This document shows, piece by piece, positions 1 to 64,000 of a DNA stretch of 64,000 nt. The DNA comes from Paramacrobiotus metropolitanus (Eukaryota; Tardigrada; Eutardigrada; Parachela; Macrobiotidae). The stretch spans positions 1,488,001-1,552,000 of the forward strand of contig NW_026570229.1 of the NCBI RefSeq assembly GCF_019649055.1, written 5' to 3'. The notes under the pieces were generated by a model. It was not told where the DNA came from, searched no databases, and worked only from the letters and a program-made list of their open reading frames with translations. How positions within the stretch are numbered: position 1 is the stretch's first letter; each line of letters begins with the position of its first letter. The position numbers were made by a program, and so were the translations under genes.

Positions 1-74
1 TTTTGGCGCTTGCCAGTTGCATGGGATGAGTTTTTTTAGATGAGCTGAACTGTTGAGATGAGTTAAACAGTCAG

Positions 75-1555
75 GCCTTAAATTAATCAAGACTCTGCCG
101 CATTTGCACAGTCCGTCAAGGCTGCTGTCGAAATCTCTTCAGGTATGCCAGGTATGATTTTTCCATATTTGCAGCATACGCACAGTTCTCCAAGGTGGCT
201 GCTGAGGTGACTGTAAAATGTAGATTTGCCGGTTTTGATTTTCCCATATTCGCAGCATTCGTAGCGTTCGCCAAGGGTGCTTTGAAAGTCAACCAAAGTA
301 AGCATATCCAAAGACATGCAAGGTCTGATTTTCCCATATTCGCAGCATTCGCAGCGTTCGCCAAGGGTGCTTTGAAAGTCAACCAAAGTAAGCATATCCA
401 AAGATATGCGAAGTCTGATTTTCCCATATTCGCAGCACTCGCAGCGTTCGCCAAAGGTGCTTTGAAAGTCAACCAAAGTAAGCCTAGCTGAAGACATACC
501 GGTTCTGATTTTCCCATATTCGCAGCATTCGCAGCGTTCGCCAAGGGTACTTTGAAAGTCAACCAAAGTAAGCCTAGCTGAAGACATATCGGTTCTGATT
601 TTCCATATTCGCAGCATTCGCAGCGTTCGCCAAGGGTGCTTTGAAAGTCAACCAAAGTAAGCCTAGCTGAAGACATGCAAGGTCTGGTTTTCCCATATTC
701 GCAGCATTCGCAGCGTTCGCCAAGGGTGCTTTGAAAGTCAACCAAAGTAACCATATCCAAAGACATTCAAGGTCTGATTTTCCCATATTCGCAGAATTCG
801 CAGCGTTCGCCAAGGGTACTTTGAAAGTCAACCAAAGTAAGCATATCCAAAGACATGCAAGGCCTGATTTTCCCATATTCGCAGCATTCGCAGCGTTCGC
901 CAAGGGTGCTTTGAAAGTCAACCAAAGTAAGCCCAGCTGAAGACATACCGGTTCTGGTTTTCCTATATTCGCAGCATTCGCAGCGTTCGCCAAGGGTGCT
1001 TTGAAAGTCAACCAAAGTAAGCATATCCAAAGACATGCAAGGCCTGATTTTCCCATATTCGCAGCATTCGCAGCGTTCGCCAAGGGTGCTTTGAGAGTCA
1101 ACCAAAGTAGGCATATCCAAAGACATGCCGGTTATGATTTTTCCATATTCGCAGCGTTCGCCAAGGGTACTTCAAAAGGCAGCTTAAGTAAGTTTAATCA
1201 AAGACATGGCGGTTCTGATTTTCCCATATTCGTAGCATTTGCAGCGTTCGCCAAGGGCACTTTAAAGCGCAGCCTAATTAAGTTTAACTAAAGGCTTGCC
1301 GGTTCTGATTTTCCCATATGCGCAGCATTCGCAGCGTTCTCCAAGAGAAATTTAAAGCGCAGACTAAGTACTTAAGCATTACCAAAGACTTGGCGGGTCT
1401 GATGTTCCCATATTTGCAGCATTTCGCAGCGTTTGCTAAGGGTGATGTTAAGGTCAGTCTATGTAGCCTAACCGTAGGCAGGCCGGGTCTGATTTTCGCA
1501 TTCTCGAAGCATTCGAACATTTTGCCAAGGGTTCGACTGCGGTCAGTCTAAATAT
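75..1555. repeat. 90-bp minisatellite, about 16 copies
   Basis: The anchor GATTTTCCCATATTCGCAG recurs with copy starts near 156, 237, 327, 417, 507, 597, 686, 776, 866, 956, 1046, 1136, 1217, 1307, 1401 and 1491. The spacing is 90 bp in most cases, with 81- and 89-bp steps at a few places. Central copies (about 300-1130) are nearly identical while copies at both edges are diverged, the pattern expected of an array that turns over by unequal exchange. Each copy contains a Cys-codon-rich core (GCAGCATTCGCAGCGTTCGC) and a tail of two alternating forms, AAGCATATCCAAAGACATGC or AAGCCTAGCTGAAGACATAC. Because 90 is divisible by three, frames stay open through several units on both strands; I see no splice or start context that makes this a gene. 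Confidence 0.95.
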
Positions 1556-1626
1556 CTGATTTGGTTCGGCGTATTCTCGGCATTTGCCGTGGCACTGTAC
1601 TCAGTGTACTGTTTACCATTGGTTTT

Positions 1627-1660
1627 GTCTATGTACAGTACGTAAGTATTGTACATAGAC
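1627..1660. repeat. Short inverted repeat in degenerate zone
   Basis: GTCTATGTACA (1627-1637) and its exact reverse complement TGTACATAGAC (1650-1660) flank a 12-nt loop. The surrounding 1590-1680 is dense in GTACTGTAC-like words. No function can be assigned. Confidence 0.6.
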
Positions 1661-1734
1661 TGTACTGTACTGCCTTTTTTGGTAATTCAGTTTTGAGTAA
1701 GTTCAACGCGTTTACGTGCCCAGACTGTGACAGT

Positions 1735-2165
1735 AAGCATACCCAATGTCATGTCGGGTTTAATTTTCCCATATTTAACGGCATGCCAGGTTGAGTAGGT
1801 AGATTTCCGCAGCAATCGCAGTGTTCGAATAGGAAACCTTAAAAGTGTCTGAGTAAGCACACAACGGTATCCCGGGTTTAAGTTTCCCATATTTGCAACT
1901 TTCGCAGCAATCGCCAAGGGTACTACAAAGGTCAGTCTAAGTAAGCACACCCAATGGCTTGCTTTGTTTGATTTCTTTATTTTCGCAGAATTCGCACGAC
2001 TCCTAAAATTCGCGAATGGTACTTTAAATTTCTGTCTTGAAAACATAAACAGCGGCATGCCCGGTTTAAAGTTCCCATATTCGCAAAATTCGGAGCATTC
2101 GCAGCAATTGCCAAGGGTACTTTTAAGGTCACTTCTAAAGGTGCTCCATCGTAGTTTTGATCTAC
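1735..2165. repeat. Degenerate copies of the 90-bp minisatellite
   Basis: Phrases from the minisatellite consensus (TTTCCCATATT, CGCAGCAATCGC, CCAAGGGTACT) recur near 1757, 1885, 1910, 2075 and 2100 at irregular spacing and with many substitutions. The order of motifs within a unit is kept, so these look like old units that no longer homogenise with the main array. Confidence 0.75.
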
Positions 2166-2190
2166 GCAGATTTCGCATATTTCGCACAAT

Positions 2191-2415
2191 TGCTTACATC
2201 AGCTGTTGTACATATTTTCTTTCTAAATCGATTAATTACGAAACCGGTTCTCTGTTTCATTAAATTGGTTCTACTTTCGATTTGTTTCTACACGCCAAGG
2301 GTGCTTACATCAGCTGTTGTACAAAAATACTTTCTTTCTGAATCCGTTAATTAGATAATCGGTTCTACATTCGATTAAATAGGTTCTGCATTTGATTTGC
2401 TTCTACACGGTAAGG
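2191..2415. repeat. 111-bp direct repeat, two copies
   Basis: GCTTACATCAGCTGTTGTAC begins at 2192 and again at 2303. The sequence after each start stays alignable (TTTCTTTCT..AAT.., GGTTCTAC.TTCGATT, TTGTTTCTACACG.), ending at CCAAGGG and GTAAGGG. The unit boundary carries the same CCAAGGGT word as the minisatellite, suggesting the repeat grew from its flank. Confidence 0.7.
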
Positions 2416-2419
2416 GTTA

Positions 2420-3885
2420 CTTCTGGGCGTAGCTTGCGTACGGCTCGCAACCGCCACGGGCGCCATCCTGGTGAAACGTCAACGTTTTTTTTAGTTTTTA
2501 GCTACGATTTAAATAACTATTTATCCAATCTGATTGGTTCCTCGAGTAGGCGGCGACTTTTTCTTCACTTTTAGTATCTGCTTCGATACATACGGGATCA
2601 GCCTCGCTGGCTACTATATACCTACTTTGTGTATGTATACAGTACGATGATTTTTATTCAGTTACATTTGGGTAAGGTATGCATAACAGTACATTAATAA
2701 TCAATAACAGAACCATTACTCCCGTTTAGCTAGCTTAAAAGCAAAAAGCACATCCTCGTTGTCAACCATTTCGGTAAATGTTCCAAGAACAGAGACAGCG
2801 TTCCCCGTTGTATCTCAATACTGATTTTCTGGCGCAAGAACTCTCCTGACCGAGGATTACCAGTACAATCGCTGATCTTTCGCGATAGCTCCTTCAAGAA
2901 CTTCTTTGTGAGTGGTCCAATGTGCCCGTGGTTTCGAACGCGATCGGCTGTACTACATATCGGTCTGTAAGTCCATCGTACTTTCCTAGCTTATACAGTT
3001 CTGTATTTACAGTGCTGTACGTACTGTATACAGTACTGTAATGTTATCGTATCCTGGATACCTTGTAACCTTAACATGAACTTGGCGAATCCTGCGAATA
3101 CGCGCGAATACTGGGATTGTAGTGTGGGCTGAGGACACTTTTCGAAGTGATAATAACGTACGTACTACAACTACCAAGTACTGCAACAAATAATACTGTA
3201 AGAACGGAATACCGAAATGTAAATACAAAAGTTTATGAGCATTAATTTTTTAAATATTCTAAGTAGAATATTGCAACCAGAAAAACCAGAAAAACATACA
3301 ATTAAATTAAATAGCTGTATTCTAATAAGCGTAACCCAAGCCCCATTGAATGACTGTGTACTACGATCAGTAGACGTACAATAGCGCGCGGTGGTCGTAT
3401 GAATGAATTATTGGTAAATAACAATTAGTAATAAAGCTGATTTGTACGACCAAAAAGAAAATGAACGGTATAAATTAATCACTAAATTTAATCACGAGCA
3501 ACCACCAAACGCTCAAGTTCGTACGTAACCAACAGTGCTGGGTTTGCTCATCATTACATATTACCATAACGTGTCAAGCCGACTGCAAAACAGATGTATA
3601 ATATTTGCACTAATTACATGTATATCCCACCTCGTTTACCCACATTCGCAGCGTTCGCAGTGTTCGCCAAGGGCACAACAGGGATCAACTGCATTGCATC
3701 ACTAATTCAAAGTAATTAATATTATTTCATTAAAATATTAATCCATTCGACCAAGTAATCAGAGCAGTACATCCGTTTTTTGTCCTAAAGGTGGCAGTGA
3801 CGTTGGCTGCGCAAAAATGCGTACGCTTGGGCTTAGGGGTTACCGATCTCATATGGAGCCTAGCTAACTTCTAATCGAATTTCTA
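2420..3885. other. Stretch without a supported gene
   Basis: AT-rich DNA with only short open frames. An isolated copy of the minisatellite core (CATTCGCAGCGTTCGCAG, then TGTTCGCCAAGGGCAC) lies at about 3643-3680, far from the array. Nothing else is supported. Confidence 0.6.
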
Positions 3886-3902
3886 ACTTGCTAACCACGC
3901 AC

Positions 3903-5662
3903 CTCGACTAACTACAGCAACGTCCTTTAATACCGACTCAAAGGCCCCGTAAGCTACACCGGAACCGCCGCCTTTTGTTTTTATCCGCTGCACAATATAG
4001 CGGATACTCGACTGTTTCCCTAGCTCCTTCAGCAGCACCGCTGCGATCGACATGAAGACGCTGGGATCTCCCGGGTCAATAATCACGTACACCGTGGTCC
4101 AGCGATACTTCGTTAGTATCTCGATGTACAGGCGCGCACACTGGGTAGTGGAGAAATCGTTGACGGCGATCCATGCGGGATTCATCACGCGGTCAGTGAT
4201 CTGCGGGGTGACCGATAGCCTGCAAGATATACTCTAGCTTCTGATTCTAGCAATTGAGATGATCATAGGGAGTATGGTACAAGTACGTTGAAATCCATAG
4301 GGTGTTCCACTGCCTCATAAAATGTGGGATTTCTACGGCTTCCACCACGCCTAAAATAATTATCACACTTTACTATATGTAGAATAGACACGTCGGATTC
4401 CGCTTTTCGGGTCGCGATGCGCAACCTTAAAAATAAATCCATAAACACTGTGCGGCAGTAGTAAGACAAGAACGCCTTTTTATAGTAAATCAGTTCTTAT
4501 TAGTCAACCCTATCAACCCAGTCAATCGGTGTTTTAGTATCTTCGGCCATTGAATTTCCGTTTTCGGTTCTGGGACCGCCGAGCGACTTCACAGCTGCCG
4601 CATTATTAAAACCAGCTCACGTGACACTTTTGTGCATAAAGATCGCCTAGACTTGTGAGTATTCCCGCGTATTCTGCACGATCAGCGCCTATTGATTCGG
4701 CAAGCAGTATTAATCCCGTCTTATTTCTCCCCAGTTGCGTAATCGGTTATAACCACAAGGCCACATTAAGCGCGAAAACAGTGGTCACGTGCGCGGCTAC
4801 ACCTAAAGACGTAAAGGCGACCGGGATCCTTAGCACATGCAAGGCAAATTCAACGGCCCAGTAATAAAAAAAAAACAAGCTGTAGCGCATTAGAAGGCGG
4901 GGAGTACTGCTGTATCAGCTTGCCGGTAATTTCTGACAGCGAAATATACAAATTTACGTGTTACACGAAACTCCTTAATACGGCCCGTAACGCCGCACTG
5001 CTTAAGCATGTAACACGCATGTGGCTGGCTGGTGGCTTGGTGCAGCCTAATGATTTACTGCTTAAACAAGAATAACATTACTAGTAACTTTGTGCTTAAA
5101 TAAGAATAATAGTAACTGCGTGGCGGACGATGGCTAGAAAAACGGTCGGTGCAGCAATGGACAGTCTAACTGGAGAGCGCATTTAGGCAGTTCGATAAAC
5201 TTAGGCAGTTCGTAGTGAAGTGGCCATCGTTTTAAGCGCAAACTTCTCGCTAGCTGTACCCTTAGTAAGTTACCGGACAAGCTTGTACTTTCTGCCCAGT
5301 CTGCAGGACGCAAAGCAGTACTAAGCATTACCGGAAATGATGTAAATCGTGATGTCCCCTTCCTTCCTCTTGGTGTAGTGCCATTCTGCTGCTAATTGTA
5401 CAGCGGTATCGGCTAATTCGGGTGGTGGGTAGCCAGGACGCAGTGGCGCATACAAAAAATCCAGCGTACAGTGCAGGGTACCGGCGTATTTCTGCTGGAC
5501 ATATTCTATGCCAATGGACATCGCGGGACCGATAAACGGTAGTGTTCCGTATGTCGTCGCCGGTGCTATGCGTCCAATGAACACAAAACTGATGTTCAGG
5601 ATGGCGATGACCGGACCAGCATAGGATATCAGGAAGCAGCACACGCAGATAAGATGGACCAT
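3903..5662 (-). pseudogene. Receptor ligand-binding (ANF/periplasmic-binding type I) fragment
   Basis: Two plausible exons on the minus strand. Exon 1 (5662-5332) starts with a hydrophobic leader (MVHLICVCCFLISYAG) and reads on through GPAMSIGIEYVQQKYAG and LAAEWHYTKRK, ending at a GTAATG donor. A later exon (4219-3903) has an acceptor TTGCAG, reads SVTPQITDRVMNPAWIAVND then KYRWTTVYVIID and ends at a GTGCGT donor. This order of motifs (helix after the leader, then a TDR..NPAWI segment and a W-T-x-V-Y strand) is that of the extracellular domain of natriuretic-peptide/guanylate-cyclase receptors. Exon 1 ends in phase 1 and the later exon needs phase 2, so at least one exon is missing between them. 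A minus-strand stretch at about 4865-4790 (VLRIPVAFTSLGV) may be it, but it carries a T10 run and a stop. No transmembrane segment, kinase-like or cyclase domain follows toward position 1. I read it as a truncated or decayed copy; an intact gene with unseen exons is possible. Confidence 0.5.
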
Positions 5663-5789
5663 TATAATATTATCCAGTTTGCCATGGGTCTCGTTGTTGT
5701 ACCGTGTTGGTGAAAAATATGTATCGCTCAGATAATCGACGCACCAGTCACACCTTTCCCCATTATTGCGTAGAATATTGTTCATTTAA

Positions 5790-6965
5790 CGCATGCGCTT
5801 TTTACCTCGTTAAGAAGTGCTAATACGACGAAGATCTTGTTAATCCAGGTAATCCAGAAAATTAATCTCCTGCGGAGTGCCGTCGGTAATAAAAACATGA
5901 CGTTGGAGATGTGTTCTTTCTACTGCGGAGCTGTCAGAAGCAGATAAAGCCTCTATTTCCGGCTCATTTATCCGATGTCATGGTCAGGTCATTCTGATTA
6001 TCGCAAAACGGAGTGAATTCACCATCATCGCGTGAATAGAACCATAGTTGACATCAGGAAGGCAAGCGTTATTTGCGGGGCGCATCCGTCGTCCGCCTTT
6101 GCATGATGCGATTATACGCGCACCGCAAATTAACTCTACAGACACGAGCATTTTGCCACCGCACAACGCATAGCGTATAAAGATGCGCATCAATCGAATA
6201 TCACCTTTACTTTGATTATCTAACGCACAGTGACCTTTAAAGCATCCTGCAGGGTGTTTTTCCACATACCATGTGAAAATGAGAGTACCATATTCATGGG
6301 TAAAAGGCAGCAGGACGCATTTTATGCGGTATTGTCGACGTAAGATAGGCTACACTTATACTGATTAAATTAGGGATCACGTTAATTTCACGCAGTGTAA
6401 AAATATTCAAAATGATTAGAGTCATTTGGCATCTTAGGGCGTGCGTTTAACGTACTCAAAACAAGTGCGTCCTTGCCGTATGATATACGGTACCCTGAAC
6501 ATTTCCTGTCCGTTTTTATCAAGTAGAAATGTACCCAGCTCGAGGACAGCCAAACACTCATAGAACAGCAACGAGCCGGCATTTAAGATCTTCCTTTTAG
6601 CCAGTTTAAATGTTCTCCTACGCACTGATGTGTATAATTTGCGCTTTCTTGTATGCTCTGTTCAGAGGTACACCCCAGTCAGGCGACATCCTTGAACCAT
6701 TGGTAACCGACTGAATCTGTACATGTTTATTTGGCTCAACCATGCAACTCGAACATCTGTACAATGTTGCTATTTGTCGCTATTCTATTACGACTAAATG
6801 CCCTCGCTAATGTAAGACGCCAGAACACACGATACGATAATTGGTGAGTATTAAAACATGCTCACAATATACATCCGTCTTTTTCAGTTAAAAACCGTAA
6901 ACATTGACTTTTCTGCATTAAAAGCCAGCATACATTCTTCGCCATTTAAGGATAACTATGTTCCC
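5790..6965. other. Intergenic stretch, no supported gene
   Basis: Two minus-strand frames (6265-5984, 93 codons; 6625-6434, 63 codons) look mildly protein-like but have no recognisable motif and no convincing splice partners. I do not call them. Confidence 0.5.
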
Positions 6966-6968
6966 AGT

Positions 6969-8300
6969 TTAATCACATTTTTGATTGTGCATGACATGCT
7001 TTTGTTTGTAGAAGACCCCGTGAACGGCGAGGTAGTTTTCGCGGTAGCAGATCTCCACCCCCTTGATATCCCACATGTTCACCACGTCCGTGCGATTCAC
7101 CGCCGGGATGCCCATGGCTCGCCGGTAATCCCCGGTGATCACCGCATCCCCAATGTCCGAATTGCCCACCACAGAACCCGCCGCCTTGATGACCTTTTTC
7201 AGCGTCCGTTTTGGCATGAGCCAAAAGTGTCCCAGCGCGAACTGACCTTTCCCCATCTCAGCGTACCCGTGCAGAGAGCCATACAAATCTTTCACCTGTA
7301 ATGCAGGAATTAAGCCATAGTCCATGGAATTCTTACTCTACAGTCTACAGCTGTCACGGCGCAATTCGAGGATCGACATTTAGAAAAGCTGTTTTCCAGA
7401 ATCGTAATTCCTTCTGTATAAAAAAAATGAAATACTTTCTTGTGCAACTGGCAATAGGACGCGGCCAAAACCCGAATGCGCGTTTTGTTAACGTCGGTTT
7501 CTGGTAGAAATTAACTACTGGTAGAAAGGCCAATGCAAAGCCAGAAGTAACGGGAAAAACTAGTACTGCACTGTTGCACTATGTGTAGCCATTTAATTTT
7601 GTTTGGCCACGCCCTTTTAACCATTGCACATGCATCAAAATGTTTTTAAGCATATAGTGCGGATTTTCTCTATATTTCTGCAGAAAATGAGATTTTTTAA
7701 AATTGTCCAATTTTTATGAAACTGATTATTTTATAATTTTTTTATTTATTTTTAAATTTTTTTTACCGGGAACTTGTGTAGCCGTATATTTGTATTACGA
7801 GTATAAACCAAGAGAATAGTTTATAATCGAGAATTTTCTACTGACCTCCTCGTCCTGGTTATCCGCGTACCGTCCCATAATCCAATCCGTGGTATCGTTC
7901 AGTCCCTTGAGAACTTCCGCTAACTTGGGCGCATTGAGCCATATATCAGCCGTGACCTTTCCGTAATATCGCGCTGATGGTTGTTTGGTCAACGCCCAGT
8001 TGAGCGTATTCAACGTCAGCGTCATATCGGTGTCGAATTCATCCGGAAGATAGTTGAAGATATAAGCGTCCTGATGGTAGGCGCTCTCTTCTTCGATGGC
8101 TTTCTTCACGTCTTCATCCTGCTCCCCAAGGGCGGTGAAGGGGAACAAAACGCGTATGTTATATTTGGCGGCCTCAGCGGCCCAGGTATTGCGGACGGCG
8201 TCCCGCTCCACGACATCGTAGAGGTAGGGTGAGATCACCAGCAAGAGGACCGAGGGGTAGATGGGCGTGGCGGTGGTGGCATTTTTGTTGTCACTGCCGT
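6969..8300 (-). CDS. GT31 beta-1,3-glycosyltransferase-like, 5' end missing
   Basis: Two exons on the minus strand with matching phase: 8300-7846 (acceptor ..CTTCAG, donor GTCAGT, ends in phase 0) and 7295-6969 (acceptor ..TTACAG, stop TAA). The reading frame shows the GT31 hallmarks in order: a hydrophobic strand SVLLLVISPYLY, then ERDAVRNTWAAEA (family R-x-A-I-R-x-T-W), a FPFTALGEQDEDV segment, EESAYHQDAYIFNYLPDEF (E-x-x-x-Y-x-D-I-I-x-x-x-F-x-D), LTLNTLNWAL, then YYGKVTADIWLN. Exon 2 gives GQFALGHFWLMPKRTLKKVI and NSDIGDAVITGDYRRAMGI, the later YP..SG..Y and EDV-like regions. Known GT31 enzymes are Golgi type II proteins that add Gal or GlcNAc in beta-1,3 linkage. The metal-binding D-D-D expected after the K-V is TAD here, so catalysis is doubtful. 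The phase at 8300 needs one upstream base, so an N-terminal cytoplasmic/TM exon must exist; I could not find it. Confidence 0.72.
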
Positions 8301-8309
8301 CTGAAGTTG

Positions 8310-9970
8310 AAATATTTTACTGTACAACGGAAATAGAAAATACAGAGAATCTTGTCTAAAAGCGGTATAAAGCAGCTTACTATAGTTTTATTTAAAAAGA
8401 TAAGGTTAGCAAAAATATAAATAACAAACAGATTAATAATAACTCAAGTAATAAAAATTTAAATATGAATAAATAAATTTTTTGATGAAATAGTCTTGTC
8501 GATCATATCGCTGGTGCCTCGGCGAGCCTAATTTGTCGTATTCTGTAACGCCACGGATTTCACATGCAGGATCATTAAGGCCATAAGAAAATCGGTTTAC
8601 GCAATGGGAATTCAATTTAGCACCGTAGGCAAGTTAAAATTAATATGATTTTTAATAATGATGCAAGCCGGAAGTTTAATGTATTTTTATCGTGATGGTT
8701 TCGTAAGGCGCCATAATTTCTCACGGTACATCATAATAATTCGAACGAACAGTACAGGCCGCCGTTCGAGCAGCTGAATTACGCGTTGAACCGCTGACGC
8801 TTACCGGTATCGATGGCTGATGTCGCCTGATACCAGCACGCGATCCAAATGAGAATCGGCCAGCGTAGCATGAAATTATTCGGGGGCTAACGTCCGATCC
8901 GCAACGTAAAACCTGTCCTACGCCGGCACAAACCGATATGATGCGAACTCTTCTTGGCGCTCAAGTACATTCAAAGTGCTTGCTGGTAAGGAAAACGACA
9001 GAAGTCTGCAAAATTGTGTATGTATGTATTTGTCTATCGTGTGTTGTCAGTTTTGAGAAGGAAAATATTACAGAAATCCGCTGCTTAAGTTCTTACGTGA
9101 ATAATTATTTGATACGCAACTATTATAGCACAGAAATTTTGTGTTCTAAAACTCCGCATAGAAAAACTTTAAAAATCCCAACATATAATTTTTTTATTTA
9201 CGGCAAGTAAGCTTAATTCTTGAGCCCGTAAAACTTTTAAATACTGCTCAGAAATAAAATAATTAAGCACGGTACTTACAATAACAGGCTATTCCCAAAA
9301 AGCATCCAAGCATGCAACAATTTGCAAATAATTTTCACACTAAAACTAGTGGCATTCCACAGCGTTCCCATCAAAACAACTACTGCTTGAATCAAGTTTT
9401 TTTAAGCCACAATTTTCCGAAGCCTTCACATTTTACGGCATTTGACACAAAAAAAATTGTTCATAGAACTGCAGCATGCACGCATTCCGCTACAGTCAGC
9501 GTCTTGTTATCTTACTAGCCGTATGCCTGCCGACACAAATATAGCCAAGCAAGACAAGTAGCTCTATGATCGCCTGCAGGTGATTTAAGGTGATCTCACC
9601 GCTTTGCAGCGAAATCACCCGGTGCCTTTACCATAACGGCTGACGGCCGGTAAACTTATTCAACCACAGTTTTTACATTTTCAACAAATGTATGGCATGA
9701 TGGTTGTGCTGGCAATAAAGCGAAAAATTGTATTTTCCACATCACCGGAGTTATCGGTCGCTTCACTTACGCTTGCGCGCAAGTATATGTACTCGTACGT
9801 CTCTTGCCCGTAGTGCACTGAATGCCGGTCTTTCTGTTATCAGCAGACAAGCGAAATAAGCGGCCATTTGTTGTTTCCAGCAGAATCACATATTACACAG
9901 ATACACAGCGCTGCACTAACTCTGCAACGAACAGTGCTTCTAAACAAGCTATTGCTTCTACTCTGTAGAG
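8310..9970. other. Intergenic stretch, no supported gene
   Basis: Low-coding-potential, AT-rich sequence. This interval should contain the missing 5' exon of the GT31 gene, but no frame with a start, a hydrophobic anchor and a phase-1 donor stood out. Confidence 0.5.
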
Positions 9971-9977
9971 GTAAATA

Positions 9978-10055
9978 AAGGGAAGTGACCCGATACATGG
10001 TACCAATTTGCAGTGTACATGCATGGAAACGTACGCCTCCGCACTGTCTCAAGCA
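9978..10055 (+). repeat. Dispersed repeat family 2, 5' piece
   Basis: GGAAGTGACCCGATACATGG then TACCAA..TGTACATGCATGGAAAC matches the start of the copies at 37,115 (plus) and 37,612 (minus) and the body of the copy at 30,083. The rest of the repeat resumes at about 10,690, so this copy is interrupted. Confidence 0.6.
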
Positions 10056-10195
10056 TGCTTTTGCATAAAAGCTTTACCGGAAACGCCCACCCGAATAACA
10101 AAAATTGCAGCCGCTCACACTCTACGTACTTGATACGTAGTTAAAGTTTAATCTTTGCACCGGCAGTACTCGAACCGCGAGGGACCAGTGATGTG

Positions 10196-10636
10196 GATGA
10201 CCGGCGGCCGGATGGTGTAACACAGCTGCCTTGGAGAAACGGACGACGGCCTGCTTGGGATGTCACATGCGTGGATTCGCTTGCCTTATCTAATGTCATC
10301 AGTACAAACATGTAGCAGTGCCAAAGCCGGAGAAGAAGCAAGGAAAGCGGAAGAAGAAAAACGCCGGAAGTACGAACACCTAGCCAATGAGTACGACTCT
10401 GTTCCTTTAGCTTTTGAGACTTTCGGTGTCACCGGCCCAGCATGTCTGAAGTTCTTACGCGAACTGGGCAGGTGGTTAAAGGATATGCTACTGGAGAACC
10501 ACGCTCTTACGAGTTTTTGCTACAGCGGCTTATCACTGAAATACAGAGAGGAAATGCGCTGTCGATAACGTCGACTGTTCCACGTTCTGACGGTCTTAAT
10601 GCTGTTTATTTTGTTTTGTTATGTTGCGGAATGTGA
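10196..10636 (+). pseudogene. Retroelement C-terminal endonuclease-like fragment, frameshifted
   Basis: Three consecutive segments lie in three frames. First DDRRPDGVTQLPW..NGRRPAWDVTCVDSLALSNV (10,196-10,305), then AKAGEEARKAEEEKRRKYEH followed by DSVPLAFETFGVTGPACLKF (about 10,322-10,470), then KGYATGEPRSYEFLLQRLI with EIQRGNALS (about 10,480-10,575). The pattern RPDG-x(n)-W-D-V-T-x-x-D, a charged K..KY helix, P-x-A-x-E-T-x-G and E-x-QRGNA is one I know from the C-terminal end of reverse-transcriptase proteins in many invertebrate genomes. The PD..D arrangement resembles a restriction-like nuclease. Two frameshifts and no upstream reverse transcriptase make it a dead fragment. It sits inside a copy of dispersed repeat family 2. 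Confidence 0.72.
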
Positions 10637-10689
10637 TGTTTATAATTCTGCCTGCTAACTCAATCAACAAAACAAGGCGATTCCATCTT

Positions 10690-11075
10690 TGTATTGTGTT
10701 ATTGCACTGTGTAGCCCAATAGGCTGTATGCATTGGTGTGAATACCGTTTGTGCGCGCAACATCCGATTGAAAAGTTAAGGGCGAAATAAAATTCCAAAC
10801 GTTTAAATACAAGGAGGTGTAATCAAAAAATGTTTATAAACCCGTATTCTTCAAATTTTCCATAAAAACGCCCATTGGCATGCAGATTGTTTTTACAGCA
10901 AGCCAGGTTTTTACCTTTTTTTCAATTTTTGTAATAATTTCTAAAATTTTTAAAAATTCTCTTAAAAACTTCAAAAACGTGGTAACTTTAGTGTACAAAC
11001 GATCTTCTCATGCCAATGCGCATTTTCATGCAATTTTGAAACAGATACAAAATTTGAAACAGATACAGAGAAATT
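10690..11075 (+). repeat. Dispersed repeat family 2, 3' piece
   Basis: CACTGTGTAGCCCAATAGGC, then GTTTGTGCGCGCAACATCCG, and later GTACAAACGATCTTCTCATG with CAATGCGCATTTTCATGCAA, follow the same order as 37,205-37,375. It continues the piece at 9,978-10,055 and shows that the retroelement fragment lies between the two halves. Confidence 0.6.
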
Positions 11076-11079
11076 TGAA

Positions 11080-11800
11080 ACCGATACACTTGCTCACTCC
11101 AAGTGCACGTGCGGCCACGAACGAAAATAATTCTTATTGAATTTCCATTACATTTCGTAACATGTATTAAGTGCCTGGCTTAAAACGTAGCGTGTGATGA
11201 AGTTGTGGAATGGATTTAGTACATCACCAGCCAGCCTCGGGATAACTTCTCTTGGAATAGCTACATTTTATCATTGCTTGCATTCTGTTAGCATTCGAGT
11301 TATTGTCTGCTAATCGTATTAAAGGTCATCGGGTCAGTCAAGTTATTGCTGCTATAGCCAGTAGACTAGTAAAGGTCATTATCCACCGTATTCGACCGCT
11401 ACTTTCAGCTACGTAATAATGTGGAGCCTGGGTAGTTTAATGCTGAAGATGAGCGTAAGTTGCAGACCTATTCTTAAGAGGCGACTCGTGATGGATGGAA
11501 ATATTCTTTTACTGAATCACTGATGAGCTGGCCTCCAGCTTCCACAACATTAAACAATAATATTGTGGATGTTGGAGTGAGCTCACCAAAGCACAGCGAC
11601 ATTTCACCGAGTATAACTAGCCGCAGGACATTTGGTCGCAGCCCGCAGACCCTTCGCCGCAAGTGTATTTCGCCACGCGACTTTTCGTCGCGGGACAATT
11701 AGTTCGGCAGGACATCACGCCGCGATATGCTCCATCGTATGGCCGTTTCGACGAATTAAAACAAAATTTTATTTACGCAAACAGTACATGGCAGTCATTT
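11080..11800. other. Stretch without a supported gene
   Basis: Only short frames on both strands; no motif, repeat or RNA structure recognised. Confidence 0.5.
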
Positions 11801-11804
11801 CACA

Positions 11805-12267
11805 ATGCATAAATTCCATTTTGGGAAAACAGGAGAAGAAACATTTGGTGAGCTTGAGTTAGATCCATCTATTAGTGTGCATCGTTTTTCAAGCTTAGTC
11901 GCGGTAGAAAACAAGGTGTATTGCTGGAATAATGGTAAAGATTTACGGAGATGGACAATGGACATTGATTGTGGCAGTACAGTATGCCTGAAAAGGATAT
12001 TCGTAATGCTGACAGGAGTGACAAGTACGTAGAAAAAGTAAAAATTGGGATTTTCTGCTTGTTACCAGTTACAGTTACGAGCACGAATTGGCCTTATATT
12101 CATGCACGTGGCAGTGGCATCTGTGGCAACAAGTGGTGAGCTGATACTTCTACTCGTATTCTATACTGCACACAAAGCCCTGTACCAGTATGACACGGTG
12201 ACCCACGAATGGAAGTCCTTTTACCAGGGTTACCCGGGTGGCGCTGCGATTTTGCGCCATAAATCAG
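11805..12267 (+). CDS. Possible W-rich/kelch-like fragment
   Basis: The first segment (11,805-12,024) reads FSSLVAVENKVYCWNNGKDL then RRWTMDIDCG and ends at a good GTACGT donor. A very short intron (12,025-12,068, acceptor TTACCAG) can follow. The next open stretch contains HKALYQYDTVTHEWKSFYQG and ends at a GTATGT donor at 12,268. The x-x-Y-D-x-x-x-x-x-W spacing is typical of kelch or related beta-propeller repeats. However, the frame joined by the short intron (TSTNWPYIHARGSGICGNKW) does not connect in phase to the YDTVTHEW segment by any junction I could find. Treat it as a weak candidate; the rest of the gene was not found. Confidence 0.25.
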
Positions 12268-12319
12268 TATGTAAATCCAAGCTTCTGAAAGAATCAAAAG
12301 TAAAATCAGTTTAGAAACA

Positions 12320-15300
12320 ACAAATGTGTAGTCTTGCTACTCTCATGGCACACTGTACAGAACATTCAACCACAACATTGTGAACCGATTAAGCAGTGTT
12401 ACTTGCGCTTTATCAGCGATGCTGTAACCGCTTCCTCTTTTCCCACCTAACCCGTGATTGGTGGTGGTAGTCCACTAGTCGGGGAAGAATGAGATACCGG
12501 AGGTGAAATGCGAGGTACTACCTGCAGCGGCTCTGATTTCGCGTATGCCGCGGCCTGTCGACCTGCTTTCTCTCAAAAAAGCCCAAGCGTGCGCCCACTT
12601 TCCAATAAATTCTGATGTTCAGATTATCGCCATACCGCGAAATTAAGTAAAATTATAGCAAATTAGCGCTAGCTTAGGTTAAAACGGTCAAAAGAAGTGC
12701 CGGCTTTGAAGTTGCTAGGATAGAGCCGCTGAGCCTTCTCCACTGCGTCTGATTGTTTGACCTTCGGCTGGACTCCGCCTTGTTTCGTTCTTCGTACGGC
12801 GGAAAATGTATCTGCATTGCAGCTTCCTGAAGGGTTCCCGCAGCGAGCATGTATAGACGTCGCATATTGGACCTCGCAGAGAATTCCTTCCGGTGGCCGA
12901 GCTGCATGTTGCGAAGTTATTGTACCGTGAGACATCACAGCCGAGCATGTGCTGGCTGTGCAGTGTCCCAACACCTCACCGGTATTTTGCATGGCACAAC
13001 TCAACTCCGCACAAGCGGTAACAATCTGCTTAAAAAAGACCGTCAATCATCTTTCCCGGGATTTTTTCCTGAATCAGACAGTGGAACATTCATGGAATCG
13101 GGAACGCCCCATGCTGTATAGAGATCTCACCTCGCCACCTTTTCACGAACATCGTGACAAAATCCTTACTAAAGAAAATGTCCATAAAAGCCGTGATTTT
13201 AGTGTGAAAGATCCAGCAGTGTCCAGGAACCCAAATCAAGGAACCCAAAATTTGTGTTCCGTGACCAAACAATCATCGAGTCATACCTTGTCGCAGTTCT
13301 TATACAAGAAGCCAATTTATTCAGGCACAGCTACAGCTGCAGACGCCCACAGGAAAAGGTCAACTTGTCGTTTTATATAAAACGTGCCTGTCGCGTGATC
13401 GTGCTACAGTTTTATAGGTTGGTCAATGGCACAGCTACTGCGACTCATCCGGCAATTACAGCCCCTCCCATTCGGAAATATGCCAACGGAAACCATAATT
13501 ATCGATTCTTTTTTACAACAAACCAGCCATTTTCCGAGTCGTAAAATACCGTAAAACGGATTTCAGTGTGTAGCGAGTAAAAACATTGTCATCGCGCCTG
13601 GAGCGGTACAACAATGTTTGCTGGAATTGTGAACTGGCAACACGATGCACCGTTTACCGAGACCGCTTTGTTAATATGGTGTTAGCTGCGGCGCAGCAGT
13701 GTGTACTACGCGCTCTACAACAAAATCACGCGGCACGTTTGGTTTTTGTTGGTTGTGAACTTGTGCGTGTACTGGTGTACACGACACTCGCCGATTCACC
13801 GCAAACGTGTGCCAATTCACAAGTTTACCGTTGTCAGATTTTTATCTGCTTTTCCCGTGTCATTGCTACTGTGTCCCTTGCTAAGATCTGCTCCTCCCAA
13901 AGTCGGCTGCTGATTAGCAATTTCCTGGATCGAATCGTTTTAATTCCCTCAGATCTTGGAGGAAGGTCACCGCCATGCGGAAGTCGCTTGGAACTGAGTG
14001 CTGATTGGATTGTTTTTAATCTCAATGTTGGTGTTGTGGCTGTATATTTGGTTCGTTATCTTTATGTGCTATCGGGTGGTGGCGAAGTTGGTCATAATGT
14101 TTTTAGGATGAGGAAGATGACCCGGGACGGTAGTACGCTTTTACTGTTTATACCGACGAAAATCGGTAACTAATAAATTCTCATGCGAAATGATTTCACG
14201 ATTGTTTTAAACGTTCCGAGAAATCTAATAATAACCTAAGATAATCTAAGAAACCTAAGAAACCTAAGGATAACTCAAGAACACACTACCAATATCCTAA
14301 GAATAATTTGCAATAAACTCAGCTTTCGAACTAGAGTGCCTGTTATAAAAGTGCCTGTATAAAAATGATTTCCCGTTTTTAGCCGGTTAAATTAATAGCG
14401 CACAATATTGAAATATCCATTTTTATGCGCAGCCTGCACATCTTCGGAAATCGGAATTAATGCTTTGCGGCAATACAATATGGTTATTAATAATAAATAA
14501 TAATAAGACCTATTATTAACATAAACTGTATAATTTGCTCCACTCGAATTAAATGCTGAAAAAACTGGTTTACGAATCATATGATAATTTCTCAGTTTTC
14601 TCCGTAGTGCATTTGATTGCTTTGACCTTATTCGATTGACGCGTAGACGATTGTGCTGTATCCGCCAGCCCGGAGGCGGGAGCACCCGTGTCTATTTAAA
14701 ATACATAGAACAATCTGCGCGAAAACGCTTATCATCCGGCATCTTAAGGCATAACAATACATGCATTATTAGTCAATAAATTCTGTCAGGTTTTATTGCT
14801 TTGGAGTGGGTTATCCGGTATTGTGCATGCCAGAACGACTATAAAATAGACCCTTCAATGAACGTTTAATGGGCGCAACAATCAACATAAATCGCGTTAT
14901 GCGTTTTATTATTTTGTTTTTTGCCCGCATATTTAACCTTGAAAATATTAATAAGCGTGTCAGTAAAATTCACATACAGATTGATCCGACATACGTTAAC
15001 CTGATGATAAAACATGATCCTTAATTAAAATGCTCGTCTTCCTGTTTGTTCCATTGGCAGTGACCAAGATAAATCGCAATTTACAATCTGTACATGGTAC
15101 ATGTGATAAAGTGCAACCGCACATTTGTGCAGAATTTGTTGGCATATGTCTATCGCTGTCGGCTGCAGGCTATCGTAATTATTATACCATGATTAATAGT
15201 TCAGTGCACAGAATTTACCGGCAAGTACGTGTATGAACAATCTGAAAGACAGTTCTGGATGAGACTTTTAAAATCGTTGCCGTAAGCTGTAAGGCTGTTA

Positions 15301-17260
15301 CAATGGGACTTCTGGTAATTTTGCCAAAAGCAGTGCAATGCAGTTTTTTTTTGTAGGCTGTAAAAGGTATTTTACATACTGTATGCAACACATATATTTA
15401 TTTCAATGACGCCTTTATACTGTGCTGCGGCATTATTATTTTAAAAAATTTTTTCCCTAAATTTTGTATTTGTAATTTGGTTGCCTGGGTTCTACAAAAA
15501 TTTATCAGGATATGTACGAATACACTCGTAATTGCTCTTGTACTCTTACATAAAAAAGCATTAGAAATAATTTACAAAAATAAAAACATACATAAAAAAT
15601 ACATAAATACATAAAAAAAATAAAAACATTTAATTGCTTTTGCACTCATACATAATGGAAGATCGCGTTAAGCACGGGTACATAAATCGCTAAACAGTGA
15701 ACACCATAACCAATTAATCATATTTGTTACACGCAAAATACACCAACGATAATTGCCGATTATCTTTTCACCAAAAATTTCACAGTAATTTCGGAAACAA
15801 ACACTTACTGATTATCAATCGACAGAAGCGGCCTGAACACACAGAAATTGGGGTACATCGGTATAACTAGCAGTCTGTGCTTTACGTTTGCCGCTTACGT
15901 ACATGCGTCGTCATAAGTGCCGCCTATATTATTTACTATACCCAACGTCCTTAACCTTTATCCCGTCGTCTTACAATCCCGCTTAAGCTGGCCGATTGCG
16001 GCAACATGCGTAAAACACGCTCGTTAACCACGCCACCGGATATACATTAGCTGTACATTATGCTGCTACAACGCGGCTACACGGAACGCGTTAAGTTAAT
16101 CCCGGGTGCACTTTAGGGAATTTCCCGCCGTTGCTGATTTACCGCTTGTTTCCGGTGAAATGTTCACCACTTCCCGTTTTTGCCGGTTTGCACAGTATAT
16201 GAAAAATGACCGGCGCAGAAAAAATAAAAATATTTAACTGAACAGCTGATTACAAACGGAAAGGACAACATTTTTAGCGTATGTACACTATGTACAATAC
16301 ATTTACAAATGCTTTTATTGCACCCACACTGCAGCGTATCGATGTGTAACGACAACAACTCTGTACGATGACGTCATGATCCGCCGCTCAGCGATTTACC
16401 GGTCATTTTTACTATTGCGCTTTACGGAAAAGCGTCGAAACTATGTACACTTAACTGTATACACGATTGCACTACATGAGCATGTCGTAGCTACTTAATT
16501 GTACATCTACATACATTCGCCAAGCAGTCCTAATTTTACGATCAACCGCCGCACTGTCAGGAAGCCGAGTAATATACAGCAGTGTGCTGCGCCGTTTGTT
16601 GATGTGGCGCTTATTACCATTTCTCTAAATTTAGCGCCCAATTCCACCCCGTGCAAACAGATGCCGATGATCAATCCGACGAATGATTATCCATATGTTC
16701 CGCGCCTCTTCCATACCATTAACTGTCTGCGCGACTGTACAACTTCACAGTACAGCGATTTCTATAAAAACGACGCTTTAATTCCCGGTAGAAAACATAA
16801 ACAATTCCCTACTTCCGCCGGAACCTAAGCAATTAACGGCCAAGTAAAAAACCATTACGGGAAAGATGAAAAATCACTGAAATTTTCTTGTATGACACTG
16901 GTGTATCGAGTACGTACAAACGACACATTTTCTTAAGCGGGGTACATATGCATAAGGATAGCCCGGCGTCTGTCGCAAAGAGATCGCTCTGCGTCATCCT
17001 CGCATACATCGCCTTCACCGCCGCAGCGATTTTCCAACTGGATCATTTTAACGCGCGGCTGGTGTCTAAACCGTTAATTTTCTCCTTCCACTGGAAAACA
17101 ATATTCCTCCGCGTCTCCGGTTTCCCCTGTAATCTTTTCCCTTCCACCGGCATTTTCGTCACGCTGATTTCTTATAACCGTGTTGACGTTGGCTATCTAA
17201 CGCTACATACTTTATATATATATATATAGGATTGTGTACATATATGCAACCGCCACGGTG
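12320..17260. other. Long stretch with open frames but no supported gene
   Basis: Several frames exceed 90 codons (12,949-13,380 and 13,586-14,173 on plus; 13,046-12,669 on minus), and 16,888-17,229 on plus is GC-richer than its surroundings. None shows a recognisable domain, a coherent signal peptide or splice partners. A CTAAGAAAC-type micro-repeat lies at about 14,229-14,262. Confidence 0.5.
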
Positions 17261-17268
17261 ATTCGGCG

Positions 17269-17389
17269 ATGAGCAGTTCCGATCATCATCTGCACAGTAA
17301 GAAGGTGGTACAGCGATCATGCACATCCTACACGTTCCGCCATCCCGAATACACCACCACCAGCAGTCGGATGAATCATTACTCACCAG
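17269..17389 (+). CDS. Candidate first exon (Ser/His-rich), possibly CLK isoform
   Basis: An ATG at 17,269 opens a frame reading MSSSDHHLHSKKVVQRSCTS then FRHPEYTTTSSRMNHYSP, ending at a GTAAAA donor in phase 1. Ser/His/Arg-rich N-termini are usual for LAMMER kinases, and the phase fits the phase-1 acceptor of the CLK exon at 24,422. There is no direct evidence for that junction. It may be a first exon of the kinase gene, an exon of an unrelated gene, or a chance frame. Confidence 0.3.
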
Positions 17390-17589
17390 GTAAAAAGAAC
17401 ATACGGATACGCTATCCCAAATAACCGCTACTGACGAGGATAGCGTGTGATGCGCAGCGCGCACTGTTTTTTGGCAACGGACACTAAGGGTTATATCACC
17501 GCCGCGCTCTCCGCAGTGTGTATAGTTTATTCTGGGAATGAATTTGTCAAGCGTTCGTGATAAGCAGGCATCATTCGTTCACTGTTTAA

Positions 17590-17737
17590 ATGATCGCTTG
17601 GTTGGTTTGCATCGTGTGGTTAATCCTAATTGTTCTCGTTCCTAATTACTGGTCGTTGGTTGCATGGATTGTAACGGTGATGTTGCTGGTGTATACGATT
17701 TTTGATAAGAGCGGAAGTCGCGCGCCACCTGTGTCCG
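17590..17737 (+). CDS. Candidate exon encoding two hydrophobic helices
   Basis: The frame starts MIAWLVCIVWLILIVLVPNY, continues WSLVAWIVTVMLLVYTIFDK and SGSRAPPVS, and meets a strong GTAGGT donor at 17,738 in phase 1. Two closely spaced hydrophobic stretches followed by a basic tail look like a membrane hairpin or anchor. An in-frame Met, uninterrupted hydrophobicity and a consensus donor argue for a real coding exon. The next exon is unknown; the nearest downstream acceptor that takes phase 1 in a known gene is CLK exon 5 (24,422). Confidence 0.4.
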
Positions 17738-18417
17738 GTAGGTCAAAAAGTTAAATGTCAGCAAAACATATAAAACCAATTTTCTCGACGATGAACAACA
17801 CTAACGATTTTGGGCGATTTTTTCATGTTCAAAAAGTTTTGTATCTTGTTAAAAAAATTGTATCTTATTTGATTGGTGTCTTTTTAAAGATACCTGACCT
17901 TTGCTGAATGCTTGTTTAGTTTGATTTATCAAAACCCGAAAAAAATTCCAAATTTGCTGAAGCAGAGCACTAATAGCTTATCATTCTCTACAGAACATTT
18001 CTTACATACTTCGCAGTAATCAATTTTAATTATAATCCATATTATGAAAACCTGATAAACGCAACCTTATAACGCAAGCATAACATCGATTTTCGACCTA
18101 TTTTTTTCGATCCAGGTTTTCGCGCTGATCCATTGATGCCATCCGTGGCGGCCCAACGTTAACATACTGTTTTTAACGTTATTTTGATGTATCCGTAATT
18201 TATGCAGTTTGTTTTAAATATGAATATATCCAGTTATTTTTTACATCATATTTAATCCAAATATTATCATAACATTTCAATATTACTACAAAGGGATATT
18301 AGCTTTAATAGCAAGCAAGCAAATGAAAACTGCATCTGCGTGCGCAAGCGAACGTTGACACAGACGATAATAATATGTTATTTTTATGCCGGCTTTACTG
18401 AGTTACTGGTTAACATT

Positions 18418-18458
18418 TTCCCAGTGACTGGAAACTACACAGATAAAGTCACTGGGAA
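18418..18458. repeat. Short inverted repeat upstream of CLK start
   Basis: TTCCCAGTGACT (18,418-18,429) and AGTCACTGGGAA (18,447-18,458) are exact reverse complements around a 17-nt loop, 120-160 bp upstream of the kinase ATG. It could form a hairpin in a 5' leader or be a dyad binding site. Confidence 0.5.
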
Positions 18459-18482
18459 GGCCGTCATTAGCATTAGCGAAGC

Positions 18483-18512
18483 CAGTGTAAGGACTGACAG
18501 ATTGCTAGCTCA
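18483..18512 (+). repeat. 29-bp motif, copy 1 (before CLK exon 1)
   Basis: CAGTGTAAGGACTGACAGAT followed by TGCTAGCTCA. The same sequence with one change (GGATTG) lies at about 19,345-19,374, just before exon 2. Confidence 0.7.
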
Positions 18513-18574
18513 TATTTCGCTGTTGCTGTGCATGCGATTAAGGCTCGGGATCCCGCGACGCATATCCTTACACG

Positions 18575-21500
18575 ATGGCCGCCTCTGCCCTTTCCGCATC
18601 CTCCCTGCCGCACCACAGCCACACCACTAACAGCAGTAGCAGCAGTAGCAGCAGTAACATCTACGATCTCGTGCGCTCATCCTTCAACGCCTTCCGTCCC
18701 ACATCCGCCACCACCTCCACCTCCAACAGTTACCACGCCCCCACGTTGAACGACGACTTTAGTCACCTCTACAGCGGCTCCGGTGTTTCGACCGCTAGCT
18801 CCAGTCGTCCGTCGCCCTCCAGCCGGAAGTTCGCCGGAAGTAGTAAACTCGACCGCAACCGGCGTCGGACGCTGCAGGACTTCCAGTCGTTGAGGCTGTC
18901 GGAGGAGCCCGACGAGATCTTCCCGGTGCAGCCGGCTTATCTGCAGCTGCACCGACCGTCTTTCATCAGTTTTGCTCAAAATAGCCGGGAGCGGGAGCTG
19001 GAGAAGGAGAGGCAGGACCGCGAACGGGAGCGCGAAAAGGAGCGGCAACGGGATCGCGATCGGCTGGAACGGGAGCGTATCATGGGCTGCAATTTTAGGT
19101 GCGTTTATTTAGCCGATAAACGCTTTATTAACTAAAATTTAAAAAAATTAAATTAATGTAGGTGTATAAATAATTTAAATATGCTTATGCTCGAAATGGA
19201 TTTTACCAGCCCAAGTAAATCAACTAGATTACTTGGGCGTCGATATACGTGACGAGCGAAGCGACCAGTCGTTAATGAATAAAAATACTTAATACTTGTT
19301 TTTAAAATTAAACAAAATTACTTTATTCTGGTAATTAGCTGTAGCAGTGTAAGGATTGACAGATTGCTAGCTCAGTTCCTGAATAAATATTTTTTTGTTG
19401 CGTCGTTTAGTAATCCGCGCCGGCGTCCCAGCGGCGAATTCACCACGTTCAAAGCCATGTCCAGCGACAACCTCCCGGAGGTGGCGCACTCCACCTACCG
19501 ACCCCTACTCTCCTCCGTGACGTCCTTCTCCTCGACGGACTCTTTCGACGGGAAGTACAGCAGCACCAGCAGTCTGAACCTTCTAGGTTCCATGGACCGG
19601 GATGATGTCTTCGGGGAGCGGCGTCCCTCCCGCCCCCAGACCATCCAGCCGCCGGCCGCCCCCGTCAAAAAATGCAGTCCGTACGAGCGCGCCCGCTTGT
19701 CCTCGCAGGCCGGGCTCAGTCCGGCCACGATGCCGACAGCCGAACAGATGGCGTATGTACCGCCGCCGAAACGGGAAGATGGGTCAATGAGGTGAGACTG
19801 GATTCCTTCGTGGTAATTTTTATCTCACATGCCCCTAAGCGAGACATCTGTCGAGTGCACCGACCTTTTATTTATGGTGTCAGGAAATAGATTTCGCGCG
19901 GGAAAATGTAATTACCGCCGTGCATTCCAATGTGACATAACGCAAATGACGCGCCGGCACTGCGGTTATTATGGTGGGAAATGTGCCACGTTCAAAGTGT
20001 TAATTGAAATTGGTGACCTTTTCTTAGGTTTCTTAGATTTCTTAGACCGCTTAAAACTATGTAAAAAATTGCTTCAAAATTTCAAGGTAGTTCAAAGGTC
20101 ACGAGTAATGTAGGACTAAAAAAAGTTATGCTTCGATTTTTTTTATATTCCGCAAACGACCACTTCTCTGTTCGAACCCGGTGCTGACGATTTATGCGCA
20201 TTGGATGTGTTCCTGTTGCATACTGTTTGTTGATTTTATTATTCAGTTTTCGAACCGCGGACCGACCGATTTATATTTTCTGACCACAAAATTTCTTAAA
20301 ATTCGGCGGTATTATAAAGGTCACGACAGATATATAGATCATCATCCGGTTTTTTACTACAGCGCGATGGATTATCGGCTGCACACGTCTCCACCATCTT
20401 CCTTGATCACGTGCCCAGATCCGCTGCCCGCACCTCCCGCCCAACCGGCGGCACGTCGTCCCCGGGAGTTGGCGCGTTTCCGCTCGCTAATTGAGATTGA
20501 CTCGTTGGCTGGTCAGTTGGCACTGCATCCCGGCAACGCCTATAATCACACGGTACAGCCGCAGTTGTCGCCGCTGTCGCCCAACGGCGGCGAGACCAGC
20601 GCCGAGTCGGACACGGAGTGCACGGTGCGGCCGCATCTCGTCAAACGGTCCGAGCGGCCGGAACGCTCCATTCTGGACCGCAGCACCGTGCAGATGCACC
20701 AGCCTAGTGTTGTGACGCGGGGCGGCAGTCTGCTGATGCAGACCGATGGATTGGTAAGTCACAACCAATTTTTAAACTTTTTTGTTGGGTTTCTCATCTT
20801 GTTGGGTTTCTGAATTTTTATTTGCTATTGCAGATTGCAAAATTACTGCCAAATTTAGTTAGACAAAGTTTTATGTATTTTATTTATGTGTTTCATATAT
20901 ATGTAATTTGGTAATATATATGTACTTTTTTAACAGATGAATATTTTTACATTACGGCAGAATTACAGAATTTTCCACTGACGAAAAAGTTCGGTAAAAT
21001 ATTGTAAAACAGACATATTTTTTGAAAATCTCTAAAAATAATAAAAAAATATTACGAGTACTATAAAAAATACAAACAAAAAATATTATTATTGCATTTT
21101 AAAATATAAAACACTATTGTCAGATAACAGATACAAAGGAATCAATGTTATTAAAAATCCGCTAACTTACAAGTACTTACAATGTTTTTAATTTCATGGA
21201 ATCTAAAACATACAGTTGTTGAACTCTGCCGATACTTCAGTGATATCTCAGCGAAAAACATCCGCACCGCCTGTTTTCCCGTGTAAACATTTGTGCGGCG
21301 ATGGAGTGGTGGGTCGGGGTTGTGTTTGCGCTTGCGTCATCCCTTGGCAGGCACTGCAGCTAGACACACGGACGCATTCAGTCAAAATTAGACACATCTT
21401 CCGCATCCGGCCAACATCCACCCATTTTTTATCCATTAATAATTTGTTTCGTTATCCAACCGCACTTCCGTATTAATAAAAAATAATTTAAGTTCCGACT

Positions 21501-24500
21501 TAATTGCCAGAATATTTTTTAAATCAAAGTCCGAAGATTTTTTTTCCAAATTATTCCAAAAAAGCATTTAGCTGTCGCCAGGTGGAACTAGTTTGCGAAG
21601 GTTGTTCAACTTGCTGACAGATTGCGAAGCTGAGAGGAAAATGACCAGGCTAAAATAATTAAATGTCAATGTGTGAAACACGTAGATTTGGGTGCCGCCC
21701 TGGCGTGCTGAAAACATATGTATATACAGTGTATACAGGCCGAGTGGGTCGGGCGCAAACTAAATGTAGCGATAACCTCCTTTCTCCTTCGGCATCATTT
21801 AACCAGCTTCCGGTCATTCGGATCACGTTCCCAATATCGTTGGCATCATTTCGGCCGACTGGAAAGATTAATCCGAAACCAAACAAAAAGTCCAGTGCTC
21901 GTTAAATAAAAAAAATTCAAAAATATTAAAGGTTTAAAAAAATACTTAATAAACTTTTTTCGATAAATCAAAAACCAACCAAAACTTAAAAGAAAAATAC
22001 AATGTTTTTAAATAAAATCAAAATCAGAAGAAAATAATTTTCTGAATCATTAAACTAATTTATTACTATTTTTTTGGATAAATCAAAAGCCGTGAAATTA
22101 AAATGGATAATATGTATCTGTAGAGCGTTTTTAAACAGGATCCACCGCATGAGTCTTACACGTTTTTTTCATAAATAAAATTAACCAACGGTAAAAAATA
22201 TTAGAAAATGATTAATTATGTAATGTAAAAAATGTTCCTACTACGAAATGTCATTCTAATTATTTCAAAAACAATGGTTTTTTAGGCGTATAACGCGCAC
22301 AGTCCGTCGTTAACATCGTTCATGCCGGTGAACGGTAAACCGGCATCCTTCGACTCCACGGCCAGCGATGCCGTCAACGGGAGCGCCAATCAGTGCAGCC
22401 AGCTGTCAACAAGTGCCCCGACCGGCAGCAAGCCGGCTGCGGCATCTGCCGCGGCACACAACGGCTCAACGATCAATCGGAAGAGTAACAAACTGGCCTA
22501 CAGTCACTCCTTCGACGTGGCCTTTCCGCTGCCGGATGCCGAGCCGGAGCCGGATGCGGCGGCAACCGGCCATGCTAACCCACTTGCCGCTGACCGCCAA
22601 CATCTCCCCAACAATTCCCCACCGGAAACCACCCAATTGCCCGCTGAGGGTAAGCGAACAGCTCGTTAATTTTATGGTATCTACCGTCAATTTGTTTTCT
22701 ATAAATATCGGTAAATCTGTTGGGCACCCATTAAAAAAAAAGAAATGCTCTTAATTAAAACAAAAACTTAAAAAACATTTTAACTGAAAATTGGATTCAG
22801 AGAATTCAAAATCTACCATTTTTGATATTCCTTTTTTTATATTTTTTACATTCAAAAATTAAAAGAAAATTTAAAGTTGGCATTTTTTAATTTTTATTAG
22901 ATTTCTCATTTCTTTTCATACATTTATTTATACCTTAAATAAAATATAAGGTACTTACGCCTTTAAATAAACTGCCGTTGCAAATTCAGTTATGTAGTTT
23001 AGTTTAAGATCAGAATAACGGACATCATTTAAGATATAATGTTTCTATGTACTGTAGAAAATATTCTGCTGATTATGAAATAAAAAAATTTATAACGATT
23101 TGGAACACAACAAATTTGTCTAAAATGTTAAAAATTTATCGAATTTTGATTTTTTCTTGTTGTTATACTGCAAAATGCACTAAGGAATTAAAAAAGATGT
23201 AAGAAAATTTTTAGTATGTGGTGTACAGCGTGAGAAGGAGTCAAAAGGTCACCAGAATTACGCATATAGACACACGCGTATTTTCGTCATGATATACAAT
23301 TAGGCAAGAGTGCGCGATACTGTTGTGTATTGGTTGGGGCGAGATTCGCGGAAAAGTATCCGCGGAATGCCGGTTAAGCGTTCCGCTGCACCGCCATTCC
23401 GATGGGGAGATTAATTTTCTCCGCGAGTACTTCTGTCACGTCCCGCTCCGGCTTGGCCGCATACAGTCTGTATAAGAGAGGAAACATACCCAGCGCTAAA
23501 TTTAAACATTGTTGCCGTTTGGCTACGGATGCTGGCAGTTGGCGGGAAAACGTGAATGAGTGTATACGGCACATATATATAATTTATCCATACTTGCCGT
23601 TGGTACATTATTCACGATGTCACATGTCTGCACCGAAAATGTTTTTGAACACTGGTTTTAAAAATGATTGCGGCTTGGGAAACTGATACTTGACGTCAAG
23701 TCAAGTCGGGTAATTACGCGCAGTTAAGAAAATTCAAAAAAGGCAAACCATAATCGACAGCATCCTTGCTTTTAAAATACCAGAAAATTTGGAGACATCA
23801 CAATCTTTTTTTAAAATATTATTCATCACGTTGTTTTTAAACTATTTCAATTTTTTTTAAAAACTAATGAAATGCTGTTCGTTTTACCGCAAACAAAAGT
23901 TTTGAATGCTGGTTTAAAACTTTAAATATAAAGTGTAAAAAAATTTGAAAAAAGCAAACCTTAACTGACAACGTGAACATATGCTTTGAAAGACTAGAAA
24001 AGTTTGAAACATGTTTTACTCACCGTGTTGTTTTTGTTTTAAAACTGATAAAAATGTTGATCTCTTTGCTATAAATAGCATGTTTTGTTTTGAGGCTTTT
24101 ATTGTTACAATAACACGTTATTTATTAACAGTAATTCTGATGAAATAGCAATAGTAAATAATACGTACTAAATGCTAATTTATCTACAATTCAGGGTAAT
24201 GACGCGCACTCATACAATTTATAACATAATTTGATTCAAAGTATGCCCGAAATTCTTTCTAGTCAGTAAATATTAAATAGGATACCTTGGCTTAGTTGGC
24301 TATAATTAGAATATACTCGTAGCAAAGACACGTGTAAACACGTAATTTTTTGGACGACGATGCCTGTTACATTACGCAAGAAGATGGAGCAGTGGGCTGA
24401 TTTTCGCTTGTTATATTACAGTGCTGGCTGGAGCGAGTGGTCAGCCGTCAGCTGCAGCGTCAAGTCAGCAGCTGTCGACGGAGCTCAGCAACCAGATGAA

Positions 24501-27282
24501 GAATGCAGCACAGCCGGAAGATGGCACGTCAGCCGCGCCGGCGCTGAAGAACGGAAATGCGCTGGCAGCAGCCGATGCGCTTCCGCTGGCTACTACGGCA
24601 GCAGCGCCCAGTAAGCCGGTAGCGGCGGCTGCCGACAGCGAGGGACATCTCATCTACCGAGAGGGCGACATCGTCGGCAATAAATGTAAGGAATTGCCTT
24701 AAATCCAGCCTTATTTCGAATAATTTATATATAACTAAAAACGTCTTATGCATCAGTTTTTTTATTTTTTTTAAATTGATTTTATATGTTTTAAAATCAT
24801 TTTTATATTTTTACAATTATTTTTACATTTTTAAAATATATTTTGTATAATTATTTTATATTTTCTAATTAGTTTTAGATTATTTTTTCTAATTATTTTC
24901 TTCACAATATTTTTTAAACACGTCAATATATCTTATATATGTAGAGCTCTATAATTCCACTACTTTGTTTTTTCTTATTTATTTTAGTTTTCTCAGTAGT
25001 CAGTTGTTGTGTACAATATAGATGAAATATGAAATTTATTCCAGTGGTCTTTTATGTATATTTTACCTTATAATGTACACATGGTTAGCAAATGCATAAC
25101 AAGCGATGATTCCCATCGTAGATGAAGTCTTGGGAACGCTGGGTGAAGGAACATTCGGTACGCGCATTTTCTTTATTTAAAATTTATTCTTAATTAACTG
25201 AAGTTTATATCGTCGATTTCTTAATTGCAGGCAAAGTCGTGTGCGCCAAGGCTACTATATCGTAAGTCTCACAATCACACCATAAAAAACGAAGAAAACT
25301 GCGAATTATACGGTGCGCCTGGCAGGTGTCCTAATGGAGATACGAAAAGCAAAGTCGTCGCGCTGAAAATTATCCGCAATGTGGACAAATACCGGGAGGC
25401 GGCTAAGCTGGAAATTAACGTACTGCGCACCGTCCACCGCAAGGATCCCAAAGCACAATAGTAAGCGCAGGCTAATTACTGTAGCATCAAAACAGTATTC
25501 GCGCGGCGTATTTGTATCTGCCTCGTTCCATTGCAGTTTGCTTATAATTATCCTCTGATAGTTCTCTTAATTATTTAATAAAGTAAAAAATAAATTTGAT
25601 GATACTGATTACTGTTATTTTTCCGTCTTCGTTAACAGTCAGTGTGTGGCGATGTTGGACCATTTCGATCATTTCGGGCACATTTGCATCGCTTTCGAGA
25701 TGCTGGGCAAAAGTGTATTTGATTTCCTGGTACGATAAATCCGTTCAACTGCTGCTGTGATAATTAAATACAAATTTGTAACTCCATTAATTTTCTTCTG
25801 AACAGAAAGAGAATAACTACTATCCCTTCACCATGGATCAAGTACGGCATATCACCTACCAACTCTGCTATTCCGTCAGCTGTAAGCGCCACACCTCACT
25901 TGCGTACAACTTGTAACAAATCCTACATCAATCACGTTGTCATGTGCGTGTACAGTTCTGCATCAGAATCAGCTGACGCATACCGACCTGAAACCGGAGA
26001 ACATGCTCTTCGTCAATGATGAGTACGAGCTGACCAAAGTCAGTAAGGTACGCCCCACGAAAACCTCCGCAAAAAAAAACACTTGGCACGGAATTCTTCC
26101 ACGTTTCGTATTAGTAACGGAACTGACTCATTCGTTGCAGAATAAGAAAAGCAAGACCATCAGCACCGATAACTTCTACGATGTGCGAAGAGTGAGGGAC
26201 GACACCATCCGGCTAATTGACTTCGGTTCGGCTACGTTCGACGATGAGCACCATAGTACGGTTATCTCCACCCGGCACTACCGCGCACCGGAGGTCATAC
26301 TCGGTAAAAACAACTCCGCGGTCTTTGTTCCGACATTTAATTACGAGAATGTTTACGCTTCCATGTAGAACTGGGATGGGCACAGCCGTGTGATATTTGG
26401 AGCATCGGCTGTATCCTTTTGAGCTCTTCACCGGGGTCACTTTATTCCAGGTACGCAAAAGAGACAAGTACAATATGTGTATAAAACATGATATTGCTAA
26501 AATACTTTATAGCACAAAACTAAAGTAGCACTTTACCGCGTATTGCGCAAACAAGCGCTTCTATGTACGAACCCAGTGCTGGCGATTTATGAGCACTGGA
26601 TGGACTATTTGCTGATTTTATTATCAAATTTTCGAGCCACGAACCGACTGGCCAGTTTCGGTTTTCTTAAATTGTACAGTTATTCATATTGGCAGTGCCA
26701 AGAAACATAGTAAAAGCAGTATTTAGGAGGCAAGTTAAAACAAGCTTTTCATATTTTTCGTTAGACACATGATAACCTGGAGCATCTGGCCATGATGGAA
26801 CGGATCCTGGGACCGCTGCCATATCGCATGTGTAAACGCACCAAGTACGTCCGTTGTTCGCTGCTCATTTACAGAACTTTTTTAGGTTAAGATCTTCATG
26901 CATAATTATGTTTCTCTTCTCTCTTAACAGAACCTCATTTTTTACTGATGGCAAACTGGACTGGGATCCTCGCAGTGCCGATGCATCGTACGTTCGGGAC
27001 AACTGCAAACCTCTAATGGTAACCCATCAGAATTCGCTCGTTTTTCTAAGAAACCTAAGAAATCTAAGAAACCGTTGTATGTTACAGCGGTACATGAACG
27101 TCAACAACGAGGACGAACGCCAGCTCTTCGACCTGCTGAGCCGCATGCTGGAGTACGAGCCCACAGCGCGCATCAAGGTCACCGACGCCCTGGCGCATCC
27201 GTTCTTCCTCAAACTGACCGCGGAGCAGCGCAAGCACATCTTCCCGGAGGGACGCATCAGTAGTGGACGCAGCGCCGAATAA
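18575..27282 (+). CDS. LAMMER (CLK/Doa-type) dual-specificity protein kinase
   Basis: Sixteen exons with consensus splice sites: 18575-19098, 19411-19791, 20363-20753, 22286-22649, 24422-24685, 25104-25157, 25231-25261, 25326-25460, 25639-25729, 25806-25881, 25956-26047, 26141-26303, 26369-26450, 26765-26844, 26931-27018, 27088-27282. Phases agree at every junction except inside exon 13. The product is about 1,000 residues. The N-terminal 640 or so are low-complexity (Ser runs, then [20 protein letters not shown]), as expected of SR-protein kinases. Kinase motifs in order: [16 protein letters not shown] (Gly loop), VALKII (catalytic Lys), [11 protein letters not shown] (loop; CLKs have T for R), [16 protein letters not shown] (DFG), [24 protein letters not shown] (the LAMMER signature), and a C-lobe end ALAHPFF. 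CLKs phosphorylate SR splicing factors in the nucleus. Exon 13 is one base short: the conserved [10 protein letters not shown]...[10 protein letters not shown] region breaks at the CCTTTT run (26,415-26,420). Intron 7 is only 64 nt. The N-terminus is long for the family, like the large Drosophila Doa isoforms. Confidence 0.93.
19209..19238. repeat. Small hairpin in CLK intron 1
   Basis: GCCCAAGTAA (19,209-19,218) pairs with TTACTTGGGC (19,229-19,238) across a 10-nt loop. No known role. Confidence 0.5.
19345..19374 (+). repeat. 29-bp motif, copy 2 (before CLK exon 2)
   Basis: CAGTGTAAGGATTGACAGAT followed by TGCTAGCTCA, repeating the segment upstream of exon 1. It lies 36 bp before the exon 2 acceptor (CGTCGTTTAG), so it may overlap the branch-point region. 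Confidence 0.7.
20162..20286 (+). repeat. SINE-like dispersed repeat, copy 1 (CLK intron 3)
   Basis: ACTTCTCTGTTCGAACCCGG, then TGCTGACGATTTATGCGCAT, TGTTCCTGTTGCA, TGTTGATTTTATTAT and TTCGAACCGCGGACCGAC. It aligns with copies at 26,555, 28,934, 44,077 (plus) and 39,612 (minus). GTTCGAACCC at 20,170-20,179 resembles a pol III B box, which suggests a tRNA-derived SINE. Confidence 0.7.
23340..23610 (-). other. GC-rich island in CLK intron 4, possible small nested ORF
   Basis: Within an AT-rich intron, the minus strand holds an open frame ending at 23,374 that reads [20 protein letters not shown] and [20 protein letters not shown]. An overlapping frame starts [24 protein letters not shown]-like run lies about 40-60 bp upstream of the frame. 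I do not recognise the peptide. It could be a small nested gene, a retained pseudogene exon or a chance frame. Confidence 0.2.
26555..26665 (+). repeat. SINE-like dispersed repeat, copy 2 (CLK intron 13)
   Basis: GCGCTTCTATGTACGAACCC, AGTGCTGGCGATTTATGAGC, TTTGCTGATTTTATTAT and TTTCGAGCCACGAACCGACT follow the copy 1 order, with a short deletion after the middle segment. Confidence 0.7.
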
Positions 27283-27289
27283 GGCGCGC

Positions 27290-28440
27290 CACTTGTGATA
27301 TTATACATATCGGGAATGATACGACTGTGGTTTATGTGTATACTCGGTTCTTCGTACTCTTTTTGTGCCTGCCCTGCGTTCTAAGCAGGATTTACAGTGT
27401 TTTATTGGTTTTTGATTTATTGCTCATTCATGTTGTGCCTTTAGGAGAAATTTTGCTTACGTTGCTTGAAATGGCGTTTCTTAATTATGTTGTACCAGTT
27501 TTCTTTGATACTTCTGGCTATGTACAAAAATGTGCAAGAACTCCGTATACTGCGACAATAATACGGGCTTCCATAGTTGCATTGGTCAGAAGAGACTAAT
27601 TTCATAGCGAAAACATTGCTTCATAAAGCGTATTTATTATTTCATTTTTTATGGCCATGTTGTTGAGTACTTAGATCCTGTTTGACTTTGGGCAGAAAGA
27701 CATGCTAAGGCTAAGCTTTTACAGGCGACTTAGAGTTTTTACTAATAGAATAGTCTTATAAAAAATTCTTTCAGAATTTATAAAATCTTATTTTTCCCAA
27801 AAAATGCTGGGTCTATCACGCCCACTTGTCTCGGTAATTTCACGCTCGATTCATACGTGCTTGTTCAGCAATTCGTCTTTGTTGTGCCGCGCTGGCGCTC
27901 ATTAGCAAATGTTCGTTCTACCTCAAACCTGTTTCCCGTTTGATTACTTACGTTATTCACGTAATAATATCTATGCCGCACCGGGCACGTGCCGCATTCA
28001 ACAGGAAAACGGGCGCGCAGGTAACACTTCGTCGTTGTGCTCTCCGCTGACGCTAATCATTTACGAGGATGCGCTCAAAGTTGAACAAGACGGATGGGAA
28101 TTATGAAAGTCTATCGGTCTTGTGGATGCCGCCCGTTCGCACGTCAGTATGTCGGCTACAGTTGCAAACTTGGTGATTTTATGACAGACCTGCAAAGTTC
28201 ACAAAATCACGTCAGCATTCAAGCTTGTTGATATTTGAATACGGTAGATAATCCTTTCCCGATCAGGTCTGCAATAACAGATCACTTCTAACAGCTTGCA
28301 AAAAAACGCAAACCATACAGTGTCCTCTGCGGTTGCTTTATTAGTCACAAATCTCACAATCCTGTATTCCGTACCGTGCAGATCATTATTTCGGCAAAAT
28401 GTTTCTGCTCAATCACTGTCCAAAAAAAAGCAAGAAAGGG
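27290..28440. other. Intergenic stretch between CLK and defensin
   Basis: No supported gene. It should contain the CLK 3' UTR. Plus-strand frames at 27,327-27,599 and 27,909-28,106 have no recognisable features. Confidence 0.5.
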
Positions 28441-28444
28441 GATG

Positions 28445-28467
28445 TGACGTCTGTATGACAGACGTCA
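28445..28467. promoter_or_regulatory. Perfect dyad TGACGTCTG-N5-CAGACGTCA upstream of defensin
   Basis: The 9-bp arms at 28,445-28,453 and 28,459-28,467 are exact reverse complements. Each contains TGACGT, the core of CRE/ATF-type bZIP sites. It lies about 75 bp upstream of the TATA box at 28,541, a typical proximal-promoter position. The binding role is inferred. Confidence 0.5.
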
Positions 28468-28540
28468 ACGTGATGTTATACACCAGAAAACCCCAAAAAA
28501 TTTCCCTACCTGGTGGATATTTACTTATCCAGGCAAAACG

Positions 28541-28548
28541 TATAAAAG
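28541..28548 (+). promoter_or_regulatory. TATA box of the defensin gene
   Basis: TATAAAAG, 120 bp upstream of the start codon, followed by an AT-poor stretch where transcription would begin at about 28,570. This spacing leaves a 5' UTR of about 90 nt. Confidence 0.6.
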
Positions 28549-28660
28549 TGCCGCTGTCCATAAACAAGAATTCATCTAGTCGTCTTCCACTTTTAAAAAG
28601 ACAGTAACTTTCTCCTTTTAAAAGACTTTGAAGTCCGCTCTTTTCGTACAAAACGTTGCT

Positions 28661-29329
28661 ATGGCTCGCCTGACCTTTATCCTCTTGTTGGCATTGACAA
28701 TCAGCTGCTGCTTTGCATCACCGCTTCTTCACGAATGGGATGGTGAAGGGACGGATGGGACAGATTGGGAGGATGAAAGCCACGAGGCGGTCAGTTTTCT
28801 AACTTTACCAGCTATTTCTTGAACAACCGTTCACCGTTGGTACCTTCTACTGATTAATTATGCAGGCATTCAGAGAATATATATAATGAAAAGTAGGATT
28901 AGAAACTGAGAATGCCTAATTTTTACGCAGAACTGCGCTTCTCTATTTCAAACGTTGTGCTGACGGTTTACACGTGATGGATGTATGCCTGTTGTGCACT
29001 GTCTGTTGATTTCATTTACAATACGTAATTTGAACCGCGGACCAATTGGCCATTTTTTAAATTTTTGTGCTACCTTCTGCTCTTTTGGAAGCGGAAACCA
29101 TTTACAGCAATCTGAGCACTGTGTGTTGTACCTGCTCCCTTGTTTACAGGTTTGTGTTATGTAGGTTATGGCTCCACTGATGCGAGCCAAGCGTGACGTG
29201 CTGAAGGGCTCCTGCGTGTGGGGTGCCACCGACTACAAGAGCGACTGCCTGGCCGAATGCAAACGCATGGGATACAAAGGAGGTCACTGCGGCAGTTTCC
29301 TCAACGTCAACTGCTGGTGTGAGCAGTGA
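28661..29329 (+). CDS. Invertebrate-type defensin precursor (CS-alpha-beta)
   Basis: Two exons, 28661-28789 (phase 0, donor GTCAGT) and 29165-29329 (acceptor ATGTAG, stop TGA), giving 97 residues. Residues 1-19 are a signal peptide ([19 protein letters not shown]). Next comes an acidic propeptide ([16 protein letters not shown]) and a dibasic furin-type site (MRAKR), leaving a mature peptide of about 46 residues. Six cysteines are spaced C-x10-C-x3-C-x9-C-x7-C-x-C, with the C-terminal [15 protein letters not shown] typical of arthropod/mollusc-type defensins that fold as a CS-alpha-beta motif with three disulfides. Members are secreted antimicrobial peptides that act on bacterial membranes or lipid II. 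The intron contains a SINE-like repeat. A nearer acceptor (TTTACAG at 29,139) would bring an in-frame stop, which decided the junction. The target spectrum cannot be inferred. Confidence 0.9.
28934..29058 (+). repeat. SINE-like dispersed repeat, copy 3 (defensin intron)
   Basis: GCGCTTCTCTATTTCAAACG, TTGTGCTGACGGTTTACACG, ATGCCTGTTGTGCACTGTCT, TGTTGATTT and TTTGAACCGCGGACCAATTG match the family in order. The B-box-like word is degraded here. Confidence 0.7.
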
Positions 29330-29334
29330 GACGC

Positions 29335-30080
29335 AGCCGAAAAGAACGCTGCAACGATCAAGATCCATGGACAGCGTAAACCAGTGCTTGAGTTTTGATA
29401 AAGCAGTGACCTTTTGTTTTGTTTTCCTTTACTCATTTCGGCTCTATTCAACTGTTCACAACGAAATTGTGATTTTTTTCATAATACGGTAATTTTCCCT
29501 AGTTAAAGTCAATCTGAGTGCAGCAAAATTGCGCGAATGGTTTTACTTATCCCGATTATGTTTTTAAGTGGTCCATTGGCGGCGTTTTCCGCTGACCCTG
29601 AGTGACATATTTGTAATACCATGTGATTTTTAACCTGATTAAGAAGTAATAATTTACAGATTTGCACATGAAAAGCACAAGACCGGTTTCTGAAAATTGG
29701 CGCAATTCAAATGATGCGTAAAAAGGCAGCAAAAGCAATAAGAAACGTGCACAATTTATCCAGACCTTTTAAATTGTCATATGTGTACGTTAATTTTTGT
29801 ACTTATGTGCCATAATATTGATTTATCTGCGCGCTAGTAATGTACATAGAACTACATAGTTAATAATGCTATTAATTTAAAGCCGCTCGTCAGCAAGAAT
29901 AAGTAACTGCACGTACATTATACTACTCTCAAAACTAATGCAAGTCGATACATTTTAACCGTTCGTTGTATGCTAGCGTATTATCTGTACCCGTACCCCT
30001 ACTGCAAATATAGTTATATATATAATAGAGCACGTCTGTCTGGAGTTCACACCCAAAGCCAATAGCACCATAAATACGTA
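29335..30080. other. Stretch without a supported gene
   Basis: Defensin 3' flank, then AT-rich DNA. No motif recognised. Confidence 0.5.
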
Positions 30081-30082
30081 CG

Positions 30083-30310
30083 GGTGGTTATACAGTATGT
30101 TATGGCAGGTGATCTGGTGCATGGTACCAAACATCGTGTACATGCGCGAAAACGTTTACTTCGCGCAGCTCCAAAAACTTTTTTACTGTGTTTTATGGCA
30201 TTCTGTAGCCAAACGATTTGTATACTGTACACTTGCCAGGAAACCATATGCCTGTGCAAGATTCGGTTGCGGAGTTATGGCTGTGAGAAGCATCCAAACA
30301 GTTTAAAATG
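30083..30310 (+). repeat. Dispersed repeat family 2, copy
   Basis: CATGGTACCAAACATCGTGT, ACATGCGCGAAAACG, TTCGCGCAGCTCC, TTTTATGGCATTCTGTAGCC, AAACGATTTGTATACTGTAC and GGAGTTATGGCTGTGAGAAG follow the same order as 37,125-37,290 and the minus-strand unit 37,612-37,400. It also encodes short frames, which I take to be incidental. Confidence 0.7.
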
Positions 30311-30596
30311 CATTCAAATGTACAACAGTTTTTAAAACTGTAAAATAAATTTCAAAAGTTTCGAAATACTTGAATTAAGTGGTCATTTTCGTGCTGTCAT
30401 GGGAAAACTTTTATTTATTTCAAGTGGCATTTTGATCATGCTTCCGTCATTACACGTAATACTTTGGTTAATCTACAAAATGTACAAGGGCTCCGCCCAC
30501 TGCGACAACAACACGTGCTTCCATGACACATTCAGTCCTGCGCCGACATAATTACAATCTTTCAACAATCGCCGGAGGTTTTTTGGGCGGTGGGGT

Positions 30597-32363
30597 TTAC
30601 CTCCGGCCGGTGTAGGAGGAACTGCCATAAGTGCCGCTGCTTCCCGAACTTCCCGAACTTCCGGTGCTCCCCGAACTGCCCGAGCTACCGGTGTTGGAGA
30701 TAAAGGTGTTGCTGACGCTGTTTGAGAGCGGCGTTAATACCGGCGCACCGGCGGCAAACATCTGATTCAGTTCTGCAAGACGGAATAAGAGGCCGCCGTT
30801 AGGTAAAGGTCACAGATTTAATTGCATGGAACGTACGGTTAACGGGCACGATGACCATCCCGGGTGCTAACCCTTGGTAAAGGAGATAAGGACCACCGGT
30901 GCCTTGAGAAGCTGCAAAAATAGCATTTCCCGTTAATAACAATTTTGGGTTTAAGTTATAACTGCACCACCAGATGTATAATATACCAGTATAAAGACGT
31001 TAATTTATCCTTTATATGCTCGTTGTAGTCTTATTTTAAACGAATTTATGTAGCAATTGGACCAGCGCAATGCCTTTAAAAGATACCGTAACCATATCAT
31101 TTTTTGTTGTAAAAGGGTCTTAAGTGCTTTTCGTTGTCGGACTTACGCGGGGCGGAGCGAAACCAAAGACATACGCCAACTGCGACGGCAACGCCGCTGA
31201 GGACCCGCCCGACGACGATGAACCGGAACTCCCGCTGCTGCTGCCACTGGAGCTCCCGTAACTGGAGCCGTAGCTGGACTGCATGGCGTTACTCGATCCA
31301 TAAGACATGCCATATCCGGCCGTGGTCATCATGGCCGGGGTGGTCGTGACAACGGGCATTGTGGTAGGCTGGTAGACCGTTGTCATCGGTGGCTGGGTCA
31401 CTGGCGGCTGGGTCATCGGGGGCTGGGTAGGAGGAGGACCGCTGGGAGGAGGACCGGTGGGAGGAGGCCCGGTGGGAGGAGGACCGGAGGGAGGAGGTCC
31501 GCTGGGAGGAGGCCCGGTGGGAGGAGGCATGGTCATTGGGGGCTGTGTCATGGGGGGCTGCGTCATCGGGGGTTGGGTCGCCGGGGGCTGGGTGGGCGCC
31601 ATTGTCGATGCATAGCCGGCAACTACGACAGTGTTTCCGTTGAATAAGAAACGAAATTAGCTGGTAATTACTTAGATAATACAGTTATCTAATTACCAGC
31701 TACCATTCGCTTCGCGTATAAAGAAAGGAAAGCAAAGCATATACAAAAATACATTTTATAAAATATATAGTGTTTGAACTTTGAACGCAACGAGTCCCAG
31801 TTATGAAGTTTGAGGCAGGGCGCACGCTGCCATCAAATCAACCAAACACTCCAGGTAGGCAAATCACCGTTCGTATAGATTGGGCTTTCGAGTAAGCAAT
31901 GGAGTATATTATTCACTGTGCAAAAACGCAGCGCATGCTGGCACACAACGCTCGTCTGCTGCTTTTAAAAATGAAACTTTCAGATTTATTTCTGTTTTTT
32001 GGGTGCACACGTTGTGGGCGCCCTGTTGTGAAACAGCTGCTAAAAGATCTTATAAGCGACACTTTTAATATTCCGTAGACAGATTAATAAAATGACAGTA
32101 GGTTTTAAGGAAACCGGGACCTTAATACATGTAGAGTCAAATACAGTAAGTGAGAGTGTAGTGATACTCTTACCGGCAGCTTGTCGGGCTTCGAGACCGG
32201 AGAAGTAATCTTCGAGATCAGCAAGAGTGCCTACAGAACACAAAAGGCCGGCTTTTTTACAGTACATTCGACATTCCAATCGGCAGATACTGCACAACTT
32301 ACGAGCGTTAACTGAGCAGAAGAGGAACGTTAGGCAGGACAACTGGGATATTATGAACTTCAT
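30597..32363 (-). CDS. Secreted Pro/Ser/Gly-rich low-complexity protein (cluster gene B)
   Basis: Five minus-strand exons: 32363-32303, 32230-32174, 31622-31147, 30911-30837, 30772-30597. Exon 1 encodes a signal peptide (MKFIISQLSCLTFLFCSVNA) and ends in phase 1. Exon 2 gives TLADLEDYFSGLEARQAAG. Exon 3 is a run of proline repeats (TQPPMTQPPMT, then GPPPSGPPPTGPPP) followed by Thr-rich and Ser/Gly/Tyr segments (SYGSSYGSSSGSSSGSSG). Exon 4 reads GGPYLLYQGLAPGMVIVPVN and exon 5 a Ser/Gly tail ending SYTGRR. Genes A and C nearby share the layout: phase-1 signal exon, low-complexity body with SYGSS words, aromatic/hydrophobic patch, Arg-rich tail. Exon 3 ends in phase 0 while the sensible frame of exon 4 needs phase 1, so either a micro-exon (31,146-30,912) is missed or there is an indel. 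The function is unknown; a secreted structural, adhesive or cuticular role is inference. Confidence 0.75.
31658..31702. repeat. Near-perfect hairpin in gene B intron 2
   Basis: TAGCTGGTAATTA..TAGATAA (from 31,658) pairs with TTATCTAATTACCAGCTA (31,685-31,702), leaving a 2-nt bulge and a tiny loop. It lies 36 bp upstream (on the minus strand) of the exon 3 acceptor, so it would fold close to the branch-point region of the pre-mRNA. Confidence 0.6.
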
Positions 32364-32448
32364 GGTGGCGCTGCGAATTTCCCGGCTATTCCCTTAATAA
32401 AAAATATCACGATCCAACCACAAAGTTCATCCAGATAAAAAAATGCGT

Positions 32449-32456
32449 TATATAAG
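32449..32456 (-). promoter_or_regulatory. TATA-like box for cluster gene B
   Basis: CTTATATAACG on the minus strand, about 90 bp upstream of the gene B start codon. It fits a short-leader promoter; no other core element is visible. Confidence 0.35.
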
Positions 32457-32459
32457 TTT

Positions 32460-33180
32460 AACTGCTTTAATGCGATAATATTTCGAGATGAGTCGCGGCA
32501 ATAAAAAATGTGTTATAATGATTGGCGACGATGCGTAAGTGATGCTTTAAAAGGCCGGTCGTTTGCATGCCCATAATGTAATGCAGAGTTTTTTCAACGT
32601 TCGATGAAAAATAACCCCAAATTGCACAATGTATCTGTGCCGGTCGTTTTGAAGTTTGACGGTCCAGTTTTTCTTTGTCTCACAGTGATTATTGGCCCGG
32701 TGTATGCCACTTAATTGAACTTGTACGTACACGGGCAAGTTTGAGTCTAATTGCTAATTACACTTAGCCGTTACCGCTTCATTCGTCGGTGTCCACTATA
32801 CTTATTAATAAAGTCATATTTCAACGCCGTTTTAGAACTAGGTTAACACACTCGTGTTGAGAGTGCGTTTACTGTGAAAATTACTTTCGCTAAACATGAA
32901 CAACATACTGAACGATCGAACAAGCGTCCACAAAAGAGAGAACAAGAAGCCGACGGATTCGTTACATATAACTGTCAGGGTCATGCGCACCTATACACAT
33001 ACATTACACGCTCTGGCTATAAACATACATTACGTAACCGATACACTACTGTACATTAATCACCAATCAACATTACATTTATCCGGTAAACAAGAAAAGA
33101 TTTATTTACACTATGTACATGATTAATTCTCTATACAGGTTGCAGTAATCACAGGTTCCTTCGCTTGCTGCCGCATGCCT
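32460..33180. other. Spacer between cluster genes A and B
   Basis: The 720-bp interval holds the 3' end of gene A and the upstream region of gene B. No other feature is supported. Confidence 0.5.
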
Positions 33181-33183
33181 TCT

Positions 33184-35754
33184 TTATCGGCGACCCGATG
33201 TTAGCGGCAAATTCAATCCAAAGTACTTGTTAATATAGGATGGAACTGTAAAAAAAAAGAAATCGGACATCAGCATTATAATCTGGGAAATGCGATGATG
33301 GTAATAAATTATTGCAACAAGAGCACAAAACAAACGTAATATGGATACGGGTAATTAAGCTGTCAATCGTCTGCGGCTAATTTGTCAACCTACTTGGTAA
33401 GTATGGTGAAAAGATGAGCGGCGATGTCAACTGGCTGCTGGCATTCTGTGCGTACGGGAAGTACTGCACTTGGCTGTAGTAGCCGTACGGTACACCTGCA
33501 TAAGAAGCAATCGGATGCAGAGTTAATTATTGTTGTATGTTGTCTGCTCCTTTTGAAAGAACATGAATTAAGCCATAATACATAATGTCATTTGGCATAA
33601 TATGCTTCGATTAAACCTCATGTGGGCGATTAATGGTTGAGGAAGCAGCACGAACTTAACGACCGGCTAATAACCGTAACGTTCATTTGCCTAATTTCAC
33701 TAGCTAATTACGAGTAGTGCATGAACATAAAGCATAAAGGTCATGAAAAAATCAGGGAAATCACGGCAAAATGGAGGTACCTTAAAACTTTTATCACGGC
33801 TTTTATTTTAGGTACAAGGTACCTGGCTTAACACTTTTATTAAGACTTTTATTTTAGGTGACTTAAGACCCTTGTCAAGACTTTTATTTCAGATAACTTC
33901 GGAATTTTTTTACGGCTAACTCGAGATAATGCAGAGCCAGCTTTTCCTGTAACGTATGGAAAATTAATCATTCGTGTGGCTTACCTAAAGAGCTGCCGGA
34001 AGACGACGATGTTCCCGATGTTCCCGACGTTCCCGACGTTCCGGACGAAGTGCCACTGCTGCTGCCATAACCGGAAGACTGTGCATACGATGCTCCATAA
34101 CTGTAGCCCATGGTGGTCGTCTGCACCATGCTCGGCCGTGTCGTCGCGTAGTAGCTAGCGGTGGTGGGCGCCACGGTGGCGGCCACGGCGACAACGGCCT
34201 GCTTGTTGGTGGCGGGGGCATTGTGGGAGGCGTTGCGCTTATCCATGGCCCCGATCACCTTGGTCAAGGCGCCTACAAGCTTCTTGAAGGCTTCCGTCTC
34301 GGTGATGTTCAGGTGGCTGCTGATACTGGAGTTAGCTTTGGCTTCCTCGGCGACATGGGCGCCGGCGCCGGAGTCCACGGCGACCTTGGTTTCCGAGACC
34401 TTTTCCTCACTGTTTACAAAAAATTATCAGTTAATTGTCTTGGCGCAAAATTACTATACAAAGTGAATTCTACCGTACCTAACTACAAAACGACCCTTAA
34501 TATAATCAATTTCGTTTATTAAGGCTTTAGAAATGACTTTTTACTGAGAAACTTTATCAGTTCATCCATGACCTTTCTTTAGCTGCTTGGAACAATCTTC
34601 CGTTGATTTTCTTGGTGGAAACCCATACTACACTAGATGACCTTTACCCTTTAGAGCCCTTTAGAGCCTATAAAGTTCCGTTTAAGAAGCATTTAAAAAA
34701 GAGACCTTTAACTAAAAATCTAAGATCTTGTAAAGAGGCCTTAGGGTCTTATAAGAAGCTCATACACGGAATTTAGCGGATCAATCAAAAATTTTTAACA
34801 GTGATTTTTATGAAGCGAATTATGTACCTCTTCACAGGCGCGGCCGTTGTGGGCGCTTCCGTCGTCGTGGTTGTCGTTGTGGTGGTCGTCGTTGTCGTGG
34901 TGGGGGTTTCCTGCGTAGTGGCCGCCGCCGCCGCCATCGCTCCCAAATCCAAACCGGCGATCCCGGCGCCCCCGCGCAGGACATCACCGCCCGCGGGGCG
35001 GACGACATGGATGGAGGGATCCTCGGCGGGAATGACGACCTTTTCCTCCGGTTCCGGATTGGGCGCCAGCTGCTGGAGCAGAAGGGACATCAAGCTAGTC
35101 TGCCGCGGTGTGAGTGAGTTCAGCTCAAACGTATTCTCGTCTTGGCGGGGCTGGCGGAAAAAGTTCAGGAAAGAATTATCTGCAAAAATTTTAGAAAGTG
35201 TGAACCTTATTTGAAGATGTTCGCACGAAGACAATGTCTATTGTCTATATGTCATACGGAGGCGTTCACACGATAAAAAAAATTCTACCCTCCCATAGAT
35301 TTTAACAAATTTTATAAATGCCGCGCCAGTAAATACTACCTAAAAAACTGGAATTGCTTGGCTTTTTGATGTATACCTTTGCATATTTTCATATTTTAAA
35401 GCTGAAGGCTTAAACGATTTAAATTTAAATTTTTTGTAAAACGTACAAATTAGTACGCCTGTATATAATTATAATTGCAACTGGGAAGTAGTGTGCCTGC
35501 GCTTGAATTTTTTGCTATTTTGATGGCTGCTGCCTATCAAAAATACATATACATTACTGCCTTATATTACTTTAAAACGATGCGCGTTATAATACATCAG
35601 TTTTCATAAAATAATAAAAGAATAAAATTAATATGTATACCGTACATTTGTACAACATACAAAACACATGTATTTCTATGTAAAGGTCATCGGGCCTACC
35701 GCAAAATCCATTGGAAACCAGCGCAAGGATTAATATCACTAATACTGATGCCAT
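33184..35754 (-). CDS. Secreted Thr/Ser/Gly-rich low-complexity protein (cluster gene A)
   Basis: Five minus-strand exons with all phases consistent: 35754-35700, 35179-34828, 34409-33985, 33495-33394, 33245-33184; the product is 331 residues. Exon 1 encodes a signal peptide (MASVLVILILALVSNGFC) and ends in phase 1. Exon 2 gives NSFLNFFRQPRQDENTFELN then TPRQTSLMSLLLQQLAPNPE, and an uninterrupted run of about 14 Thr flanked by TEAPTTAAP, which looks like a mucin-type O-glycosylation tract. Exon 3 has a helical-looking segment (NITETEAFKKLVGALTKVIG), then SYGASYAQSSGYGSSSGTSS and Gly/Ser/Thr triplets. Exon 4 is aromatic (VPYGYYSQVQYFPYAQNASS). Exon 5 ends NKYFGLNLPLTSGRR. I recognise no known domain. 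The shared layout with genes B and C suggests tandem duplication with repeat expansion. A secreted matrix, cuticle or mucus role is inference. Confidence 0.82.
33781..33905. repeat. Degenerate tandem repeat in gene A intron 3
   Basis: Three units beginning CTTAA.AC or CTTAAGAC and containing AGACTTTTATTTTAGG-like cores; unit lengths are about 46, 35 and 35 bp. Confidence 0.5.
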
Positions 35755-36026
35755 TTTTCCTCGTGAGTAAATGTAACGAATACGGTTAATTCCGGATGCC
35801 GGTGTGAGGAAACAGCGGCTTGAATAAAGTAATCCGGAAACAGGAAAAGAATCGTCAGGCTCAGATCGGTCTGTCTAGGACACCATGAGCCGTGAGCTGG
35901 ATAATAGATATTCTACCAATGTATTAACCACTTTAAAGTGTAATTACCCGTGGTGTGCGCTTGAACTTGACGCCTCGGTGTAAATTGCAGAGCGTTCGGA
36001 CAAGCTGGCGACAAAACACCGCGGTC

Positions 36027-36034
36027 CTTTTATA
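36027..36034 (-). promoter_or_regulatory. TATA box for cluster gene A
   Basis: CGTTTTATAAAAGGACC on the minus strand gives TATAAAAG, 273 bp upstream of the start codon. It is in GC-richer context than its surroundings. The distance suggests a leader of about 240 nt or a leader intron. Confidence 0.45.
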
Positions 36035-36039
36035 AAACG

Positions 36040-36970
36040 GACGCCGGTACGAACGGCGAGCACGGAACACACGGTATTAATCAAGGGATTCTGTCGTGTA
36101 TATTTGCCATGACCACGTGGTGTGCGTTATATAATGTTCTGTGCGTTTCTACCTGTCTAATGCGTAAAGTGTGAATTTTACAGTTTGATTTTGCTGCGCG
36201 GGTAGAATTTTAAAGTTTAATCCGGTAGTTATTTGTTCCGCGGAGTACGTACGAAAATGTACAGCCGCACTGCAGTGATGTGCAGGCGCAGCGGTGTGTG
36301 GCAGCGTTTGACAGATTCGATCGTTCTTCGGTGTCCGTTGCTTTCTGTAAGAATTTCTTCGATGTCCGTTCGATGGCGCGATAACTCAACTACACTGTGC
36401 ATTCATATTCATTTTTGATTTTTCTATAATTATACTTGTACAGTGTACTATGCCAGTGCACAGTGTTCCATCGTGTGCGAGTATTTCCGTTATTTTCAAA
36501 GCAACACCTTCTTGGCCTTCTCACTTACATTGTGGCTACCAGTAGAAGCTGCACCGATCGAGAGCGGTTAAAACGGTAGTGACAGCGATGCTGTGGAAAA
36601 CTTTTCGGAATATTAAGATTTTTTAGCAAATGCCCTTTAAAGGTCAAGTCTTTCGCGCATTCCAGGCATTCTTCACACTATGGATCCGCTTACCGGGCAC
36701 TAGATGCACGATATTGCTCCACGTGACAAAAACTTTTCACAAACTGATTACGTGATAAATATTGTTTTTATACAAGCGTGTGCGCAAGATTCATAAACAA
36801 TTGCCAGTTTTTCTAATGTGGAAGTACGCATACCCTGTCTCTGATATCCGGCACGCGAATCCGTATTGTGAAACTCCGGAATCGATAAACATCGAAGTAC
36901 TGCAGGACTACTTCGACAAATGCCCTATCTGGGCTCCCTTTAGAGTACAGCCGCATATCTGGGCTCCCTT
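36040..36970. other. Stretch without a supported gene
   Basis: Only short frames. A 31-bp-spaced direct repeat TATCTGGGCTCCCTT occurs at about 36,926 and 36,957, next to a large foldback. Confidence 0.5.
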
Positions 36971-36973
36971 CTA

Positions 36974-37114
36974 GTTAAAACAGCCGCAAAACTGCAAGTG
37001 CTAATGCAACCGCGCACGAAGGCGGTTGCCCATACTGTCAATACTGCCGGAAGTGTGCGCAACCGACCTTTTGCGCGGTTACATTAGTACTTGCAGTTTC
37101 TTAGCCGTTTTAAG
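36974..37114. repeat. Foldback element with arms of about 58 bp
   Basis: The left arm (36,974-37,030: TTAAAACAGCCGCAAAACTG, CAAGTGCTAATGCAACCGCG) is matched by the reverse complement of the right arm (37,055-37,114: GCGCGGTTACATTAGTACTT, GCAGTTTCTTAGCCGTTTTA) with a few mismatches and a spacer of about 24 bp. It directly abuts dispersed repeat family 2 at 37,115. Confidence 0.75.
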
Positions 37115-37395
37115 GGAAGCGGCCCGGTACATATGGTACCAAGTTCGTGTACATGCACGAAATGTTTCACTTTCGCGCACTCCCAAACCCTTTTTTCTCT
37201 TGTTTTATGACATTCTGTAGCCAAACGATTCGTATACACTGGCCCTAAAATTGTTTGCGCGCGCAACATCCGGTTGGTGAATTTTAAAATTTGAAAAAAA
37301 TCGTGGAAGTCTGGACGGTGTAAAAACGATCTTCATGGCCATGTGCATTTACGTGCAAAATTTGAAAGAGATTGGTTCGTAATGAGACTTTGGGT
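37115..37395 (+). repeat. Dispersed repeat family 2, plus-strand unit of inverted pair
   Basis: GGAAGCGGCCCGGTACATAT, GGTACCAAGTTCGTGTACAT, CACTTTCGCGCACTCCCAAA, GACATTCTGTAGCCAAACGA, GTTTGCGCGCGCAACATCCG, then ACGATCTTCATGGCCATGTG. It matches the copies at 9,978-11,075 and 30,083-30,310 in order. Confidence 0.75.
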
Positions 37396-37399
37396 ACAC

Positions 37400-37612
37400 C
37401 GGAATGCATTTAAAGTTTTTGGAATTTTCTAACAGCCATAACTCCCGAACCGGATGTTGCGCGCACAAACTGTTTTCACGCCTGTGTATACAAATCATCT
37501 GGCTACAGAATGCCACAAACCGAAACAAAAATGTGCTTGCGAGTGCGCGAAAGTGACAGTTTCCGTGCATGTACACGAATTTGGTACCATGTACCGGGCC
37601 ACTTTCCTTAAC
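37400..37612 (-). repeat. Dispersed repeat family 2, minus-strand unit of inverted pair
   Basis: Read on the minus strand from 37,612: GGAAAGTGGCCCGGTACATG, GTACCAAATTCGTGTACATG, TCACTTTCGCGCACTCGC, TGGCATTCTGTAGCC, GTTTGTGCGCGCAACATCCG, GGAGTTATGGCTG. It faces the plus-strand unit head-out, forming an imperfect palindrome of about 500 bp. Confidence 0.75.
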
Positions 37613-37614
37613 TA

Positions 37615-38990
37615 GAGATATGCGCCTGTTCTAAAATTTTCCTTTTATTCGGCAATGGCCACCTCGTAGATTAAAAAGCCAGCGCTAGTACGTACACACG
37701 AATTAAAATGATAGAAATTTAAACGTTAAAAAAACAACCATGATCATTGATTGTTGTACGAAAATTTATCCCGTGCATTCACGCCTGTTCTCTGTTCTAC
37801 ATGTATTTAGGGAACCCAGATAAGGCATTTGTCGAAGTACTCGTAGTGCTTTTCTTACAGCGTCTCGATGCTTTCTTGATAAAAAATGGATGTTTTCCGT
37901 AAGCGAACTTTCAGGGAACGTGACGTTATTAAACCACCTATCTGTGTATCCATTAATTATTGGTGTCAAATAAACGCGCTCAAGCCGCTGAGATGCTACT
38001 AACATAATACTGGTTTATTATTATTACGGTACAAGAGCAGAACAACCCAAAACGGACTTCCAGGTCAATGTTAAACTGCAGTAAAGTAGTAGGAATTTTA
38101 AGGCAGGTACAGAAGTGGCATCGAGAATTTTAGGGTTAAAACTTAAAAGTCAGGTCAGCGTTTTCCGTTGAGTAGACTCGTGCATTGTGCAGTGGAATAT
38201 TTTTTAATCACTCATGGCTGCGTTGCGTATAAAACGGGACTGATTATTGCCTATTGGATGCCGGAGTGAACGAGTTTTTTGCCAGATTTATTCTTACCCC
38301 AATCCCGATTGTACAGTAAATATATGGTAAATAATTATTACGTGGATTGGAAAATATCGTAGTGAGGTGGCCGTTAGCAGGATAATGTTTTCTCCGCGCT
38401 AGCCGTTACTAATGACCACACGCTGCAAAGTGTTGCTATCTAACATTTCACAACTTTTTTTCACTTCAATGTCGATTCAGTTTGTTAGGAAGAATGTATT
38501 TTAAATTATTTCTGGGAGCAAGGAGTTAGCGCTGCTGCATGGTTTTTTTCATTACCGGTGGTTTTAACTACACTTGAATCAATCAAGCGCGGGACATTGC
38601 GTGATAATGCAGTGAGATGGCGTAATTCGCTGTACAAGCAATACTGTGGAATAAGCCAGCGATAGCTGTTACACGATCGAATACACAATGAGGATAACTG
38701 CACAATAAATATTATACGAGTATTCCAGCTCCCAGTTGGTTCATGATTACAATGATCTGTTTTTCTTGATAAGCAAACAAACACTGCAAAAACATTAGCG
38801 AAAAACGCAGCTAGAATGAATTACTTAACATTTCAAAAGTCCAGTATTGCATCTCAAGCTATACCCATATCTGACCGAGCCAGCTCAGTCGCCAAAATCT
38901 TACAAATAAATTACTTCCCACATGTTATTCGGCTTGACCTTGTGTTATCGCATCGCAGATACGATTGATCGATCATAAAAATTTTCTGAC
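37615..38990. other. Stretch without a supported gene
   Basis: No motif, splice-consistent frame or repeat recognised on either strand. Confidence 0.5.
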
Positions 38991-38992
38991 AT

Positions 38993-41985
38993 TCACCGGA
39001 AGAGGGGCAGCACTTGACGACGCCGGCGTCCGTAGCCGGAGGAAGGCGAAGGCGATGGGGAGGAGCCGTAGGAGTAGGATGTTCCCGTCATGGTGCCGGT
39101 GGACGTGCCGGTCATGGTTCCGGTGCCCGTCGAGGTGGATCCGGCCGGGCTGGACTGCACGGCATAGGCTACGTTCAGGCCGGGCGAGACGACGCTGGCC
39201 GGGGCGGGGCCGGGCACGGACAGACCGATGCCGGCTTGACCCAAACCGTTGATACTTCCTGTAATGTTAGACAAAAACAAAATTATTTTTCACTGCACAG
39301 CTGGTCAATTTTCAGTTTAAGCTAAAGCCAGGTAACATCTCGAAATAATTATTTGAGAAAATAATCAATAATGGGTACTAGCAAACACAAACACAAATAC
39401 TAGCAAACAACTGCATCAAAAAATGTTTCCTGAAATAATTTTTGTAACGAGCTTAATGCAGTTGGTTTAAAAACTAGATCAATACGCGGTAAAACTAAAA
39501 AAAACACGGACATGGTCTATGCTTCAGTTGAATAATAAAATCAACAAAAAGTGTGCAACAGGAACACATCCGATGCGCAAAATCGTCAGCACCGATTTCG
39601 AACAGCGATATGCATTAAACGAAGCGTCTGATTTTTAGGACTTCGGTCGTACAATATGCCGAAGGGTGATTGGTCAAAAAATTTGTTCTTTCGGGTTCGA
39701 AAGGGAGCGAAGTTATTAGAACAAGACCAATCCGCGCCACGAAACATAGCATGTCGGTCATCTTACCTCCATAAGCCGCATAGAAGACGCTGGAATTCAG
39801 CACCGTCAATCCAGACAGATTGGGAACGGTAACCGTCGATACCGAGGAGACGGTGGTGGCCGACGTGCTGCTGGTGGTGTTGGTTGTGTTGGTCGAAGTG
39901 GTGACGTCGCCCCACGAGGCCAGACGGTAGGGGTAAGGTGCCCACCAAGCGGCGGCCGCCACGTCCACGGCGTTGGACAGGTTGAGGGCCCCACCGACCC
40001 CGTTGACGGGGGTGACGTAGGTGTTCAGCGGGTAGAAGTTGGAGTGGTTGTAGTAGTAGTCGCGGCTGGCGTCGTAGTCGTTGGCGTACACCCCGTACTG
40101 GTACTTGGGCGCGGCATAGTTGAAGACGGCCGACGAGGGCAGCGAGGAGAGGAAGTTGGTGCTGGTGACGCTGGTGGTGCCGGTCGAGGTGTTGGTGACG
40201 GTGCTCACCACGCCGGTGGGGGTGTAGCTGGCGTTGCCGACGGTCACCGGGACGGAGAGCAGTGGCAGATTGACTGGAAAAATTATTAATAATTATTGTT
40301 ATTATTATTATTGTTGCTACTGTCATTATTATTATTGTTCCTTTCATTATTTTTATTACTGTTATCCTGCTTATAATAAGTGCCACTGAGTTTTTGATAG
40401 TTTATTACGTAGTTTCCTGCCGGAAAACAGTACACGCTTGTTACTAAAATTAATTATTATTGATTACTTTTATCACAACTTACGTTAGTCATCACAACGT
40501 TAGCTGTAAATATAAGAAGAGACCGCCAGGCCGCGAAGCCTGCGCGGTATCGCATCGAAGCATTTCATATACTTCGATTCAGAATTCTCACGACTATACC
40601 ACTGCTGTAAAATTAATTAGGCTAGGAGGTGATACCTGAACATCCAGTACCGTCTTATCAAACGGTTTAATACGCATCAAATCACATATCCTCCTTTTAT
40701 CCAGCTTAGTCGTGCAAAATTATGTCTAGAGTAGTATTCGACTACGTCAGCTTGTCTACGTAACAGTCGAAGTCGAAGCACGTTTCTACGCATTTTTCTA
40801 ATAGCAATTTTATTTGATAAAGGTTATCCATAATTATTTAATTACTCCCCGCATTCTTAACTTGATACCGGCAAACTTCAACCGGTCCACGGCATTAGTA
40901 CTACTACTTTTACCGTATGTATTACGCTCTGGTACTTGTATTAATTCGCGGCGTTTTAATACAAGTACCACAGCGTAATATATACGGTAAATAATATTTT
41001 CAAACGCTGAATACGATTCTGATTGGCACGAGCCGTTGATTTATCGCCGACCTCAAGTAGAACGGCGTCGACGTCGGCCGAATGTTTGTGTGACCTAATA
41101 AAGCCTCGGCGATCTTTGTCCAAGATTTTAGTCAACATTATTAATTTTTTCTGATACCACTGGCACACGGAAACAGTAATGGATTTCTCATGTCACAACC
41201 TAAATGGATTCCATTGGGTAAATAAACAAATGCATACTATAGAAGACTAAGCTAAAACAATATGATTAAGAAAAACTAAACTGTAAACAAATCTCTTCAT
41301 AATTTGATGCGGGAGATGTTTTCGATGTAATCAATTGCTGGTTTCGGTTGCTGGATTACGCTCGCGATGCCAATTGGCTTGGTTCAGTTTTTAAGGACAT
41401 GATGATCTCAAGTAGCCCAGTCAGCTCTTGACCGCTCTCCTAGCGCAGTATGAAGCAAAAATTTTTTGCACTTTTGTTTACAATTTTCTGGAGGCAACAG
41501 CATAACTTTTGAAAAACTCTACTTTTGTCCGCCAACCGGACACTTTTCGCGTGGCCGGCATAAGCGTTCGAAAGTCCAAAATGTACAATGCATTCTTTTA
41601 AAGCAAAATATTTTTACTCTAATTACGGTAAAAAATGCAGTAGTACAGAAAGATATTTAAATAAAGAAACCATGCAGTGGAATATTTCCTAGGCTAAATC
41701 AACCAATCAGAAGCGTTTCGTTCGGATTAACGAAATATTAATACTAATCAGCATTAATTTACATTGTACTGGTTCTTAGGAAAAACGGTGAAAACGGGTA
41801 CTGCACTAACTTGAAGGATAGGAGACGGAGCTAGCCGGCGACGCCGACATGGAGGAGGAGGAGGAAGAGGGACTACTGTAGCTGGATCCATAGCTGGTGG
41901 AGCTGCTTCCATAGGACTGCGCCGCACCCAGCTGCAGCCTGCATAATGCCGCCAGAATAATCAGGGATGTTCGCTGCGCCATCAT
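38993..41985 (-). CDS. Secreted Ser/Tyr/Thr/Gly-rich low-complexity protein (cluster gene C)
   Basis: Three minus-strand exons with consistent phases: 41985-41811, 40273-39767, 39258-38993; the product is about 315 residues. Translation from the double Met gives a signal peptide (TSLIILAALCRLQLGAAQ) followed at once by SYGSSSTSYGSSYSSPSSSS. A Met ten codons upstream (42,015) is also possible. Exon 2 is less repetitive: LPLLSVPVTVGNASYTPTGV, KYQYGVYANDYDASRDYYYN, WWAPYPYRLASWGDV, then Thr-rich and STVTVPNLSGLTVLN. Exon 3 is Gly/Ala/Val-rich with TGTMTGTSTGTMTGTSYSYG and ends GYGRRRRQVLPLFR, a tetra-Arg site that a furin-like protease could cut. Like genes A and B, exon 1 ends in phase 1, the body has SYGSS words and the C-terminus has a GRR. 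No known domain is recognised. The role is unknown; a tyrosine-rich secreted matrix or adhesive protein is inference. Confidence 0.82.
39515..39612 (-). repeat. SINE-like dispersed repeat, copy 4 (gene C intron 2)
   Basis: On the minus strand: CTGTTCGAAATCGGTGCTGA, CGATTTTGCGCATCGGATGT, GTTCCTGTTGCACAC, TTTGTTGATTTTATTATTCA. It is the best match to copy 1 in the family but lies in reverse orientation. Confidence 0.75.
40278..40375. repeat. ATT/TTA microsatellite in gene C intron 1
   Basis: Imperfect (TTA)n/(ATT)n tract immediately upstream (minus strand) of the exon 2 acceptor, so it overlaps the polypyrimidine/branch region. Confidence 0.8.
40909..40991. repeat. Foldback element with 35-bp arms in gene C intron 1
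   Basis: The left arm (40,909-40,943: TTTACCGTATGTATTACGCT, CTGGTACTTGTATTA) and right arm (40,957-40,991: TAATACAAGTACCACAGCGT, AATATATACGGTAAA) are reverse complements with about three mismatches across a 13-nt loop. It fits a MITE remnant or a small foldback element. Confidence 0.8.
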
Positions 41986-42019
41986 CACCGTGATCAACAA
42001 CACTGACCCACACAAGCAG

Positions 42020-44070
42020 TAATGGGCCGCAACTCCGCTACCGATTGAACGTTATAACCTCACGCGCCGGTCGATGGGGTCACAATGGCACTTTGACTAC
42101 CTACATACGCTGAGATGCAACTCCGTAGAGTGTGATCACAATCTGACACCAATTTCTGCGATGCAGGTAGAGAAGAGTGAGTTTTCGGAACGAGAGAATA
42201 TTAATCGCTAATGCATAGATAAGTACATCGCATGTTGGACCACTTTGCGGCGCGCGTGCTCCATTGATGCGGAAGCGCCTAAGGTCATCGGCGCCGTCTT
42301 CAGCTTCTTCAGCGTATAGCGATATCAGCGTATTTGATGCCTTCATTAGGAGATGCTGCAGAGTGAAGTGCCAATCAATTACCGACAACCTGAAAAGCGA
42401 GTTGACTTGTCTATAGATATTTGTTAGGGGGTATAAAAATCGTACAATTGCATGTTGATGGGTGACACGCGCTGGACAATACACCGATTGAATCCGATGA
42501 AACTGAAACATCGGAAGAACAACTTGAGACGTATTATCCGATATTCTTATAGCTTAATGAGCCTGCGTTGATTCTTCTGATTTGCCATTAATCGATGACG
42601 ACTTAATAAAGTGAACTACATAATAATTCCAGCTGTGAACATAGATCTATCGTAACAGCGATGAAACTTGTACCGGTAAAAGAAATTTATGTTCACCGTT
42701 TACATTTTGTTGGTTGGCTGTCATCAGAATAACGGATGACCTGAATTATAGCAGTTATGGGACAAATTCGCGCAACAAAAGTTAAAAAAAACTTGTACTC
42801 GTATGTAGCCGGCAAGAATGTTAACATGTTCTCCGGCTTCTTATCAGCGAAAGTTTTTGTCGGAGCGAGGCATTTGCAATAAAGGTCAACACTGTGACAT
42901 GCTATACGGAAATCGCACACAGCTACCGTACTTGGCGATCAACCATACAAAGATCAACCATACAAAGTCGGTAAAGTGGGAATAGGCTATAGACTCCGAT
43001 GAGTGGTCGTACACAGCAATCTCCTACTTCTGCTAGATAAAGCGGTGTGCCTAACGAAAGCTACCGAAACCAAGACACTCAGGAATTTCCCAAATGTTTA
43101 ATTAACAGAACAACCCAACTTTTTTCTACCAGAAGGGCACACCAACTTTCTAGTGAAAGCTAACTTCGCAATCTCTAGACACAAGACTCCAACACACACT
43201 GGAACATTCAGCGAGAATTGCTAATGGAATTAGTGATCAAATGCGTCAGATACTTAATCATACATACTCGTAAGAACAAAGCAAAGTCGTACGTAACCGA
43301 ACAGACAAGACGTACGTACGCAATACACGCAATCTACGCGTAGCGTGTTTTAAAGTGTTTTACAGGTATGTGCGGAAAGGTCACCATAATTATTATGCAA
43401 CGTACCATGAAAAACATGTCAGTTACATTGTGCAACAAAGTCTGTAAAGGCTTTGTTTTAAGAATATAGATACTTTATAGATACTAGTACTACTCGAAAC
43501 GCACTTTAAATGCGTTCTGTAAGATACAGAGCCGGGAGTTCTGTAAAAGTGAATCTACCAATGGCACAGCGCTTAATCTTACAGAGCGTTACAGAGCAAC
43601 GAGACCACAACTCAAAATTTTCCAGTTATGTGGTCGAAACTTTCAGCGTACAGCGAGTTTCACACTCACATCACAAAATGATTATTCACAAATAGATGGT
43701 CGATATAGGCGTTGTTTATTTTAATTTTAGCTAGTGTAGCGTTTTATTGCGGATCAGTGATTTCAAAACTGGAACAATCAGCGCTAGAAGTATCACTCAT
43801 AGACTGATAGACTTGTATGTTTAAAGGCCGGACTTGTATCATCCGAAGACTGTGGTTGCCTAGAGCGCGGAACGCGTTGGGCCAGGCGTTACTCGTAGTG
43901 ATTTAAAGAAAGTTAGACAAAGGCAATTAGAAACCAGAAAACCAGAAAACCACTAAAAAATATTTGCATACATTTGAGTGAACACTCTATTCAGTCGAGA
44001 AGATACAGAACTTCTCGGTGTGATCTTACAGAACGAATTTAAAGTGCCTTTCGAGTCTAGCTACTGCGCT
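42020..44070. other. Stretch without a supported gene
   Basis: The upstream flank of cluster gene C, with a GTTATAACG TATA-like word near 42,051. A 136-codon minus-strand frame (42,511-42,101) has no recognisable motif and is not called. Confidence 0.5.
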
Positions 44071-44076
44071 GCAAGC

Positions 44077-44205
44077 AGAGCGCTTCAGTGTTCGAGCCCC
44101 GTTCGCTGGTTATCAGCTATGCGCATTGAGCGTGTTTCTGTTGCAAACGATTTTATTTTATTTTTAACTATTGAGCCGCGGACCAAGTGGTTAGGGGCCG
44201 ATTTC
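44077..44205 (+). repeat. SINE-like dispersed repeat, copy 5
   Basis: GCGCTTCAGTGTTCGAGCCC, CGTTCGCTGGTTATCAGCTA, TGCGCATTGAGCGTGTTTCT, GTTGCA..CGATTTTATT and TGAGCCGCGGACCAAGTGGT. The GTTCGAGCCCC word keeps the B-box look. Confidence 0.7.
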
Positions 44206-44858
44206 CACGTATGTATTTGGCCCCACTTGATTTTTACGGTGGCGAGTTTTTAATTTCTACTCAAACTTGATTTTTTGAACAGAGACAGTAAGTACTACAT
44301 GAGGGGAGTTACCCATGATTCTCGCTTGCATGACAAATAAAAATTTCAAAATTATTAAAAAACTTTCCCGGTATAGACTGGTAAAATATCTGCATGAATG
44401 TACTAGTAGTTCGGCTACTGCAGTTGGATAATAATAATAAAAAAACCTACCATACAAGACACCGATTGCAGACAAATGGGACGAGCCAGTCGTCAGTTAG
44501 TTACATAGCGACCATGTCAGCATCATGTATTGTACGAGCCAGATATTCACAATGGGTTGCGTGAAGGTACAGCGAAAAACACAAATTTATGAGTTGCGCT
44601 GAATGTTTAGAGCAGTGGCTGTCGCTGTAAGCGCCAACTGAATTCATTGGTTTGCTTATGGTTCAGAAGTTTTAAACATCAACATCTTAAAACAAAGTAA
44701 ACAGCGTTGAAACCGTCAGAACGCGGTACAAGGCCAATATGGTACTAAGTGTATCTTTACGCAATCAGTTGTGGATCCGCCTTGTAACGATGACGGCAAG
44801 TTTATTAAATTTCCGGTACAGGAACAATTTTTTGAAAGTACACTTAAATCGCCAAAAA

Positions 44859-45072
44859 ATGGATGATAGCGAGATATCTACCGGTACAAACAGTGGCGGT
44901 CGAATAACAGAAAAAAAATTCATCTAAATTCGACGCGCCGGTTGTGCTATTCTCATTGTACAGTGGATACGGCATTTCCTCGCTGGACTTCGACAATGCC
45001 GATCCGCTGACACAACCACTCTGCTGCTCGCATTATCTGAATTTCGATGGAAACAGCGGAAGTACAGTACTA
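44859..45072 (+). CDS. Possible exon of an unknown gene, A8 frameshift
   Basis: The frame from ATG 44,859 reads MDDSEISTGTNSGGRIT and then meets a run of eight A at 44,911. One base out of frame, the sequence continues open as NSSKFDAPVVLFSLYSGYGI, SSLDFDNADPLTQPLCCSHY, LNFDGNSGSTVL, ending at GTAGCG. The two halves look like one protein interrupted by a single-base indel in the homopolymer. An alternative is an exon starting after the acceptor-like ATAACAG at 44,904-44,910. I do not recognise the protein and found no neighbouring exon. Confidence 0.35.
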
Positions 45073-45298
45073 GGTAGCGTTCGCATTCGTATACTTATAT
45101 TTAATAGTTAATGGCGGGCGACAGTCGCTCTACTTGCTTTTTGCTTCAGCGTTTAAGTTTGGGAAATAATGCGTGGGAACAGCAGTTCAGTATTATTATA
45201 CCCATTCCGCTTATAGGAAAAGCCAATAACATCACAACGCAGTGCACTCAATCAGCCGAAAACAGCCTCGGGAAGTCTAAGAACAGAGAACAACTGAT

Positions 45299-45720
45299 CT
45301 AAATTTGCTCCCGGTGGAGCTGTTCCCTGAACGGATTGCCGCGTTCCCGCGCTGGATTTCTATGCTGATCCGCTGGCGTAGATACTTCGATGCTCGTGCC
45401 TCGCCGGTTTCTTGCCGGTATGCTCCTACCCACTTCCGTGAGCAGGCGGGTAGCTTCCGGTCCGTTGGGTCCTAGCGTCTCGCAGCCCAAAGCGCTGAAT
45501 AAGTAGACATGGGTTATGTTCTGGTACTTGGTTACCTTATCTTGTTCGGCCTTTGCCGCTGCTGCTCCAGCTCGCACGGATGTTGCCGAGATATGCGATA
45601 AGGCCACCGTATAGACGCATGTTACATCCCAAGTCAGTGCGTGGGAATGCCGTGATCATGAGGGTGTTATGTACGTACGGTCCCTTTTCGTGCCAACTGG
45701 GACAAATTTTTCTTTTGAAC
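45299..45720 (-). pseudogene. Second retroelement C-terminal fragment, frameshifted
   Basis: Minus strand: ALTWDVTCVYTVALSHISAT, then AGAAAAKAEQDKVTKYQNIT, SALGCETLGPNGPEATRLLT and EVGR, after which the frame slips; the remaining IQRGNA-like end is only readable in another frame. This is the same order of motifs as the fragment at 10,196-10,636 (WDVTC.D, K..KY, ETxG, LxELG). The RPDG region upstream is degraded (KRDRTYITPS with a stop). No reverse transcriptase part is adjacent. Divergence from the other fragment suggests a separate, older insertion. Confidence 0.68.
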
Positions 45721-45724
45721 GTAT

Positions 45725-47575
45725 TTTTTAAGCGATGCTTGCAAATATTGCAAGTAAAGTATTGTTATTACGTATTTAATTTACGGTAATAAAGGAAGTG
45801 TACCGGGACTGCTGGCGGTACAAAGTACCACATCATGTCAATGTACGGTATATGAGCGGTAAGCCGGTAAGGTACGTAACTCTTGCTTTCGCGCACTTGA
45901 TTTCAAAGACTTTTTGTCGACCATTGTTTTAGGACATATTCTAAAGCACTTCCATTGATTTGTACGCCTCATGTGCTCGTATATTCTACTTTTGTAAGCC
46001 AGACATGGTATTCTCTGTGTTGTTCCACATTAGAAAACTTGTTGATTTTTAATCTCGATTCTCGTGTACCAGCTAGTTTAAAGACAATAATTATTACGTA
46101 ATCAGTTTCTGAAAGTTTTTCTGTCATGTGTAACAACGCGGAGAATATATCATGTCCCTGGTGTTCAGTACGCGAATTTCACATGGTGAAAATGTCCGGA
46201 ATGCAAAAAAAAAATAAAATCCTACGCTGAATTAAGTTATTGTGAATAAAATTCATATAATTCTGACAAATATGTTTACTGGCAAATATTTAAAATTCAG
46301 TCACACAGGATATATGAGGAATGTCGGGGTATCTCTACTACGGAAATGGGCCACAGAACAGAAACAGATCATGGATATTTTTCAAAGCAACATTACTGCA
46401 CTACTTAGCACTCTAGTAGTAATTACGAAAAAAGGAAAACAACGGACATACAGTAGTAGTTCTGTGGATTTGTTTTGCTTGACGCTCTCATTTTAAGCTC
46501 CACGATGAACAAATCTGACTGATGTTCCAAATTTTTTGTTGTCTCATTATGATATGACGATGATAAGAGTATGTACTGTATTTTGAGCAAGATCAGATGA
46601 GCACATAGTGCAATATACCTGGACGAACGAGATCACACTGCGCCTGACCGGCATCGTTGAATTAATCTGATTTATTGTGGTGATTAAGATCTGGACTAAC
46701 CGCCACGTGGGACGGCTGCGTTGGCTGCTCACTTGTACCTCATCTGGCGACTAAACCTTGTCTTCAACTCCAAATCCCTGTTACCAACCATGTCACCCGT
46801 ACCAGTCGTACAGGTTTTGATATTGCGTGCGCCGGATTTCACTGCCTGCGCAGGCACACGTGCCGTGCGTTGCATATCCGGATGACGCAACCGCATTTCT
46901 CCGCCCGCTGACTGCGCGAGCTGTGCGTTGCAGACTGGCAGCCCGCAAAAACGTGAAAACTTGATGAACAGTTGCATACGCCAGGATGTTTTTTTCTTCC
47001 CTATTAATCATCCACGAAGTAACACGGAAGTGCTGCTCTAATTAGATGAATTTCTTCATCATGGAATTATCAAGGGAACGGGAAACCTTACACGATGTTT
47101 CAACGGTTTGTTCGTGATTGGCACTGCAATATTTCTGACGCGGGGTCTTTGCTCTTGGAATCTGCTAGTCTCTTGATCTGATCTCCCTCTAATTGCGCGG
47201 ATTTTTTACTTCCCGAAACCTAATCAGGTACGATGGCCGCCATTTTGTTCGAGTTTCTCTTGAATGATTTTCGTACTGCTTGACGGTATTAAACTTATTA
47301 AAGATTCGTAAATATTTCGTCCTTTAATCATTTTCTGATTAAGTATGGACTGTATGGGTTCTCAGATCTTTAAGTCGTTGCTTCTTGATTACGTTAATTT
47401 TTTCATAATAAATTCCAGTATTTTGAATGCATATCAAAATTATAATTATGATGTTATCCATAAATAATAATTTTAATTAATTAATTCTACTATTCTAGTC
47501 TTTCTAGATAGCAATCTTACTGGAGTCTGTAATCAGTGTAATGAATTACAGTGTAATGAATGGAAATGAATACTA
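45725..47575. other. Stretch without a supported gene
   Basis: AT-rich with a GC-richer patch at 46,800-46,960 that holds short minus-strand frames. No motif recognised. GGAAGTGTACCGGG at about 45,795 recalls the start of dispersed repeat family 2 but is too short to call. Confidence 0.5.
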
Positions 47576-47580
47576 ATTAG

Positions 47581-47719
47581 AAAACGGGCAAAATTGTGCC
47601 AGTTTTTTGTTTATATATCTGTATTAAATCTTCGTTAAAAATTGAGAAATATTAATTAAATTATATACAGTAATAGAAAAATAATAAATGATTTATAAGT
47701 AAAAAATTTTGCCCGTTTT
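47581..47719. mobile_element. MITE-like element with 15-bp terminal inverted repeats
   Basis: AAAACGGGCAAAATT (47,581-47,595) and its exact reverse complement AATTTTGCCCGTTTT (47,705-47,719) bound a 109-bp AT-rich interior with no coding frame. The flanks (TTAG before, AGAT after) do not give a clear target duplication. Size and structure fit a miniature non-autonomous DNA element. Confidence 0.5.
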
Positions 47720-47997
47720 AGATTTACCACACATTGTCATTATTTTAAATTCTGATTATTTTTTCAGCTTTCTGCTTTTCTGTGTTATTTCCCGCTTCTT
47801 GACTTTTTTTAAACAGTATAATTCCTGCATATTTGTTTACTAAAGTCAAACATGTTTTTGCAGTGAAAATAATAGATTGTAAATATTTTTTTAAATTTTA
47901 GGGAATTTATAATTTCGTTGGGAAGCGCGGAAACCTCACTCCTCGCTGATATCTGATATCCCCCTCCTTTGCCCGGTTATCGTCCTCCTCTCCTCCC

Positions 47998-50900
47998 ATG
48001 CTCTTGCCCCGCACCCCCGAAGAGTGGCAGCCGCTGAGAATGGCGCAGTTCCTCAACGGACACTTGGAGAACGTGGGGAAGGTGGTGAAGAAGAAGCTGA
48101 AGAAGGCGCTGGCCTTCAAGGATCTCGAGCGGGAGGACAGTTTCGTCTGGCCGCCCCGGGAGGGCGGGGAGGGGGAGACGGTGGTGACGCCCTTCTCCTA
48201 CCACTACCAGCCCTCCGTCGCCGACTTCTTCATCATGGCCGCCATGCTGCCCATCCTGCCGCTGCGCATGCTGCTGGCCGGGATCGCCATTTTAGTCGCC
48301 TGGTTGGCGGCCAAAGCGGCGCTCTACAATATGCCGCCCCAAGTGAGTACCCCGTTTTACCTGTTAAAAAAACTACATGACAATTTGGTTTACGCCTGGA
48401 GACATCCCGGAATTATCTGGTATTTTAAAATTGAATTATGGGAATTTTTTAGCTAGATATCTTCTGGTAATTAAGATCGTTGATCAGGGATAAAATGTTC
48501 GAAAATAACCAGTAAATTTTATAGGTACTGTTATTGCGCAGATTTCAGTTTTCGGATTCTAATTTTACCGTTCAGAAGATGGAAATTTTGGTGAGAGATT
48601 TATTTGTGATTTTTTCAGCTACCAAAACACTGTTACCATTTTTTTTTAAATTATAAGAAAAAGCGAAAAATGCCTGTGTTTGAGTAAGGTTGGGAATTAC
48701 AATTTGTTAGCAAATTTTTCATTTAAAAGAAAACTAAAAAGATTATAAAAAAATATCTGAAAGGATGGGTTTGTCGGGCGGCTTAGTACTGCATTTTGAC
48801 AAAAAGGCTAAGAAATAAAATTCAAGTACTTAGCAGTTTTTTAAATTATGAGAAAAGGCAGATAATGTATTAAAAAACAGTAGGATGGTTTTGTCGGATG
48901 GCTTGAGAATTTTATTGGACGGTTAAACAGTAAAATTGGGAATTTCGAATATTTAATTGTGCAGATGTATACAATTCTCGTCTGGTGTACAAATTTTCCA
49001 CAAGACGGAGCGCGTTAATTCCGTATTGATTTTATTTAAACGATTTGACCGTAGTCTTTCCACTGAGAGGGAAAAATCGGGTTGGGTTTTGTTTGCAAGC
49101 GCTAGTCTTGGAAAATGAGAGAAAGCGGAGGCGGTAGTCAAAAGCGGAAAAGGTTTTTGCGGTGTCTCTATCCTTCCGGGATAAGTGTTGTTGTCCGTCT
49201 GTCTAGCTACACTCTCTCACATGACGCATGTATTGATCGCTCCTGAGGCGGAAGCGTGCTCGAGCAGTTTTCCAGTGAGTGGAAAGTGCCTAATAGTCGT
49301 CGCTCGTTATGCTAATGCCAGACGAGCTTGAATATCACCACACACACAGACGGCGTCAACATGCCCTGTTATTCCCTGTTAATGCACTTCCGCCTGTGCG
49401 TTATTAGGTGGCCAACGCGGCGCCCTTCACCGGCTGGCGTCACGGCTGCCGCGTGATCATCCTGGCCTGTGCGCGCCTGCTGTTCTTCGCCTGCGCCATC
49501 CAGCGGATTGAGTACGTCGGGGAGACCAAGTTCCAGGAATCGGCGGTGGCGCCGGTGCTCATCTGTGCGCCGCACGTGTCCTACCTGGACGCCTTCATCT
49601 CGGGGGTCATGTCCATCATGCCGGTGATGAAGGCGCAGGCGGCCAAGGCGCCCTTCTTTGGACCGTTTCTCACCGCGCTGCAGCCTATCTATGTCGATCG
49701 GGAGATTCGCGAAAGGTACAGAAATATATTAATTGCATTTTATATTTGTTTCCAATTTTTTTTATTTATATTTTTGATCTGGGTTTCTTAAAAATCGGTT
49801 TGAAGGTGTACACGGCAGATATTTTATGCAATTTTGTTCATTTATATTGTAATGGGGTGGCTTTAAGATTTTTTTGGCGATTTAACAAATTAATTTTTGC
49901 AGTTTTTCTAATTTTCTAATATTGTCCTATTTTTTGTTTCCGATTTTTTATTAATATTTTTATCTGGATTTCTTAAACTTTGGCTGGGACTGCTGGGAGT
50001 TATAAATGGCAGATATTTTATTTATACAATTTGTTTATTTATATTTTATTTTTGCAATTGAGTGGCTTTAAGAATTTTCTGCAATTTTGCAAAATGATTT
50101 TTGCAGTTTTTGCGCACATTTTTAAAAATGTTTATCGCTATAATTTCTGATTGTTTACGTATGGAATACGTGGAATTATAGAGAAGTAGTTTGTCTCAAC
50201 GTGGACAAAATAGTAGACGTAGTTGGCAGATCGTAATTTGCGCCGTAGGGGAAATTGTTGACGTTTTTACCGGAATTTTTGTCAGAACGATGTTGTGGTG
50301 CGGGTTTCAAACGGCGCTGACACGCGGCGTTCGCGACAGCCTTCTTCTCGCTGCACTGTGTGGAATTTCTTGTTTATAGTTTTTTTCTTATTTTGTGTTT
50401 GGCTTCTTACTTTTTTGGGATCGTATTTCTATACTACAACGAGAAAACATGCTGTTTGACAGTGTTTGTGCAATTAAAACTGTTTTGTGCTCATTTTATC
50501 TGCAATCAGTGTTACTGCCTTGTTGGCAGAAAAACTTCTAAAATTTATTTGCGAAATTTATTTTGGAAAATTATACATTAACAGATTAACTTCTTATGCT
50601 CCATGTAATATAAAATATAAAAATGAGAATTTGATGAAGTTTTACGGTTTGGGTAAAGCCCTTAAGACACTTGTTAGGAAATTTGATACTTTTTGAGTTA
50701 TTCAAGTGCACTCAGCACTGCGGCCAGTCTTAGCTGAGTTAGCAGTAAAAACGTCGACGCTCGGCTGATTTTCTGTTTTGAGTACGTTCACATTTTCTAA
50801 TAAATTTTCTGTATAACAATGACAATTATTTTTGTACTAATAATTTTTCATTTTTGCTCTGCAGCCGCACCAGTACCAATGACACCCTGAATTTGTTTAT

Positions 50901-51453
50901 AATCATATGATGACATGTACTCGTATTTACAATTTTCACCAACAATGTCCGCTGTTATAAGATTTTTGCTGATATCTAATATTTCCTGTACAGCCGCACC
51001 AATACCAAAGACACGCTAATCAAGCGCTGCTCGGACGAGAAGGGCGTCTGGCCGCCGGTCCTCATCTTCCCCGAGGGCACCACCTCCAACGGGCAGTGCC
51101 TGTTCAAATTCAAACTGGGCGCCTTCTACCCCGGCCAGCCCATCCAGATGACCAGCATCGAGTACCGCAGCTGCATGTCCACCTGGAATCCCCTGATCAT
51201 GGCCTGGGACCCCGCTGTCCCCGTGTGGGTCAGCATCCTCTACCTCTTCCTGCAGCCCCACATCACGGCGCGCATCCACATCCAGCCGGTGTACCATCCC
51301 AGCCCCGAGGAGCGCGAGGATCCGCAGTTGTTCGCCCACAATGTGCAGAAGCAGATGAGTGAGTACCTGGACATCCCCGCCACGGATTTCACCTACGAGA
51401 ATGTGCGGGAGTTTTTACGGGCGCGCCGGGCGGCCAAACGGAAGAGCACGTAG
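47998..51453 (+). CDS. LPCAT-like lysophospholipid/1-acylglycerol-phosphate acyltransferase
   Basis: Three exons with consistent phases: 47998-48342, 49408-49715, 50994-51453; the product is 371 residues. Exon 1 encodes a basic N-terminus (KVVKKKLKKALAFKD) and a hydrophobic segment (MAAMLPILPLRMLLAGIAIL). Exon 2 has acyltransferase motif 1, APHVSYLDAF (H-x4-D catalytic pair), and the motif LQPIYVDREIRER. Exon 3 has FPEGTTSNGQCLFKFKLGAF (motif III, E-G-T) and a motif IV-like segment YPGQPIQMTSIEYR, then PVYHPSPEEREDPQLFAHNV as in human LPCAT1/2. Such enzymes sit in the ER or lipid-droplet membrane and transfer acyl groups from acyl-CoA to lysophospholipids. The protein ends about 40 residues past that region, so the EF-hand half of LPCAT1/2 is absent, and the C-terminus is basic (RARRAAKRKST). 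AATAAA signals lie at 51,626 and 51,642. The terminal exon is repeated 1,323 bp downstream. Confidence 0.9.
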
Positions 51454-51695
51454 ATCGTGGTGGTGTTGGCGTTGTTTTGTTGTGTTATTAATTCGGTTTT
51501 CTTGTGGCGGTTATGTTTGATTGGGGTCGGTTGTTCTTGTCGATTCATCATGTTCCTGTGGATGGGGATGGCAGTCAGCGGCGTTTATTCTGGCATTTTT
51601 TGTTCTGAATATTACTATACATTTCAATAAATATCTCCAATAATAAATTTGCGAGCGGTATCGGAATTTTGCCACAGTATTTTGCTGCCTATTTC
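50372..51695 (+). repeat. 1,323-bp tandem duplication, copy 1
   Basis: Contains the end of LPCAT intron 2, the terminal exon, the stop, 3' UTR and poly(A) signals. The following copy starts where this one ends. Confidence 0.95.
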
Positions 51696-53018
51696 TGTTT
51701 ATAATTTTTTCTTATTTTGTGTTTGGCTTCTTACTTTTTGGAATCGTATTTCTATACTACAACGAGAAAACATGCTGTTTGACAGTGTTTGTGCAATTAA
51801 AACTGTTTTGTGCTCATTTTATCTGCAATCAGTGTTACTGCCTTGTTGGCAGAAAAACTTCTAAAATTTATTTGCGAAATTTATTTTGGAAAATTATACA
51901 TTAACAGATTAACTTCTTATGCTCCATGTAATATAAAATATAAAAATGAGAATTTGATGAAGTTTTACGGTTTGGGTAAAGCCCTTAAGACACTTGTTAG
52001 GAAATTTGATACTTTTTGAGTTATTCAAGTGCACTCAGCACTGCGGCCAGCCTTAGCTGAGTTTGCAATAAAAACGTCGACGCTCGGCTGATTTTCTGTT
52101 TTGAGTACGTTCACATTTTCTAATAAATTTTCTGTATAACAATGACAATTATTTTTGTACTAATAATTTTTCATTTTTGCTCTGCAGCCGCACCAGTACC
52201 AATGACACCCTGAATTTGTTTATAATCATATGATGACATGTACTCGTATTTACAATTTTCACCAACAATGTCCGCTGTTATAAGATTTTTGCTGATATCT
52301 AATATTTCCTGTACAGCCGCACCAATACCAAAGACACGCTAATCAAGCGCTGCTCGGACGAGAAGGGCGTCTGGCCGCCGGTCCTCATCTTCCCCGAGGG
52401 CACCACCTCCAACGGGCAGTGCCTGTTCAAATTCAAACTGGGCGCCTTCTACCCCGGCCAGCCCATCCAGATGACCAGCATCGAGTACCGCAGCTGCATG
52501 TCCACCTGGAATCCCCTGATCATGGCCTGGGACCCCGCTGTCCCCGTGTGGGTCAGCATCCTCTACCTCTTCCTGCAGCCCCACATCACGGCGCGCATCC
52601 ACATCCAGCCGGTGTACCATCCCAGCCCCGAGGAGCGCGAGGATCCGCAGTTGTTCGCCCACAATGTGCAGAAGCAGATGAGTGAGTACCTGGACATCCC
52701 CGCCACGGATTTCACCTACGAGAATGTGCGGGAGTTTTTACGGGCGCGCCGGGCGGCCAAACGGAAGAGCACGTAGATCGTGGTGGTGTTGGCGTTGTTT
52801 TGTTGTGTTATTAATTCGGTTTTCTTGTGGCGGTTATGTTTGATTGGGGTCGGTTGTTCTTGTCGATTCATCATGTTCCTGTGGATGGGGATGGCAGTCA
52901 GCGGCGTTTATTCTGGCATTTTTTGTTCTGAATATTACTATACATTTCAATAAATATCTCCAATAATAAATTTGCGAGCGGTATCGGAATTTTGCCACAG
53001 TATTTTGCTGCCTATTTC
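51696..53018 (+). repeat. 1,323-bp tandem duplication, copy 2
   Basis: Nearly identical to copy 1. The differences I see are confined to the intron part (T-run lengths near 51,710, CTTAGCTGAGTTTGCAATAA versus CTTAGCTGAGTTAGCAGTAA near 52,050). The exon and 3' UTR appear identical. Confidence 0.95.
52317..52776 (+). CDS. Duplicated LPCAT-like terminal exon
   Basis: An identical copy of exon 50994-51453 with the same TGTACAG acceptor, stop and downstream AATAAA signals. It lacks exons 1-2, so it cannot be a separate gene. It could serve as an alternative terminal exon of the same gene (identical protein, different 3' end), be silent, or be an assembly duplicate of one allele. Confidence 0.7.
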
Positions 53019-53019
53019 T

Positions 53020-55155
53020 ATATAATAATAAATTGTTTTATTACCATATTATTACTTTTTTATAATTTTATTACTATATTATTTTTGTTTAATGCTATCT
53101 TAGTATTCTGCAAGCAAGACAGTTGCATTGCACTTCACTCTTCCGGTGAAAAGACACCGTAAAAACGACTGACAGTGAGAAATATAGACAATATTATAGA
53201 GGTATATCAAAACATATTTTTTCCCCTGAAAACCTTATGTGCCTATTGGCTGCTAGAAACTCACAATTAAGCATAAATTTAAAAAAAAGCAATGGAAGCC
53301 AACCCCCAAAGGGTTCACTAATTCGCTTGTGTTGTTGATTTGTAGTTTTTCGAAGTACTAGTACAGTGTCTTTGGCATGTCCTCCTGACTCGTACATATC
53401 TGATGCATGTAAAAGGCGTGTCCCGGCTCCTTGCTGCAACAGCTTGCCGTCGCCTTATTCTACTCGTCGCTAACCGTTGGAATACATTGATTTAGGAGAG
53501 ACACTGGGTACCGACGTGGATCGCCACAAAATTCAAACTGATTACAATCATAAATCAAGTGATACCAAAAGCATGTACAGAGTACAAGCCGGATGATTAA
53601 TTCCTTGCGAATTGTGTTTGTATTTTCTCTATCTTTACGCAGGAAATAAAAATTATGATAGAATATCGATCATCGGGCTGAATTATTATTGATGAATAAA
53701 TGAGCAAACATATTAAGGATGCGATACTAAGAGCAGAAGTTATTTTGTAACCAGTAGATAATATATTACAAGCCCAGCACGGATGGATATTGGCCGATGA
53801 CTATTAAAAAATAAGTAATTCCAAGGATGTGTTGCTTTTGCGGCCGCTTACAGACTGTCATAATATTATCAATAAACCCGTACGTATGTTTAGTAATATT
53901 ATGATACACTTTACATAAGTTAATCGAAACACGAACTGTCTCCTTGTACATACAGTATATAACTTGCAATGATGACTAACGTGTTAAGTGACATGAATTT
54001 TTTACTTGTATTGTATACTCGTACTTATTGTTAAGTGGCAGCTCAGATAATATTAATTCTACTGTTCTGGGTCAAGTTGTGCTAGAACAGTGTGCATTTC
54101 TTATCGTGTCCATGGTAACAAGCTTAAGATTGACCACTGGACCTAAACAAGCGATTTTGGAAAAAAGTCATCAATCTTGGATCCACCGCTACACTTAAAA
54201 AATTTTGATGTACTAGTACTTTAAAGCAACAAAATTGGTGAAGTGGAAGCCGAGATGCTTTGCCTCAAAGGACAGGGGCCGAAGTCCTGGCCCAGATATT
54301 CAGTATTCAAATAACTACGAGTAGAACTAGATAATAATAAGTACTGTACTGTATCTATATCGTATTTATATTATATATCAACCTTTATTGAGTTCCGTTT
54401 GCTGTTATGCGGCAAAAAACCCCTATTACAAATTAGGGGAAAAGGCACGCATAACCTATTCTTTTTTAAAGGTTTTGTAAACAAAACTCGCGCAACGGAA
54501 GCATCAATAAGGTAAAAGACCGCTTGCTCTCCTCTACATTACACATGAATCTTTTTTTTGGTAGTTTTAGAGAAGGAGCTATAGAATACAGAGATTATAA
54601 GAGTATATTATGTGGAAAGGACGATCACAATACAATTATGCGGGGTGTATGGCAAGCAACAATGCAACACACACCAACCACATATAAAATGAGCAAAATT
54701 AATAAACACACATCCATGCACCGTTCTTCGATGGAGACCGGGAGCGTCTTTGGGTGGTTTGCGCTTGGTGGTTACGTCGGCTGCACACTGTTACCGAGAA
54801 GCGAGTAGGGATAAAACGAGTCAGTGTGAAAGCGAGAGAGACGTAGAACAGAGAGAGTCAGTCAAAGATTCGACGGCAGTGGAATTACGGTGAGTGTAAA
54901 CGCACTAGCTGATTACGACAAACATAAGGTTCGATTTAACTTTCGCACACTCTCCAATGTAGCAATGTAGCAACGAAACCGATTTTTCCAACATTACATC
55001 GAAGTTTCTTCATAAACTTATGAAAACGTGAAAGTTTTTCAGATTTCACTATAAGACTATTTGTCAGACACCAAAATATGACTTCAGTTAAGTTTTGAAA
55101 AAAACTGAAATTTCAAAAAAATATGGAATATTAATTATTAAAATTATTTTGCACT
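53020..55155. other. Stretch without a supported gene
   Basis: AT-rich. A short tRNA-like stretch near 54,245-54,295 (AGTGGAAGCCGAGATGC, GGGGCCGAAGTCCTGG) does not fold into a cloverleaf by eye. A GA-rich tract lies at 54,820-54,870. No gene called. Confidence 0.5.
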
Positions 55156-55160
55156 ACTAC

Positions 55161-58100
55161 TTATACAGTGAAAAGCTTAGTCGGGCCAGGTGGGAGCCAC
55201 AGTTTATCGGATCGTTTATTAAATAACGCATAACTACAACAAACAGCAATTTTAGCCATTTTCTTACAGAATAAAGATGAAGTACTAGTGTTACAGCCAG
55301 ATATTTGTTTTAATAAACAGGTTAAATTATGGCTCGTCCTTTTGGGAATCATTCCCAATGATCCCACGGCAATGTGATGTTGTTTAACAGTCCACCCTAA
55401 TGCCGCGAGATCGTTTTCAAGGGAAGCGTATCGTGTATTTTTCCTTAAATCAGCATTGCGAAAACTTTTAACAGTTTCAAAAGGTATTGTTACTTCGACA
55501 AGATCAATACGTTTCAAAGATCTATTAATTACAGTCAGATCAGGGAAGACGTTAGTTACAAGAATATCTGAAGGAATAGTATCAACATGCGAGGAATAGC
55601 AGTCAGGCGCTAGATCGCAAAAGACTTCGGTGTTTTTGTCGGTGTCCTTGATTGCAGCGGTTAGACCATCAACCAGCGCTTTAACAACACTATTATGTCT
55701 CCATGTGAAACGGGCAGACTGTAATGAAACTTGACAGCCATTAAGAATATGTCCAAGTGTGCCCGCTGCCTGATCACATAAGGAACACAAAGGAGACACC
55801 AATTTGCCCCATTTATGGAGATTAGTAAAAGAAGGGGCAACATTCAGCCGGGCTTGGGAAAGAAATGAGCATGTGCTGCGAGGGAGATCGAATTTCAAGG
55901 AAGACCAATAATTATCAGCGTCTTCCTCATTAGCAACACGCAGCCAGGCACCTTGTTGTACAAGACTGGCCACGTGTTGCTCTCGCTCCAAAGTAATGAT
56001 GGAATAAACATGGGAGGTTACACTGTCTTTGGCGGCGGCACGGGCATTGTTTATTGCGGTGTTACTGCCATCACTGGCCACAACAGCGGCACGGGCGTTC
56101 TGAGCTTCGGACTGGATTACTGGCGCAAATTGGTGCATAAGATTAGAAGGCGATTGTAACACTTCATCGGCAGCACACTACACTACTGGGTCAGCACTGG
56201 AGATTAAACAGTCAACAATCAGCCCACTTCTGGCTTGATAAGCAATATTTTTAATTGATTTGAAATTAGCGCCTTGAGGCAAAAAAAGCGAATCAGTATT
56301 CGCACACTGAGGAAGACGAAGCCATTTTTTCAAAAATTTATTAGTTAAGCTTTGCAATTTATTGATCGCTGCAGTATTTAGGTCATGCACAGTCAGAAGG
56401 AAACGCACTGATTGAACAATATAGTTATTGTAAATCCATAGCTTATATTCATCGCGCAAAGAAAGCTGGTCAGTTTTTAAAAGCAGATCCATTAAACAAT
56501 TGTTAATGCTTTTTTGCGCGTTTCGACGTTGGTTATTAGAGAAGACATATGAGCCGAGAAATTTCATTGGCTCCGATTTAATATTGCGCATAGCAGTTCC
56601 GTAAATGAAAAATTCATAGTCAGAGGCAACACCGCCCGTCAGAGAAAAAGATCTGCATTTCGAAACTTTCAAGAAAAGGCCCATATTAACCATTCGTACA
56701 TTTACATCACGCAAAAGTTTATCCATAGACAGCTTATTATTTGTTATTAAAGTCAAATCGTCAGCAAAAGCGAGCGCAACAACTTTTTCATCATCGATCT
56801 CAATGCCGCAATTGTTATTTTGTTTCAGATATTCGAGCACAGGGTTAAAACAAAGCAAGAACAGAATGCAGCTCATTGAATCTCCCTGAAATAGGCCAAC
56901 CTTAAAAGGGATAGGATCAGTAATAAAATCATTGTTTTGAACTTTCACAGATAAGCCATCATAATAAGCCAGAATATACTTTATGTAAGATGCACTGATT
57001 CCGTAACGAGAGAGAACATCCTTTAATAGCTCGTGCCTTACTGAACCATAGGCATTCGCGATGTCCAGCAATGCTACATGTAAAGCGCGTTTCAGTTTAC
57101 GTTGCTTCTCAATAATGTGTTGTAATTTTAAAGAGTGTTGCCCACAGCCGTTCATGCAATCGATAAAGCCTTTTTGCACTGAAACATCAATAATGTTATT
57201 CTTTTGAACAAACGAAAGGATCCGGTTGGAAATGACTGTATGCAAAATTTTAGCACAACAACTGGTCAGAGTAATTGGCCGGTAGTTAGAACAATCAGCG
57301 GCGTCGCCAGTTTTATACAAAAGAACGGTGCGACCGACATTCCACGAAGTTGGTGGATTAGCAGACGATACGATTTTATTGTACATACTAGCTAAAAAAT
57401 TATGTAACACTGGAAAGTTTTTAAAAATACCATAGCCGAGTCCATCGAGACCGGAGCCAGTGCGCCCTGATTTTTTAAGCAGTGCCCTGCTCACTTCCCT
57501 GCCCAGAATTGGAGATTCGTTAAAAGGAACACACACCTCTGGCATTTTAATTTCATTCAGCCAAGACAGATCGAGCGCTTCGAGATTATCCGGATTGTAC
57601 GTCTGCCTGAAATGCGATTCGATCTCGGTTTTATTTAGGCAATTTGAATTAATACCTGAGGATTTCGAAAACTTTTCTTTTATAAAGTCAAACCGATTTT
57701 TAAGAAAAAACTTTTCATTAGACTGAATTTCAGAAGCTTTCTTTAGTTCAGCAATCTGATTACATAACCTTTTACTGAGGACGCGGAGATGCTGTAGAGC
57801 GAACACATCCTCTTCAGGTAACTGAAAACCACGTGCCTGCAGTCGCCTACGTTTGCGAACAATTTTGGTGATACGGCCAGTTATTTTAAATTTTTCGTCA
57901 AGTAACTCACGAGGAACAGATCGCTTCAAAATTTTATCAAAAAAATTTGTTTACGAAACAGTCTTACAGTTAAGAATTTTAATAAGATAACTGGCAAGAG
58001 ACCAGGTTAACAATTCAATATTATCCGATGCAGAAATATGACCCAGTAGTTCAGCATTCTTAAGCCGAGAAGTAATATCGCCCAGAAAGTTTTCAAACCT

Positions 58101-58289
58101 GACGGAAACTTCAGGAGAGAGCGATTCCCAATCAGGCATAAGGATTTTAGGACGGGAACAATTTTCCTGGCAAATCTGGGCAATACTTGGTGCACGATCG
58201 TCATTAGAAATGATTCCGGACAATAAATGATACAAATTATCTACATTTTCAACGGTATAGTTAACAGTGCGGCTATTAGTGGAAGTCAT
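55161..58289 (-). mobile_element. Non-LTR retrotransposon (RT + CCHC + restriction-like endonuclease), two stops
   Basis: A single minus-strand frame of about 1,040 codons runs 58,289-55,161, broken only by TAA at 57,951-57,953 and a TAG just before 56,178, both in frame. The first 112 codons show no motif. The middle part holds reverse-transcriptase blocks in order: GLDGLGYGIF, YRPITLTSCCAKILH, QKGFIDCMNGC, HVALLDIANAYGSVRHELL, GLFQGDSMSCILF and the catalytic ALAFADDLTLI. The last part has CSLCDQAAGTLGHILNGC (C-x2-C-x7-H-x4-C) and PDLTVINRSLKRIDLVEVTI, the PD..D arrangement of the restriction-like endonuclease used by R2/R4/NeSL-type elements for site-specific insertion. No apurinic-type endonuclease is seen. 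The element copies its RNA at a nicked target. Clade assignment below the endonuclease type is not secure. Low decay implies recent activity. The 5' leader may include the 17-bp repeats upstream of the frame. Confidence 0.9.
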
Positions 58290-58475
58290 TTTTTTTAAAA
58301 ATAATAATTCGCTAATACAAATAATAATAATAATATGATCGGATGATCACGAACGGGAGAGCAAGGGTGATTGGGTGGAATATTGGCAAATTTCCGTCGG
58401 AAACGCCGAATATTGGGCAATCACACGTTGAACGATGAAGTTAAGCAGTCTAACCGAAAGCGAGCAGCACGGTGC

Positions 58476-58526
58476 GAGCGATGGTCAAGACTGAGCGATG
58501 GTCAAGACTGAGCGATGGTCAAGACT
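58476..58526. repeat. Three perfect 17-bp tandem repeats
   Basis: GAGCGATGGTCAAGACT repeated exactly three times, 190 bp upstream of the retrotransposon frame (on its 5' side). Confidence 0.9.
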
Positions 58527-58711
58527 TTTATTACTGTACATTTTACCGGTCAAACCTGAGCAAACTGCAGAGTAGATACAGTACGTGCCACGTGGCTTAC
58601 TTCCGTTTCCGGCGCTGGCCGCCTGCGGGCATGGGTTACCAATCCACCCACAGCTGTGTGAGCTGCTGCGCCGTACACTAGAAAGGATGCGCAGAGTTAA
58701 AACGCGGACTT

Positions 58712-58805
58712 ACATCGAGCAACAGCGACTTACATCGAAGCGAGAAATAGGCGTACCAAGTCCCGATTGGCTGGGCTTCGATGTAAGTCGCTTTTTGCTC
58801 GATGT
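58712..58805. repeat. Long hairpin with nested 18-bp perfect arms
   Basis: The inner arms AGCGACTTACATCGAAGC (58,724-58,741) and GCTTCGATGTAAGTCGCT (58,775-58,792) are exact reverse complements around a 33-nt loop. Outer arms ACATCGAGCAA (58,712-58,722) and TTGCTCGATGT (58,795-58,805) extend the stem past a small bulge. The left arm itself contains the word ACTTACATCGA twice. A related word pair (ATAGGCGTACC) recurs at about 58,747 and 58,840. Confidence 0.85.
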
Positions 58806-58829
58806 CTGTCGGGGGGCGTCAACAAAAAC

Positions 58830-59565
58830 CGTTACGAAGATAGGCGTACCTTGTAACGGGTCTAAGCGACGCCCAGCTACTTACAAACTTCGCGTTTCTG
58901 CGATTTTCATTGTTGGGTCAGCATTTTGAGTTAGATCGAGGCTGCCCACCGCCAATAGCGAAATTCGAAACCAAGTGATTCTTTCCCCATACTTCGAATT
59001 AGCAATGGATTTATCGCAATGCGAGGACCAGTTTTCTTGCCTTCTTTAGAAACTTTTGTTCTAAACTTGTTAAAAATTATTATTTATAATAATTTTTTTA
59101 AAGTAACTGTAGGTTTAACTTATCAGGTCCTAGTGCAGGAAAGCCTACTGTTCTGGGATCCCAGAATATTAGTGGCGAATATTGCTGCTTGTCCCAGATG
59201 CGTTCCTTCTCTCTGATCACATCAGATTGTCTTAATTATCTTTTAACACTGTCCTTGATTATCGCCAGGAGTATTACGAATTAACTAAGAAAGGCCACAA
59301 GGTTTTAGAATCCATGTGGCTTTCTGTGTGATTTGTAATATTCATTGACATTTATTGCCATCGCATCGCAGGGAACCCTGCTTGCTGGCTACCCAGCCGT
59401 AGTACTGCTTTTTGTGTTTTTTGCTGAATTTGAGTCATTTGACTTAACACTCGACTGCCAGTCATACTGCTGGACAGCCCTGTAGAAAGTTTGGTAAGTC
59501 AAATATTAAATTTTTATAATTCAAATTTATGTATTCTAGTATGAGGCTATGAGTTGGTCGGATTT
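58830..59565. other. Stretch without a supported gene
   Basis: No frame or structure supported. TGGCTACCCAG words at about 59,389 and in the segment near 60,004 may be remnants of a larger repeat around the foldback element. Confidence 0.4.
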
Positions 59566-59571
59566 TTTTTC

Positions 59572-59934
59572 TGTATTAGTCTATTACATCAAGATTCCTT
59601 CCCGACTGTTGACGGTTTGACTGTTGGGATCAGAGTCCATTGAGATAAGCGCAACAACTGTGATTTGCCCTATTAAATAGGCCACACACACAACTTTGAA
59701 AACGTTATCCGAAATGAAAAGCAAGTCGGGACTTGCTTTTCATTTCGGCACAGCACTCTGACATAGATGCCAGCTCGCTCCACATAGATACCTTCACGTC
59801 GCGTTCATAGTTATCGTCATGGCAGTTCATCTGCTACCACGGCAATGGTTGTTTTGCGTTATCTCAGTGGACTTTAATCCCAACAGTTTACCCGGCAACA
59901 GTCGGGAAGGCATCGTCATGTAATGGACTATTGT
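59572..59934. mobile_element. Foldback/MITE-like element with long inverted arms
   Basis: The left arm (59,572-59,660: TTAGTCTATTACAT, CCTTCCCGACTGTTG, CTGTTGGGATCAGAGTCCAT, TGAGATAAGCGCAACAA) pairs with the right arm (about 59,845-59,934: TTGTTTTGCGTTATCTCAGT, GGACTTTAATCCCAACAG, CAACAGTCGGGAAGG, ATGTAATGGACTA). At the centre is a second, perfect palindrome: CCGAAATGAAAAGCAAGTC (59,709-59,727), 2-nt spacer, then its reverse complement (59,730-59,748). There is no coding frame. It fits a non-autonomous foldback DNA element. Confidence 0.75.
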
Positions 59935-59939
59935 CTGAC

Positions 59940-61690
59940 TGCATCTGACATGAAGTTTATATGTTGCACTGTATAGCAGCGCTGCGGATTCCCGCTTGAT
60001 CTGGCTACCCAGAAGCGTTCCTAAATCTAATTGTGAAACTTTACTTCTTATTCTTAATTATTTTAATTATTCATATTGCAATTTGTTTGGGTGTTTTCAG
60101 CAGGTTTACCTATAGGACTATTTACGGTTAAAATATGATAATGATGTGGGAGAACTTTGAAAACACGTTGTCAGCGCAGCTTTTTTATCGAAGTATGTGC
60201 GTCATGGCTGTTGTGCGCACGCGGTCAGGTTTATCCCGTACATACTTACACGCTAGCTGTGCAAAAAGGCGCGGTTTTGCCTACTTTGTATGTAAGTGCT
60301 TGGTGAAATTCGATGTAAGTAAGTGCGCGATGCGCCTATGCGCAATTGGTACACTGTACAGTACCTGCTTTGACGTGTTTTCAAGTTCATCACAGTTCGT
60401 ATTTTTTTTTGGCCAAAAATTTTTCGACTTCTCTCTCCGTCTTTGCGGGATCGGATTTGCAGCTGCACGACGTAATCTACATTCACGGTTACTGCTTATT
60501 GGCATTTGGCGGAATAAGAAGAAAGTTCTGCCCGGAATTCTTCCATTACTCGCTGAGATCTAAGCATGCACCGCGCTGTGTGATTCCGTTGTAGTGCTGA
60601 CACTCGTTGATAACCAGGTAAGCGATCGCGCTCATCCAGGTGCCAGCTACATTTGCAGCTGTTGCGGTGCTGCCTGTCGCATCTTCAGCCTGCAAATAAC
60701 TGTAATGTACGCGGTCCTTTTGGAGATAGTTGTTTTCGTTTTGGCTTGCGAATTCCGTAGATTGCGATTGTTCTGCGAGTTTTAAGATGTTTAATGTGGT
60801 GTGAAATGCTGCATAGATAAATAAGTAAAGAAACTCTCCTATGAATAATAACTTCTGTTGATTTGTATAGCTACTGGAAATTATTGAAAGATGGTTCGAT
60901 TATTAATTAATAAATTGCTTTTAATTACTAAAATATGCACAAAAAAAAATATTGTTTATGGAGTATATGCAAGAAAGCATTCCTACCGATTTTTTATCGA
61001 TTTCGTGTTGTTGTTAATCTTTGACCGATAAATTTGCGGTCAAACGGTTGTTTTTCGGGAATTGAACTGTTAGATTTTGTTTGGGGAACTTTTAATTTGT
61101 TATCTTATCGAATTATCAAGGTACGACCGATTTGCACTTAACCAAAACTGAATGTTTACCACAAACTTTTTCCCAGTCTCCTTTGCGGTGCAACACTAAT
61201 TAATATTAGGTTAAACGAGGAAAGAATGCGAAATATTTGTAAAATCCACAACAAGAAGCAGAATAACACATTTACTGTCATTAAATATTTTCTTTGGGAT
61301 TATTCATTATGGAGTGAATGATTTCGTAGATATAATAACCGTTAATTAATTTAGAAATTATCCGACCACATGCACAAAAACATTCTAAATTACCGGCATA
61401 CTACTGTTTCGCCATACTACATTTCGGCGTACTACTGTTTCGCAAAAAATTATTCTTTTTGTATATTTTGTCCCTATGCCGAAATGGTCGGACACGAAAT
61501 TACCTGGTAAAATGCGTGATGGTCTATTTTTCTAATTTGCTGGCTATAATTGTTGTCTAATAGTAAAATAGTTTTATTAATAATTGTCGTTGATAATCAA
61601 TATTACTTTTGTTATAAATAATCGTAATTAAGAAGAAAGTTGTCAACAATAATTGTCATTTAATATAAGTAATAGTAATAACTGGAACGT
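59940..61690. other. Stretch without a supported gene
   Basis: A 142-codon plus-strand frame (60,135-60,563) is rich in Cys and Arg but shows no domain or splice partners. The remainder is AT-rich and upstream of the FATP gene. Confidence 0.45.
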
Positions 61691-61695
61691 TTGAA

Positions 61696-63706
61696 ATGTT
61701 GGTAGAAATGCTGTCTCCACGTCTACCGTGTGGCCTTCTGCGGGGGGCGGTGCAGCTGTCTCGGAAGTCCAGCCGTCCGCTAGCCAGTCTGCGCTACACC
61801 AACACGGTGGCCCGCGCGGAAGCGACGTTGTTCTCGCCGGCTTCCCTGGCGGAACCGTCCGCCGCCGTCACCAAACACCGCACAACGGACACCCTGCGCA
61901 CTCCGCCGTCGCCCGACCAACCGCCCTTCGCGGCGCGCCTCCAACGGCTGCTGGAGATCGCCAAACGCGATGTCAAGTATGACTGTTTGAGTCAGTTTGA
62001 CCATTGATCAGTTGAATATATTTTTTTTAAACGAGAAATGACTTTATTCGGAAATGACTTTATTCGGTACTTTATTTTTACAAATGTCTTCACCGTGCAC
62101 CGGTATCTGACCGTAAAGATAAAAAAGTTTATATTATGGAAAAGATCGTTTTTGTTAATATTAAAATTGTAGCAACCACCAAATCGCTTTTGATTTTGAA
62201 CTGCACGTAAATATGTACGTTATTCAGGATACGTTCAGCCATTGCACTACGCTTTTCTACGGAATCATAATTAGTCTCTAACCGTGTACAGTTTTCTCTT
62301 TTGAAAATCTCAAGCTTCTTAGGTTGATGGACCCGAAATAAATTAATTAAATAATAAATTAAATAATAATTTTGAAGCTACGGTGTTATTTTCCATAGGT
62401 CTTGTTCTTTAAAAGCATGGTTTTTCTGCTGTGGACCGTCTATATGTATATATTCCGGCGTAGAATGGTATATATATATTCCATTTAAATTGCACTGAAT
62501 AAAATATAGTTATTTCGGTTACGTAAACTTACGTTAATTATGGTATGAAAATATTAATAAGCGAGTGATAACTTTTCCGTTTACATTCTTGTAAAAGATT
62601 AATTTTGTACAGGTTACTGGTATTGTTACCGCTTACCAGTATTAATTTTGTACATGTTACCTTGTTTGTATTTTGTACATGTACATTTAATTTTGCACAT
62701 GTTACCAGAATGGTCGGGATTTTTCTGGATTTACGCAAGACCTTCTGGAATTTCAAGCGGCGTCAGGACACCGTGGCATCGCTGTTTCACGCGATGGCCG
62801 GAAAGTATCCCGACAAGCCGGCCTTGATCATCGCGCCATCCGGTCGGCAGATGACCTTTCGCGAATTGGAGACCTTCGCCAACAAGACGGCTAATTATTT
62901 CCAACAGATTAAGGCGTTAGCCAGCGGCGATGTGGTCGCACTTTTCGGGACTTCAAGGTGAAGATTTATTTCGTTTAAATTATTTTTTCAAAATAATTTT
63001 TTAGTTCATTCGTTTCCAGTATTTTTGTTGTTACAGACTCTGTATATTTACTTGTCAAATACATATCCAACAGTCATCCGTTTTTGTTTATAAGCTTCTG
63101 TGTGATGATTTAACTTGACCATAGTTTTCTTTTAGAATTATGTATACTAAAAGATCAATTTTGTTTTACTTTCACCTCATATTAATTTTTAAATTTACAG
63201 TATTACGTGGAATGCGCCCATTAATTTTATTATTATTATTATTATTACGACGTATATTATTTTGGCTGACAGTGAGCGCTTTTCAAAAAATTAGCCGGGA
63301 TAAAAAAATAAAAATTGTAAAAAAATTGTAAAAATCAAAAAATAAAGGAAAAAAGGTGGGAAAATAGAAGGAAAAAATGAGCAGAAAATAAATAAGAACG
63401 CGTCTGTTCAGTGTAGAATATGTGGGCATCTGGCTGGGCCTGTCCAAACTCAACATCGTCAGCGCCCTGGTCAACAGCAATCTGGTGGCGGAATCTCTGA
63501 TCAACAGCCTGAAAGTGGCCAGTCCCAAACTGATCATCGTCGACACCCAGTTACAAGCGCAGTTTGAAGCGGTGCGTCGGGACTTCCCGGACGCGCAGGT
63601 GATGTACTATACATCACGCGGGGATGCCGGTACGGCGGATGCGAAGCCGGGTGTGCTGAACGACGCCATCGCTCAAGAGGACAGCAGTGCGCCGGTAATC
63701 GAACAG
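61696..63706 (+). CDS. FATP/SLC27-type very-long-chain acyl-CoA synthetase, 5' part
   Basis: Three exons with consistent phases: 61696-61976, 62709-62957 and 63412-63706 (ends in phase 0); the gene continues beyond the window. Exon 1 encodes an Arg/Ser/Ala-rich leader (MLSPRLPCGLLRGAVQLSRK) with few acidic residues, more like a targeting peptide than the N-terminal membrane helix usual in FATPs. Exon 2 reads RRQDTVASLFHAMAGKYPDK, PALIIAPSGRQMTFRELETF, ANYFQQIKALASGDVVALFG; exon 3 EYVGIWLGLSKLNIVSALVN, SNLVAESLINSLKVASPKLI. These match the FATP N-terminal sequence: T-V..F...A..P-x-K-P-A, W/M-T-F-x-E-L-E-x-x-x-N-x-x-A-N-x-F, G-D-V-V-A-L, E-F/Y-V-G-x-W-L-G-L-x-K, A-x-x-N-S/T-N-L. The AMP-binding signature lies downstream. 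FATPs trap long-chain fatty acids as CoA esters at the plasma membrane or ER. Start choice: first Met in the open frame; the third-codon region has a second Met (codon 5). Confidence 0.85.
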
Positions 63707-64000
63707 GTGAGATTTCCGGCGCTGCAGCTGCCATTAAAAAAAGCACACCCAACAGCGAGATTTTCCACGCTGCATTAAAGCAAACAGAATTCCTGTAATT
63801 ATAATTAACGGCAGAAAATGAGAAATTCTAAAACGAAATCAGGATAAAAAAAATAGGAAAAAAGCAAAATGAGAAAAAATGAAAATAAAAACTAATGTAT
63901 TTGTAAAACTTCTATGTTAAAATTCCGGTATAAGTCGCGTTCGAGATCATTTTTACAGTATATTGAGAGGCTGCACATAAACGTAAAAGCTGTAAATATA

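What the first reader, a model, noticed from the sequence alone, without database searches (positions are those of the whole stretch)
30597..41985. Three-gene tandem cluster of secreted low-complexity proteins with shared exon architecture
Genes B, A and C lie head-to-tail on the minus strand. Each has a signal-peptide exon ending in phase 1, a Ser/Gly/Tyr-rich body with SYGSS words, an expanded homopolymer or repeat block of a different type (Pro in B, poly-Thr in A, Tyr/Thr in C) and an Arg-rich C-terminus (GRR). I recognise no known domain. This looks like a lineage-specific family of extracellular matrix, adhesive, cuticular or mucus proteins made by duplication followed by separate repeat expansion. 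The shared layout is seen directly; the role is inferred.
Basis: partly seen in the sequence, partly recalled or inferred. Interest (0 to 1): 0.75.

Follow-up and report, generated by a model that had tools for sequence, protein, structure and literature searches.

The report
Tardigrade low-complexity secreted protein cluster
Three neighbouring tardigrade genes seem to make secreted, unstructured, tyrosine- and serine-rich proteins that probably help build an outer covering such as cuticle or eggshell; such clusters are already known from insects, so this is a new example of a known kind.

Summary
Three minus-strand genes can be modelled with GT-AG introns: C (41985-38993, 315 aa), A (35754-33184, 331 aa), B (32363-30597, 269 aa). 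Each starts with a hydrophobic signal-like segment, has cysteine only there, is 44-61% Ser/Thr/Gly/Pro/Tyr, and has GRR at or near its end. No Pfam family reached its cut-off. The genome is a eutardigrade's, probably Paramacrobiotus metropolitanus.

Limits: C's first exon runs about 35 codons past the signal segment. Exact SYGSS is absent from A. C has no clear expanded block. "One family" holds only in part: A and B share an ordered Thr-rich/SYG/GSS module, also seen in an unlinked gene (D, contig C6), beyond local-shuffle and reversed controls but not under composition-adjusted blastp. C's tests against A, B and D are negative or mixed. Phase-1 introns near signal peptides are a general animal trend.

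Best reading: secreted, disordered, cysteine-free structural proteins of an apical matrix, possibly Tyr-cross-linked. Drosophila has closely similar clusters (PMC2932725). New member of a known kind; modest interest. Function is inferred; no expression data were available.

The parts
41811..41985 (-). Gene C exon 1: signal-like N-terminus plus SYGSS-rich start of the mature protein; ends in phase 1
   Evidence: donor gttagt
39767..40273 (-). Gene C exon 2: Tyr/Asn/Thr-rich body with all 8 N-glycosylation sequons of C; 1-1 phase exon
   Evidence: fold without alignment gave mean pLDDT 30.3
38993..39258 (-). Gene C exon 3: SYGSS and Ser/Pro tail ending GYGRRRRQVLPLFR, stop
35700..35754 (-). Gene A exon 1: signal-like exon (18 codons), phase 1
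34828..35179 (-). Gene A exon 2: RQPRQ (RxxR|Q, convertase-like) site, charged part, run of 14 Thr
33985..34409 (-). Gene A exon 3: charged NITETEAFKKLVGAL part, then the Thr/Met-SYG-GSS/GTS module shared with B and D
33394..33495 (-). Gene A exon 4: Tyr/aromatic segment (YGYYSQVQYFPY...SPYLP)
33184..33245 (-). Gene A exon 5: ends LTSGRR, stop
32303..32363 (-). Gene B exon 1: signal-like exon (20 codons), phase 1
32174..32230 (-). Gene B exon 2: short acidic part with EARQ; 1-1 phase exon
31147..31622 (-). Gene B exon 3: PPPTG/PPPSG block, then the Thr/Met-GYG-SYGSS-GSS module
30872..30911 (-). Gene B exon 4: short exon that keeps the frame (donor gttagc); acceptor 30902 scores equally
30597..30772 (-). 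Gene B exon 5: GSS-rich tail ending TYGSSSYTGRR, stop

Best explanation
A, B and C encode secreted, intrinsically disordered, cysteine-free structural proteins of an extracellular (apical) matrix of a eutardigrade, most likely cuticle or eggshell, or possibly a glandular adhesive or lining. Shown: gene models, hydrophobic N-termini, composition, cysteine only in the signal segment, no known domain. Inferred: after the signal peptide is removed, basic sites (RQPRQ in A, EARQ in B, the GRR ends, RRRR in C) are trimmed by proprotein convertases as matrix proteins are laid down. Ser/Gly/Thr/Pro stretches keep the chains soluble and flexible, and spaced Tyr in YGSS words supply contacts or di-tyrosine/quinone cross-links. 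A and B probably come from one ancestral gene that also gave rise to unlinked gene D. C may be a diverged copy or an unrelated gene of the same make-up.
For: Models with GT-AG introns and GC-rich third positions. S+T+G+P+Y 43.8% (A), 60.6% (B), 55.6% (C); Cys only at residues 18, 10/16 and 15. No Pfam family above its cut-off (B without its last two exons). Mixed synonymous codons in the poly-Thr run and at the Gly of the PPP[TS]G units, as expected if the protein and not only the DNA repeat is kept. The A-B and B-D module beats local shuffles (0 of 400; 1 of 400 for the whole proteins, 0 of 300 for the D tail) and reversed controls (158 v 85; 310 v 222). D has the same plan: signal-like start (by eye), RRVRQ, 23 SYGSS words, Pro and Thr blocks, GSS tail. 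Drosophila clusters of three to ten such genes, cysteine almost only in the signal peptide, were suggested to be secreted structural proteins (PMC2932725 section 9). In C. [quoted passage not shown] N-terminal RxxR sites are common in C. elegans cuticle collagens, 109 of 173 (PMC10538796 passage).
Against: No expression, proteomic or comparative data were available, so tissue and role are inferred from composition. A-B relatedness vanishes under composition-adjusted blastp and once S/T/G/P-rich stretches are masked. A-D by local shuffles is weak (38 of 400; 12 of 300 for the tail). D's tail as query finds B only at E 0.057, and D's N-terminal part finds only D. C is not clearly tied to A or B. 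B lacks an RxxR site. Tyr content of A and B is modest (4.2% and 3.7%). GYR and YGD motifs are absent from A-D; YLP occurs once, in A. Only C exon 2 was folded, without an alignment, so its low confidence is weak evidence of disorder.
Confidence: 0.6

Rival explanations
1. Mucin-like glycoproteins: the Ser/Thr/Pro stretches are densely O-glycosylated and the proteins line gut, buccal tube or body surface as mucus, rather than being built into a solid matrix.
For: High Ser+Thr, run of 14 Thr in A, Thr/Pro blocks in B. C has 8 N-glycosylation sequons, A has 4.
Against: No cysteine-rich end domains of gel-forming mucins (recalled feature); Cys only in the signal segment. Sequon numbers do not exceed shuffles in C (mean 5.3, p 0.13) or A (mean 3.4, p 0.44), and B has none. 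Tyr-rich YGSS words are not typical of mucins (recalled).
Confidence: 0.2
2. Pro-peptide precursors: basic sites plus C-terminal GRR (canonical convertase/carboxypeptidase/amidation signal, recalled) release amidated peptides, and the low-complexity parts are only spacers.
For: GRR is the very end of A and B, and GRRRR lies 7 residues before the end of C. RQ dipeptides are over-represented in A (3 v 0.35 expected, p 0.0055).
Against: RQ is not enriched in B (p 0.24) or C (p 0.19); the GRR coincidence was not tested against a background. No repeated peptide copies between basic sites as in most multi-peptide precursors. D lacks GRR. The would-be amidated ends (TS, YT, GY) differ between the three.
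Confidence: 0.06
3. The trio is not a family: three (or C at least) independently born low-complexity secreted genes share only composition, proximity and the common phase-1 intron.
For: No blastp match between A, B and C at E <= 10 with composition adjustment, seg on or off. C v A at shuffle level, C v B mixed. No blastn match between the genes at E <= 1e-10 in a self-comparison of the window. Phase-1 introns near signal peptides are common (PMC1626468). Drosophila clusters likewise lack recognisable homology (PMC2932725).
Against: A-B and B-D beat local-shuffle and reversed controls. A and B both have signal-only first exons and end in GRR. C-D exceeds most local shuffles (10 of 400 reach it) and its reversed score (133 v 92).
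Confidence: 0.4

Closest known systems
[quoted passage not shown] section 9 read whole, other passages seen)
   Same: Three or more genes less than 10 kb apart, signal peptides, low complexity, no Pfam domain, cysteine (almost) only in the signal peptide, members align poorly.
   Different: Found there through GYR/YLP-like motifs, which are essentially absent here (one YLP in A). Those are usually Gly- or Pro-rich; here Ser/Tyr/Thr are prominent. GRR at or near the C-terminus; a tardigrade.
Nematode epicuticlins (EPIC-1; PMC9612446, abstract and passages seen)
   Same: Signal peptide, intrinsic disorder, repeated Tyr motifs, proposed di-tyrosine cross-linking.
   Different: Common to them are the GYR and YGD motifs; both absent from A-D.
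C. [quoted passage not shown]
   Same: Low-complexity secreted disordered protein families of an ecdysozoan cuticle.
   Different: No sequence comparison was made; expression timing is known there and unknown here.
Gene D and the C23 genes of the same genome (L011; L030, L037, L038)
   Same: SYGSS words, Pro/Thr/Ser blocks; secreted-type start in D.
   Different: D is unlinked, 785 aa, without GRR. The C23 proteins carry an extra, by eye helical, cysteine-bearing repeat with no Pfam or PDB match; a signal peptide for them was not established.

Membership tests
[quoted passage not shown]
   Gaps 3,238 and 820 bp
Low-complexity secreted gene clusters as in Drosophila (PMC2932725) | Signal peptide and no Pfam domain | tested here: met
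   Hydrophobic N-termini (hydropathy only, no SignalP; thin margin in B); no Pfam family above cut-off, B scanned without its last two exons
Low-complexity secreted gene clusters as in Drosophila (PMC2932725) | Cysteine confined to the signal peptide | tested here: met
   Cys at A18, B10, B16, C15 only
GYR/YLP motif cuticular proteins (PF02756, PF02757) | GYR or YLP motif | tested here: not met
   No Pfam hit in A, B (part) or C; letters GYR 0 in A-D, YLP once in A
Nematode epicuticlins | GYR and YGD motifs | tested here: not met
   Both 0 in A-D
Arthropod CPR or Tweedle cuticular proteins | Conserved Pfam domain of the family | tested here: not met
   None in the Pfam scan up to E = 1 (B without its last two exons)
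One paralogous family A+B+C | Sequence similarity beyond composition | tested here: inconclusive
   A-B yes by local shuffles and reversal, no by composition-adjusted blastp; C v A no, C v B mixed
Cuticle or eggshell component | Presence in the structure or expression in the secreting cells | not testable with these tools
   No transcript or proteome data held

The most novel reading that the evidence does not exclude
The trio and gene D belong to a eutardigrade-specific system of convertase-processed, cysteine-free Tyr/Ser matrix proteins. A, B and C would share a C-terminal Gly-Arg-Arg processing (possibly amidation) signal, and the system would arise by duplication followed by replacement of nearly all sequence by new repeats. 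It would thus be a catchable intermediate for the unexplained origin of low-complexity secreted gene clusters, and among the first molecularly defined building blocks of tardigrade cuticle or ornamented eggshell.
Probability: 0.15. Interest if true: 0.55.

Novelty: new member of a known kind. Interest (0 to 1): 0.33.

Why it matters
The protein make-up of tardigrade cuticle and eggshell seems little described. Six searches of the held library listed no paper reporting such proteins, judged from titles and the starts of abstracts; three of the lists were capped (15 of 21, 15 of 108 and 15 of 1,170 papers), and subscription papers are missing there, so this is no proof of absence. If confirmed, these genes give named candidates for tissue localisation. 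They also bear on a stated puzzle, the origin of low-complexity secreted gene clusters (PMC2932725): here two members (A, B) still seem to show a common module, and an unlinked sibling (D) exists.

Tried and rejected
Known domains: Pfam gave only sub-threshold compositional hits (B: Extensin_1 22.8 v cut-off 105 bits; C: New_glue 11.7 v 31; A: Dicty_REP 9.3 v 21). PDB sequence search of parts of A and C gave nothing below E 0.1. Fold of C exon 2 without an alignment: mean pLDDT 30.3, so no fold search was made.

Other relatives in the genome: most of A exon 2, A exons 4-5, B exon 5, C exon 2 and C exon 3 found only themselves at E <= 0.1. Of these, A exon 2, C exon 2 and C exon 3 had five weaker outside hits (E 0.3 to 2.4); I translated the ones on C62 and C49 and saw no convincing relative, and did not follow up the other three. 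A exon 3 found itself and B (E 0.02). For B exon 3 (6 matches) the C38 hit (E 0.15) lies opposite a longer open frame and was dropped; C20 (E 0.78) and a second C6 site (E 4.1) were not followed up. Nor was the C102 hit of D's tail (E 0.52). The pattern for YGSSYGSS gave 13 sites (0 for the backward control): 5 read YGSSYGSS in frame (B, D, the C23 gene, C46, C49). The C46 and C49 sites lie in no low-complexity frame of 60 aa or more with two such words within the 8 kb read, and were dropped.

Gene C v the C23 gene: alike by eye but at shuffle level (116 v 114.6, 176 of 400; reversed 126). B v C23 likewise (167 of 400), though reversed scores less (107 v 138). A v C23: 6 of 400 local shuffles reach it, but reversed scores as high (126 v 124), so not claimed. 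D v C23 was left out of the shuffle test. My first enumeration of B splice paths used a wrong length for the last exon; one search replaces it.
Full report
WHERE IT IS. The window is G000:C9:1488001-1552000 of a 169.8 Mb, 533-contig genome. The size fits the 170 Mbp reported for Paramacrobiotus metropolitanus (PMC11191345, passages seen); the species is therefore probable, not proven.

GENES. Reading the minus strand gives three genes in the order C, A, B. C: exons 41985-41811, 40273-39767, 39258-38993; 315 aa; intron phases 1,1. A: 35754-35700, 35179-34828, 34409-33985, 33495-33394, 33245-33184; 331 aa; phases 1,2,1,1. B: my first model ran into stops after 30911. An enumeration of GT and GC donors gave 363 in-frame routes; the joint best GT-AG ones (score 18.5 on a simple consensus count of my own) use donor 31147 and donor 30872 (AGG|GTTAGC), with acceptor 30911 or 30902. 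I took 30911. B is then 32363-32303, 32230-32174, 31622-31147, 30911-30872, 30772-30597; 269 aa; phases 1,1,0,1. Two GC-donor routes scored 19.0, so B's middle remains a model. Third codon positions are GC-rich against AT-rich introns in all three genes.

PROTEINS. All three have hydrophobic N-termini (only slightly above the internal maximum in B) and cysteine only there. Ser+Thr+Gly+Pro+Tyr make up 43.8% of A, 60.6% of B and 55.6% of C. B holds a 15-bp PPP[TS]G array, A a run of 14 Thr, with mixed synonymous codons. A and B end in GRR; C ends GRRRRQVLPLFR. RxxR followed by Q occurs in A, C and D, not B; RQ is over-represented in A (3 v 0.35, p 0.0055) and marginally in D (p 0.047), but not in B or C. 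No Pfam family passes its cut-off (B was scanned without its last two exons).

ARE THEY ONE FAMILY? A and B align over a Thr/Met-rich, SYG, GSS module: score 158 against 98.6 +/- 9.9 for shuffles within 10-residue blocks, 0 of 400 reaching it, and 85 when one is reversed. B (without its last two exons) and the tail of D do as well (277 v 230.8 +/- 13.7, 0 of 300). A-D is weak (38 of 400; reversed 87 v 120). But blastp with composition adjustment gives no match between A, B, C and D except an A-D one at E 2.8, in the signal-peptide region, and masking S/T/G/P-rich stretches leaves nothing between these four. C against A is at shuffle level (142 of 400). C against B is mixed: 81 of 400 with full B, 5 of 300 with B lacking its last two exons, reversed 82 v 86. 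C against D is suggestive (10 of 400, reversed 92 v 133), but 41 of 300 against D's tail alone. So A-B-D relatedness is likely but not proven, and C is unplaced. At the DNA level the window self-comparison shows no match between the genes at E <= 1e-10, so there is no sign of recent duplication.

THE WIDER SET. Gene D lies on contig C6 (L011): exons 7177-6913, 6440-6351 and 6066-4064 of the locus, 785 aa, both introns phase 1, 83% S/T/G/P/Y, 23 SYGSS words. B exon 3 finds it at E 4.4e-7; in the other direction D's tail finds B only at E 0.057. Over A-D, 10 of 12 modelled introns are phase 1. A second set of low-complexity genes lies on C23: one domain query matches at 718945, 729271 and 745157, all on the plus strand. 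The domain has no Pfam or PDB match, and a signal peptide for these genes was not established. Clusters of low-complexity genes thus occur at least twice in this genome; that is too few to put a rate on it.

INTRON PHASE. PMC1626468 (abstract and passages) reports an excess of phase-1 introns at signal-peptide cleavage sites and phase 1 as the commonest phase in proteins with signal peptides. The shared phase 1 of exon 1 is therefore weak evidence of common descent. Only A and B have it right after the signal segment; in C it lies in codon 59, after 58 full codons.

WHAT IT DOES. The best reading is disordered structural protein of an apical matrix (cuticle, eggshell or gland secretion). It rests on analogy: Drosophila clusters with the same features (PMC2932725 section 9), nematode epicuticlins (PMC9612446, passages) and pharyngeal cuticle disordered proteins (PMC9629831, passages). 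Membership in GYR/YLP or epicuticlin families fails on motifs. A mucin-like role, and less likely a peptide-precursor role, remain open.

VERDICT. Likely real genes, sound observation with corrections, interpretation partly supported; a new member of a known kind with unknown tissue and role.

Noticed in passing
window 28661-29329, + strand: A likely CS-alpha-beta defensin precursor in two exon-like frames (joined by eye, splice sites not tested): a signal-like start, then ...MRAKR followed by a six-cysteine domain. Pfam Defensin_2 19.8 bits, just under its 20.4 cut-off. CS-alpha-beta sequences are already reported from Hypsibius and Milnesium (PMC5116183 passages).
   Followed up: partly
window 50365-53029: A 1.34-kb near-identical (99.2%) tandem duplication holding an acyltransferase-like frame (Acyltransferase 20 bits, under the cut-off of 23): a recent duplication or an assembly artefact.
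   Followed up: partly
window 37110-37612; also 30099-30323 and 10684-10930: A foldback (inverted-repeat) element of about 500 bp between genes C and A, with related pieces just downstream of B and at 10.7 kb.
   Followed up: partly
L030, L037, L038 (contig C23, about 718.9-745.5 kb): Low-complexity proteins with an uncharacterised, by eye alpha-helical, cysteine-bearing repeat between Ser/Tyr/Pro-rich linkers; no Pfam or PDB match. They may deserve their own study as silk-like or matrix proteins.
   Followed up: partly
window 55161-58346, - strand: LINE-like adjacent open frames: one with a reverse transcriptase (RVT_1, above cut-off), one with a zf-RVT match under its cut-off.
   Followed up: no
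window 227-1515: A 90-bp minisatellite with about 10-12 copies, open in several frames.
   Followed up: no
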